A stretch of 64,000 bases of DNA, taken from NCBI GenBank assembly GCA_026874595.1, contig CM049314.1:58514300-58578299 (forward strand), given 5' to 3'. The position numbers and the translations under genes are program-made. Positions 1 through 64,000 of this stretch are shown piece after piece. Below the pieces are notes generated by a model. The model did no database searches. It was given only the letters and a program-made list of their open reading frames with translations, and had not been told where the DNA came from. Source of the DNA: Sipunculus nudus (taxonomy: Eukaryota; Annelida; Sipuncula; Golfingiida; Sipunculidae). Positions within the stretch are counted from its first letter, which is position 1. Every line of letters begins with the position of its first letter.

Positions 1-550
1 TGACTCTATATTTCAAACACGATTGTTGAAGAAAGCAAACGACATTATAGAAGACTATAGTCATCCGGCGCACTATTTGTTTAAAAAAAAAATGAAACTG
101 GGGGTTCGCTATAGGTCGCTATCAGGCAATTCCAAAAGAACTCAAACTAGCAGTTACGCGTCAGCCTTTCGGGAATTAAATATATCACTTGCAGCACAAT
201 AATCTAGTCAAACATTCTTAGTCATACGTCTTCCTTTTTATACACATTTTATTTTATTATTTCTTGTTTAATGTGTTTGTTCAAGCAAGCCAGACAAGCA
301 AAATACTATTGTATGTGATGATTTTATTGTATATATATAGCAATAAACTATATCTTATCTTATCTTAAGATATAAATGACAGTTGATCTCTGGGTTTTGG
401 AAATAACAGGAAACTTGCACTAAAGAATGACTGATTCCACATTAATCAAAGACTTTTCTTTTTACAAAGCAGCAAAGTATTCATTGATTATGCATTAGGC
501 AGGGGCGTATTGAGGGAAAAGAGAGGGCCGAAATCTGAAATATTAGGCAT

Positions 551-646
<96 letters not shown>

Positions 647-839
647 CATAGATGGGTGGATGGATGGATGGATAGATTGATAAAAAAATCATGTCTGCAT
701 GATCAAACTTGATTAAATGTCAACTATTACAATTAATGTAGCTCAAGTTTCAAGTAACTATCATGATATACCATGAGGAGCGATCTTAATATTGTGTACA
801 TATATTATTGCGTAGCCATTCTAATATAATGTGACTACT
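1..839. other. No gene seen; contains a (TA)n(GA)n(GGAT)n microsatellite at 554-672
   Basis: Non-coding. A (TA)n run at 554-608 passes into (GA)n to about 644 and a short GGAT repeat. The same TA-then-GA composite occurs beside exon 2 at 12903-12979. If locus 1 continues left, this is intron or downstream sequence. Confidence 0.6.
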
Positions 840-1159
840 GTTAAACATAGTCAATCAAATACGTAAAGGCGAAAATGGTCCATGTCCTAAAATCACGGTG
901 ACCGCACACATAAGTTATATCATCCAATTTTCTATCCTCAAAAAGAAACAAGACAATTCTTAACAGACTGCATGCGACACATTATATGTAATCATAAAAA
1001 ATATCTTGGATTGTAGTGCGCTTTGTCAGAGTTTTGTTTGACTCTTTAAACTCAAGATGCAGTAGACCTTTAACTTTATAATAAGATTTCACAAATTGCA
1101 AAGATGTGAGATGGATCTTTTTTTTTTTTTCTCAATGGGAATAAACTCTATGTACAAAC

Positions 1160-1192
1160 CTGTAGGTCCTGCTGTAGTTTCTGGCACGGCCA
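1160..1192 (-). CDS. Stalk microexon 16 (3'-most visible), variant VAVPETTAGPT
   Basis: Ala to Gly at position 9. Acceptor ATTTTTAG, donor GTTTGTAC. No further copy is visible between this one and base 1, so the next exon of locus 1 should lie left of the window or be unrecognised in 1-1159. Confidence 0.8.
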
Positions 1193-1845
1193 CTAAAAAT
1201 AAAAGAGAAAATATTCTGTTTCGTCTGCTTTACTTTTTATTTATATATCTTTATCTCAAAATCATTATGTTATGCTATTCTATCAAAGCCACAAAAATAA
1301 CCAAGGTTACTTCTGCAGAAAAGATGATGTGACAATATACAATATATAGCGAAATATACTTTTTTAATTGATGGTCCTTGTAATATGTATCAACTTTAAA
1401 AGCAAGTAGGTCATTCGAAGTGTCTATAAAATAATTGTGAAAAAGGCCTATGCCCGTAAATCATGGTGACCAATTACAAACTTTGTTACCCATTCTCTAA
1501 TCGGAAAAAAAGTAATCATTTTAGACCGCATGCGCTACATTACCTGTTAATGTAAACAAGTAAACCTTGCCCTTAAATCACGGTGACCACTTACCAACGT
1601 TGTTACCCATAATTTCGCATTCTCTAATCGGAAAAAAATGAAATCATTTTAGACAGCATTGGCTACGTTACTTGTCATAAAAGGTGTCTTTCTTTGATTG
1701 TGATGCGCTTTGATTAGAGTTTTTATTAAACTCCTTAAACTCAAGATGTAGCAGACCTTTCGCTTCATTATTAGATTTCACAAGTTTGCAAAAATGTGAG
1801 ACGGATCACTATTTTCTCTAAGGGGTCAACTATATATGTACAAAC

Positions 1846-1878
1846 CTGTCGGCGCTGCTGTAGTTTCTGGCACGGCCA
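1846..1878 (-). CDS. Stalk microexon 15, 33 nt, consensus peptide
   Basis: Consensus peptide with a synonymous Pro codon (CCG). Acceptor is ATTATTAG, with a weaker pyrimidine tract than the middle copies. Confidence 0.78.
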
Positions 1879-2340
1879 CTAATAATAATGGTGATGATAT
1901 TCGTCTTAAACTGCTTCACTTATTTTCTTTTATCTTTTATTCAAAACCATTTTGTCAGATTATTCATAGCCACAACTAATCTAGGAGGTCTTCTGTTTTA
2001 TTATAATGTGACAACCAAAGAAAGATAGTTATTCGAATAATTCAATGTGAGAATGATCCATGCCTTTAAATCACCGATACCATTCATACAAGTTATATCA
2101 TCTAACTTTCTATCCTCGAAACGGAAAAGAGAACAATCTTCATAGATTGCATGCGACTCTTTACGTGTAAACATAAAAAAAAAAATATCTTTGATTGTGA
2201 TATGCTTTGTATGAGTTTTGTTTTGTTCCTTCAGCTGGAAATACAACAGATATTTTAACTTAATGATAAGATTTCACAAACTACAAAAAAATGTTAGACG
2301 GATCACTCTTTTTTCTGTGGGGTCAAGTATATGTACAAAC

Positions 2341-2373
2341 CTGTAGGCGCTGCTGTAGTTTCTGGCACGGCCA
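2341..2373 (-). CDS. Stalk microexon 14, 33 nt, consensus
   Basis: Consensus peptide. Acceptor TTTTTCAG, donor GTTTGTAC. Confidence 0.85.
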
Positions 2374-2839
2374 CTGAAAAATAATGTTAGTGAAGGTATT
2401 GTGTTTTGTCTGCTTCACTGTTTTTCTTTTATCATTTATTCCAAGCCATTTTGTCATGTTAACCTACAAAAGCCACGACTAATCTAGAAATTCTTCTGTT
2501 TTAATATAATGTGACAATAAATGAAAGTTGGCTATTCGACTAATTCAATGCGAGAATAATCCATGCCCTTAAATCACGGACACCACTGATACAAGTGATG
2601 CAATCTAATATTCTATCCTCGAAACAGAAAAGAGAACATTCTTCATAGTTTGCATGCGACTCTTTACGTGTAAACATAAAAAAAAATATCTTTGATTGTG
2701 ATATGCTTTGTATGAGTTTGGTTTGTTCCTTCAGCTGTAGATACGACAGAACTTTTAAATTAATGATTAGATTTCACAAGCTATACAAAATGTGAGACGG
2801 ATCACTCTTTTTTCTGTGGGGTCAACTATATGTACAAAC

Positions 2840-2872
2840 CTGTAGGTGCTGCTGTAGTTTCTGGCACCGCCA
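2840..2872 (-). CDS. Stalk microexon 13, 33 nt, consensus peptide
   Basis: Consensus peptide with synonymous third-position changes (GCG, GCA). Splice sites intact. Confidence 0.85.
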
Positions 2873-3316
2873 CTGAAAAAATGATATTGAAGGTATCGTG
2901 TTTCTTCTGCTTCATTGTTTTTCTTTTATCTTTATTCCAAGCGATTTTGTTATGTTAATCTATTAAGCCACAACTAATCTAGGAAGTCCTATGTTTTAAT
3001 ACAATGTGACAACTAATGAAAGTTGGTCATTCGAGTAATTCAATGCGAGAATGGTCCATGCCATTAAACCACGGAGACCATTTATACAAGTTAAATCATC
3101 TAATTTACTATCCTCGAAACGGAAAAGAAAACAATCTTCATAGATTGTATGCGACACTTTACGTCTTTGATTGTGATATGCTTTGTATGAGTTTTGTTTT
3201 GTTCCTTCAGCTGGAGATACAACAGACATTTTAACTTAATGATAAGATTTCACAAACTACAAAAAAATGTTAGACGGATCACTCTTTTTTCTGTGGGGTC
3301 AACTATATGTACAAAC

Positions 3317-3349
3317 CTGTAGGCGCTGCTGTAGTTTCTGGCACGGCCA
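3317..3349 (-). CDS. Stalk microexon 12, 33 nt, consensus
   Basis: Consensus peptide, acceptor ATTTTTTCAG, donor GTTTGTAC. Confidence 0.85.
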
Positions 3350-3811
3350 CTGAAAAAATGATAGTGAAGGTATTGTGTTTCGTCTGCTTCACTGCTTTTC
3401 TTTTATTGTTTATTCCAAGCCATTTTTTCATGTTAATCTATCAAAGCCACAACTAATCTTGAAATTCTTCTGTTTTAAAATAATGTGACAACTAATGAAA
3501 GTTGGTCATTCGATTAATTTAATGCGAGAATGGTCCATGCCCTTAAATCACGGACTCCACTGATACAAGTTATATCATTTAATATTTTATCCTCGAAACG
3601 GAAAAGAGAACAATCTTAATAGATTGAATGTGGCATTTTACGTATAACTATAAAAATTATCATTGATTGTGATATGCGTTGTATGAGGTTTGTTTTGTTC
3701 CCTCAGCTGTAGATGCGACAGAACTTTTAAATTAATGATTAGATTTCACAAGCTACACAAAATGTGAGACGGATCACCCTTTTTTCTGTGGGGTCAACTA
3801 TATTTACAAAC

Positions 3812-3844
3812 CTGTAGGCTCTGCTGTAGTTTCTGGCACCGCCA
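3812..3844 (-). CDS. Stalk microexon 11, 33 nt, variant VAVPETTAEPT
   Basis: A second Glu replaces Ala at position 9. Donor begins GTTTGTAA rather than GTTTGTAC; acceptor is intact. Confidence 0.82.
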
Positions 3845-4290
3845 CTGAAAAAAAATGATATCGAAGGTATTGTGCTTCTTTTGCTTCATTGTTTTTCTTT
3901 TATCTTTATTCTATGCGATTTTGTTATGGTAATCTATTAAGCCACAACTAATCTAGGAAGTCCTATGGTTTAATACAATGTGACAACTAATGAAAGTTGG
4001 TCATTCGAGTAATTCAATTCGAGAATGGTCCATGCCATTAAATCACGGAGACCGCTTATACAAGTTAAATCATCTAATTTACTATCCTCGAAACGAAAAA
4101 GAAAACAATCTTCATAGATTGCATGCGACACTTTACGTCTTTGATTGTGAAATGCTTTGTATGAGTTTTGTTTTGTTCGTTCAGCTGGAAATACAACAGA
4201 CATTTTAACTTAATGATAAGATTTCACAAACTACAAAAAAATGTTAGACGGATCACTCTTTTTTCTGTGGGGTCAACTATATGTACAAAC

Positions 4291-4323
4291 CTGTAGGCGC
4301 TGCTGTAGTTTCTGGCACGGCCA
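4291..4323 (-). CDS. Stalk microexon 10, 33 nt, consensus
   Basis: Consensus peptide and splice sites; the exon is identical to the one at 5744 as far as read. Confidence 0.85.
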
Positions 4324-4769
4324 CTGAAAAAATGATAGTGAAAGTATTGTGTTTCGTCTGCTTCACTGTTTTTCTTTTATCTTTTTTTCAATGCAATTTT
4401 GTCATGTTATTCTGTCATAGCTACAACTAATTTATGAAGTGTTCTGTTTTATTACAATATGCAAACTAATGAAAGTTGGCCATTCGAGTAATTCAATGCG
4501 AGAATGGTCCATGCCATTAAATCACGGAGACCACTTATACAAGTTAAATCATTTAATTTACTATCCTCGAAACGGAAAAGAAAACAATATTCATAGATTG
4601 CATGCGACACTTTACGTCTTTGATTGTGATATGCATTGTATGAGTTTTGTTTTGTTCCTTCAGCTGGAGATACAACAGACATTTTAACTTAATGATTAGA
4701 TTTCACAAACCATAAAAAAATGTTAGACGGATCACTCTTTTTTCTGTGGGGTCAACTATATGTACAAAC

Positions 4770-4802
4770 CTGTAGGCGCTGCTGTAGTTTCTGGCACGGC
4801 CA
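4770..4802 (-). CDS. Stalk microexon 9, 33 nt, consensus
   Basis: Consensus peptide and splice sites. Offset 1453 bp from the copy at 3317. Confidence 0.85.
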
Positions 4803-5264
4803 CTGAAAAAATGATAGTGAAGGTATTGTGTTTCGTCTGATTCACTGCCTTTCTTTTATTGTTTATTCCAAGCCATTTTGTCATGTTAATCTATCAAAGC
4901 CACAACTAATCTAGAAATTCTTCTGTTTTAAAATAATGTGACAACTAATGAAAGTTGGTCATTCGACTAATTTAATGCGAGAATGGTCCATGCCCTTAAA
5001 TCACGGACTCCACTGATACAAGTTATATCATTTAATATTCTATCCTCGAAACGGAAAAGAGAACAATCTTAATAGATTGAATGTGACACTTTATGTATAA
5101 ATACAAAAATTATCATTGATTGTGATATGCGTTGTATGAGTTTTGTTTTGTTCCCTCAGCTGTAGATACGACAGAACTTTTAAATTAATGATTAGATTTC
5201 ACAAGCTACACAAAATGTGAGACGGATCACTCTTTTTTCTGTGGGGTCAACTATATTTACAAAC

Positions 5265-5297
5265 CTGTAGGCGCTGCTGTAGTTTCTGGCACCGCCA
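5265..5297 (-). CDS. Stalk microexon 8, 33 nt, consensus peptide
   Basis: Encodes VAVPETTAAPT with a synonymous change in the second codon (GCG). The acceptor is preceded by a run of eight T. Offset 1453 bp from the copy at 3812. Confidence 0.85.
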
Positions 5298-5743
5298 CTG
5301 AAAAAAAAATGATATCGAAGGTTTGTGCTTCTTCTTCTTCATTGTTTTTCTTTTCTCTTTATTCCAAGCGATCTTGTTATGGTAATCTATTAAGCCACAA
5401 CTAATCTAGGAAGTCCTATGGTTTAATACAATGTGACAACTAATGAAAGTTGGTCATTCGAGTAATTCAATGCGAGAATGGTCCATGCCATTAAATCACG
5501 GAGACCGCTTATACAAGTTAAATCATCTAATTTACTATCCTCGAAACGGAAAAGAAAACAATCTTCATAGATTGCATGCGACACTTTACGTCTTTGATTG
5601 TGATATGCTTTGTATGAGTTTTGTTTTGTTCCTTCAGCTGGAAATACAACAGACATTTTAACTTAATGATAAGATTTCACAAACTACAAAAAAATGTTAG
5701 ACGGATCACTCTTTTTTCTGTGGGGTCAACTATATGTACAAAC

Positions 5744-5776
5744 CTGTAGGCGCTGCTGTAGTTTCTGGCACGGCCA
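5744..5776 (-). CDS. Stalk microexon 7, 33 nt, consensus
   Basis: Consensus peptide; acceptor ATTTTTTCAG, donor GTTTGTAC. Offset 1453 bp from the copy at 4291, in the three-unit higher-order pattern. Confidence 0.85.
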
Positions 5777-6083
5777 CTGAAAAAATGATAGTGAAAGTAT
5801 TGTGTTTCGTCTGCTTCACTGTTTTTCTTTTATCTTTTATTCAATGCAATTTTGTCATGTTATTCTGTCATAGCTACAACTAATTTAAGAAAAGAAAACA
5901 ATCTTCATAGATTGCATGCGACACTTTACGTCTTTGATTGTGATATGCTTTGTATGAGTTTTGTTTTGTTCCTTCAGCTGGAAATACAACAGACATTTTA
6001 ACCTAATGATAAGATGTCACAAACTACAAAAAAATGTTAGACGGATCACTCTTTTTTCTGTGGGGTCGACTATATGTACAAAC

Positions 6084-6116
6084 CTGTAGGCGCTGCTGTA
6101 GTTTCTGGCACGGCCA
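6084..6116 (-). CDS. Stalk microexon 6, 33 nt, consensus
   Basis: Consensus peptide VAVPETTAAPT. It lies only 340 bp from its neighbour at 5744, and the sequence around it (5887-6240) nearly repeats 5550-5890, so this copy arose by a recent partial-unit duplication that still included the exon. Confidence 0.85.
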
Positions 6117-6579
6117 CTGAAAAAATGATAGTGAAAGTATTGTGTTTCGTCTGCTTCACGGTTTTTCTTTTATCTTTTATTCAATGCAATTTTGTCATGT
6201 TATTCTGTCATAGCTACAACTAATTTATGGAGTGTTCTGTTTTATTACAATGTGCAAACTTATGAAAGTTGGTCATTCGAGTAACTCAATGCGAGAATGA
6301 TTCATGCCCTTAAATCACGGAGACCACTGATACAAGTTATATTATCTAATTCTCTATCCGCGAAACGGAATAGACAACATTCTTCATAGTTTGCATGCCA
6401 CTCTTTACGTGTAAACATAAAGAATTATCTTTGATTGTGATATGCTTTGTATGAGTTTTCTTTTGTTCCTTCAGCTGGAGATACAACAGAGCTTTTAAAT
6501 TAAAGATTAGATTTCACAAACTACACAAAATGTGAGACGGATCACTCTTTTCTCTGTGGGGTCAACTATATGTACAAAC

Positions 6580-6612
6580 CTGTAGGCGCTGCTGTATTTT
6601 CTGGCACCGCCA
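6580..6612 (-). CDS. Stalk microexon 5, 33 nt, variant VAVPENTAAPT
   Basis: One Thr codon has become Asn (ACT to AAT). Asn-Thr-Ala does not form an N-glycosylation sequon. Acceptor TTGTTCAG and donor GTTTGT are intact. Confidence 0.82.
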
Positions 6613-7054
6613 CTGAACAAATGATATTGAAGGTATTGTGTTTCTTCTGCTTCATTGTTTTTCTTTTATCTTTATTCCAAGCGATTTTGTTATGTTAATC
6701 TATTAACCCACAACTAATCTAGGAAGTCCTATGGATTAATACAATGTGACAACTAATGAAAGTTGGTCATTCGAGTAATTCAATGCGAGAATGGTCCATG
6801 CCATTAAATCACGGAGACCACTTATATAAGTTATATCATCTAAATTACTATCCTCGAAACGGAAAAGAAAACAATCTTCATAGATTGCATGCGACACTTT
6901 ACGTCTTTGATCGTGGTATGCTTTGTATGAGTCTTGTTTTGTTCCTTCAGCTGGAAATACAACAGACATTTTAATTTTATGATTAGATTTCACAAACTAC
7001 ACAGAATGTGAGACGATCATTCTTTTCTGTAAGGGGTCAACTATATGTACAAAC

Positions 7055-7087
7055 CTGTAGGCGCTGCTGTAGTTTCTGGCACGGCCA
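7055..7087 (-). CDS. Stalk microexon 4, 33 nt, consensus VAVPETTAAPT
   Basis: Consensus peptide, phase 1 on both sides. Acceptor reads CTTTTCAG, donor GTTTGTAC. Confidence 0.85.
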
Positions 7088-7553
7088 CTGAAAAGAAATG
7101 TGAGTGAAGGTATTGTGTTTCGTCTGTTTCACTGTTTTTCTTTTATTGTTTATTCCAAGCCATTTAGTCATGTTAATCTATCAAAGCAACAACTAATCTA
7201 GAAATTCTTCTGTTTTAAAATAATGTGACAACTAATGAAAGTTGGTCATTCGACTAATTTAATGCGAGAATGGTCCATGCCCTTAAATCACGGACTCCAC
7301 TGATACAAGTTATATCATTTAATATTCTATCCTCGAAACGGAAAAGAAAACAATCTTAATAGATTGAATGTGACACTTTACGTGTAAATACAAAAAAATA
7401 TCATTGATTGTGATATGCGTTGTATGAGTTTTGTTTTGTTCCCTCAGCAGGAGATACAACAGACATTTTAACTTAATGATTAGATTTCATAAACTACACA
7501 AAATGTGAGACGGATCACTTTTTTTTTCTGTGGGGTCAACTATAAGTACAAAC

Positions 7554-7586
7554 CTGTAGGCGCTACTGTAGTTTCTGACACGGCCA
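7554..7586 (-). CDS. Stalk microexon 3, 33 nt, variant VAVSETTVAPT
   Basis: Full-length 33-nt unit with TTTTTTCAG-type acceptor and GTTTGT donor. Two changes from consensus: Pro to Ser at position 4 and Ala to Val at position 8. Thr residues are kept. Confidence 0.8.
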
Positions 7587-8051
7587 CTGAAAAAAATGAT
7601 AGTGAAGGTATTGTGTTTCGTCTGCTTCACTGTTTTTCTTTTATCTTTTATTCTAAGCCATTTTGTCATGTTATTCTGTCATAGCTACAACTAATTTAAG
7701 AAGTGTTCAGTTTTATTACAATGTGCACACTAATGAAAGTTGGTAATTCGAGTAATTCAATGCGTGAATGGTCAATGCGCTTTAATCACGGAGACTACTA
7801 ATACAAGAGATGCCATCTATTATTCTATCCTCGAAACAGAAAAGAGAACAATATTAGTAGATTGCATGCGACACATTACGTGTAAACATTGAAAATTTAT
7901 CTTTGTTTGTGATATGCTATGTATGAGTTTTGTTTTGTTCCTTCAGCTGGAGATACAACAGACCTTTTAAATTAATGATTAGATTTTACAAACAACACAA
8001 AGTATGAAACGGATAACTCTTTCCTGTACGGGGTCAACTATATGTGCAAAC

Positions 8052-8075
8052 CTGTAGGCGCTGCTGTAGTTTCTG
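8052..8075 (-). CDS. Stalk microexon 2 (shortened to 24 nt)
   Basis: Encodes Ala (split codon) then ETTAAPT. A deletion removed the original acceptor and 9 exon bases; the new junction TTACAG supplies an AG. Length 24 preserves the phase-1 frame. Donor is GTTTGC. Confidence 0.55.
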
Positions 8076-8524
8076 CTGTAATTTTCGTCTTAAACTGCTT
8101 CACTGATTTTCTTTTATCTTTTATTAAAAACCATTTTGTCAGGTTATTCTGTCATAGTCACAAATAATCTAGGAAGTCTTCTGTTTTATTATAATGTGAT
8201 AACTGATGAAAGATAGTCATTCGAGTAATTCAATGCGAAGATGGTCCCTTCCCTTAAATCACGGAGACCACTTATACAAGTTATATCATCTAATATTCTA
8301 TCCTCGAAACGAAAAAGAGAACATTCTTCCTAGATTGCATGCGACTCTTAACGTGTAAACATAAAAGAATTATCTTTCATTGTATTATGGTTTGTATGAG
8401 TTTTGTTTTGTTCCTTCAGGTGGAGATACAACAGACCTTTTAACTTAATGATTAAATTTCACAAACGACACAAAATGTGAGACGCATCACTCTTTTCTCT
8501 AAGGGTTCAACTACATATACAAAC

Positions 8525-8545
8525 CTGTAGGCGCTGCTGTAGTTT
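8525..8545 (-). CDS. Stalk microexon 1 (5'-most, shortened to 21 nt)
   Basis: Encodes Glu (split codon) then TTAAPT. Compared with the locus 2 microexon, a deletion removed the usual acceptor and the first 12 exon bases; an AG now abuts the remaining exon (GGCAG). Length 21 keeps phase 1 on both sides. The upstream polypyrimidine tract is poor, so use is uncertain. Donor is GTTTGT. Confidence 0.5.
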
Positions 8546-11500
8546 CTGCCATTATTATTCTTCATTGTTTTTCTAATTTCTTTATTAACGACATTTTTTT
8601 TCAGAAAGTTTCTGCGATTGTTGTAACTAAAACAACGTGGCTGCATGTTTCAGAGTTAACCCCTTTGAAATTCATCACCAGACAATCAACCCCCAACCCC
8701 ACACACACATAAACCAACCCCGGCCATAAACCCGAGTGATATCCCATCCGAATCATATGTTTCTCAGGCCAATTAGTTACAATCCAACAATTTATCCTCC
8801 TGGACATGACCCCCGGATATTTATCCCAAAGTACACTTATCTAGCTGTTATCTATTTGTATGTAAGGTTATGTTATTCTGTCGAATTTTCATATAAAATT
8901 TTGCAAACAAACTTTTTTTTTTAACTTTGGATCATAATGAGACTAAAAATCGATGTTTATATTTTTTTTCATTTTTCATCTTGGATAAGTGGCGGCATAT
9001 ATAAAAAAGGGCTTTATAAAAATAAAAAACCAACATTTTAGACCGGGCAACACAAGAACAATTTGATATCCTCAATAGAAAAGCTGTCTTACTTGATCAT
9101 GCGCTACATTTTACTTTAAAATCGATTCCTGCATCCAAAAATATTGCATTTTACATATTTAATAAGATGATTATATAGTATAAATATGCACATATGAAAA
9201 AAATGGTGGAACTGTTTATATATTAAATAATTATTTTGATTATTTTTTTTTTTTCTAGAAAGAATAACAAACTTAGGGTACAAGTTTTAGTTTTGATCAG
9301 ATATAACGTTTGTCTGTTAAAATGTCTATATTTTTTAATTAATAAAATGCAGATAATTCATGCAAATTAGACAAATTATTTGAGTAAAGGTAGTCGTTTT
9401 TCCTTAAGAAAATCCAAAAGGAAATAGTTGCTCGTTATTTTACTTATTAGCCGTAATATGTTTTAATATTTATTTTAAAGTGTATATACATATTTGTGTT
9501 ATTTTTTAACGAATTTGCATATATAAATATATGTCAAATGAAAAAGCGATACTGACTGAAAATATAAAAAAAAAATATTTGAGACCATATATTCAGTGCG
9601 ATTAAACAATAGGTCTGCTTCCAATCAAGTTTTCCATTTTATTTTTATATTTCTGTGTGCAATTAACAGCTGGTGGAATCCGTATCAATCGTAAGGTGTT
9701 TGGTGCGAAATAATACAGCAACTGGGTATTGATGTCATGATGTGAAAAGCAAGGATTGTACATGTACCTTATACGTCATGCATCAAGTTAAGAAAATAAT
9801 TTAATTCATGCGTATCAGCATAATTAATAGACATTTAAAGAACAAAGGATGTTCAACTTATGTTCGTATGATATCTCGCTGAAAATCAATATGTTATCCA
9901 TGTGTATAAATGATGTTTGCAGTGTATGCCTTTGAGCATATTTACATGAGTAAAATCAATTTTAACTTAAATATTCAGATTTAAATTTAATCTGATAAAC
10001 AACCATTTTCCAGTTGGACGGTTTCTGTCAAATTGTATTTTAATTTGAAATATAATGGTTAGCACTTTGTTTTTTTTAAGCATATTTGTTCTGTTATATA
10101 TTTTCTTTGAGTCATTATAATACAGTATTAGTTGAACGAAAACAACATACTATGACATTAATTGACATAAGTTAATTCCATCTTATTGCAATTTTCTTTT
10201 AGCGTTTTCAGACAAAACCAAACCCGAATGTATGCTATATATATTTATTTGTTCATAAAACACATTATATATTGGAAAAATATATCATACGAGGTGATTA
10301 TTCGAGGAGTATAATTGTCCTAGGGGAATTATCGGGAGGGGGGGGGGGGGGGTTATTGTGTTTGGGATAAACTTCATTTGGGGATGTTGGGGGGGATGGT
10401 AATATTCTAAGGGGCTTATTGTAGGGGTAATAAAATATAATAAGTTAGACATAAGACACTAAATTGTGACCCAGGAAAGTAAACAACGAAATCTACACGT
10501 CAACCCGTTGTCAATTTACATATTAGATGTTATATATGTAATGATTGATTGACAATGACAAAGATTGTATAGTTCCGATGGCAGCTATATTGAGTATAAA
10601 AGTCAGACATCTCAGAGTCAAATGCGTGATAATGCAACAGAAAGATAATGTAAAATATATATTTATGTCATTATAGTAATGCATAATCTATTTTAATTGT
10701 ATTGTCATAATTTATAAGAGTGTTGGGTTTAAATGCAAATGCAAGAAATTCTAACCTGTAATAGTAATAGTGTAGTAATAAGACCCCTAATAATTTAATG
10801 ATAGCTATTACTTTTACTATAAGCCTTGGCTTAAACGGGTTAGGGCGGGAGTGTTAGTTACCGCCACCAAAACTATTAGTTTGCGATCATGGAACTTAAT
10901 AAATGTGACCTCCCCTAGATGGCTCCAGGTTGAACCCACTGGACCATGACAGGTCCAGAAAAGCCAATCACTTAGGTACCTCTGTTTCACAGCGGGTGCA
11001 AGCGATCAACTAATCGGCGACAACTGCGCTGCACGCACACGCCCTGTTAATCGCTCTTTGCTTTGTGTCTTTTATTACAATGCGACGGAGAAATACGCGG
11101 AGACACACTTCTCAGGGCCTACTCTCACGATCCTGTTGAAAAAGAAATGAATGTACCACAGACGTGACAAGAAGCAGACATAGGTCTGTGGTCAGCTGAG
11201 GCTCGACTCTCATCGAAAACTTTCGACATCCTCCCTGAGCAAGTCTGTCTTGAAACATCTGACAACCGCCGACGTGAACGAGTTCGATTTCGCAAACTAC
11301 TATTAGCGGGAATTGATGGACTGAAGAAAGCAGACAAGTAAGAGGACAGGGTGGTTAGCGGCTCCACACAACCACAAATCACAGAATCCGAGTTGACGGG
11401 TCCAACCGATTTGGCGGGAAATCTGTCTCCTCCGGACGCCATCTTGGGTAGTCTTGCGCGACATACAAGAGGAAAGTCTATGGCCAACCCCCCCCCCCCC

Positions 11501-12898
11501 CCTCATACCAGTTTATGTGGCGACAGGTAAAAGGGACTGAAACCAGTACACCGTCAAGTCAATGAAAATGTTGGTATGAATATAGGTTGTCTGGAAACTG
11601 ATATGGCTGCTGCCGTGAGTGCGGCATTGACAAGTATTTCGGAAACACAACCGTAGCTCAGCCCTCCCTACCCACATCTTCTGATACAACACCACCTGAT
11701 ACTGAACATTCTGGTCTGGTTTTTCAACTTATATCACATCTGATCCCTGCTATTTCACAAACTGTAACTGTAGCAGTTACCCAAGACGTTACCAGGGCAC
11801 TCGATCACTACAGTTACAAAATCTTTACACGAAGCTATCGGAGAGCGTATTCTGGCACTGCTGAATGAAAACGATATTGGCTTGAACAGTACAATCACGT
11901 TAATACAAAGAACTTAGCTGTGTTTGTTAGTACATGTGAGAAATAAACTGTCTATATCTATTTATATGTTGAGTATTCGGCTTATATCGCCGATCGCACA
12001 AACGCTGGGTATAGCTGGCATAGCGTCCTAGATTATGACAACGAATACCGTTTCACGCAGTCCGCTTTGGCATTTGAATAGGGTTACGAGCCCACTCACC
12101 CCGCAACTTTGAATTTAAAGCTAAAACAAAGCAATCCATCGGGGCCTCCTAAGCACAAAAAAAAAAAATAAAACACGAGCGAACGAACAGCCCGTTTGCC
12201 GACTGTATAACTTCATTAAATGCAACTTCGGGAACTGTTAATACAGACAAGTTTGTAAAAAACCGGGTTGTAATCGGTCATATCTTCAAACGCACCAAGA
12301 GAACCCCCATCATAAAATCACCACATCTTTCATCTGATCTTAAAGCGAGTGTGTGGTGCACGGAACTGGAACATGACCCTGACAAAATGTTCCTTGTTGA
12401 GGAATTCACAAATGGGTTTCGGGTATTATAGAGCCTCCCGAAACATAAAACAGTTAAAAGTCAATAATTACAAATCGGCTATCGCCCATATAGACAAAGT
12501 TTAAAAACAAATTCGCGATGAATTGGTTGAATGCCGTTATGTCAGTACCTCTACATTAGGATCATTACGAGTGCCTTAGGTAAGGTCAACAAAAGCACGT
12601 TATTGGATATCCATTTATTCCATGACTGTAGTCGTACCTTCGGTCAGGCAGAAAATGACCACGCGACTATCCACGAAAAAGTACGTTATCAATCCGTCGA
12701 CGGATTTTCTGAACATAAATAGGTTAAATTGGAATCCTATCAGCAGGAGTCACTATAAGTGCGCATTGTTTGTTCTTTAATTGTAGGATATATTATATAT
12801 ATATATTATATATATATATTATATATATGTTATATATAATTAAGAATAGTACATACATATATATTACTGGATTTATATAACTCGAACTGTTCGTGTTG

Positions 12899-12981
<83 letters not shown>

Positions 12982-12991
12982 TGATACTTAC
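8546..12991 (-). other. Locus 1 intron between exon 2 and the first microexon
   Basis: No exon recognised. It holds duplicated non-coding DNA, a G run at about 10337-10354 and, from about 10.8 to 12.7 kb, the DIRS-like fragment listed separately; (AT)n and (TA)n(GA)n tracts lie at 12785-12840 and 12903-12979. Confidence 0.6.
10980..12722 (+). pseudogene. Truncated DIRS-like retrotransposon fragment (gag and start of RT)
   Basis: Plus-strand fragments in shifting frames resemble the first part of a DIRS-type element. Near 12191-12238 a Cys-rich motif reads CRLYNFIKCNFGNC, like the CCCH finger of DIRS Gag proteins; it is followed by frame pieces recalling the RT N-terminus, ending near 12680 with VRYQSVDG, the place where DIRS reverse transcriptases have a similar Tyr-Gln-Ser block. 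There are many stops and the sequence ends abruptly at about 12722 without catalytic RT motifs, RNase H or recombinase. The corresponding place in copy B (about 61290) lacks it, so it was inserted after the duplication or lost from the other copy. Family assignment is by motif recall only. Confidence 0.5.
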
Positions 12992-13030
12992 CAGTCGTGG
13001 CTGCCAAAGTCGTGCAGAGAAAACTCGAAC
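12992..13030 (-). CDS. Locus 1 exon 2: 39-nt exon completing the signal peptide
   Basis: Minus-strand exon with acceptor TTACAG and donor GTAAGTAT on its two sides. In the phase-1 frame it encodes SSFLCTTLAATT between two split codons (Cys at the 5' join, Glu at the 3' join with the 8545 microexon). It is nearly identical to the 39-nt exon at 61461-61499 in locus 2 (SSVLCSTLAATT), and the flanking introns are also homologous. The donor side runs within a few bases into a (GA)n(TA)n tract (12903-12979). The signal-peptide cleavage site would fall near the end of this exon. Confidence 0.8.
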
Positions 13031-16000
13031 CTGTAATACAAAAGGACGTAAGGCTTTCACTGAACGGTGTAGAAACAATCAATAGTTTTTACGTATTTCA
13101 TTCATTTAAGTGTGACATAGGCACATTAAATGAATAAACCGGAGGCATCAAACATATTTTCAACCATAACTATCTAGGAGTTCATGATTTCACCTTTGTC
13201 TATTGTTTTTTTTTGTCTGTTGTGCTTTTTGTCTGTTGGCAGGATTATGGGAGACGTTTCCAAGAAATGTTAACATTGGTGGGGTCGAATGAAGGGCCAT
13301 TACCAGGACGGTTGCTTTGTTGATATCATTGAACAATACAGTTTAAAACTTTCACAGACATCTGTCGTCTATAATGAAAAAGTGCTGTGGCAAGTTTGGA
13401 TACGATATCTATAATAATTTTTAATGATATGCAATGTGAAAATGATGTGTCATCTTGTTCTGCTCATAAATGAAAACTGAAGAAGGAGCAACAAAATTCC
13501 ATTCGGTGTTATAGAACTTTAGATATTTTCAGACTATAACAGGTAAATGAAAGATTAGTGGGAAATTCGGAGGCAGGGTTGTTGGGATATAGTGGAAGAT
13601 TCTCGGGGGGGGGGGGGGGGTTGATACGCGGAAATCCGTGACTGTCGTATGTCAGTTAGAAGAAGTCTACTTAAGTTTGCATTCAGCACCCACTATGTCA
13701 CACTCCAGCGACCTATTGCGCTATTTTGGTCCTTAAATCGTAACTACTATCCGGAAAAATGAGTAAACGAGGATGACGAAGTAATGAATCGTGCTGTGCA
13801 TCTAAGCCCTTGATTTATAAACAGACTCTCAACAGAAGTACGGACAGAAGCCCCACCCTGAGACAATGACCCCACATCATCTGCAAAACACCATCTTTTG
13901 ACACAGAGAACTAAAAAAAAACCTTAACAGAAAATCACATTTTCCTTCACTCATCACTTTTATGAAATATTTATACTGGTCATGCAAAATTTGTTTAACT
14001 TTCAGCATTCTGTCTTTTATTATTTAAATTTAACTTTAATCGGCTCTATTCAGAAGCATTTAACTTTGCACTAATATGGGGATCGAGCGGGGTAATGACA
14101 AAATGACAAGACATAATATGATGAATCTGCGAACTTGTTGAAATCGCTATGGTTAAAATAATGCATTTCATTTCCCTGACGGGTGGCATGGACAAAGGGT
14201 ATCTTGCCCCAACTAATAAAAACGTGACTCCCCAGGTCCATGGCCCGAGATTAATCTTGACGAATATATTCTTATACATAACACTACAGCTGTTTTTTTT
14301 AAAATTTATTTGTTATTTAATAATTCGTTCCCATCCAATTCTAAAAAAGTCGTCATTAACATTTACGTCTATGGGTTATTCCTCTTTTTCACATATTACT
14401 CTTCCGCTTTGTTCCCGCTTCGTCTATCTATTATCACATCAGGACTATGTTATCGTAGCCATGTATCCGATGCTGGTAAAAAGGATACCTGCCCATTATG
14501 GACCACCCTAGGTAAATGGCAGCAAACCGGCCCAGCAAACTGCGTTCTTAAGGCCCTGTGTCGGCAGTATGCCATGCGAATATAGAAATATTGAACAGTC
14601 CAGCTTCTGGATAAGTTTCTCTCCGAATGTGTCGCGACAATGGACACCAAATCCTTTCTCGAACAGGTTGTCGTGGTTTTCAGAACCGATGTGCTAATGT
14701 CGTGTATAGCGTTGTCGAATTCTGGCGAGTCCACTTTAACGAAGAACAAATGCGAACAACACAAATCTCGCACGAACCTCGGGCAACATTCAGGGGATTT
14801 TTCGCGAGACAACCGAACTCATTGCGCATATTTTGCGAATAACGAACGTCGCGCGTTTTTCATGCAACATTCGTATATATTCTCACGATATTCTTGCGAC
14901 CGGCGATCCGACCGACACTTGGACAGAATAAATGATTTGAAATGCATTTAAATGCACTGCCTGCATCATTTGTCACCCAGAAGTCGATGACAGGAGATTG
15001 ACCACCAAGCTCTGAAACCTGTCCCGATCTTGGATAAAAAGGAAGCGAGTAACGAAAGTCGAAAGTCGATTGTCTTCCGACCTATTTCAAGGGCTCGCGA
15101 ATGCTTTTCTGAGGAGGTCAGCTGTTCTCAAGAAGTAAGCGAATAGTTCGTCAACAGGTCGAGATATATGTTTGTGATTTCACAATGATTTTGCGAACAT
15201 CACGCACGTCGTGAGTATAAGTTGCGCATATGACAAAGCTTAATAGATATTTCCGAGAGTACATCACGAGCAAATCACAAACGCGGTTGCCAGAAACGCT
15301 CGCAAGAAAATTTTACCTTTTTTTATTCCCGCCGAACTATGATCTCACGAACACATGACGGCGCTTCCGAACCCCTGAGTATGCTTGGAGAACATTTGGA
15401 ACTTAAATTACGAATGTGGACTATCGACTATCTGTAGTCGTTATTAAGCTGGATGTGCGGCTGTTGGCGACTAGTTGGAAACAAAAAAATTGCAAAAAAA
15501 AAAAGCGAGAATTTGCGGCAATTTCAACACGGAATCACACTGAATTCGAACTTACGGATATTGCACGACTGTCGGATGAACCCTCTTCCAAAAAGTTCAC
15601 CTAGAGTTCGCATATATAAGTTGCATGCTATTCACGTTATTTACTTTCGCTGTTTCGCGCCCATGGCATATCTGATTCCCATTTTTTCTCCAACAAATCA
15701 CAATTTACTTTTACGCCAACCCCTCACAATATTGCTTCATTTTTCTCACACTCATTGACTAACGGAAACTAAAGTAAGAAGAGTTCGAGGCATGTGTCGC
15801 ATGAATGTGTTGTTAAAAATTTAGAGCGAAGTGTGAACTAAGCTTTGCAACTCACGCAAGGAAATGGAGAATCACTGTGAACTTTCGCTCGGAGAAATTA
15901 AGGAACCTCCCTTGGATGCCGTTCGAAAAATGTCGCCAACAGTCGCAACTTAGTGAGATAAAGGATTATACGGCTATCACAAGCCCATCAGCAGCTCTTT

Positions 16001-16095
16001 TGCGTCAGTTATCTTGGACAACGCAACAGGGACATGAGCTGTGAGCGTCGTTGCCCTGCTCCCCTAACCTGGTTTAAACACATATATACATTAGC

Positions 16096-16413
16096 ATGAC
16101 CGGAGGCCCCTTCAAACAAAGGTATTACAACCACAAGAAATCATTCACGCACAGGACCCATTCAAACGAAACCGAGCTTGCCAAACACATTTGGACCCTG
16201 AAAGACAAGCAACAATGCTTCACTATCATTTGGTCTATAATCCAGCAGTCAAACACATTTATGACCTCTTCACTTCAGTGCAATCTGTGCTTGACAGAGA
16301 AACTAGCAATCATAAGCTCAAAACAAAAGAACCTTTTGAACAAACGTTCGGAAATTGTTTCCACCTGCCGCCATGGTCAAAGGGCACCCAACCGTGCTAA
16401 AAAGAAATTATAA
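16096..16413 (+). pseudogene. Penelope-like element GIY-YIG endonuclease fragment
   Basis: A 105-codon open frame starts TGGPFKQRYYNHKKSF, continues with an ELAKHIWTLKDK block and a Cys-x2-Cys block (CNLCLTEK), and ends near CRHGQRAPN. This order (GPFKQR, N-H-x3-F, L-x2-HIW-x-LK, C-x2-C, LLNKR-E, CRH) is the C-terminal GIY-YIG endonuclease module of Penelope-like retroelements. The GIY-YIG core itself and the reverse transcriptase are not in the open frame, so it is a 3' remnant lying in intron 1 of locus 1. Confidence 0.75.
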
Positions 16414-17619
16414 AAACCAATATCGCAACTAGTTGAATTTCAGTCACCTAACGAGCGGACGAGGCGAAACCGACGGTCGTGATCCAGATTCATCACATAC
16501 CTTCACATATATATTATATAAATATATATATCCCGGACAATTAACAAACTTTGCCGTTTACTTGATATGAAACAAAATCGTGCAGGGCTAAGCTGTTTGG
16601 CCCTCGGATAAAGAAATTGCACGATCTCACAAAACTGCGGATTTTTTTTTTTAAATTCAGAATACATTATTGTAATCAAGGGTACCTCTAGCTTCTAGTG
16701 TTTTAGAGATTATCAAATGTGTCACCATTATATGGTTCAACATATCATCAAGCGAATAACAACTTTAAAACATTATACTCTGCTGCCTGTTTGCACAGCT
16801 CTCTTTATTTTTTTGACTGACGCACTTGATGTAAGGTTGTATTTTTAATCATTTGCAGTCATTCTACTAGGAAAATTTCAAAAATTGACTGGTATCGCAC
16901 TGAACCGGGTGCATATTTCTGACACGGAAAACAGTCCTAGTCACCTCACCCTTTAATTCTGCTAGCAGTTAGATAAATATACCAACGATCAAACAGGCAT
17001 GATTTTAACATAACCTGCTCAATGGAGTTAATAAAATTAATGATAAATTGACCCTGCTTACGACATCACGTACTCGGGTCGAACTGCCATATGTATTCTT
17101 TACTTGTGCCCTGAAGTGCCACTCGACCTAGATTCGACAATAGAGCAGCTATATATCTCACCCTGTGTTATTTTTAGAAAAGGCAGGTGTGGACTTTAGG
17201 TAATTTTCCCAAAAGTAGTCAATGTTAGGACACTGGTTGGCACGTGAGGGGGGACCCTTTTTCAGAGGGTTTAAGGAGATTAGTGTTCGTAAAGAGTGTC
17301 ATTTTCACTGAAATTTAATCAGGGGTGGGTCAAAGTTTCACAAAGTATACTTAAGAAAGGGTGTTCCTTGACACATGATATTTTTTATTTTTTGAAGTTA
17401 GACCCATTGCCTGGGGGGAGGGAGGTTGGGGGTTGGACTTCTTATTGAATGCGGATGAAGGGAACTATACGATAAGAATAATTCTTTTCTGTTTTTTTTT
17501 CTTTTGTTAATATTTTTGTTGTTGATAGAGGTAAACGCCTACGTTTATGAACTTAACTCGAAGTGTATGTACATCTGCGGAATTCTATTCGTATAAGGTA
17601 ACAGGGCAGTGTCGCAAGC

Positions 17620-17920
17620 TCCCTTTCATTTTTTGATCCTATCTCAACCAGGCCCAGGGAATACTGCACCTGCTGGCTCTGGGTGTGTAATCGTCCCCGT
17701 TGCTGAGTCGTACCCCGAGGAACCCCCAAAACATGCACTCGTTTGTGAATGAAACACGGCCGTTTGGCAGGGCCTTCCCAATTAACTTGCACAGCCCTAA
17801 CCCTCGGTTGAGCCAACCGTGAAAAATCTCCCCGCCTCGGTTGAGATTCGAACCTATTATTTCCCGGCGTTGAGTCATGAGCTCTGCACCTGAGAAAGAG
17901 AAGCCGGTGTTTCTGAGTTT
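17620..17920 (-). repeat. tRNA-derived SINE, copy 1
   Basis: On the minus strand: a tRNA-like head with a B-box (GGTTCGAATCTCAACC, near 17851-17836), then AGATTTTTCACGGTTGG and a body with CGGCCGTGTTTCATTCACA. The same body follows tRNA-like heads at 43.63 kb and 48.57 kb, defining one SINE family. Confidence 0.75.
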
Positions 17921-18460
17921 ATTTACAAGCGGTAAGAAACAACCCAGGGGACATGACCTCTCTTTAAGACATTAGAGCCAATCAAAATTCCGCTTTTTTC
18001 TCTTTAAGTTCTGGCGGATTTCAACCTTGCCCAAAGGTGCATAAAAGCGAACCTTAATCATTCACCTAGATTATCTGCTATCATCTGCAGTAGGTTGGCA
18101 TCCATTTGTGATTAATATCTTTTTGATGGCAATTTTTTTCTGGGTGCTGAGTTATACAATTTTCTAGTGTAAATTTCGCCAGGTAATAAGGTTTGTCAGT
18201 TACGATTTCCTAGGTAAGTCTTCAAACTACTGGCCATGTATGTTTCACCGTTACATGAGGTGATTTTGTTTCTGGTAAAAGGCGTCTAGACAATATACTT
18301 ACGAGCATTAGGTTGTACAAGGTTGTACATTTGGCCAGCCTCAAATTATAGGACTTTTGTTTATATTAAATTTAGTAGAAACGTTAAACAAGAGCCCTTC
18401 TCGAAAAGTACTTGTTCCTCCGACTTTAAAATAAACAGGGTATTTTAAGAGGAAACTTAC

Positions 18461-18497
18461 AAAGGACAGCGAACAGCATCCCTGAACCGGTGGTCAT
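18461..18497 (-). CDS. Locus 1 exon 1: start codon and first half of signal peptide
   Basis: On the minus strand ATG lies at 18497-18495 and opens MTTGSGMLFAVL plus one base, followed by a strong donor (GTAAGT, 18460-18455). Joined to the 39-nt exon at 13030 the frame continues with Cys then SSFLCTTLAATT, giving a compact hydrophobic core followed by small residues, as expected of a eukaryotic signal peptide. The start is chosen because it is the first ATG upstream of the donor in the frame that fits both the hydrophobic stretch and the phase-1 chain. The matching exon of the paralog should lie beyond 64000. The separation from exon 2 (5.4 kb) is the main uncertainty. Confidence 0.65.
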
Positions 18498-18544
18498 CTT
18501 TACAGCGTAATCGTTGTCAGGCGGTCTGCTGCCTCGCACCGTGT

Positions 18545-18562
18545 ATGAGACTTATAAGTGAG
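18545..18562 (-). promoter_or_regulatory. Candidate TATA element upstream of locus 1 exon 1
   Basis: The minus strand reads CACTTATAAG around 18560-18551, about 55 bases upstream of the exon 1 ATG. A start site 25-30 bases downstream of it would leave a short 5' UTR of about 25-30 bases. Seen as sequence only; promoter function is inferred from position. Confidence 0.3.
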
Positions 18563-18934
18563 AAAACACCCTGCCAGTTCTCACAGTTTGTGTGTCTCAG
18601 ATCGGGAAGGGTGTCATATCATATGGGGCATCTGGAAAAAATTGAGTGCATGTGCTTGTAGTTCATACACACGGTCAAAAGCAAATTTCCCATACCATTT
18701 ATCGCACTGTAGTTTGAGGATTTCGGCAGGGCCACAACAAGTTATATTCACCTGATGCACGGAGCATTGCCGCTTGGTGGATGCATTCCCTCCTGGACTT
18801 TTTGTATACATCATACTTTCCGTTATAACAGCATATCATGATGGTTAAGTAATTTATAATTTGCTCCTAGTGAGAAACAATGATCACTTATTCCCAGAAA
18901 TGTTTGTTGTTTTCTGACAATCTCGGTATATCTA

Positions 18935-19354
18935 TTGGGAGTGACACTACTATATGCAATGGTCTCTAAAGCACCCGATAAATGTGAAGATTTCGTCTTT
19001 TTAATCGCTGTAGGCCATTCTAACAGACCATCCTCAGGTAAACTATCCAACTACCAATGTCCGAACCAACCGAAAATTTTATGTGGTCTTTCATTGCCCA
19101 TCTGCACAAGATCCACTTTTAGAATCAGCTTACAGAAGACAGCAGGCAGGGGCCTGCATGGGTCAACAAGTGAAAAACCAGGGCAAATCAATACTACAGT
19201 ACGGATTGACCTTTTCCAGATCCCGGACAAAACTATAATATTCATTTGGGTTTCCCATGCCTGGTCCCTCTTAAATGTTTCTTGGAAGCCGTTCCAGCAG
19301 TTATTCCATAACCAAACAACCAATAAAACAAAACAAGTGACCCAGGCTTCATGA
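18935..19354 (+). other. Unidentified 139-codon open frame, both strands open
   Basis: The longest frame of this stretch. It contains short hydrophobic and polar runs but no signal peptide, membrane segment or motif that I recognise. The minus strand is also open over 18823-19050 and 19051-19323. The base composition is richer in GC than the surroundings, as in an old transposon or exonised segment. I cannot assign it and regard coding function as unlikely. Confidence 0.2.
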
Positions 19355-19424
19355 CTCTCAGCTGACTAGTAAGACATTGATAAAAGTAATTTTTATCTTC
19401 TGAATCGAAAAATTCTCATTCAAC

Positions 19425-19680
19425 TGGATGTCATGTTAGGTGATTCTAGGTGCAATGGTTACAATTTGTGCTCTGTTAATAGAAGGCTGAAGGTCTCAAC
19501 AATAAAAATTAAAACAAAATGTGTATTTTTTTCTAAATCTAGGTTGCGCAACCAGTCTGCAGACACTGATGAAACACTCCACGATGAATGTGCATGAAAA
19601 GAAACATGGTGATTAATACATTTGTTGTTTAGCAACTGGAGGTTTGTATCAAATTTATCATTTAAGACCAAACCGGAGTA
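19425..19680 (+). repeat. Diverged copy of interspersed repeat family R1
   Basis: Shares the order of blocks seen at 25.6 kb and 45.7 kb: ATGTCATGTTAG, GGTTACAATTTGTG, GAAGGTCTCAACAATA, then GCGCAACCAGTCTGCAG, ACACTCCACGATGAAT and CATGGTGATTAAT. Confidence 0.6.
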
Positions 19681-21289
19681 TAAAAAGGGCCCGCAAGATG
19701 GCGTAGCTGTCAGTCATGCACATTTAAATACCTGTCAAGACACATCGCCCAAAATCATGAAAAAAGTCATCATACTTGACTGCCCTAATTAGGCAAAAGG
19801 CAGTGAGAGCTCTAAAGATGATTTTGAGTAATTGCCCTTTAAAGTGTTTTTAGGTGTCCCATTAAGACCAATATCAGCAGGTACCGAACTTTATATTTTA
19901 TATGTACAATATTTATAGCAGTATTTAACTGGTTACTGGAGGAAGCATTCCAGGCATTTGTCTTTTAAATATTACGAGAACTGTCTTTTGCCTCATAACT
20001 GCAGAAGCGATTATATATTACCTCCCAAAGACAAAAAGCTGTAACTGCACAGTCTTTGATTCTGAATTTGATTAATTACCCTTTCCAAGTGGTTCAAGTG
20101 TCACATCACGTCATTAACACAACAATTTTCCAGACTGACGTTAACATCATCTTAAAACCATGGCAACAAGCTCGCAAAAATGTAATTTTAAGCCAAAACT
20201 TGTAAACAAAATAAGGCATAATAAAAATAAACCACAGATGCACATCTGCATAGGGATTTCTACTTATACAAGTAGATGTCTTTTCCTCTAGGTATTTTGT
20301 TTAAAATATTCTATATTTTCTCTATATTGGTCGACTTATTTTTTTTTATTTTTTTTTTGTAATTGTTCCATCTCTTACATGATCAACCAGAACTTGAAAA
20401 ATGAAGTTGAGCTATATTTTAATAATGACACAAATGTCTATTAATGTTTCCACTCAGACCATTATTTTAATATATTTATGGCACTGAGATCGACCAGAAC
20501 AGTCAACAATTCATTGAGCATTAATAACATTGTTTCAAGAATGAAGATAATATTGATTATAAACATTAGGACATGATTTTGAAAATTTGAACCTAAGACT
20601 GTATTCAGCTACAGGTAAAGTTTGTTTAGAAATTTTTATAAAGGTAAACCATCATGTCCTTTGATGTCTTAAATCTGCTTAACCTGACATCATACTAAGT
20701 TCAGTTTCCTCAACGAGATTGTTTAACGTAAAGATCTTTTAACAAATATTTAAAAATTACTTTATTGGGATATGCCGGAAAAAAATACCACAGCCTGTCT
20801 ACATGTAAAGTTTCATCTTCTCTGGGCTGATGGTCTAACTTTATGCTCGGGTAATGATCCATTTTCTGAGCTTCTGAAGTATTACAACTTGCGTCTTTGC
20901 TTCCTATAGTAACAATTTAGGACAGCTATTTACAGTCAGGTATGCTGAAATTTAGGGAAAAGTCGAATATTTCTTTACGTGAAGCGTGATCTTTGCGTCT
21001 AAACGAAGTGTCCTCTGTTTTGGGATAAATGAGTGTCATTTTCAAAAATACAAGAAATGTGATTAAATATGAAAACATTAAAGTGGTTGTACCTGTCTTC
21101 AGCAGCATTTCAAGATTTTCAGGGATCATTTTTTAGATCATATTTCATAAAAATATACATAGCCATTCCCGAAGTGTGATCCTGTATAAATTTACTAAAT
21201 TTTACTTATATATACTGAAAAATTCCCCCCGTAACTGTATTAGTACATGATAGTTATTTCTTATCCCCATACCCAAGACAATCTAGTGG

Positions 21290-21475
21290 CATTTAAAGTT
21301 TGGATATGCAATATGCTGCCGATCCCATTTTGCCATTTCTGCTCAGTGTACGGATAGACCCATATAGCTGAAATATATGCGTCCAAAGTGACCTGTTAGG
21401 ACGCTGTTTGTCAAGCTGGAACTTCAAAAGTACTGAGAATATTATTTGGACCCTTCTGAATGTAGAGCGAGAACT
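21290..21475 (-). other. Exon-like segment on the minus strand (candidate pseudo-exon)
   Basis: The minus strand reads ATATATTACAG then FSLYIQKGPNNILSTFEVPA, two stops, and in the same frame QVTLDAYISAIWVYPYTEQK. The acceptor-like site and non-random amino-acid composition suggest a decayed exon or two exons split by a very short intron. Family not recognised. Confidence 0.25.
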
Positions 21476-21724
21476 GTAATATATCAATGACAATTAGCAT
21501 TCTGAATTCCATAACAATCAATCTGACTTATATTTGTTTGGTCTTTTGTTTGATGTTTTACTGAATGGATACTTCACTTCCTAGAAGCGTTTCTTTACCC
21601 AGAGAATATAAGTTAATTAACCTAATCCTGGATTTTCCATAGATTACTAACAAGGACTGTCAGCATGTTGACTTTCTGGCTTAATAGTTTCTATCTTCCT
21701 TATATAACCTAAAATGCCTCTCTC

Positions 21725-21797
<73 letters not shown>

Positions 21798-23124
21798 GTG
21801 TCCGTATTTCACCATAGTGTCACGTTTTTCCTACTATATGGTTTCACAATCTATTATGTTTTAATTTGTTATACATCTTTCCTGCAGAGCCATAGAATTC
21901 ATCTGCATGTCGGAGAAAGATCCATCCATCATAGTTTTTCAGAAAGAAATTTGTTTAACAATCACAAACAAATAGCAGTATCTTGATGTCAGTTTAGGGA
22001 ATATATGCTCATCCTTAGGTTAAGAAGAGCAGTAAGTGTTCTTACTGCTATTTACCTTAGGATTTCCTAATGCTTCCTGTGCGAAAAAAGCAGTAAGTGA
22101 AGATACTGCTTTTTACCTCAGTATTGTGGTGTGTAAACGCAAATATGGTGATGTTACTGCCCTCATATCTCGGGATTCCCGAGGGCTAGGACTTAGCAAC
22201 ACATATATCTGATAGCACACATACTGCTATTGGAGATTTGAGCGCTAACTCGTTTTTGCCCAAACATGGACTTCCTGCCTTTTGCCTTAGCACGGCAGTT
22301 GAATTCTAGCCCATTTTCCAGTCTATTTTTTTTCTGACATACGCATTTTAACTCAAGGAATCAAATGTGACCATTAAAATTATCATACGTTATATATTTT
22401 CTTCAATATCTTACGATGTTGCTCACAAGCCGGTGAGCTGTCATGGCCGATCACCCGGCACTCTAAGCTAGGAAAGACTAGATAATTTTAGTTTTATCGA
22501 GCCAATTTCTCTCTCAAGCAAAACGTACACATTATTAATCCATTAAATATTATTATACTCATTTTGAAAGTGATAAAATCAAGAATTTTTTTAGATTTCC
22601 CTAGTTCTAGTGCCGAGGCGGACTGTCAGATTGCATAGGTTTGAAATGGCAGTTGGGAGGTCACGTGACATGAAACCCAAATGTAAACAATAACAGACTG
22701 CACGTGTTTTAGTGGGCGTTGTCTGATCCTGTGCCTTCTAAAAACGCGGTGGAATGAGAGTGGTTGTAATGAAACTCTACGTCCATTAACTAATGTTACT
22801 TATATTTCTGCTCATGAAGCACCTCATCGGGACATATATCTGCTTAATTATTGTTATAAACTCAATTTAAGGATGACTACTGATTTTAAGATCATCAAAA
22901 GTTGGTAGGATGGGATTGTTTTGTATGTTATTTAACAAAGATATTCATGAAATATTTTATTGAAACATAAATACCATAATTTCGTGCATATAGCAAAATA
23001 CTGGAACTTTGGCGCTGCCTCTGTAAATTAAGTATTATTCATATTTTAAAAATTCTCAATAAATAGATTTATTTCCTGTTTCACAGAACAAATTAATAAT
23101 CCTTTGTCGCCACACACATATATA

Positions 23125-23177
<53 letters not shown>

Positions 23178-25473
23178 CAATCACTTAAACCACTTATTCT
23201 GATTACTTATTTGAACTTTTCTCTGTGTTAGTGAATGAAGTCTGCATGGTCAGTAAACATATTCGGCGAATAGCCATTCTGGGTTTGGTCCTTCGCCTAA
23301 TTAAAAAAAAATCATAAGAAAAATGCTATTGGTTTATTTTCCAACTGTCAGGATAAGGTCATCTAACTGTTGTAGTGTTCGCGGAATCTTTTGCGTGGGG
23401 AAATAGAAAACACAAAGGATGAGACGTCAGTTGGTAGAGACAGAAGAATATTTTAAGATGGGTCTTATAGAAACCCAAAATGATTTTCATCATCACAAAA
23501 CATAACCATGTTATACAAATATTAACTTAAAGAAGAAGTGTATTACTCAAATTAATGTTTTTTTTTAGTGTAGTGTTACTCCGGTATGTTAGATAAGGAA
23601 TGGGTCGTGTACATGTACCGGTAAGTGTGTGTGTGCCGAATATTGTAGTAATCCTATAAATAACATGTATAACTTATATATCACTTTAAAATATTTTTTA
23701 TTAAAAAAAAAAAAAAAAAGGTTTGCCTAAATTACCCATTTTATTTGTTTCTGCATTGCTAAAAGATGTATAATCTTGTTTATGGAACAATTCTGGTTTA
23801 ACGATCGGCTTCATTTTTTTAACATTCCCTAGCGAGGTGTCTTTGAAAACATAGATGTTCACGTTTACAGCAATAAAAACATCAGGTTTGTTCATGCAGG
23901 TTTCCCTCACCGGGTTAAAGCACTTTGAAAAAAAAATGTACGTTTTCAATAAGGTTATGTTATTATCCCTTTTTCTGTTTGTCTTGCATAACTTCATGGA
24001 AACCTTGAGGAAAGAGAAGTTTTGCGACAAGGAGAGATTTGGTTTAATTTTCACTTGCGAATTTTAGATTCTTCTTGCTCGTCTTCTTCACTGCTCTTGG
24101 TTCTATAAATATTTGTTCCTCATATTTCAAAGCACACACTGATCGATACATTCATGTAGGTATGCCTGTGTGTAAATATACGTATACATCATGTATACCC
24201 AAACGTTTTTTTTTTTTTTTTGGCAGGGGAGTTTTTAGTACTTCTTGCAGAGAAACACACACCCGTGACTCCAAACCATCTCTTTTCAGATATGAACCCA
24301 TAACAAACCTCCTCCAAGTGTCATTCAATATTATATTGCCTCATGGGATGACACAACTGTATTTTTTACATATAGGCCTAATGCTGGTCATAACAAACTT
24401 TCATTTGTATGTGCACGCACGCGTTGAACTTATGATAGTTACATTGTTACATATCAAAACCGTAATGTTACAAGTTCAAGAGGCATACAAAAGAGCTGAA
24501 AATAAAAATACACATTCTGTGAACTTATATTAATTTCTGCCCATATAAAGTAACAACGATAACAGTCCAGTGTGTGTATCTGGTAAAAATGGGGATATTT
24601 CGTAAAAGAAAAAGTTGGCTGACATGTGGTCGATAATCAGAAAAACCAAATCAGGTTAATTATATTCTCTATGGAGACAATAATGTGTGAATTGAAGTTA
24701 TAGTGTCATATAACATATTTTCTTTCAAAATAATTCTTGATGACAAAACTTTCAGAATCTTCGAAGTCAAACGAAGTCTTGTTTGAGCAAACTCCACAAG
24801 TGCCATAAAAAATCTGTCTGACAATAAATATATTTTATACCTTCATGCCGATACACCAAAATGAAACGTTAAAAAAATTATTTCAATAGGCCTGCTTCTA
24901 CAAAACTGCATATAAGGCGCGGTAATCATACGTGCATACAGTATAAGTGAGTCGATGCTTTTGCCGGTCATTTCCATTTTTTTTCCACTGCCGCCGGTCA
25001 TGTTCGTTTTTCTACTGTCGTGCGTGGACTGTTATTACAGTATATTAAGGACTCGTATTTAAAAGAAATTTATGTAACGGCCAATACGTTATAATACGCC
25101 TACCTTGTTCACTCGATGTGTCATTTTATAAATCCCTACAAACAAACGTGTTAAAGAATTACTGCGTACATCACTCGCCAGTGTCGACATGTGCGAGTTC
25201 GCGTTTCGAGGTCATGTCAAACCGGAAGGCTGACGTAATCCCACAATCAAAAGGGACATCAAAGTTTTTGGATTTGGAGTAGCGCTGCGAAACCAAAATT
25301 GATGTTTTTTTTTACATTTAATGAGGATACATTTCTGGTCATTCGCTGGTTATATAATCCTGCACTGCAATAATCTGCCGAGCTCACGCAACTACACGTG
25401 CTAGATATTATTGCCAAACACCATGTCACTCCGCCGCTATTACCATATAAGGTAGACGCGCACTGCGCATGCG

Positions 25474-25495
25474 ACCCGATCCCGCGGGATCGGGT
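25474..25495. repeat. Perfect 22-bp GC palindrome
   Basis: ACCCGATCCCG followed by its exact reverse complement, in a locally GC-rich stretch preceded by GCGCACTGCGCATGCG. Confidence 0.85.
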
Positions 25496-25499
25496 GGTG

Positions 25500-26035
25500 G
25501 GTCTTTAACTGAGGGGTATTTACAAGCCCGGTAGCTTAAAGAATATGAGTAACAGAGACCTAATTTAAGATGTCCAGGAAGATTTTTCATGTACCTTCTT
25601 AGATGTTTAAATAACAGATTCTAGGTTGAATGGTTACGATTTGTACCCTGTTAACGGACGAATGCATCTTTGAAGGTCTCAAAAATAGAGGGAAATAAAT
25701 CCGTAAAAATTCGAAAAAAATTCAGTTGGCGCCACCAGTCTGCTGGACCTGATAAAGCACGCCATACACTCAATGCATTAGTTCTTCATATACTGAAGCT
25801 TTTGTAACACATTTATAATTATTAATTTCCTTTTAATTTAATAATTTCAGGTTTCCAAGGAATTTTTCATGGACCTCCTTAGATATCAAGTTAGAAGATT
25901 CTAGGTCCAGCGGTAACGATTTGTGCCTGGTTGACGGACAGACGGACAGACAGACAAACAGAGGGACGGACGACAGACAAAGAGCGACCAGTAAAGCTTA
26001 GGCTGACTGAAAGTAAGCTAAGCTAAAAGCTGTTG
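25500..26035 (+). repeat. Interspersed repeat family R1 copy with GGAC-rich tail
   Basis: Two partial units (25550-25780 and 25850-25930), each with a TTTCATG(T/G)ACCT block and GATTCTAGGT followed by a GGTAACGATTTGTG-like block, then a run of GGAC/AGAC repeats (25936-25985) and a tail ending AGCTAAGCTAAAA. The 46.07-46.15 kb copy ends in the same way. Confidence 0.65.
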
Positions 26036-26360
26036 CGCAAAACGGCGTGCTCACGGAAGTACCCGTTCAGGCATGTGATCGTGTACTCAGAAATTTAGCG
26101 TAACTCGTTCAAGGAGAACGCAAAATTCTAATTTAACATACCTGTTGTATCAATAAACATGACCGAAATTGGCTGAATACACGCTCTCTTAAAAAAATGT
26201 CAAATAAAGAACGGTGATAATGCAATAGGCTGCTGGTGTTCTGGTTTGTCAGATTTTTACCAGTTGGTGGTACTGTTTACAGAATAATGGGGAACGTAAC
26301 ATGATAACGAGGACACCATATACTGAAATGAACTGGGGTAAGGGAAATAGCATTGCATTA

Positions 26361-26507
26361 AGTGGCAATTATAGTAGTTAATTCTTTTTAGCCAACCACG
26401 GGGACCCGACCGCGGGAGGGGGGTCGCGTCACGCTTCACCGATCTTTACTATTGTTGCCACTTGGCAAAGTGAAAACACGCCAGTTGCTCGGTCGCCGTG
26501 GTACAAG
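26361..26507 (+). repeat. Ngaro split direct repeat A1
   Basis: 147 bp, from AGTGGCAATTATAGTAG to GTGGTACAAG, about 95% identical to A2 by eye. Confidence 0.9.
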
Positions 26508-26581
26508 AAACCACGTGTACCGGTAGTTAAATTTTCGTAGGTTAAGGGGCCTTTAATTGCGTCTCACAATATTTAAGCAGA

Positions 26582-27477
26582 ATGAACCAGGAAGAGAACC
26601 AGGAATTAGAACAACAGAAACCTCGCCTTTGCACCTCTTGTGGTAGGCCGTGTAAAGGCCACGAGGGGCCTTATGGCCCTCAATGTAAGCACCATGTCCC
26701 GCAGGGCACTCCAGTGATAGAGAGCCAATTGGGAAAGTGCAGTGATTTTCAGTATTCTGCAGACTAAAAGAATGACAGTATGAACATCCTTATGGAACAA
26801 ATGCAGAAATCTCGCCTTTGCACCTCTTGTGGTAGGCCGTGTAAAGGCCACGAGGGGCCTTATGGCCCTCAATGTAAGCACCATGTCCCGCAGGGCACTC
26901 CAGTGATAGAGAGCCAATTGGGAAAGTGCAGTGATTTTCAGCATTCTGCAGACTCAAAGAATGACAGTATGAACATCCTTATCGAACAAATGCAGAACGT
27001 GAATTTGGACCTTACGGCTCTCATAGAGACACAGGCCACTCTTACAAAACTTGTTATGTCGTGCATCAAGGGCTAGCACATTCAGCTACTAACCAGTGTG
27101 ACGCAAAAGAGGCCGAGCAACCAGTTTCAGGTCCCGAAGTGACAGTGCAGCCTAAGACGCCTCAGCTAGGCTTGTCTGAAAAGGTGATAGCAGTAGCCCA
27201 GCTTGGTGAGTACGTGAACTTACTTGACTTTTTATCTAATGCAGAAAGTTGTAGTCAGGAGCTAGAAGCCATCCTGGTGAATGGTATGTTAGAAATGCAC
27301 CCTAAGAAGCCTAAACCGGTCATAGACAATTTTAACTGTTGGCTATCTACATGGACAAACTTTGAAAGAGTCGTTATACATAAATACCCACAATTGTACA
27401 CAAACTTGGCCGTGTACCGCACCTTCGTGCAAGAGTGGGATAAAAAAATACGTTTGGCTAGCGGTTTACGCGTATGA
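26582..27477 (+). pseudogene. Ngaro gag, N-terminal part with duplicated zinc-finger module
   Basis: Starts at ATG 26582. A Cys/His segment (LCTSCGRPCKGHEGPYGPQC, KHHVP) occurs twice, 189 bp (63 codons) apart, at 26622 and 26811. The first copy ends in a stop at 26765-26767 where the second copy reads TCA, a single C-to-A change. The frame reopens at 26780 and runs to 27076, then shifts to another frame (to 27477). The later part (LDFLSNAESCSQELE, FNCWLSTWTNFERV, YRTFVQEWDKKIR) is the Gag domain seen in DIRS/Ngaro elements. Gag would bind element RNA in particles. Confidence 0.7.
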
Positions 27478-28780
27478 CGTAAGACATCGTACAAAACTCT
27501 CAGGGACGGCTCACCCATTTCAGTTCCACATAGTAAATACGGACTTATACGCTACAATTTTGGAAGCTACAGCCATTAGGAAAGGTGATATTAGATGTTT
27601 TAAGTGCCGTTCTCATTCCCATTCCGTTCGAGAATGCCCCTTTCGGGCAGAGCTAGCCCAGAAAGAGGCGAGCGACACCTATCATCAGGACCAGAGTGCC
27701 CCTCGTAACTCGAGTATCGGGCGTAAGGCAAGCTCGGAACGATGGTTTCACAATGGGGCAGAAGGATGCAACAACTATCAGATCGGTCGATGCAGTTTCC
27801 CAGCTTGTAAGAGAGCCCATGTGTGCCGGAACTGTAAAGGACCTGACCCGTACAACCAATGTAAAAAGTGTAATCCGAACTACATCGCCATTAAATTTAC
27901 CGGCATGGAAGGAAGCATTACGATTACATCCGGACCAAATTTCGTAAACAGATTACTTTATGGTATAGAGCATGGAGTGAGAATAGGGCACAATGGCCCC
28001 CGAGAAACACGTGTAAGTCCCAACTGGCCATCCACGAAAACCCACGCGGCCGTGGTCAAAGAATCCATTGATAAAGACCTGAAGCTCAAACACAGGGCAG
28101 GGCCATTTTCACAACCACAATTCCGACATTTTGTCGCTTCGCCGTTAGGAGTGTATCACAAGAAGCGCTCAGACAAATATCGTGTCATACACGATCTCTC
28201 GTGGCCGCCGGGCCAAGCTGTAAACCATTACATTACCGATAAGGAATGTGCCGTACGTTATATATCTATGGATCAGGTGGTCACAATCGTGAAATCCTAC
28301 GGGAAAACGCCTTACTCGCTAAGCTTGACCTTAAGGACGCTTACAGACATATCGTTGTCGCTCCAGGGGACTGCGAACTAGTTGGAAGTTCCTTGCCAGT
28401 AACGGACTCCGAAGGGATAGAACGCGTAGAATATTTCGTCGATCTTGTGCTCCCGTTCGGGCTTCGTAGTTCGGCTCGTCTCTAACGATTATGACGACGC
28501 TCTTCAGTACGTAATGCGCGACAGGGGAGCGGCAGTCGTGGAGGATTACCTAGACGATTACGTCACTTGCGGATCTCCGGCATCAAGCCAGTGTAATGAT
28601 AATCTGAAGATTATGCTGAAGAGTTGCGAGGACCTGGGTTTTACCGTCCAGCCTTCTAAAGTGACCAGCCCCTCTACACGTATGGAATACCTTGGTATTA
28701 TTATTGACACAGAAATGATGGCGCTTCAGATTTCCGAGGAAAGAATGTCCGAAGTCATAAGCGAACTATGACTTTGGAGG
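27440..28780 (+). pseudogene. Ngaro gag C-terminus (zinc knuckle) and reverse transcriptase
   Basis: In the frame of 27362-28381 a CCHC knuckle CFKCRSHSHSVRECP lies near 27594, followed by a second Cys/His cluster (CNNYQIGRCSFPACKRAHVC, then CRNCKG). The RT domain starts near 28120 (SPLGVYHKKRSDKYRVIHDL). A frameshift near 28310 moves to the frame with LAKLDLKDAYRHIVV, which contains the first catalytic Asp; another near 28470 leads to EDYLDDYVTCG, with the YLDD catalytic pair at about 28547-28561. The frame stops at 28771. RT would copy the element RNA; this copy cannot make it as one chain. Confidence 0.82.
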
Positions 28781-28979
28781 GAGAAGCGCACCTGTAAACC
28801 CGCGAGCTTCTATCTTTGATAGGAAACGTTTGTCGCTAAGGTAGTTCGGCCGGGTAGAACATTCACTAGACGCCTTATTGACTTAGCAAAGAAAGTCAAG
28901 CATCTGCATCACCGAACGCGGCTAAGTAAAGCTGCACGTGGAAGACATCGGCTGGTGGTTAGAGTATTTGCCATCATGG

Positions 28980-29415
28980 AACAGATTAAGCTTGTTCTAC
29001 GATTCCGACTGGACAGTCAATGCAGATTTGTGGTTCGTTCAGTGACGAACGAGGCGGCCTCGCACAGAAAATTATCGCCTGGCGGGAATTGCATGCTCTC
29101 GTTTTAGCGGCAGCCACGTGGGGACATAAATGCGCCAGAAAAAATGTTTTGTTCCATTGCGATAATATGACAATTGTGAACATTCTGCAAAAAGGCGCGT
29201 CTAAAAATGATAAGATTATGTCATTACTGCTATCACTATTCTTTATATGTGCTAATAACAATTTTATGTGTAGTGCCGAACACGTCCCAGGGGCCAAAAA
29301 CCCGGCCGCCGACGGCTTCTCTCGCTGGCAAATTGCGAGATTTAAAGCGCCTGATCCACAGGCTAATGAGCACATGACAGAGATTGGGCGTATCCCCTTG
29401 GATGTTTTATCTTAA
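28980..29415 (+). pseudogene. Ngaro RNase H domain
   Basis: The open frame 29020-29415 contains AWRELHALVLAAATWG and FHCDNMTIVNILQKG, then SAEHVPGAKNPAADGFSRW, the order found in the RNase H domain of DIRS/Ngaro polyproteins. The start is damaged: FYDSDW at about 28996 is followed within a few codons by the middle of the domain, so the first catalytic Asp segment is partly deleted. Confidence 0.8.
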
Positions 29416-29539
29416 ACGAAGGGTTAGTGGTAACTTACTTAATTTCCTTAAATGTATATCAGTTTATTTCAGATGACAGTCGACTGTTACAAAGCGAGGC
29501 CAGAGAGCTGGTGAGAGGAGGCCTTAAATCATCCACCCC

Positions 29540-30380
29540 ACCAGACGGAAATATGAAGTAGGACAGAAACAGTATTTGGACTTTAATGTGAGATATAATC
29601 TAAGAGCTGTACCGGCATCAGAGGACACGCTCCTCATGTTTATAGCTTGGTTGCATCGCCGCTCTCTTAAGCATAGCACTGAGTCCGTATATCTGGCTGC
29701 AGTTAGATCATTACATATTGAAGAAGGTCATTTAATTCCACTTACTAACGCCCTCAGGGTTAAGAGGGCACTTTGTGCCAGCCATCAAAACTATTAGCGG
29801 CCCACCGTCAAGAAAACTGCCGATAACATATAATATCTGTTAAATGTCATTACTACTTCTTACCAACACAAACTATTGTGGTCAGCGATGACCTTGGCAT
29901 ATTACGCCTGTTTTAGAGCAGCTGAATTTACTGTGTCTGGGAGTTTTGATCACAGACGCTACCTTTCATTAGGTAGTATTCAAATACTAAATTCGCCGTC
30001 TTTGCATATGAGACTGCATTTAAAACAATCCAAAACGGACCGGCACTGCCATGGCGTCGACATGTACATTGGCTGCTCCAAATCACAGGTTTGCGCAGTG
30101 TGTGCAATGATCCAGTACTTACAGGTGAGAAATGGCTTGCCTCAAAATTGTGCCACATATGCCCTTTATCGATTCCAAAACAATGTTATCTTGTCAAAGT
30201 CATTATTCTCAAGTCAAATGCGTTTGCTACTGGCGGCCGCGGGATTAACTGGGAATTTCTCCAGTCACTCCATGCGTCGGGGTTTCGCCACTGATGCTGC
30301 CGCGGCACAGCTTCGGGACTGGGACATTAAATCTCAGGACGCTGGAGAAGCCATGTCTACCAATCATACATAGAAACGCC
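29540..30380 (+). pseudogene. Ngaro tyrosine recombinase
   Basis: The N-terminal SAM-like DNA-binding part lies at 29576-29797 (LMFIAWLHRRSLKHSTESVY), broken by a stop; the catalytic part lies at 29876-30373. Visible catalytic features are Arg in YYACFRAAEF, Lys in LKQSKTDR, and His-x-x-Arg in HSMRRGFATDAAA. The nucleophile Tyr is in a different frame, in the block VYQSYIETP (Tyr at about 30367-30369), so one frameshift near 30335 separates it. The enzyme would integrate a circular DNA copy without making a target-site duplication. Confidence 0.88.
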
Positions 30381-30382
30381 CG

Positions 30383-30612
30383 CTTACATTAAGCTGAGTT
30401 GTAAAACGCTTGGCTCTCTCCGCTGGCGACCCGGGTTCGATCCCCGGCGTGGCTATGAGAGTGGGTTGTAGTTGCCCGTCCAAGGCCGGTGGTTTTCTCC
30501 GGGTACTGCGGTTTCCTCAACCCCTGCAGACTACCGAACGCCATCACCTGAGCCATGGAGAGTGCCTCGATTAGTTATAATAACTATTTGTACAATCCAT
30601 GTAAAATAAATA
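30383..30612 (+). repeat. tRNA-derived SINE-like insertion
   Basis: Contains a perfect B-box-like GGGTTCGATCCCC at about 30429, then GGTGGTTTTCTCCGGGTACTG and GTTTCCTC, a block common in mollusc SINEs, ending in a TAAAATAAATAAG tail. It lies between the Ngaro recombinase and B1. A different family from the SINEs at 17.6, 43.6 and 48.6 kb. Confidence 0.65.
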
Positions 30613-30700
30613 AGTTTTTATCAAAATCGGCATCGCAAACAGGGTAGCTAGCTATTGTGACTCGAGACTCGCGGTATCTTAGGTTGATTCGGGCTTTTAT

Positions 30701-30759
30701 CTGAGGTCCAAAATATTTCAGAATCCTCATTTTTTATGTGCGAGAAATGCGTGAAGTGG
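30701..30759 (+). repeat. Ngaro split direct repeat B1
   Basis: 59 bp from CTGAGGTCCAAAATATTTC to GTGAAGTGG, nearly identical to B2 at 31109. Confidence 0.9.
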
Positions 30760-30762
30760 TTT

Positions 30763-30910
30763 AGTGGCAATTAAAGTAGTTAATTCTTTTTAGCCAAACA
30801 CGGGGACCCGACCGTGGGAGGGAGGACGCGTCACGCTTCACCGATCCTTTACTATTGTTGCCACTTGGCAAAGTGAAAACACGCCAGTTGCTCGGTCGCT
30901 GTGGTACAAG
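30763..30910 (+). repeat. Ngaro split direct repeat A2
   Basis: 148-bp second copy of A1, lying directly after B1 as expected for B1-A2-B2. Confidence 0.9.
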
Positions 30911-31108
30911 CAAAAAATAAAATAAACCACCCATGCCCTCCCAGCTATTCCACTGCGGCTCATTGCACACATTTCTTATATCATTTCCCCTATACCTCCG
31001 TGTTTTGATTTTTTGGTTCCTTTGCACTTTGTCTTTTATGCACCATTCTTTGTTAGCTGGGTTTTATTCAGGCCCTACGAACCGCCGATATCTGTTAAAG
31101 GTCTGGTT

Positions 31109-31167
31109 CTGAGGTCCAAAATATTTCAGAATCCTCTTGTTTTATGTGCGAGAAATGCGTGAAGTGG
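31109..31167 (+). repeat. Ngaro split direct repeat B2, right end of element
   Basis: 59-bp second copy of B1. About 200 bp separate it from A2. Confidence 0.9.
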
Positions 31168-31315
31168 CTAAGGGATTAATCAACTATAAGATGGTAAAGA
31201 GGATGTCCACTGAAACCAGGGTCCCCTTATGATCTCTTGTTAGTCTTGTACATTAGTTCTGATGTACTTAAAACACATAATGAAACACTCGTGATGCTCC
31301 TTTTTCCTGTTTTAG

Positions 31316-31510
31316 GCTCACCTTGAGTCCAAACTCGCCCATCTGGAATCATATTCTATGGCAGCAACCATGCTCCTTAGAAATCTCTTTACAGAGCAAG
31401 AAACCTTAGGAAAGACACTGAAGGGTGCAGGTGGGAAACCCGCCGTTTACCAAGAACAGATGTCTATAATCTACAGTGAGTATGAGGATTTACACAAAAA
31501 AAAACATTGT
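31316..31510 (+). CDS. BEN-domain-like protein, penultimate exon
   Basis: Preceded by a good acceptor (TTTTTCCTGTTTTAG). Open in phase 0 for 65 codons, starting AHLESKLAHLESYSM, with LLRNLFTEQETLGKTLKGAG, GGKPAV and IIYSEYEDLHKKKHC, then donor GTAAAT at 31511. The pattern of a hydrophobic helix, L-F-T-E-(E/Q)-E, GK-x-L-x-G and GK-(x)-A resembles the N-terminal half of BEN domains, which bind DNA or chromatin in nuclear proteins. An alternative donor (GTGAGT, 31476) would not fit the next exon's frame. Upstream exons were not found; the Ngaro element occupies the preceding intron. Confidence 0.5.
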
Positions 31511-31723
31511 GTAAATAGGATGAAGATTTAAAATAGTTAGACCTTTATAGGACTCCTCAGATCGCGATTGGTTCAAGATAAATCAAAAGCTTTGTAGAAC
31601 TAAAATAAGTATAGAATTATGTTGCATTAATATTGCTTTAAATCATTTCATATTATTGACTACAGTTAATTATTTGCATTATCAGTAACTTATTTTTTCT
31701 CCTTTCCGGGTTTAATCATCAAG

Positions 31724-31822
31724 AAGTTTAGCAAATCCCAAATACAGTACAAGCTGAGTGACCTGCTGAAACCACCAAGGACGAAAAGAACTGAAAAAAA
31801 GCACATATGTTTCAATAAATGA
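31724..31822 (+). CDS. BEN-domain-like protein, last exon
   Basis: 33 codons including TGA (31820-31822). Acceptor TTTAATCATCAAG. It joins in phase 0 to 31510 and reads KFSKSQIQYKLSDLLKPPR then KRTEKK, fitting the C-terminal helix of a BEN domain followed by a basic tail. An AATAAA polyadenylation signal overlaps the stop (31814-31819). The two exons together suggest a real or recently real C-terminus; family call moderate. Confidence 0.5.
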   Translation, partial: KFSKSQIQYKLSDLLKPPRTKRTEKKHICFNK

Positions 31823-32438
31823 TCACTTTCCTTTATCTATTCTGTTCGTTTATTATGTACATCAGTACATACAGCTGTGCCAATACTTAAATATTAAAGG
31901 GATATAGAAAAAGGAATATGAACGGTATCCGTTTGGAACAATATGAGTGTTGTGATAATATCACTAGTGGTGACTTTACCGTCTACTGAATTTGTCATGT
32001 CTGCTTTTCTAGAAAAAATGTACAAGGGTTCCGTGGCTTAATGACTCAATACTAAATATTCATGTTAAAACTACTAGATTTAAGGGGGTGAATAGATGGT
32101 TATTAGTAACATGCTGTTGATAACTAAGACTTAAAGAAATATACATTTTTTGTTATAAGAATTAAGTAATTTAAATTTATGATTTTCTATAGATTTGTTC
32201 AGTTGTAACCACTGGTCAAACATCCATATGCTCTGAGATAAAATCCAATTATATCGCATGCCCGTGGCGTCATCCCTCAAATGGGCTTCCACATAAAACC
32301 AGGTCATTCACAGACCGTCCATCCAGACTTTCGGAGATTTCTCTCTGTAACATCAAAACCGTTCATATCAACTGCAGCTTTAAGATTCAATTGTTTAGGT
32401 TAAATTGTCCGTAAGCAACTCAGTTCTTGATAGCTACA

Positions 32439-32498
<60 letters not shown>

Positions 32499-33300
32499 TT
32501 TCAGGTTTGTCAAGCTTTTTTATATATTAAAGGATGTAATCTATAAATTCATGAATAAATAAATGGAAAGTTCCAATTGTTTTGTAATTGACGGTGCATC
32601 CAATTTAACTTATTTTTGTACGAATAGTTAATTAATATAAATGAAGTTATTAAATGAAAGTAAACCAGCGAAATGAAATATTCAATTTTTTAAATTTATC
32701 CATTAAAAGTTGTGAGCAGATATGTTTCATCAATTGAACTGGCAGCGAAATATATAAACCATGATCTCCTTTTAAAAAAAATATTAGTAATTCTCTTCAG
32801 TAACAAGAATTAAGCCCATGAGTGATGACGATCAACTGAATCTTACCCACCGCCAAAGAACATAGCACATACACATGGTTGGTTTACACCAAAAGCTGTG
32901 GGTTACAAAGTGCCTTTTACCAAAACATGTGTGCATATAAGGTTTGAACATCTGAGGTTTAATGACTATGATTTGTTAACACTGAGTACGTTTGTCTTTT
33001 TTTCTCAAAAAGAGACAAAAGGGTCTTACATTTACTCTGTGTATAGGACTGTGCATGATTATGGATGAATGTAACACAGTGTAAAGTGAATATACTTATT
33101 CACCTCTATCCCAACTATTACAGTCATGATATTCAGTAAGTGTAGAATATAATTTTTGCTCATGTGAAAAAAAGGTCAGCATAATTTTTGCCATATGATA
33201 CTAACATTCCAAGATCAATGTATGGTAAGTAAAAGTTCATCTTATAGTCGAACATTAAAATCACCAGATAGCAAACTAGGTTAACTGAAAGTTAAATAAA
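31823..33300. other. No gene seen
   Basis: AT-rich sequence with an (AT)n microsatellite at 32440-32496. Nothing else recognised. Confidence 0.6.
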
Positions 33301-33319
33301 GCTGCAAATATGAGTACTC

Positions 33320-34185
33320 ACAAGGGCTTTCTTCTTGTAAGATCTCCCCTCTAGATCTTCTTCCAGCCTACTAAATGCATCACACGTCTGCACCGGTTGC
33401 CCAACACAGAATTGTGTTTCGGAATCCAACAATTCGTCTGATTACATGTCCATCTCCATGTCCCTTGCAGACAGACCACAACATTTCAAGATACTTGCTG
33501 CTTTTTAACTGCTTTTACAACTGTGATAATTTTGATATCTAGCCTTTTTAGTCTGTCGATAACCTCGTCATGTCTCACTTTCGGTTTAGCCGCAAGTTTT
33601 GCAAGTAGCCTCATATTTACTTTTAGAAGCAGTTGCGTTCATCGTAGATTGATCGCTGGTATCCATTCCTGAACGTCCACTATACGACCCGATCCCTAAT
33701 TCTTCTTTTCGTTGTAGAGAAGGATCTTATCCCTGATCTGTGTTGTGAATGGAGGGAGCTTGCCTGCTTGATGGTTCATGTTTTTGAATATTTCGGCAAC
33801 ATTTTTCTTCATTGCTATGGTAGTTAATACTCTAGATAGATTATGCTGCTTGGAACTTCAAAGTGTGTTTGCTAATCCACCATCAATCAACCTGACAAGC
33901 AGCAAGTCCTTTTCATGTAACAGCGAAATGAGTTTGTTTTGCTTTGTTTTTTTTTGTTTTTTTTTTACCTGGCCTATAATACCCGACGTATTTGGTGCTT
34001 TTCCTGTTCTGTCTGTTGCCACGCCTAAGTGGCGAAGTAGTTTCGTAATCTTTGGATCGGCCAGACTGTTTTTATCTTTTGATATATCATCAGTTCCAGA
34101 CTCAGTTTTCGATATCTCTGTTAGAAGATGCTGGGCTACTGCAAGCGAGTTAACGCTGCGCGTGCACGATATGAGAACTTAAGAA
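33320..34185 (-). pseudogene. Decayed minus-strand coding region of unknown family
   Basis: Minus-strand frames with coding-like composition. 34184-33972 reads VLISCTRSVNSLAVAQHLLT and later SLADPKITKLLRHLGVATD, open to CAG followed by GTAAAA. Further pieces: LISLLHEKDLLLVRLIDGGL (near 33920), TTIAMKKNVAEIFKNMNHQA (near 33800) and RLLAKLAAKPKVRHDEVIDR (near 33600), the last rich in Lys/Arg. Stops and frame changes separate them. It could be an old transposon gag, a retropseudogene or a decayed multi-exon gene. I do not recognise the family. Confidence 0.35.
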
Positions 34186-34282
34186 GTCCAAGTTTCCCCT
34201 TCTGATGTCGCTAAGCAATTTTGAAGTGCTGTTTTAAAATTAAAATACTCTTCCTTAAGTAGAGTATGGGGCGTTTGGGTTC

Positions 34283-34412
34283 GAGAAATTCATAGTTGAT
34301 GTACAGTTTGTAATCTGACATATTTTGACCTTAAAACTTAGATGGCTGCTGATTTTTGTTTTACCAAATATTCTTTCTCTCATCCATAATTGACTGTTAC
34401 GGTTCGTTACTT
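34283..34412 (+). repeat. Segment X, repeated at 42272-42390
   Basis: Starts with the ATGTACAGTTTGTAATCTG block and ends at ACGGTTCGTTACT. Its second copy is fused there directly to a copy of segment Y (41221). Confidence 0.85.
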
Positions 34413-34456
34413 CATGCATCTGTTTTCTCTGAATGCTGATTCGAGAATTTGGTAAG

Positions 34457-34468
34457 AATGACACCCGA
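34457..34468 (+). repeat. L1 target-site duplication, left copy
   Basis: AATGACACCCGA, identical to 41150-41161. Confidence 0.8.
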
Positions 34469-34762
34469 GACTTCCGGTTCAATATGGCCACATGAGTGGA
34501 CACACTTTTATTTGCTCTCTCAGTGAATAAGTATATCACGGGATATAATGTCACAGGTGTCTCAAATTACTACAAGGTCAAAAAGCAAAAGTGATATGTC
34601 ATCTTTGGAGCAACCATGTATGGAGAAATATTTGGAACAAGGGCATAAAAAGTCCACCCTTCACAGAGAGACGGGCGAGAACAAGGGTTCGCTCAGGCAA
34701 GTGGTTCAATAATAGATGTTGTAGATGTTGTAGATGCTAAGTGCACCCAACTTCAAGAGGTA

Positions 34763-35529
34763 ATGCAGACTGCTCTGAATGACTTTAAAACATCACTTTG
34801 TGAAGAGATTTCACATATTAGAAGTGGTCTAGAGAAAGCAGAAACTAATTATGCTGCACTGAACTCAAAGGTTGACTCTGTGGTGAAATGTCTTGAATTT
34901 ACACAGGCTGAGCTTCAAACAACAATGACTAAATTGGCAAAAATTGAGGCAGAAAATAAAGCTCTGAAATCTGAAGTAAATGAACTAAAAAAAATAATGA
35001 GAAAAATCAGGAGATTACTTCATTAAAGGAAAAGTTATTGGACTCGGAAAGATATAGCCGGGAGTATAACTTGAGGCTCATTGGGGTCCCAGAACAAAAC
35101 AGGAGGACTGTAAAAAGATTGTTGCAGAGCATATTGTTAACAAAAAAACTCCTGAATGATAATTTTGAAACAATTAATGTGCTGGAAGCTATTAAAAACG
35201 CTCATAGAACCGGTAAACAAAAATCTGAGGGCCATAGAAATATTATAGCAAGATTCCATGCAAGACCGGTACGAATCACGATACTAAAAACACAAAGAGA
35301 GAAACGAGGTCAAGAGGACAAAAACTTCGTACACTTTGTAGAAGACTTGGTCAGGGAAGATTATTATTTGAAGAAGAAAGCCGGGCCACAAATCAGACAG
35401 GCATCCACGTACAAACAAAAAGTACGGTTCTGGCACGGCCGGTTGATTATTAACGGGAAAAAAAGTCCCTATCAACGATGCCTAGACACCGCAACATGGG
35501 CATATTATGCCAAACACAGCTGTCACTAA
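34763..35529 (+). pseudogene. L1 ORF1 (RNA-binding chaperone), frameshifted
   Basis: From ATG 34763 the first 85 codons form a heptad-rich coiled coil (VKCLEFTQAELQTTMTKLAK, IEAENKALKSEVNELKK). A frameshift at an A run near 34990 moves to the next frame, which is open to 35529 and reads DSERYSREYNLRLIGVPEQN, then NAHRTGK and RKRG/HFVEDLV-like blocks typical of the L1 ORF1 RNA-recognition and C-terminal domains. The product would trimerise and coat LINE RNA. Open sequence also precedes the ATG, so the true start could be further upstream. Confidence 0.82.
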
Positions 35530-36980
35530 GCCTCTTCCTTCAACGACGACACGTGGTTCTCCCGCTGGATTCTCTATACTTCCAATACTTGTCACCAGGG
35601 CGGAGAGTGACAATTAGAACAGTCTGGCCCCCGTTTTATATTCTGGAATTCGTGACGAGTCAAATCTATTATGGCTATGAGAGACTATCAATGGTTCACA
35701 GAAACTTTACTCATTATCGCCTGGTCGGTACTAGAGGACTTCAAGTAAGTTTTGATAATGAACACTTACCAATAGATTATCTCGCCCAAGGTTGATTACT
35801 TTTTTTTTAATTTTATTCAGGTAGTTTTTCTTTTTATTAAACGCATCAGGAATGCTAATCAATAAAGTACGCCCTCAGATGTAGTTAAGATATTAATAAC
35901 CATAACTTTAATGATATTTAACTTATCACGGAAGCATGATGTATGTCCTTAATCTTGATAACTGATCCGGCATATTACATATTGCATCATGCACATAACA
36001 AATTACTACATATTATTTCAGCTTTCTCAATTTAAACATTAATTCATCCTCATATAATGTGTCTTTGGGACAATTTTAATCTTTAGGTCAGGGTAGATTC
36101 TGTATTTCTGTACAAGAAGTATCTTAACACATATACATGTATTTCTATGATGATTTATTGTTGCATAATATCATTCATTATAGAAAAATGAGTGGCAACA
36201 GGATTCGCACTAAGATGAAAATACATATTTAACAGTCTGTGACTCTGTGAAGTCATTATATTATATTATCTAAAAATACATTTTGGGACAGATTTTAATC
36301 TTCAGGTCAGTTTATATTTTGTTTTTTTTTGCACAAGAAATATCTTAACATATATATTCATATATTTCTAAAATGACTTGTTATTGCATAATATCATTTA
36401 TTATTAGGATGCAACATTATAAAAATGTATGGCAACTAGATTTTCACTAAATGAAAATACATATTTAACAGTCTGAGACTGTCTGCTGTCATAATATAAA
36501 GTTAGCCTGACTTGGTTAAAATAAAAATGTTATATCTTTTATACAGCCCTGAGAATGAGCCATGAGCAACCAAAAACTTAAAACATCTTACTATCACCAC
36601 TATTACTGTATTTCCAGTTTTCATGATGGTGATGCAGGCACTCTTTCTGCCCTAGTATTCAGCAGCACTTACTACCTGTAAGGGCTTGGAAGAAAACTTT
36701 GTGTTCCTATACACTTGTTGTTTCTTTATGAATTTTTTTTTTGTTTTTTTTTTGTCTTCTACTTGTCCTGTTGTTGTTAGAGTTATAACATCTCACTGGC
36801 ATAAGGATGTGAAATTAGTTGAACTGTTTCACAACTTTAGCAGAATAATACAGATCAGCAAGTTCTTTTATGTATGCAGTCCAAGTTGATTGCTGTATTT
36901 TAGATATAATCTTCCTGCTTCTGATATACATGTGTACATGGAACCGAATATATGTAGTACTTTATATTTATTTTTTTATG
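35530..36980 (+). other. Spacer between L1 ORF1 and ORF2, with an internal ~220-bp duplication
   Basis: No domain recognised. 36055-36260 and 36275-36490 are diverged tandem copies sharing TTTTAATCTTNAGGTCAG, TGCATAATATCATT and GAAAATACATATTTAACAG. The length exceeds the usual L1 inter-ORF gap, so it may include an insertion. Confidence 0.6.
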
Positions 36981-36984
36981 TCCA

Positions 36985-39900
36985 ACATAGATATATTATC
37001 ATTGAATACAAGGGGATAACGTGGGTGTAAGAAAAGGAGAGAGCTTTTTCATTGGCTCCAAGGTAAAAAATATAGTGTTATTATGTTGCAAGAAACGCAC
37101 AGTGTTCCAGAAGATTTTATGAAATGGTGAGCTGAATGGGGTCATCATTAAACTATTAGTAGTGGAAACCATTCTTCAAGAGGCGTAGCCATATTGATAA
37201 AAAACAATGTTATTCATGATATACATGATGTATACTTTAATGAAAATGGGAGATTTTCACTTTAGATGGCACTAGGGTAACATTATGTAATCTATATGCA
37301 CCTAACAATTCAGATATAAATTTCTTTAATAATTTTTTTTTCAAATAGAAAACGTGCAATGAAAATGTTATTGTGGGAGGTGACTGGAACATTGTAATGG
37401 AGCCTCATATGGATCGATTAGATGGTTATCATTCTGATAAAAACCAAACACGTAAATTGATAAAGGAAAGGATTTTAGATTTAGACTTAATAGATGTCTG
37501 GAGACACTTTAATCCTAATGTTAAAATGTATACATGGTCACGCAATAATCCAATCTTTACAGCAAGTAGATTAGATTATTTCTTAATATCATTAGGACTG
37601 GTTGGTTATATCCACGTAGTAGATATAGTCCAAGGTTATAAAACGGACCACAGAGGTATTGTTTTAGGTTTAAAGAATCCTCACAATGTTAGATGATCTG
37701 GATTTTTTAAATTTAATAATTCATTATTACATGATCAAGATTATATAAGAATGATAAAATACTTCAAATAATAAAGTAAATACATGGTCACGCAATAATC
37801 CAATCTTTACAGCAAGTAGATTAGATTATTTCTTAATATCATTAGGACTGGTTGGTTATATCCACGTAGTAGATATAGTCCAAGGTTATAAAACGGACCA
37901 CAGAGGTATTGTTTTAGGTTTAAAGAATCCTCACAATGTTAGATGATCTGGATTTTTTAAATTTAATAATTCATTATTACATGATCAAGATTATATAAGA
38001 ATGATAAAATACTTCAAATAATAAAGTAAATACATGGTCACGCAATAATCCAAACTTTACAGCAAGTAGATTAGCTTATTTCTTAATATCATTAGGACTT
38101 GTTGGTTATATCCATGTAGTAGATATAGTCCAAGGTTATAAAACGGACCACAGAGGTATTGTTTTAGGTTTAAAGAATCCTCACAATGTTAGAGGACCTG
38201 GATTTTGGAAATTTAATAATTCATTATTACATGATCAAGATTATATAGAATATATAAATGATAAAATACTTCAAATGATAAAGTAAATAATAAATATTTC
38301 AGATACAATTTCAGATAACAAAGAAGCAAATCCTTCCCTGTTGTGGGATACTATATAAATGTCCATCAGAAGATTTACAATAAGTTATAGTTCTCAGCTA
38401 AAAAAGAAAAAGAATTGCAAATAAACTTTCTTAGAAAAAGAATTAAAAGGATTGCAAAACTCAGAATTATCAGACCTAGAAAAAAAACACTTTGAATCTA
38501 TTAAAAATGAATTTTATAAATTAATCGAAGAAAAAAAAATAGGGGAGCTACGTTAAGAATTAAAGGAAGATGGTATGAGGAAGGAGAAAAATCAACAAAA
38601 TATTTCCTTAAACTTGAGAAATGTAACTTCAATAGGAAAGTAATAAATAAATTAGATGTTGATGGTAAAAATAATTATTGATCAGAGAAAAATTGTGAAA
38701 GAAGAAGAAAATTATTTCAATAAAATATATACTTCTCATATTAAATACAATGCAAACAAATTAAATAGCTTTCTAGATAAATATACCCAAGACTGATATA
38801 ACATAGTCGGAAGAATTAAATGATGAAGAATTATTTAAAAACTTAAATACAATGAAAAATGGAAAATCTCCAGGCACTGATGGCCTTACTACTTAATGTT
38901 ATAAATTCTTTTTGAAAGATATAAACAGTTATTTTATTAAATCTCTACAATATTCATTCCAAGTTTTCTTTAATACAGAGACAAGGGATTATAAGCTTGC
39001 TACCAAAAAAGGGAAAGATTTAAAATATTTAAAAATTGGAGACCACTCACTTTACTAAATTCTGATTATAAGATTATTACAAAAAGTTTAGCAAATAGAT
39101 TAAAGTGTGTGTTAGCAGAATTGATTCACAGTGACCAAACTGGATTTATTAAAGATAGATATATCAGAGAAACTATAAATAAAATTATTACTATAATTAG
39201 TTATGCAAATGAAAAAAAAAATAAATACAATGTTGATGGCAATAGATTTTGAAAAGGCCTTTGATTATTTAGAATGGAATGATCTGTACACAATACTCAG
39301 ACATATGAACTTTGACTTTTATTTCATCTCAATGATAAAAACAGTAAACAATGACGTTACAATTTGTGCAGTCAATAGTGGATGGATATCGGCTTTTACC
39401 CTGTATCAAGGGGGATGCGGCAGTGTTGCCCCTTATCACCCTACTTATTTATATTATATGTTGAAATATTAGCATTAGCAATCAGGTCAGAAAAAGGTAT
39501 TAAAGGTATAAATATATATGGTGAAGAAAATAAAATTTTACAGTATGCAGATGACACCACATTATTTGTAGAAGATCATAAAAATATAGAAAAAAATATA
39601 TGTTTGAAGATTTTAAATCATTTTCTGGATTAAAAATCAATAAGGACAAAACTGTTATTATGTAATTAAGGAAAGGTAATAACCATATGAAAAATAAGTT
39701 AGAAGATTTAGGCCTTGTATATACCGATAAAGTAATAACATTATTAGGAGTGAAGGTATGGTACTTGAAGATATGGTACATGAAAACTTTGCCTCAGTTA
39801 AAAACCAAAATAAATAATATACTATCAGTATGGAATGCTCGAAAACTTACACCTGTTGGTAAAATCACTGAATTAAAGAATTTTGTCTTATCACAGTTGA

Positions 39901-40860
39901 TATATCATCTTTCAATTCTACCTACACCCAGTCAATCATTTATGAAACAAATTGAGAGACGTATATATAAATTTATTTGGGGTAGACGTAAGGACTTAAT
40001 AAAAAAGACAAACTCTAATAGCATCTATTGAAAAAGGAGGCCTGGATATGATAGAGATTTCAATAAAGAATGTAGCTTTAAAATTGGTGTGGATAAAGCG
40101 TTTATTAGATAAAAGTCTACAAAGTGTATGGAGGAAAATTGTTTTAGGATTTTTTAAACTAGGAGAATCATCTTTCAGTTGTAATCTAGCACCTACACAT
40201 GTAAAATATATTATGAAATTTAAACATCCTTTTTTGGGAAGAAATTATGCAACACTAGAACAAATACAGCTTCTACGATAAAAAAAACTTACGAAATTGT
40301 CACAATGTATATTGTTTAATTCTCATATAAAAATTAATGATACAATTTTATTTTACAAGTCGCTTTTCAGTAAAGAAGTCATATTTGTAACAGACTTAGT
40401 TAAAATGGTACAAGGTACAACTATGTTTACGAGTCATAAAGAAATTATTAGTAAGTATGAGGTCAAACTAATTTTTTAATTATGTAAGTTTACTTCAAGC
40501 AATTCCACGAAGGTGGAAACAAATCATAGTGAATGAGAACAAAGAAATAATATCACCTATAAATTTACATAAACTTCTTAATACTGTGTTAAATAATAAG
40601 AAAGGAGCAAATTTATATATGACCAACTGGTGGCCCAACATATAGTCCCTCCAGAAAATGCAATTATAAAATGTAAAGATGATTTTATCGCAATTACAGA
40701 TAGGGATGTGTACCAGGGATTTTCCAAGATATATGGGACCTCTATATCAGCTAAGTTACGTATATTTCAATATTACATCCTTCATCGTAGGCTGACTTTG
40801 AATCCATTTCCCTGTAAGATAAATATTATTAAGCATCACAAAGTAGCTTAAGCAAACCTC
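36985..40860 (+). pseudogene. L1 ORF2 (endonuclease and reverse transcriptase), heavily interrupted
   Basis: The apurinic-like endonuclease begins near 36985; QETHS near 37090, GGDWNIVMEP (37374) and SRLDYFLIS with TDHRG (37567-37660) are its conserved blocks, including the catalytic Asp and His. RT follows: GKSPGTDGLT near 38865, RPLTLLNSDYKIITKSLANR near 39040, DQTGFIKDRYI near 39135, MAIDFEKAFDYLEWN near 39236 and the catalytic QYADDTTLFVEDH at about 39541. Thumb and C-terminal sequence (e.g. QLIYHLSILPTPS near 39893) continues to about 40850. At least a dozen stops or frameshifts; not functional. Confidence 0.85.
37531..38290 (+). repeat. 250-bp tandem triplication inside L1 ORF2
   Basis: Copies begin at 37531, 37781 and 38031 with TACATGGTCACGCAATAATC. 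Copies 1 and 2 are essentially identical; copy 3 is slightly diverged and retains a longer, less damaged right part (GGACCTGGATTTTGGAAATT). Confidence 0.95.
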
Positions 40861-41149
40861 CATAAAAAATTAAATAAATAAATAAACAAAACAAAAAACA
40901 TAATTAAACCAACTAAGTAACAACAATTCGACTTATTACAATGGAATAAATAGTTTAATTCTGTGTTATATGATCTTTTGTGTGATTCTTTTTTTATCTG
41001 GTTCTGTCATTTCTAAGGTTAAATTATAGCCAGTGATATGTTTGTTTTCATGTTTATGTATTGTTATGTTTATTATGTATTTGTGTAGATGCACATTTAT
41101 GTTTGTATCGTTTGTATGTATCCTTATATAATCTTTTTTGTTAATAAAA

Positions 41150-41161
41150 AATGACACCCGA
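41150..41161 (+). repeat. L1 target-site duplication, right copy
   Basis: AATGACACCCGA directly after the A-rich end of the LINE. Confidence 0.8.
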
Positions 41162-41220
41162 AAATGTGAGAATAGAACCGGGAGAAGCAGGAAGTCTTAG
41201 ATGGCCCCCCTCCTCCATTT

Positions 41221-41310
41221 AGAATTATTTTTCACTTGTTTAGCCTATTTTACCCATCTGTATATGGTTTTTGGACGAGGCAATTTTTTTTTTTTAAATT
41301 GTGCTTTCGC
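41221..41310 (+). repeat. Segment Y, repeated at 42391-42470
   Basis: Starts TTTTCACTTGTTTAGCC and contains TATGGTTTTTGGACGAGGCAA. In its second copy it directly follows segment X. Confidence 0.85.
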
Positions 41311-42271
41311 TGCTAAGGACTTAGGGGGCATATCAATCTACAAGTGTCCACCTATAAGTATTTTTATAAAGAAATGTCCTAGAACTCGTTTTGGGATTAA
41401 CAAGGGGCGCACTGGATTGTTATAAAAATCCTGGATATGTGAAAGTAGAAAATAACAATGGCTTTCAAAAATTAATCTGGGCAAATGTTGTAATTGGCCA
41501 TAAGGTAAAAAACAATATTAGATTACGTCGTTCAGGTGGGATTTTCCCCACATCACAATGCCTTTTTAAGGGGTACAAAGCATATAGGAAACCAAAAATA
41601 AATACTCGATTTTTATTAAGATATTTAATTACTCAAGAGTAAATCTTAGACAGATCATCAAAATGGCGTCAAGAATGGTGTTGAAGTTATGCACCAATTT
41701 TAGTTAAAGGATACACTGAGGGTTTGTGACGTCCTAGGTATGGGATAACGTATGGGAGGCCCATACTAGAACGCCCAGGTAAGAGACAATCAGAGTAGCG
41801 TCTACAGCACCTAGATGAAACCGTCAGATTCGGTTGAGTCGTCTAGACGTCTTCCAGTTGTTCTGAAAACATGTTTTCAATACGCCCTAAATGAAAATAA
41901 TAATTCATCTGAAAGTCATATACAGTAGTATAGAAATATTATATATCAGGAGTACCATCCAAGGCAGAACATCAAAACACCGTGTACATTGGTGTTGCAG
42001 CTCTGAAACTGTTAAGATGATGATTTTAGCAGTCAAGTGACAATAATGATGTGGTGGCAACAAACCCGGATAAAAACTTTAATCTCAGTGTCGGTCGAAG
42101 ACGTCGTCGTCAAGAAGTCTTTCAAACGTTCTGCATTATGTAGAATCTGTAGAATACGTCCCCAGTGATAATTCTTCCAACCGTTCTGCATTATATACAT
42201 GTGAAAAATACGTCCCCAATAATAATAATTCATATTAAATCCATATAAAATTGATGAAAGTAATGTAGGCA

Positions 42272-42470
42272 CATACGATTGATGTACAGTTTGTAATCTG
42301 ACATATTTTGACCTTAAAATCTAAGATGGCTGCTGATTTTTTTACCAAATATTCTTTCTCTCATCCATAATTGACTCTTACGGTTCGTTACTTTTTCACT
42401 TGTTTAGCATATTTTACCCATCAGTATATGGTTTTTGGACGAGGCAACTTTTTTTAAATTTTGTCATTTA
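42272..42470 (+). repeat. Fused X-Y copy
   Basis: X (as at 34283) and Y (as at 41221) are adjacent here. This locus represents a duplicate of the L1 insertion neighbourhood that has no L1 and has also lost the short sequence between X and Y. Confidence 0.8.
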
Positions 42471-44358
42471 GCCTTCTTAGTACACTCTGCTGGAAGACCT
42501 GATCAACCTGAGCATAATAATATGTCGCATAACTATGCTAGGTACACAGTGGTTATCTAATAGGATAAGAAGGCACAATTATAGAAATTAACCTTGCATA
42601 ATACATATATTAGAAAAGTTTAGGCCAAGGCGAGGTAATTAAGCTCCATTTTATAGAAAACTTGAACCAGGCCGGTTGAGTCCAAATCGGAGCACTCGAG
42701 GTCAAATCGACTTACCAGTCCCACCCTCTTGAAACCAGTGATCGAACCCGAATCCTAGTCTGATTATTATTCTTTGAAATTTTTTTATTGTATAAAAAGA
42801 TGTTAACGTCTCTTCATGCATTCTTGGAACTGGTCCATTGTTGAAATTTCTTCATTTACATGGTTTGGAAGAAATACCTATCTATATACACATCGTGCGA
42901 GGGAAAATTTTGTTATATTTAATTTAAACAAGAGACAACGCCTACGGTTCGCACCAGGACAGCCCCCGCTAATTTTCGCATTAACATTCACAAAACACAA
43001 TCCTTGGAGAATCGCACCACTAGGACTTTTTTTAGAAGCCAATAGAACCAATATGATTTAAAATATAACCAATTTAACGTACAGTATTAATTTCCCTTAT
43101 GCAACAATCCCGATCCTTGATAGTAGCGCAGATCACAATGTGGAAACAAACAGTTTTTGCAATATCAGACGGTGGCCTTTTTTACTTCGGGTATGTACGA
43201 TTTCACCTCCATTTCTTTAATCATTTTAAACCAATTATTTGATATGTATTGTACAAATAACGGTATTAATAGCAACTGATGCGTGATATTCTCCATGGCT
43301 CAGATGATTCATTCGGTACCCTGTGCATATGGAGAAAATTCGGAACAAACTTGCCGCAAAAATCTCAGTTCTTTGAGAATGCCAAGAATCGAACCGAGGT
43401 CGTCAGCTTGTTGCCATTCATTATTGTATGGGACATCTCCTATAAATTTTAAATGAACATTTATAGAACCTATCTATTTAGGATATGAAAAAAATGGGAC
43501 CTATGGTGAATGTAGTAGATCCTCTTCACGGCTTGGTAAGCCAATTAACCTAAATAGAGGGATACATTCTATACTTTACCTTTCATTCAAAAAAGTAATG
43601 TTATAGTCAAGGCTATCTCATCGTGTCGCGTGGCTCAGGGGTAGAAAACAGGACTCCATCCTGAAGATCGTGAGTTCGAATCTCAGCCTAGGAGCGGTGC
43701 GATTTTTACGGTTAGTCACAACCAACCCAAGCTCTCTGCAGGCTTAATGGGAAGGCTTTGCCCTACAGCCGTGTATCACTCATAAACGAGTGCGTCTTTT
43801 GGGGTTCCCCTATGTCATGACCAAGCAACTTGGAAGATTACAAACCCATGACCTGCTGGTGCGTTAGACGCCGGGCCTGTGTGACACCAGGATATAAAAT
43901 AAAATGACAAGAAGTGCGAGCTACCTCCCAGTCACGTAGTACCAAATCGACATGAAAAGGTGTTAATACATAGCATAAGAATCAGAAAAGTAAGCAGTAA
44001 AAAACCGGGGGCGGAGGTTAAACGGAAGAAAAGAGGGAGACACATGAAAGAAGAAACATAGAGGAAACACCATAGTACAAACACTCCCCGCCGGAGGCTG
44101 GAGCGCTTGAAACTTGTTTACAATTTGTCAGCGATGCAGACTCATTATAATTAAGTACCCCCACAGCCGGGTTTCATAGCAACCGAAACTATTAGGCTTC
44201 ATCGTCTAAAGGTGGAAACACGCTCTGTGCATAACTTTACCTGTGGTACAAAACTAACTACTAATAAAATGCCTGAAAAAAAAATTGGTTAATTCTAATA
44301 GAAATCACGATTATGTAGAACTCTCTCTCTCCCATTCTCTCTCTCTCTCTCTCTCTGT

Positions 44359-44404
<46 letters not shown>

Positions 44405-44560
44405 TTATATAATATATATATTTATATGTGTGTGTATACAAGAATTGAAAGAGCTAGGTACACCGCGTGACACACGAGGCCCATTTAAACCAGTGGTCCA
44501 TTGGCCAGGACGCTCAGCTGAATTCAAGGAATGTTGAACAATGAGAAAAGATGACTGCCA
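42471..44560. other. No gene seen apart from a SINE and a microsatellite
   Basis: Contains a SINE at 43.62-43.91 kb and a (CT)n(AT)n(GT)n microsatellite at 44320-44405. The 81-codon frame at 42816 has no recognisable features. Confidence 0.55.
43622..43908 (+). repeat. tRNA-derived SINE, copy 2
   Basis: tRNA-like head with A-box GTGGCTCAGGGGTAGA and B-box GAGTTCGAATCTC 31-35 bases later, then a body with CAGCCGTGTATCACTCATAA and GAGTGCGTCTTTTGGGG. Tail near GACACCAGGATATAAAATAA. Confidence 0.85.
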
Positions 44561-44627
44561 GAGTGCCAAAAAATCATGAATTTTAAGAAGAGTTCTTAGA
44601 AATATCTGGTTTACGAGAAAATTCTCA

Positions 44628-45330
44628 AAGAAGGATTGACATGCAAAATTTCAGACCAATATATTGAACCATTCCTGAGATATGAGCAAATTTTCCGCAA
44701 AAGCACATGTACGTATGGACGTCACAGGAAAACGATTGTAGATGTTGCGCCACCAGTCATGAGTACAAGATGGAGCAGGCCAAATCTATGGACATGCGAA
44801 ATTTCAGGCCAATACTGCACACCATTCCTAAGAAAAGAAAATTAATTTATTCTACAGAAACAGGAAAGTGGTGGTGCCAACTGTCTGGTTTAGGAGAAAA
44901 CTTTCCAAGATGGATGGGCATGCCAAATTTCAGACCAATATATTAAACCATTCCTGAGATATTGGCAATTTTCACCAAAAGCAAATATACCGATGAATGC
45001 CACGCGAAAATGACTGCAGACGGCGCCAGCAGTCTTGTTTTGTTAGATGTAGATGTTGAGGATCTATGAAGATGCACTATTTCAACCTATACATTGAAGA
45101 ACGATTAAGACGAACAGATGGCAAATACACAGATGGACTCTACGCAAAAAGTATTGTAGGTGGCGTCACCAGTCGCAAATAGGAGATAGAGAGATCCAAG
45201 ATCTATGGACATGCAAACTTTCAGCACTACACATTAAGCCACTCCTGAGATATTGGCTGTTATCTAAAAGACACCCAGATTCACACTGCACAGAAAAGAT
45301 TGCCGGTGGTACCATCTGTCTGTGTTAGGT
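44628..45330 (+). repeat. Degenerate tandem repeat, ~140-150-bp units
   Basis: The block GACATGCAAAATTTCAGACC followed by ATTGAACCATTCCTGAGATA recurs at about 44637, 44790, 44918, 45070 and 45208, each followed by a GGCGCCACCAGTC-like block. Confidence 0.7.
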
Positions 45331-45449
45331 ACAACAACATAGGTGAAGGAACAACTATGCTAGGTTTCGAAAAGATCAGTCCAAGGGTCTCAGAGATGTT
45401 CTCTTGAAACTAACGCAGAGTTTTTGTATCACTTTAATTATTCTGGGGG

Positions 45450-46155
45450 GTACTTAGAGAGGTACTTAGCAAGTGCGGCCACCAGTTTGCAGGAACTGAT
45501 AGAACACTCCATGATCAATATTCATGCACAGAATCATGGTGATCCATGTATTAGTTATTCAGATACTCTGGTTTTGTATCAAATGTTTAATTATTCTGAT
45601 CAGAACCCAATAGTTCACAGGTTATGGGTAGCAGAGACCTAATTTCAGGTTTCCAAGGAGATTTTTTTTATGGACCTCCCTGGATGTCATGTTAGAAGAT
45701 TCCAGGGCCAGAGGTTATGATTTGTGGTCCGTTAACAGAAGGCAGCTTCTTTGAAGGTATCAACAATAGAGAAAAAAATCGTAAAAATTAGAAAAATACA
45801 GGTGGCGCAACTAGTTTGCAGGAACTGACGGAACACTCTATGATCAATATTCATACAAAGAATCATGGTGACCAAGGCAGTAGTTATTCAGATACTGAAG
45901 CTTTTGTATCAATTTTTTTTATTATTCTGGGGGTACTTCGGTACCCCATAGCTCACAGCTTATGAGGAACAGAGACCTAATTTCAGGTTTCCAAGGAGAT
46001 TTTTAATGGATCTCCCTCGATATTAAGTGAGAAGATTCCAGGTCCAATGGTTACGATTTGTGCCCCTTTTAACGGACGGCCAGACGGACGGACGCCGGAC
46101 AAAGGGTGATCGCTATATCTCAGATGACTTTCAGTCAGCCGAGCTAAAAATTAGG
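45450..46155 (+). repeat. Interspersed repeat family R1, two units with GGAC-rich tail
   Basis: Units at 45475-45730 and 45800-46070 share TTTGCAGGAACTGA, ATCAATATTCAT, AATCATGGTGA, AGTTATTCAGATACT and the AGGTTTCCAAGGAGATTTTT block. The right end has GGACGGCCAGACGGACGGAC and ends CAGCCGAGCTAAAA. Related copies lie at 19.43 and 25.5 kb. Confidence 0.75.
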
Positions 46156-47060
46156 TCAATAAACGACCAAGCAAAGACAGACGTCACTGTCAAAAAGAAA
46201 GTATGATGTGGGTTGATCAGTGTTGCTTTGTCCGTGAAATCATGCCTGTGTACATTATTTATATGTGTGTGTATATATTAAAACTGACAAACAGGCGTAA
46301 TGTTGGAATAGTTCATGATGCCATAAATTATTTAAAATGTCATCACCATTCAGTATTTGGTCTTTATCTCGAGATATCCAAATGATATATCGAGATATTG
46401 AGGTATTGTGTTTTTTTTTTTTTTGGGGGGGGGGGGGGTATTTTCGCGCCCTCGAAACAATGTTAGATATTTAGAAAATATTTTGTGTTTTACCAGAAAT
46501 TAAATGCACAACTTTCGTTAAGCAAAACGCAGTTAAGACAGAAATAGAAAGATTTAAAGAAAATACATTTACATCATGGTGAACTGGATCTGAGATTATA
46601 AATATATTTTTTTTAAATTGTTTATATGCTTTATATTTATTGACTCGTTATCTTGGATATAGTCCTTGACAGTTGTCAACTCGATAGCAGGGCAATATTC
46701 AATACGGTTATTTGTAACTCAGACTGTACACGTAATAGCCTTTGCAACCGCTGGACCATAAAGTTATATCGTGCCCCACGTGTATGATAAAAAAATTAAC
46801 TGAACACAATGGTAACACGGAACTGGGTTCCTTAGATAGGAAGGGGAGTATATATAATAAATACAGTAAATGATTTTCCGAGGAGATATTTAAGCCTTTC
46901 CGGAATAAAAGTTGACTAGGTCAATATATAACACAACATTGAGGCAGAAAGAGAAGTTAAATACATAACGAACTACAGGCTTCATACAAATACCAAATAA
47001 AAATCATTTAGTGATGAAAATACTCCAACAGCTGAGGAAGATTAAGGGTTCTTTTTTTAT
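46156..47060. other. Downstream flank of locus 2, no gene seen
   Basis: AT-rich, with a T11G11-type homopolymer junction at 46410-46439. It probably includes the 3' UTR of locus 2; an AATAAA overlaps the stop codon and another candidate on the minus strand lies near 46637. Confidence 0.5.
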
Positions 47061-47255
47061 TTATGTGAACATGTAAAACCCTAGGAAGTTGATGTCTCTT
47101 GACTCGTCGCCTGTATATGCCCTTCCAACTGACCTCACTCTGATAGTCTCGCCCGCTGAACATTCGACAATCATCGACTTGCTCAGAGTTTCGAAGCCCC
47201 CTGGTAAGTCAAAACGAACTCCTCCGACAAACTCGTTATTCTTCAAAACGAGGAG
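47061..47255 (-). CDS. Locus 2 last exon: end of third C1q-like domain
   Basis: 195 nt (64 codons plus TAA). Acceptor CTTTCAG preceded by a long T run; joins in phase 0 after Arg. Begins LLVLKNNEFVGGVRFDLPGG and ends with SAGETIRVRS and NFLGFYMFT, matching the last strands of the fold (the final FLGF block corresponds to FGGF of domain 2). The open frame upstream of the acceptor is intronic. Confidence 0.85.
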   Translation of the reverse strand, partial: LLVLKNNEFVGGVRFDLPGGFETLSKSMIVECSAGETIRVRSVGRAYTGDESRDINFLGFYMFT

Positions 47256-47289
47256 CTGAAAGTTAAAAAAAAAATATGATAAATGATAA

Positions 47290-47530
47290 CAATATCTCTT
47301 GTGACGCTTTGATAAATATTCAAATATTTCTCTCGCGATGCTTGATAAGTGTTTGAATAGTCTTTCATACCATTTTGAAAAAAAAAGGTTTAAATATTCT
47401 TTCGTGGTGCTTTGCATTTGGTAAATGTTCAAATATTCTCTTGTGGTGCTTTTATTAATGTTCAAACATTATCCTGAGGAACTTTGATAAATGTTATAAT
47501 AATCTCTTGAGAAACTTTAATAAATCGGTC
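47290..47530. repeat. Intronic minisatellite, about six degenerate ~45-bp units
   Basis: The plus-strand unit resembles CTTTGATAAATGTTCAAATA then TTCTCTTGTGGTG. One further unit lies at 48236-48290. Confidence 0.75.
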
Positions 47531-48109
47531 CGACTTTGGAATCCTTGCTAACACAGAAAACGACTTGGTGGGACTGTAGGATTAGTGCCTGTCCTTCAGG
47601 ACTCTTTATCCACAACGGATACATGTTTAGTGTACGTTAATTGTATCCTATGGCCTCTTCACTTATATCTTAGCCCGTAATAATGTATAATTTATCCTTT
47701 CTTCACGCGATTCAACTTGTCGTATCCGTCATGATTTCTCTGTCTGCTTGTTAACACAACTTAGCTCAATTGCACATGTCCTGCCTACGTCATTCATACG
47801 TGTATTGCGCCCTCGAGGCATTTGTATGTACACGGGTCACGGCTATCCCACGTCTATTTGGTGTATTACACGGGTCAGGGGTTAACAAATAAATTGGTAA
47901 CTTCCCCTTGTCCGCGCAAAGCGCGAGACGAAGTATGCTTTAGTGACAGGTAGTTAACAAACGGCCTAGGGTTATTTTTTAAAGCTTTTTCGGCGTCCGA
48001 AGCGTGCGGACGACGCATACGCTAAACAAAAATTAACCCTCATTTTAACAACTAAGACCAAATCTCAATAGTAGATTTAAATATCTCCATTTGAACCCTT
48101 GTTTCAACT

Positions 48110-48185
48110 CGTCTTCCATGGCGCATTGGTCGCGCATAGAACGTGATATCGCGCGGTTGCTAGTTCGAGACCCGGTCAACAGATT
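48110..48185 (+). repeat. tRNA-like segment (possible SINE head)
   Basis: ATGGCGCATTGGTCGCGCAT resembles an A-box region and GGTTGCTAGTTCGAGACCC a B-box, with tRNA-like spacing. No convincing acceptor stem was found. Confidence 0.35.
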
Positions 48186-48568
48186 CACAATTGCATGTTA
48201 TCTGTATTAATAAATCATCAATTTCTCATTACAAATATTTTCTTGTTATTTAATAAATGTTCAAATATTCTCTCGAGGGAGACATTTGTAACTGATTATC
48301 CATTTTGGTTCGATATGACTAAATGAATCCGAATGAATAATAATAATAATAAAGATAATAATAACATTACTAATAATACAGCAAAACCTGGAAAACTGAT
48401 TTAGTCATTAGGTGAGGTTTTATTGTAATAATAATTAAAAAAAAATAATAATAGAAATTATAATAATAAATATCCACAATGGTAGCTAGATAAATAAATG
48501 GGTGATACAATAGTGATTTCTGTTTATATTTTATAGGTGGGAAAGGAAGGGAATCCCAAAAGACCGGC

Positions 48569-48838
48569 TACTGTGGCTCAGGGTTAGAGCGCAGGACTCA
48601 AAGCCGGGAGGACGTGAGTTCGAATCTCAGCGGAGGCGGTGAGATTTTTCACGGTCGGCCCCCACCCAGGGTGAGCGCTTTGCAGGCTTAAAGGGTTTGC
48701 CGTGCCCAACGGCCGTGTTTCACTCACAATGAGTGCGCCTTTCGGGGGCACCTCGGTGGTATGACCCTGCAATGGGCCCGAAGGTGCAGTAGTCACCGGG
48801 CGTGGTTAACGCCAGGATGTAAATGAGAGGAAGCGTGT
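48569..48838 (+). repeat. tRNA-derived SINE, copy 3
   Basis: A-box TGTGGCTCAGGGTTAGAG, B-box GAGTTCGAATCTC, then GGTGAGATTTTTCACGG and ACGGCCGTGTTTCACTCACA, ending AACGCCAGGATGTAAATGAG. The best-preserved of the three copies; it lies in the last intron of locus 2. Confidence 0.88.
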
Positions 48839-49096
48839 GAGATTGCCCTGTAGTCCGAAACCGGAATGGAAATCTGGAGATGTACATAAAGCATTAAAAA
48901 ATATAGTAAAAAAAAGAGTGTCCTAAAAGAAGGCTACTCAAGATAGGTTATGCGTCGTGTCCCGATGTCACCTCAATATGTCCCGAATCTAAATTTAAAA
49001 TATTTATCGTCAACACTTGCCCGATGTGCCCCTTATCATCCCACTTGTTAAGCCAATGGTCGCAAAACAAGGGGTTGTATGAAAGATTGGTCTCAC

Positions 49097-50064
49097 CCTG
49101 AATTGCGCAAATTCTGACGTTACTCCGCTGATGTGAACGTAGTAGAGACCAGTGAAGGCACAGACTGCTTGGTTCTCCTGCCAGGCCCCGCCCTCGTTCA
49201 CTTCGGTGTGATCGAATTCTAGAGGGTCTTGGTTTGATGTCACCGGACTTCCGCGAAAAACGGACCAGGCCGAACGGACAGGTCGCTGTGTGTTGTACTG
49301 GAACCCTCCGAAAGTCGTTAGATAATTACTGTTGGAAAAGCCTTCGTATTCAGAAAACAACTGGACTGTATCGCCTGCGAACATGCTCAACATTACCGAC
49401 CTCTGGAAGCTGTCCACGTCGACCTCGACGTCGGGATGCCTGTGTACACGATACACATTGACACCATTTATCCGTAAATGCAGGTCTGCCCTGTTCCCTT
49501 CTGCAACCCCTGTTGAGAACGTGAAATAATAGATCCCCGTGTCGGGTACTGTGAAAGTATTGGTGTTGTAATTCCAAGTCCCCTGGGTATCAGCAAATAT
49601 CGTATCAAAAGTGACTTGACCAGAGGTGAAGTTTGTGCTCTTGCCCACCGAAAACCCTACCATCGTTTGCATCACTCCGGATAGAGACAGCGTTCCCCAT
49701 GATGTGGCGAGGGTGTCAACGGAACTCATCAGTCTTGGCCCGTCAGATCTGATGGACAGTTGGTCGTTGTAGTTGAAATAAGTGATGAAGTCTCTGCCCA
49801 TCACGGATTCGTCGAAAGTATTACCTGATGCGTCACGATAAATGGCGGTCATGGTGGTGGTTCCTCGCTGAAGCTTGTAACTTGTTAAGCTATTTCCGGG
49901 ATGTCCAGCAGACAAACTTATGAGATACAGGCCCGAATAAGGAATGGTCAGCCTCCACGTGTCCTGGTTTAAGTGACCGCCGCGGTTGAAAACGAGTGCA
50001 TCAAAGTTAGCCGGATCCCTTGCACCGTCATGAGTATAAATGTTGGCGGCAAAGGAGGCCTGGT
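49097..50064 (-). CDS. Locus 2 main C1q-like exon (domains 1, 2 and most of 3)
   Basis: 968 nt: two bases completing Asp, then 322 codons, with acceptor ATTCTTACAG and donor GTGAGA after an Arg codon. Domain 1 covers exon residues about 1-132 (QASFAANIYTHDGARDPANF ... SGLYLISLSAG ... YNDQLSIRSDG). Domain 2 covers about 133-258 (VGFSVGKSTNFTSGQVTFD ... GIYYFTFSTG ... AGDTVQLFSEYEGF ... FGGFQY) and has an NFT sequon. Domain 3 begins near 259 (SAWSVFRGSP) and includes GLYYVHISGV before the intron. Each is about 130 residues with the G-x-Y-x-(F/I) and G-D-x-(V/L)-x-(L/I) strand motifs of the C1q/TNF fold. The fold call is from motifs and could be checked by profile search; 'TNF-like' is the alternative label. 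Confidence 0.85.
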
Positions 50065-50730
50065 CTGTAAGAATATTTTTGATAATGAGATAGCATACCA
50101 AATGCTTATATTAAGCGCCTCATTCACCATGCCCTACAACTAGCTCAAAATAATGTAAGTAGCCTCATACATCACTTTTTTTTACAGATACAGATACAGC
50201 ATTAACACAAAGCAGAAAATTATCAAATACATCTGCGGCGAACTACTCTTAGATATCAAAGGTGCTTACCCACGTCGTGTATAAGGTAATGTGAATATTC
50301 TGGCTTCTATCAAGGTTCTCTACATTATTTGCAAATAGAACTTTATTCAAACTTTAGACGTTATGTAACTTAAAATCGATGGTTGCGCATTTTCGTCCGA
50401 CATGTTAGGTAATTTGTGGCCATATTAAACCCTGGTTGATTGCTATATACCAAGCGAATAGACAGGGCTGAACTATAAAATAATACGATACGCCTCATTA
50501 GAAAAAAATTGCTTATTTTATACTTGGGTATTTTGTCGATACATAGGTTAATTCGTTACTTACTCGCTGCGTAAATGAGGATGATATTAATACTTAAGTT
50601 AGCAGACAAATCATTTAATTACATGAAATATAAGCTTCCAAATAACACCCATTAAAAAAATCCTATCAGTATCGATAATACCATAGATATATACATAAGT
50701 CTATATGTAAATAAGCTGATACGAAAGGCA

Positions 50731-50781
<51 letters not shown>

Positions 50782-52994
50782 CTTTGAAAATTACAACATA
50801 ATATATGTTACAACCAATAGAAAATAATAAGCAATTATTTCAATTATGATGTTCTTATGAAAACTCCTTTTAACACTTCAATAAGTTTTTTTCCAACATG
50901 AGCACGTATCCGCGTTTTGGTAATAGTAAATATCTTTTAATTAAAGTGTATGTTATATTTGATCATATTCGAATATCTTTAAACCGAAATACATTTTTCT
51001 GTATAAAAAGTGATAGTATCAACACCTTCTCTTTATATATAATTAGATTAATGTTTTCTGGTATGCAAATTTCAGCCAATTGTTACCTATAATATGTATA
51101 ATTAATATGTTTTTGCGTTAATCTAGTAAAAAAGGACACCAGAAGAAACTCAGAAAGGTTTTCTGTGGAACATTATCGCATTGTTCTTTGTTTAGTGCTG
51201 TCTATGATGCATATCGTCGAGTGATATTTGACCACCGTTTATCCTACACTCATCACGAAGCACGTTTTATACTGCAGCCGTTCCTTATCTCCTTCCGTTA
51301 AAAAGCTGCTTCTTTAGCAAGTTTTCTGGAGCTTTAACACAGGTCAAGTACAAATGCAACAATAAAAAAAATACAAAAGAGAATACCAAACTCATATAGG
51401 TAAGATTACAGTTCTTTTAATCGCACAAGCTCTGCTGGTGAAACAGCAGAAAACTACTAGATTATGCCCATTAATCCAGTTGCATGAAAAATTATGTTAA
51501 TGTTTCATTTTTAAATCTATTTCCATATTTGCGAGCTTACCGTACCGATATGCTGGTGATTTGCATATTAGAAATAGTTACTTTTAAGACAGTTATTTCA
51601 TTATTAAATCTTAAGTTAGAAACGCACGTTCGACGATAACCGAAACTATCATCCACACAGTGAGCCTCAGGCTCTGGCTGTTTTTGTTTAAATAAGCAGC
51701 TAATAGAAGGTTAACTATAAATTAGCTTAGGAGTTAGTCCAGGAATCAAGTCGAACCTGACAATAACCTTGCGGACCCTATTGGCTTAGCGATTTAGTGA
51801 TTTGAGTAGTTATTTAGTTTGGTGAACTCAGCAACTCAGTAAATCAATAAAAGGTATCGGGACTTGTTTGTTGTACCATGCGAAATTCTACGAATAAAAA
51901 AAATAAATTAATGTCCAGTCTCGAGACTTACATCTCTCATTCCATGAGTAGACCCCACTTTTACTTTTATTGCGCGGCATTTAAAAAAAAGATCTGTGAA
52001 CTACCACTCTCAAGCAACGATTTTTAAACTTATACTTTCACGTACGCATCACTTATTTACGTATTTTAAACTTGATCGGTACATTTTACACCATATGTAA
52101 ATTCTGACCGGGATAATAATGGTGTCCGACACAGTAACTATTTAAAAATATCGAAAGAAGTTCAAAGTTTAGCTCTCTCGGAGTGTGATATATAGGATAC
52201 CTAGGAGTCACGACCCAATATTTATACATGAGATAGCAATACCTTCTTTTCCCTATAATGCCTACTTTCGCGGTATGCTACCCAGGCAGTGATTACACGA
52301 GTCAGTTCTCATTAATTTTGGGCAGGTGAGCCTAACGGAGGAATGTTCTGTAGTTGTCTTCCGTCCTGTCGCATTGATATCGTGGCAGACAGCCAATAAT
52401 CTTCAAATTAGGCTACTATGAAATAAAACAGATGAAGTCGCATCCAAAACTGAAAATTCTTCTCTTTGGTAACGAGTCATTTCCTTATCGCGTACAAGTT
52501 GGTACACGTCCAGTAACCAGATTGAGCAATGCTTGCATTCAGACGGGTAAATATTCAACAAAAATGTACCAATATGTCGATATAAAACAGTATTTTTCTC
52601 GCACCTGGTAGGTCATGATACACAGTATGCTAACCAAGCTAAAGATTGGTCTGGTTTATGTCAAATGGCACCGTACTTGTAGTCCATGAGGAGTTATCAA
52701 AAATGACGAAACTATTCGCATTCTCAAAGATTTTACTCTGACGATAGTACGCCAACAATGAGATAATAATCCCCAGAAGCTGATAAAAAAATACGAGAAT
52801 AAGCAAGACTAGGAACTCTATGTAAAGTCGTATGATTAATCTTCAAAGATTTCTCTCCCCCCCCCCCCCCCAATGAAAGAAAAATCAAGTGCTTACGGTG
52901 CGTTAATATTTACGAATAATCGCTAAATTGTAACGGACACCCAGTGGGGGAACAAATCTTAATTATTCCATACAGTTTAATTTTAAATACTTGC
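50065..52994 (-). other. Locus 2 intron before the C1q exons
   Basis: About 2.9 kb, AT-rich, with (AT)n at 50740-50781 and a C run at 52857-52871. No further stalk microexon was found on reading the minus strand. Confidence 0.6.
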
Positions 52995-53036
52995 CTGTTG
53001 GTCCTGGTGTTGTACCCGGTGTGTAGGTGGTGTATC
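52995..53036 (-). CDS. Locus 2 PT-rich linker exon, 42 nt, GC donor
   Basis: Acceptor TATTGTTTTAG. Encodes Gly (split codon), YTTYTPGTTPGPT, then Asp at the join to 50064. Phase 1 on both sides, so it too can be skipped in frame. The donor is CAG followed by GCAAGT, a non-canonical GC donor with an otherwise ideal consensus. The 7 Thr/4 Pro-Gly composition continues the stalk. Confidence 0.78.
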
Positions 53037-53249
53037 CTAAAACAATAAATATGAATAAAATCTTTATTGTTCACGTGGGATAAACAATGTCAAATTTAAT
53101 GCGTACATATATATTTCTAACATATTACAAGGTAACTTTATCTTAGTATATCTCCTTTCAATGCAAATGTGCAGGCCAGAATGAAACAATGTGATTTAGG
53201 AGTTTACCATATATAGAATTTTCTTTCCAAATGAACCCTATATAGCCAG

Positions 53250-53990
53250 GGGGCCCCAATGCGGCAGTTTGGGAAACCTATTAAAATGTCGGTAAAAATA
53301 TAACGAAAAAAACCCAAACACACGGTATACGGACATTAAGAAAGAGGATCGACTTTTGGCTCTCGGAATTACAGGCAATTCATGAGGCTAGTTTTAAACA
53401 CTTCCTAAAACATCACAGGTACCACAAGCTATTCAATAGGAACAATCTGAAAATTAGCTATACCCGTTCATCTAACATGTCTAACCTGATCAGCAAACCT
53501 AATATGAAGGTCCTAAATAATAACAAAGCTGCAAATGTACCTCTCAAAACGATGTCACTGCCGTGAAAAAGATGGATGCCCTATGAATGGTCAGTGTCAC
53601 CTGAGATGCATTGTCAATAAGGCAACAGTCAGAGCAGACAATGACGAGAAATACTGCATAGGGTGTACGGAAGGTGATTTCAAGACCAGATCAATAACAA
53701 CAAACACACCTTCCGTGACAGACCCCACGCTAAAAAAATGAGCTGTCTAAACACATCTGGACCCTAAAAGACAAGAATATCAATTACAAGCTTACCTTTT
53801 GCAAGCAACTTAACTCTGTGGGACTAGAAAGTGTGATTTCTGTTTGTCTGAAAAGCTACTTATTGTAACCCCCCCCCCTCCCCGGATCATAGTTGAATTC
53901 AAGAGCTTAAAATCTCTCCAAGTGCCGCCTTCAAAACAAATTCACTTTGAAATGTTTTAAAACCCAGCATTCATACAAATATTAATGTGC
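53250..53990 (+). pseudogene. Penelope-like element fragment (end of RT and GIY-YIG endonuclease)
   Basis: Reading plus: HKLFNRNNLKISYTRSSNMS (near 53430), CHCREKDGCPMNGQC (53554), IVNKATVRAD, then KYCIGCTEGDFKTR (near 53652), in which the second half of the GIY-YIG motif appears as CIG. A frameshift follows, then NNKHTFRDRP, HIWTLKDKNINYKLT and CDFCLSEKLLIV. This is the Cys-rich linker and endonuclease order of Penelope-like elements. Inactive remnant inside a locus 2 intron. Confidence 0.8.
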
Positions 53991-54234
53991 TCGCTCACCC
54001 ATCCTTATGAGGATTTGCTCGGCAGACTTTCCTGTTCAAGAAGATGGTCTTTCACTGCCCTGCAGTGTTGGGGGACATAGCCTTGCCGCTACCCCATGAT
54101 GAGTTTGTCGAGTCGTGATCACTTGGTATAAGTGTAGTATATTTGCCTTTTATATTATGTGTATTTTTTAGTATATGTGTATTTTTATATCATATGTATA
54201 TACAACTGAAATGTTCATGGGACCTGGGACGCTA

Positions 54235-54340
54235 TTAAAAACAGCATACTATGCTGAATGGACATCCTTGTAAAATATCTTTGTCTTTTAAAAACAGCAT
54301 ACTATGCTGAATGGGCATCCTTGTAAAGTATCTTTGTCAT
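54235..54340. repeat. 58-bp tandem duplication
   Basis: AAAACAGCATACTATGCTGA with following CATCCTTGTAAANTATCTTTG occurs at about 54237 and 54292. Each copy contains the near-palindrome CAGCATACTATGCTG. Confidence 0.85.
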
Positions 54341-54620
54341 AAATAATAAAATAATAAACAACAAAAACCTCTTTCCCCTATTATGTTCAAGCATCGCACG
54401 TGTACCCCGACTAATCCTATTGTGCCTCTGAGGACAAAAGGAACAATGTCAGTCATTTACTTGCTAATTATATATTTTATATAAGATTAATCTCCAAATC
54501 TTGATAGGTTATGGCTTTTCAAACCATGCCGTTAGCTTCATTTTTACAACATTCACCTGAGGATCGGGTCGCATCCCGTGAAAGAGTCTGAAGTGAATTT
54601 ACAGTTTTGTTTTCTTCATC

Positions 54621-54657
<37 letters not shown>

Positions 54658-54675
54658 TTTTGTTTTCTTTATCAT

Positions 54676-54731
<56 letters not shown>

Positions 54732-55935
54732 TTTGAATATACATATGAAACACCTAACAATAATTCCACACATCATTCGACATGTTCCACATAACATGTT
54801 TTTATATCAGTTTTATAAGTTGAATAAGCAACAAAAAATCATATTTGCTGGATCAAACCTGAAGAAATTTACGATTAAAAGAAATGTTACTACATGTGCA
54901 ATGCGTACATGTTTCACATTCACCTCAGCCCTCCATTACGTTTTTAATGTAAACAATATTTCTAGGGATTTAAACTGGCAAACTCCAACATGACACCCTG
55001 AGGATCAAGCTAAATGTCTTTGTGCACTGAAAAGAGTGTCAGACTAATGAGTCTCTGATTCTTCGTTGTGTTTTAGACAGGTTAATCAAGAGGAATTCCG
55101 GGAGGACGGGGGGTTACGGATGCGATAGGGAGGGGGGTGGGGAAGGGTGTATGGCATCTGCGAACTTCCTAGGCTACGTCTCTGTTAGGATATGGCTCTT
55201 ATAGTATATTAACAAAGGAATATATATGAAAAGCCGTGCTTCTTCTACTTTTTTTATTTCTATAACCTTTATCTCAAATCAATGTTGTTATTTTACTCTA
55301 TCAGAGCCAAACATTTGGCAGACAGAATAACAAATTGCATTAATCGGAGGATATTATAATCAAATGAGACAAGTTAAATGGCAAGATGGTCTTTTGAATT
55401 ATTATAAATGCGGAAACTTGCATGCCCTTAAATCACCTTTAAACCTTTTAAACTTTATAATAAGATGTCATTCTTTTTTCTAAGGATGACATATTGTGGG
55501 GATCATAACCAGGATGCATTTGCGACAAACTCACACGTCTCTGAGTTGATGTAAAATGTCTTTTATTGTTACTATACAGGGCTTGGCCCCCAGTTTCTAA
55601 CAGACCCTACACCTACAGCATGTCTTCAAGCAAGATTTACAAACAATTAATTAGCCAATCGGAGATTTCCCTGATGTATCCCAACAGATGCATTAAAAGA
55701 AAGGTGTGCACAGGTGCTGAATGAAAGTGCAATTAGACTGAATAGTGTTGCCATGTTATCAAGGCAACGCAATTTTAGTCATTATGTAAATACCCGGCAA
55801 CTCAGCTCTGAAATTTGAATTCTCAATAAACTTAAAACCCTGCATCTTACATATTATAAAATCATGATGAAATGCAGAGGAGAATTGCAGTTAAATAGAC
55901 TGGCCCTTGGTACATCACACAATGTATATACAGAC

Positions 55936-55968
55936 CTGTGTACGCTGCTGTAGTTTCTGGAACGAACA
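55936..55968 (-). CDS. Locus 2 single stalk microexon, 33 nt
   Basis: Encodes VFVPETTAAYT, the same unit as the locus 1 array with Ala to Phe at position 2 and Pro to Tyr at position 10. Acceptor TTTTTTTTCAG, donor GTCTGTAT. No second copy is found in locus 2; an unrelated insertion of about 420 bp (55503-55925) begins 10 bases past the donor. Confidence 0.82.
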
Positions 55969-56892
55969 CTGAAAAAAAATATGAGTGAAAGTACTATTAT
56001 TATTCATTGTTAACCTTATGTGTTTGATTGACAACAATTTTGCAGGACATTTCTCTGATTGTTCATACCAAAACAATATTGCTTAATGTTGCACGGTTAA
56101 GCTAAAAAAAAAATAGCCCCAGAAAAACATCGATCCCTACCCCCTTCGTCCCGGCCATTAATCCGATGCCCCTAAACCGTCAACCGAAACAAATGTTTTC
56201 CATGGCTAATCACACTCCAGGAATTTATCCCCTTGAACGATAACCCCCGGATAATTACCCCAGGTGGCACGTATCTAACTTTTATGTTTAAGTATATACG
56301 GTTATATTATTCCGTAAAATTTTCATATAGATTTTTGCAATTTCTTTTTCAAAATTTTGGATCATAATTTAACTAAACATCGACGTTTGCGATTTGTTGT
56401 CCCGCCATCTTGGATACTAAATACTGAGCCATACTAAATACAGGCAGGGCTAGCTCAAGAACAATGTGTTTAACCTCAGAAGAAAACCTTTCCTTTAGTA
56501 TCGATTACTCCTCCCGAAAATGTTGCATTTTACATATTTCAAGAGATAATTTTTAAATGTGCACATACACACGTGCATATATGAATTAGTAGTTGTAATT
56601 AATGATATTTTAGATAAATACATTGATTAGTTGGTCTGTTTTAGAGAGTGTAAAGTCTTTCGGGAACAAACTGTTAAATTTGATAATTTGTCTATAATAA
56701 TCTAGTATTCGTTAATTAATAAAATGCAGATAAATTAATCAAATCTGACTAAATATTGTGGTGTTTTTTTCGACAGAAAATAATATAGGAAATAGTTTCA
56801 CATTTTTTGTTTCTTAATTTATTGTTTTTCAATTTAAAGCAAATTTACATTTTAGCGTAATTTATCATTTAATTTGCATACTTAAATATGTA

Positions 56893-58005
56893 CAGTCTAA
56901 CCTCTTTCATTCGCCCCTTGTTCATCCGCCAACGTCACCTATCGCCAACAAATGACAATGTCCCGATTTCCTTATTACATATTTACGCCGGGTGCTTTTT
57001 ACCCAAACATGCCACATTCCCTTGATCATACGCCAACCTACTCATTTCAGCTCTGATTGTCGGAAATATTCGACAAGCAGGGGGGTTATCGTTTAGGCTC
57101 AGCTGAAATGGCAACATGACGTGTTTACAACATGTCACGCCTCAATGGTTATGGATCAAATACCCGGTGCCACTGATTAATTAATGACTTAACACCGGTA
57201 AGTAGTGTAGATAAGTGTCATTTAATGAGGCAAAACATATGAGTAGTTTGGAGCAATTAACAGGGGTACGACGTCAAGCGGCGTATACATATCGTGTACA
57301 GAAAACAGCGAACCCAGGGGGATTGTCCGTAGTGACGCAGTTCGGTGGACGAATCGTGCCTGGGATTCTGTCAGCAATGCAACCATCGGCATTGTTGGAA
57401 ACACAAAGGATTTATACCAGGGGTGACCAGCCAAATGAAACAGATCGGCAGGGGGTTCCTGAAGCAAACAGTATCCTTCCTCTTCTACAATGAGTGACGG
57501 ATTGCCTTGGGATTACCCACAATGCACGCAAGCCTCATCAGGAATGCGTCAATGCCGATCAGAATATAGGAACAGCACAACTTCTGGGCGATCAAGATAT
57601 CATGGGAACAGTGAAAGACAACGATGATACAGCCCGTCCGACCTCTGAACCTAATGAAATAGTTCCCCACTTTCCCTCACATCCGCCGAAGTCCGTCAGG
57701 TCATGAAGACCATCTTATGATATTTCGAGAGCTCCAACTACAGCGAACAGTCCGATATTGACGTATTTTAATGTACCAAAGAATAACAGCTCTTCAGTCA
57801 CAGCTGGCAAACAATGCTCCATTACGGAATTCTTTTTGGGCTAACTTGTTTTTAATATGACTTTTTAAAGACGAGCCTATGAAATGCATGGCCCGATTTT
57901 AGCTACCATGCACATCTCATTTGGACCCCTCGATCAACCGCCACCCTCGCTTACCGCCAACATTTCCCCAAGTCCGACGGTCGGCGAATGAAAGAGGTTA
58001 TACTG
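56893..58005 (+). mobile_element. 1113-bp TIR DNA transposon, non-autonomous, TA target
   Basis: Left end CAGTCTAACCTCTTTCATTC and right end reverse-complementing to CAGTATAACCTCTTTCATTC, flanked by TA on both sides (56891-56892, 58006-58007). A further inner match is CGCC. The paralogous position in copy A (about 9525-9535) reads through without the element. CAGT...ACTG ends and TA duplication suggest the Tc1/mariner-pogo group. Two short frames (57215-57493, 57494-57706, adjacent in the same reading frame group) show no transposase motif that I recognise. Confidence 0.82.
57215..57706 (+). pseudogene. Two adjacent unidentified frames inside the TIR element
   Basis: 92 and 70 codons, separated by one stop at 57491-57493 in the same frame (read-through would join them). 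The first contains GVRRQAAYTYRVQKTANPGG and RIVPGILSAMQ; the second is acidic with TPRPTSEPNE-like composition. They could be a remnant of the C-terminal part of a transposase gene; no DDE triad seen. Confidence 0.3.
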
Positions 58006-60547
58006 TATATGACAAACAGAAATAGCGATGCTAAATCGAAAATAAAAAAAAAGCAAAAAAGAAAAGTTTTTGAGAGCATATGTTCATTGTGATTTAACAG
58101 TATGTCTGCTTCTAGTCCATTTTACCAGTTAATATATAATTTGCTTATTTTAATATATAGTTAGCTGCTGGTCGAATCATGGTCAATCATCGGGTCTTTA
58201 GTGCCAAATAATACAGCCATTGGTTATTGTGTCAAGGTTGAGAAGCCAAGATTGTAAATGTACTTTTTAATAAAACTTTAAACTGATGCACCAATTTCAA
58301 GAAATGAATTAATTCATATCTGCATAATTAAAAAAAAAAAACAAGGACGGGGGGGGGGGGGGGTTAGGTCGATGCCATTGCAAATGATTTAGGTCCAAAC
58401 CGGGGACTAAAGCCCGGAAACCGACTTGCCTAATTCCGTGAAGTCCTGTCTTAGAGACTTGTCCAATAACGTAATATTACTGGGCCTATATATAGTTATA
58501 ATTACTGGTATAACTATAAGTTAACGAGTACGATTTCAATGACAGTGACGTCGATTTTTTATTCCAAAGTGGTGGTGGCAAGGACTTCCACACACACACA
58601 CACAATCTCACACATTGCAATTAATAATAAGGTTTTAGAAAATAATGTATCATGTAACCGGAATAAGATAGTTCTTAGCCAGGTTTAAACATAATATTTA
58701 ATTGTCAACTCATTTATGGAACCAAAGTCTATAAATCATTTTTTTTAAATAAATTTTCTTTGAAATATATGAATTTTATTCTCCGAAAAGTGGGGGAGGT
58801 GGAATTATAATATTGCCCATCCTCCCCTTGCCATAAAGAAGCGGCATATATATATCCTCTATCCCCCCCCTTATATTGACGGCCCTGTTCAATGTATCAT
58901 GATTATAAATTTTAAAGTCTAAAATTCAAGAAATTCATTTAAATGAAAGCCTTTAATATTTATTTGAATTGATTAATAATAGTTCGTTACATAGACCATG
59001 TGTTAACCAAAAATTAAAAAAAAAGTTTAACACCGTTTCTTTACTTTTGATGAGCTTAATAAATATTTTTTTTGTTATATTTTATAGCATATAATAGTCA
59101 GGATGGATAGACAAATCAATGATATTAGTACAGTGAAATATTTATTACAATCAGTATCTTTTTTCAGGAATAGATAATCTGTATATCGACCATTATGTAG
59201 CATTAAATCCTGTTAAGGAATGACAGTTCAGGAGGAACAGGAAACAACTGTTCCGTTCAGTTTGTCACACGAATGTCAAGGAAACTGCAAATTTTGTTCA
59301 GCAACCAAGCTACCTCTGAGCAAACAACTGTCAGTTTCATTAATTAAGTAGACATTTGCAATTATTTTGAACTGCTGATTACCTCCTTAGGATCTACTAG
59401 TATTTTGCACCTCGCCCGCCCCGCCTAGCATAAAGAGAATGAGTACCGTGACCAGTTGCACTGCGAGCATCAGAATGCCCGTTCTGGGAAACCAGAGACA
59501 GGCAGTGACCTCCCTCTCAACAAATATGCCGGTACGGCGATAGGCAAGTATTGCTTCCCGAAAATACCAAATCAAGTTGCATTTTGTGCCGGGAATGCCT
59601 CAAAACGGTGTGTAAGGTGGTCATGATTTCTGGACTTAAGCCTGCTACCTGACAGCCTTCGGGCTAAAACCCGAAAGCGGACATAAGTTATTTTTGGTAT
59701 TTTTATTGAATCGGGCTTAACTCTTCATCTCGATGGGTTAAGTCACATTCGGTAATTTTCGGGCTTAACTCAGTTTATTTAAACACAACCCCAAGAAGAT
59801 GGTCAACTTATGTTCGTGTGATATCTGGCTGAACGTGGATTAATATATCGATTAATGTCTGCAGTTTTTTGCCTCTGGGTCTATTTGGTGGAGTTTCTTT
59901 GCAATTGAAGCAATTTGAACGAAAATGCAGATTTCATTTGAATGTATCAAAGGGCGTTCAATTAATGACTACGGATGATGTGTACACAGGAAAGTGCTCC
60001 TTCGCTTCCAATTGGTAAGTCTTTATGGTTGAAGAAAGACGATTATGTGAACCATTTGAGTAAGAACAGTTATTGAACTCCATGTAATCACAGCTGCTGG
60101 ATATGGGTTACTCTTTTCATACAGAATTTAAAAAAAAAATAAATGCTTGAGTAAACGTTAATGAAAAATGGTGATAAGTGGTTGTTGAAACTGACTTTTT
60201 ATAACGACACTTGAAGATAAATGTGTAAATAGGAAGCCTACAAGTAAGTGAATATATTTGGATATAAGACTACTACATAAGGGTCTATATTTAATAATTT
60301 GATATATCAAATGATATACCTTGAAATGACATTAATTCCAACTTTTCATGTTAAAGAAATATAAACTTATAAAGAAATATAAATCGTTAACAGTATGCTG
60401 TCTCCATCGTTACCTATGCTTATAAATGTATACCTTACATATTAGGGCTGGGTAATGCCTACAAATTTCGTATTGAAATATATTGCGGTCTGTCTCAACG
60501 TATCGCGATATTTTCATTGTATTAAATTGTTAGTAAATGAGTGTGTT

Positions 60548-60589
<42 letters not shown>

Positions 60590-61036
60590 AAAAATGAGGG
60601 ATATATAATGATTTTTCCTTTTTTTTGGGGGGTATATATTTTTATAATATGTTGTAACTCGGAAATATGGACGTTAATTGTGATCGTCCGCCATAACGTT
60701 ACTCAATACGTCGCGGACGTCAGGATGTCGTATTATATGCCGTATTTCATTTAAAATTTGTATTCGACTTGCAATTTGTTATTCTCCTTATTTTGTAAAA
60801 ACGACTATGATTGGCTTATTCTCACAAACATTGACATCCCATAATATCAACAGCGATGTCAGGATTGATTTTAGGAAGAATTTGACATTATAGTGGATGT
60901 ATAATACAAACAATTGCTCAATATAATGAGGTCACGCTTTTTTTATAAGATAATATTAGATATAAGCCAGATATACCCTGATTTTACCTTTGTAAATGAG
61001 GCATCAGACATGTAAATATGTGTTTGAATGCTCTAG

Positions 61037-61088
<52 letters not shown>

Positions 61089-61376
61089 CTACTGATAGGG
61101 AAAAGATGGTATCGTTCCAATACAGTCTCATTGAATATAAAAGTCAAATATCACACACTCAATTAAGGGAAAATGCAACAGAAATATAATATATGATATA
61201 TTTATTTTATTGTAATAATGCATTATATATGTTTATTTAATTGTCATAATCTACAATAGATATTGTTGAAATGTATAATTTATGTTTTTCATTTTAATAA
61301 TGTAAAGAAATACGTTTACTGTATTTTAACAATATAAAATGCATTTATTATATATATATAATATATATATATAATA

Positions 61377-61425
<49 letters not shown>

Positions 61426-61460
61426 GTGTGTTTGTGTGTGTACAAGAACATGATACGTAC

Positions 61461-61499
61461 CAGTCGTGGCTGCCAGAGTCGAGCAGAGGACACTCGAAC
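61461..61499 (-). CDS. Locus 2 exon 2: signal-peptide end, 39 nt
   Basis: Acceptor GCATTACAG, donor GTACGTAT. Encodes SSVLCSTLAATT between split codons, differing from the locus 1 exon at three residues. Phase 1 on both sides. A long (TA)n tract (61380-61422) follows some 40 bases into the intron, as in locus 1. Confidence 0.8.
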
Positions 61500-64000
61500 C
61501 TGTAATGCAAAATGACGTAAGGCTTTTACTGAATGGTATAGAAAAACTCAATAAACCTCAGGCATTTAAAAATGTTAACAACCCTGTCAAGGGGGTCATG
61601 ATTTTCTGGTTGTTTGCTGGTTTGATTTCTGTTGGCGAAGGTATGCAAGACATTTTCCAGACTGTGATAGCGTCCTGTGCTGGACAAACGTAGATTAATA
61701 ACCGATGTTTACGTGTTGGATCTACTGTTCCTAGATGAATGTCACATGGTAATGTCCCTGAATCCAACCGATCAGTAAATGTTGGGATACTGTTCTCTTC
61801 GTGGAAGGTACTACTACTAGTCCGTAGATAGGAGCAAAATTCTTAATTTGGTGATACAAGCACCAAATTTAGTATGTGCATTTCTCAGGGCATATCTAAA
61901 TCATAAACAATCGTAGGCCAGCGAGAATTTCAAGATGGCAGTCATTTTCTTCTTGAAGGCCGCCATTCGCCGCTCTTATATCAGGCGTTTGGACACAAAT
62001 CATTTGTTCTAATTCCTAGGATTTATTACATGCTCAATCCAATGCAAACAGACAAAGACGTATGCATGCATGCGTATAATATTGTTTTTTAAATACTCAA
62101 CGTAAGTATGTTGACTTTCATAAGAAAATGGCAGTATACCTTCTATATGTTGCTTCGTTGTTTGCTTAATTTCCCAGTTAAACATCTAGGCGTGGTCCAA
62201 AGAAAGCATTTAACTGAATTACTGAGTTAAAGAAATCTTGAGATCTTTATACGTCGTAGTTCACAACCGGATTACCGATATGTGTTTTAACTTGCACTAT
62301 GAAAAAATACACATTTTTGTCACTTAAAATAATGTACAGCAAACAATGTGGACTATTTATAAGGTTTTTAACATCTGAACCCTCAGAGGAAGATCTCTCA
62401 TATTGAAAATGCAAAAATCTTAATGCAACCTTAATGATTATCTTGCGACCAACAGGCTTCCGTTTGCTTCTTTGCGAAGTCACCTGTTCTCATGAAGTAA
62501 GCGATCAGTTCGTGAATAGGTCGAGAAATAACTTCAAACTTCGTTGCTTTCACTTGATGATCTCAAAACTATCGAAATCTGTTCATGATTTCACGATGAT
62601 TTTACGAACATCATGCACATCATGGTAGGGCCTGCGAATATATGACGAAGCCTGTCAGATATTTCGAGACTACGTCAAGAGCAAATCACGACTGGGAATT
62701 CTTGAAACGTTCGCAAGAAATTTCTAACTGTTTTGTTAGCCAATTATTACCATCAAACCTAAAACGAGACCAGCATGAACAGCTGACCATACTTACTAAT
62801 CCCCCTGAATGTTTGCGAGATTTTGAAGCTTGGATAACAAGTGTTAAACTTTTATTTATTATTTTTTCGCATTCCCATTCTTAAATGAATATTTTGCCTG
62901 CCCCTTGAAAACACATTTCTTTGTGAGCCGGTGTGCTGTCATTCAAACCAAAATGCTACAGCTAAAGGTTAAAGTATGAACAGATATTTAACAAAGATGG
63001 AAGTTAATTCACTTAAGTCTGCAGACTATCTTAAGCCCCTTACCCACTGGGTCTGGGACTGTTGGCGACTAGTTGGAAATACAAAAGAGCCAAAGAATAC
63101 GTGAATTAACGACAATTTCAATTTGGAATCATACTGAATTTGTACTTAAGATTAATACACGAATGTCGTAAGAGCCATCTTCAAAATGTTCACCTTGAGT
63201 TTCCATACATGTGTTGCATGATTTTTTTTTTGTGTGCACTTCCGAATGTTTCGCCCACGAGTATGCCTGAAACCCATTTTTCCTCTTATGAGTCACAATT
63301 TAGGTTCCTAGTTCGCCAACATATTACAAAGTTGTTTCATATATCTCACACACTCTAAATAAAAGAAAAAGAAGTTAGGATATTTCTAGGTGGGTTCAAG
63401 ACTATGATGATTTGAGAGAAAATAAGTCGCAGGATTTTTTTTTTAATTTAATCGAGAGGAGAAGCGAGCCTTGCGACTTACGCATGGAAATTGATAATCC
63501 CTTTTTGAGTCTTCAAGGAACCTCCCTCTCCAATGCTTTTCGAAATTTGTCGCACCTTTGTTATTCTAGTAAAAAATGGATTGAACCCGGAACAAATTGT
63601 TATATAAATGTGACCAAGTGTATTTTACTCATAAACCTTTTAAGAATAACATTTCAAAAGTCACAAAGCGTCCCATTTGGGGAAAGTTATTTGCTTTGAT
63701 GATTTAAATTGGCTAATTAACTATAAAGTTTTACTTAACTCATCTATATAATGTCATATTAAGTTTGGTATGTATCGAAGTATCTTAATAGCCAATTAGC
63801 CAATAAAAATCCTCAATTTAAATGAATTTCTCCATTTTTCTTCGGGGGGGGGGGACTTTTGGCATGTCATTTTCAAGAATCGTCTGGTCATTATTAAAAA
63901 AAAATATTTCTGTCGCAATATGTTCCGGGTTTGGCCTAAATTACAAAAAATATGACTAGACTAAGTGAGATACGGGCTTATGCGGACAGCTTTCGCAAGC
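61500..64000 (-). other. Locus 2 intron 1 (partial)
   Basis: No exon recognised; largely homologous to 13.03-15.96 kb of copy A. The exon 1 counterpart is expected to the right of the window. Frames of 60-95 codons here lie on both strands and match non-coding sequence of copy A. Confidence 0.55.

Follow-up and report, generated by a model that had tools for sequence, protein, structure and literature searches.

The gene and its reading frame

The analysed window comprises 64,000 nucleotides of the Sipunculus nudus contig CM049314.1 (positions 58,514,300 to 58,578,299 of the forward strand), and positions below refer to it unless stated otherwise. A gene on the minus strand, here called gene A, spans from position 18497 to approx. 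4.8 kb beyond the left window edge. When the flanks are included, its model consists of 20 exons in a single open frame of 597 amino acids, which encode, in this order, a putative signal peptide, 14 units of the VAVPETTAAPT type, the products of a 48-nt and a 45-nt microexon, and three C1q domains (Table 1). The three C1q pieces scored 31.3, 46.7 and 30.1 bits, the Pfam C1q cut-off being 23.7. Since the stalk has no Gly-X-Y run, the product was classed as a multi-C1q protein without collagen tail. The paralog B lies on the same strand; a PDB search with its second domain matched cerebellin-1, adiponectin and C1q chains, and among 3680 candidates sharing words with its protein no homologue was found at E 0.001. 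The signal peptide was judged by hydropathy alone: MTTGSGMLFAVLCSSFLCTTLAATT is hydrophobic and kept in paralog B. A TATA-like TTATAAG upstream of exon 1 is common to both genes. The preliminary description of this DNA had missed the paralogs, the C1q head, the 48-nt and 45-nt stalk exons and the loss of two acceptors (see below).

All 16 stalk exons of the model are multiples of three with phase 1 at each end, and the microexons amount to 14 x 33 + 48 + 45 = 555 of the 1794 coding nt (31%). The repeated microexon, and likewise exon 2, is open in all three frames. The other frames were set aside although open, since phase 1 is both the phase in which exon 1 (37 nt) ends and that in which the C1q exon begins; the choice of the frame rests on these two exons and on the Thr/Pro composition. 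Phase-1 entry of the C1q exon was found in A, B and the paralog D and, among 30 paralog loci that were fetched, in 28, the remaining two giving no reading. Against the chosen phase, exon 2 by itself shows more silent differences between A and B when read in frame 0, where 3 of 4 are at third positions. The proposal that the repeats encode a Thr/Pro stalk is supported, its frame being anchored by the signal-peptide exons and by the intact C1q exons left of the window.

Table 1. Exons of gene A and paralog B, with the units of the array
Feature	Position	Strand	Basis
Gene A exon 1, start of putative signal peptide (MTTGSGMLFAVLC), donor GTAAGT	18461..18497	-	near-identical paralog B exon 1, gene model
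Gene A exon 2, end of putative signal peptide (SSFLCTTLAATT), donor GTAAGT	12992..13030	-	homologous paralog B exon at 61499-61461
Array unit 1, remnant of the exon without acceptor or polypyrimidine tract	8525..8557	-	unit alignment, comparison with paralog B
Array unit 2, remnant of the exon without acceptor or polypyrimidine tract, donor GTTTGC	8052..8084	-	unit alignment
Array unit 3, 33-nt microexon VAVSETTVAPT	7554..7586	-	unit alignment, gene model
Array unit 4, 33-nt microexon VAVPETTAAPT	7055..7087	-	unit alignment, gene model
Array unit 5, 33-nt microexon VAVPENTAAPT	6580..6612	-	unit alignment, gene model
Array unit 6, 33-nt microexon; next unit begins 340 bp further	6084..6116	-	TRF, unit alignment, gene model
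Array unit 7, 33-nt microexon	5744..5776	-	unit alignment, gene model
Array unit 8, 33-nt microexon	5265..5297	-	unit alignment, gene model
Array unit 9, 33-nt microexon	4770..4802	-	unit alignment, gene model
Array unit 10, 33-nt microexon	4291..4323	-	unit alignment, gene model
Array unit 11, 33-nt microexon VAVPETTAEPT	3812..3844	-	unit alignment, gene model
Array unit 12, 33-nt microexon	3317..3349	-	unit alignment, gene model
Array unit 13, 33-nt microexon	2840..2872	-	unit alignment, gene model
Array unit 14, 33-nt microexon	2341..2373	-	unit alignment, gene model
Array unit 15, 33-nt microexon; differences from consensus: exon+donor 1/39, intron 149/434	1846..1878	-	unit alignment, gene model
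Array unit 16, 33-nt microexon VAVPETTAGPT; differences: exon+donor 2/39, intron 112/413	1160..1192	-	unit alignment, gene model
Gene A stalk exon, 48 nt, Thr/Pro	C9:58513948-58513995, left of window		gene model with fetched flank
Gene A stalk exon, 45 nt, Thr/Pro	58513312-58513356, left of window		gene model with fetched flank
Gene A C1q exon	58510406-58511373, left of window		gene model with fetched flank
Gene A last exon	58509462-58509656, left of window		gene model with fetched flank
Paralog B exon 2 (exon 1 right of window, 66125-66089 in window numbering)	61461..61499	-	homology to gene A
Paralog B single 33-nt stalk microexon VFVPETTAAYT, donor GTCTGT	55936..55968	-	homology to array core
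Paralog B 42-nt stalk microexon GYTTYTPGTTPGPT, GC-AG donor GCAAGT	52995..53036	-	gene model
Paralog B main C1q exon	49097..50064	-	Pfam C1q E 1.7e-21
Paralog B last exon, completing the third C1q domain	47061..47255	-	gene model

Structure of the array

A sequence search of the window found 16 copies of a 30-nt core on the minus strand, from 8548 to 1154. In the 1.43-Gb assembly at least 16 matches to this core were found when up to three mismatches were allowed, every one in the array, and the array is thus not a product of chance. The repeat unit was 473-479 bp according to TRF and 13 of the 15 spacings fell between 473 and 499 bp (the other two being 340 and 686 bp), in agreement with the unit of about 480 bp proposed before. 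The donor occupies the identical position in all 16 units, with the sequence GTTTGT in 15 and GTTTGC in one. Fourteen units carry an exon of exactly 33 nt with AG/GT borders, phase 1 at both ends and no stop, as expected from the earlier claim of frame-neutral phase-1 exons. However, the polypyrimidine tract and the acceptor are absent from units 1 (8548) and 2 (8075); in unit 1 the acceptor region corresponds to a gap of about 31 columns in the alignment with paralog B. Since these two units have no acceptor, the count of intact units is 14, and the sixteen working exons originally suggested were ruled out, while the sixteen tandem units stand. The exons of 24 or 21 nt suggested for units 1 and 2 are unlikely, because they would require AGs that no pyrimidine tract precedes.

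Such shortened exons nevertheless keep a small probability, since both units have scarcely changed here despite the lost acceptors: the remaining 27 nt (exon end and donor) differ from the consensus at 0 and 1 positions, respectively. This low divergence also counts against the preferred reading of the array.

Constraint on the array exons

Comparison of the 14 intact units gave a divergence of 2.2% over the exon and donor (39 nt) and 10.8% in the introns, and no other non-overlapping 39-nt window of the unit fell below 5.7%. The differences numbered 12/462 in exons, 0/84 in donors and 628/5814 in introns; for this contrast, the variable columns were 7 of 41 against 281 of 436 (p 4e-9). The contrast extends to the edges of the array, since the intron of unit 15 is 34% off the consensus with a single difference in its exon and donor; the edge units 15 and 16 gave p values of 1.6e-6 and 5e-4. 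All these p values are guides only, because the units share ancestry. The minimum of divergence over exon and donor supports the view that the units carry coding microexons, and from this constraint we infer that the array exons would be included in the mRNA.

On the other side, the contrast of four-fold degenerate with non-degenerate sites reached only p 0.044 (7/126 versus 5/322), and that of four-fold sites with introns only p 0.058. The dN/dS values of the C1q exon were 0.33 (A-B), 0.30 (A-D) and 0.22 (B-D). Phase-1 Thr/Pro exons were also sought over 134 kb, with thresholds chosen once the exons were known. The opposite strand gave 4 calls and the sense strand 31; of the latter, 30 corresponded to the stalk exons of A and B or to versions of them with different bounds. 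A coding role for an open stretch in the unit intron was rejected for lack of codon periodicity, the three codon positions giving 9.7, 10.1 and 9.9%.

Paralogs and history of the array

Genes A, B and D are collinear in that their first two exons and the stalk exons follow one order; B and D are the closest paralogs and are arranged in tandem. Both have one 33-nt and one 42-nt stalk exon, while gene A has 14 intact 33-nt exons. Copy number has thus changed between the paralogs, in partial support of the earlier interpretation, which predicts differences between individuals. Identities of 97-98% were found among units 7, 10 and 12 and between units 8 and 11, whereas units 15 and 16 share only 59-73% with the others. 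The near-identical units show recent turnover of the array, and repeated unequal exchange is suggested because the middle units are near-identical and the edges diverged.

A supposed remnant of a second unit in B and D was dropped; it may be a dispersed repeat, because gene A has a copy of it downstream of unit 16. The 16 kb upstream of gene C, a plus-strand gene to the left, yielded no Thr/Pro stalk exon, and an 18-nt candidate (RTTGV) from a laxer scan was not accepted as real. Scanning 1.5 kb upstream of 30 paralog loci gave a Thr/Pro exon candidate in four (one locus was unreadable); of four loci read over 10 kb, two had one such exon and two had none.

Comparison with known systems

As judged by layout, and with nothing in these data that points to common descent, the closest precedent for the array is SmPoMuc of Schistosoma mansoni, in which, according to the portions of the reports consulted, a 27-bp exon is repeated in tandem with its flanking intron in units of about 1 kb that number 0-20 per gene, and clustered paralogs carry 1, 2, 7, 15 or about 20 units (PMC2576457, PMC4015677). 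The same portions describe a signal peptide followed by a mucin-like repeat built from short tandem exon-intron units which are homogenised. Gene A likewise has a short symmetrical exon in tandem with its intron and a Thr/Ser/Pro repeat behind a putative signal peptide. SmPoMuc differs in its 9-residue Ser/Thr/Pro repeat, in being a parasite gene and in its demonstrated transcript variation; a C1q domain is not mentioned in those portions, whereas gene A runs on into C1q exons. The schistosome MEG family, the MEG-4/10-3 antigen and SmVAL6 are described in the excerpts used as secreted, with many short symmetrical exons; gene A has such exons too, and its product is putatively secreted; in SmVAL6 the microexons stand beside conserved-domain exons, as they do here, and exon skipping is known in micro-exon genes (PMC10526429, PMC4015677). 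According to the same excerpts microexons account for as much as 75% of the coding sequence in these genes; in gene A they are symmetrical as well but, at 31%, do not form most of it.

Concerning the head, bivalve smultiC1q proteins such as HcC1qDC6 are, in the sections available, secreted, as is predicted for gene A, and like it have three C1q domains and no collagen tail (PMC6835236, PMC5519582). Unlike the gene A product with its predicted stalk, HcC1qDC6 has its first C1q domain five residues past a 19-residue signal peptide; these sections do not mention a microexon stalk, the 5' end of the gene being incompletely sequenced. The Rlec C-type lectins of Macrobrachium nipponense resemble gene A, as far as the partial text goes, in having a signal peptide (putative in gene A), 30/33-bp repeats in variable number (1-9) and a recognition domain, and in one type more repeats enhanced function (PMC7536079); their repeats, however, lie within one exon, and the domain is that of a C-type lectin, not C1q.

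In collagen, tropoelastin and apolipoprotein(a) kringle genes protein length is also set by tandem symmetrical exons, but these are longer and encode other protein modules.

Interpretation

We consider it probable (approx. 0.8), on the basis of the sequence, that gene A encodes a secreted three-C1q protein whose N-terminal stalk is made by tandem symmetrical microexons multiplied together with their introns. The 33-nt exon, single in B and D, would have been multiplied in gene A as exon-intron units of about 480 bp, and repeated unequal exchange would homogenise the middle units, leaving the edges diverged. Because the units are in phase 1 on both sides, gain, loss or skipping of a unit would shift the stalk by 11 residues and keep the C1q frame. 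The stalk may be an extended spacer for the C1q heads, predicted to be probably O-glycosylated, and would occupy the place of the collagen or coiled-coil tails of other C1q proteins. Its length would be set chiefly by the genomic copy number.

Transcripts of one animal might also differ in the number of array exons, splicing then tuning the stalk besides copy number; we regard this as possible, but hold it only tentatively. Exons under about 50 nt are frequently skipped, and those of the array, 33 nt long with a donor off consensus at +3 and +4, are all symmetrical, so that any subset would be in frame. As the parts of the sources drawn on here state, SmPoMuc, alike in layout, gives 1-100 repeats in transcripts from genes with no more than 20 (PMC2576457), and symmetrical microexons are skipped in MEG transcripts (PMC4015677). 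The donor itself, said before to be weaker than those of exons 1 and 2, is a weak argument: GTTTGT does prevail, but the U1 pairing of CAG/GUUUGU (-7.0 kcal/mol) lies between that of exon 1 (-4.9) and exon 2 (-8.6), hence is no weaker than at exon 1. Moreover, an off-consensus donor need not relate to the array, because B (GTCTGT) and D (GTTGGT) have one with a single exon. Complementary intron arms of at least 11 nt, which might drive exon repetition, were absent from positions 4300-5300, the sole stretch examined.

It is improbable that the array exons are mostly skipped, inclusion being rare and the usual protein short-stalked as in B and D. The exons are short, their donors off consensus, and B and D manage with one 33-nt and one 42-nt exon, but every one of the 14 intact units is constrained in exon and donor, most clearly so at the diverged edges, and this constraint would be hard to keep in rarely used exons. 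That the array is an intronic satellite or part of a decayed gene without coding meaning, its exon-like match a repeat accident, is very improbable: tandem repeats of this size class are common in introns, two units lost their acceptor and the consensus intron has an open stretch in another frame, but this stretch is without codon periodicity, divergence is lowest over exon and donor, the homologous exon occurs once in B and once in D at the same place, and the C1q frame is open and constrained.

Returning to the stalk of multiplied microexons, it is rather doubtful, but conceivable, that the reach of the C1q heads is varied by copy number between individuals and by microexon inclusion between transcripts, as a defence-side, independent counterpart of the schistosome variable-repeat mucins. 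The comparison of layouts suggests that a microexon-built, mucin-like stalk, described for a parasite, may have arisen a second time in a C1q gene. Variation of repeat length in proteins mostly occurs within one exon and is changed by slippage. In gene A each repeat comprises an exon together with its intron, so unequal crossing-over and, should it be used, splicing would alter the length with the frame safe. The locus is a natural experiment: of three adjacent C1q genes that share a layout, one has 14 of the 33-nt stalk exons and the other two have one each, and the stalk length of an immune-type recognition protein becomes testable by unit counts in DNA and RNA.

Gene model and microexon array

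Gene A, the minus-strand C1q gene carrying the microexon array, was completed with flanking sequence added on either side of the window (C9:58514300-58578299 of the assembly), 40 kb on the left and 30 kb on the right. Exons 1 and 2 joined encode MTTGSGMLFAVLCSSFLCTTLAATT. To the left of the array two further Thr/Pro microexons were found, one of 48 nt (VPNTTPVPTTTPQPT, donor GTAAGT) and one of 45 nt (APTTTLVPTTPEPT, donor GCAAGT), and beyond both of them lie the large C1q exon and then the last exon. The 20 joined exons form a single open frame of 597 aa, in which each of the three C1q domains separately passed the Pfam cut-off. Every junction from exon 1 through the C1q exon is in phase 1, in agreement with the phase proposed for the array microexons in the preliminary description. 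A TATA-like TTATAAG precedes the start codon by approx. 60 bp in gene A (window 18555 region) and at the counterpart position in its paralog, gene B.

None of the three frames is interrupted by a stop in the repeated microexon. When exon 2 was taken alone, frame 0 showed more silent A-B differences than the chosen phase. This phase follows from exon 1, which with its 37 nt ends in phase 1, and from the phase of the C1q exon; the Thr/Pro stalk is obtained in this phase alone.

Exons 1 and 2 of gene A and stalk exons with a GC-AG donor in genes A, B and D
Feature	Position	Strand	Length
Gene A exon 1	window 18497-18461	minus	37 nt
Gene A exon 2	window 13030-12992	minus	
GC-AG donor stalk exon, gene B	window 52995		
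GC-AG donor stalk exon, gene A	C9:58513312		
GC-AG donor stalk exon, gene D	C9:58614914		

The core CAGAAACTACAGCAGCGCCTACAGgtttgt is present in 16 copies on the minus strand between 8548 and 1154, and one relative lies at 55959. A search of the assembly (1.43 Gb, 153 contigs) with the 30-nt core, allowing up to 3 mismatches, gave at least 16 matches, all within the array. The units, numbered 1 to 16 along transcription, are spaced 473-499 bp apart in 13 of the 15 steps, the remaining two being 340 and 686 bp. Sixteen microexons with acceptor and donor had been described; all 16 cores could be observed and in 14 units an intact 33-nt exon (consensus TG GCC GTG CCA GAA ACT ACA GCA GCG CCT ACA G) is flanked by a pyrimidine-rich acceptor and GTTTGT, but this acceptor is lacking in units 1 and 2. 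Compared with paralog B, the segment missing from unit 1 is the one with the pyrimidine tract and the AG.

Constraint on the microexons

In the 14 intact units, differences from the consensus amounted to 12/462 in the exon, 0/84 in the donor, 2/42 at acceptor positions -3 to -1 and 21/220 in the pyrimidine tract, versus 628/5814 in the intron. The 39-nt window of exon plus donor diverges by 2.2%, while the lowest value of any non-overlapping window is 5.7%. Variable columns numbered 7/41 in the exon, donor and AG versus 281/436 elsewhere (p 4e-9; since the units share ancestry, this and the following p values are guides only). The clearest case of exon constraint is the array edge: in unit 15 the intron was changed at 149/434 positions versus 1/39 in exon plus donor (p 1.6e-6), and in unit 16 at 112/413 versus 2/39 (p 5e-4). 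Fourfold degenerate sites were changed more often than non-degenerate ones (7/126 versus 5/322, p 0.044), and no clear difference was seen between fourfold sites and introns (p 0.058). Since the exon ends of the acceptor-less units 1 and 2 are nearly unchanged (of 27 positions, none is changed in unit 1, p 0.02, and 1 in unit 2, p 0.07), either the acceptor loss is recent or these exon ends are still somehow used.

Scanning 134 kb for Thr/Pro exons in phase 1, with thresholds fixed once the exons were already known, yielded 31 calls on the sense strand and 4 on the opposite one; 30 of the 31 are A and B stalk exons or alternative bounds thereof. Inclusion of the microexons in the mRNA is suggested by the constraint.

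Turnover of the array

Unequal crossing-over leaves arrays whose central units resemble each other and whose edge units have diverged. Pairwise identity is 85-98% among units 3-14, units 1 and 2 are 77-82% identical to these, and units 15 and 16 share 59-73% with the remaining units. The identities among units 7, 10 and 12 (97-98%), between 8 and 11 (97%) and between 9 and 12 (92%) suggest a block duplication covering units 7-9 and 10-12.

Paralogs of gene A

Genes B and D are the closest tandem paralogs. Gene B lies within the window, collinear with A, its exon 1 being just right of the window; exon 2 is followed by a single 33-nt stalk exon (VFVPETTAAYT), another stalk exon of 42 nt whose donor is GC, the C1q exon and the last exon. 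Gene D, farther right, was modelled from exons 1 and 2 through the stalk exons, a single 33-nt one (VYTPGNSEAYT, donor GTTGGT) and one of 42 nt with a GC donor, to an open C1q exon. The stalk exon directly preceding the C1q exon has the GC-AG donor GCAAGT in A, B and D, a rare splice site that has been kept. In protein, the C1q exon of B shares 81% identity with its counterpart in A and 92% with the one in D, and dN/dS over 322 codons is 0.33 (A-B), 0.30 (A-D) and 0.22 (B-D).

Searching the genome with the C1q exon of B yielded 63 matches, some of which are partial. Phase-1 entry to the C1q exon was found in 28 of the 30 loci read, the other two giving no reading. In four distant paralogs the upstream 10 kb was read: a single Thr/Pro microexon is present in two of them and none in the other two. 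Gene C, on the opposite strand to the left of A, yielded no convincing Thr/Pro microexon. A short Thr/Pro microexon stalk is therefore common to part of the C1q family. Of the genes examined, A alone carries the array; most of the family was read over a shorter upstream stretch, so further arrays may exist in it. Upstream of a distant C1q paralog another tandem repeat, of 280 bp in 4.4 copies (89% matches), is present at L049:8766-10000, inside which no Thr/Pro microexon was called.

Other elements in the window

Retroelement remnants occupy 26606-30373, with a weak RVT_1 match at 28430-28771, under the curated Pfam cut-off; at 26615-26997 there is also a tandem duplication of 189 bp. Open frames resembling LINE pieces, as judged by eye, lie at 34649-40031; the only piece scanned (37349-37696) had no Pfam match, and a 250-bp triplication is found at 37530-38289. 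A repeat pair in opposite orientations (17566-17912 and 48559-48888, 70% alike) may be a SINE, judging by tRNA-like promoter boxes seen by eye.

Possible variable splicing and predicted function of the stalk

In the SmPoMuc mucins of Schistosoma mansoni (PMC2576457; PMC4015677) the signal peptide is followed by a mucin repeat encoded by a 27-bp exon, which lies in units of about 1 kb numbering 0-20 per gene; their transcripts hold 1-100 repeats. The gene A array has the same layout. In prawn Rlec lectins 30/33-bp repeats vary inside one exon, and function was enhanced with more repeats (PMC7536079). Bivalves have three-domain multi-C1q proteins, and collagen tails are rare in them (PMC6835236; PMC5519582). 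Among the matches listed from open-licence full texts, judged by their titles and the opening of their abstracts, none described a C1q gene with a microexon stalk.

The array donors had been considered weaker than those of exons 1 and 2. Their U1 pairing of -7.0 kcal/mol lies between that of exon 2 (-8.6) and that of exon 1 (-4.9). Since the pairing is thus intermediate and off-consensus donors are present in B and D too, the donor argument for variable inclusion is weak; variable inclusion of the array exons is possible. From the end of exon 2 onward, 187 residues include 55 Thr and 36 Pro, a composition from which O-glycosylation and a spacer role are predicted.
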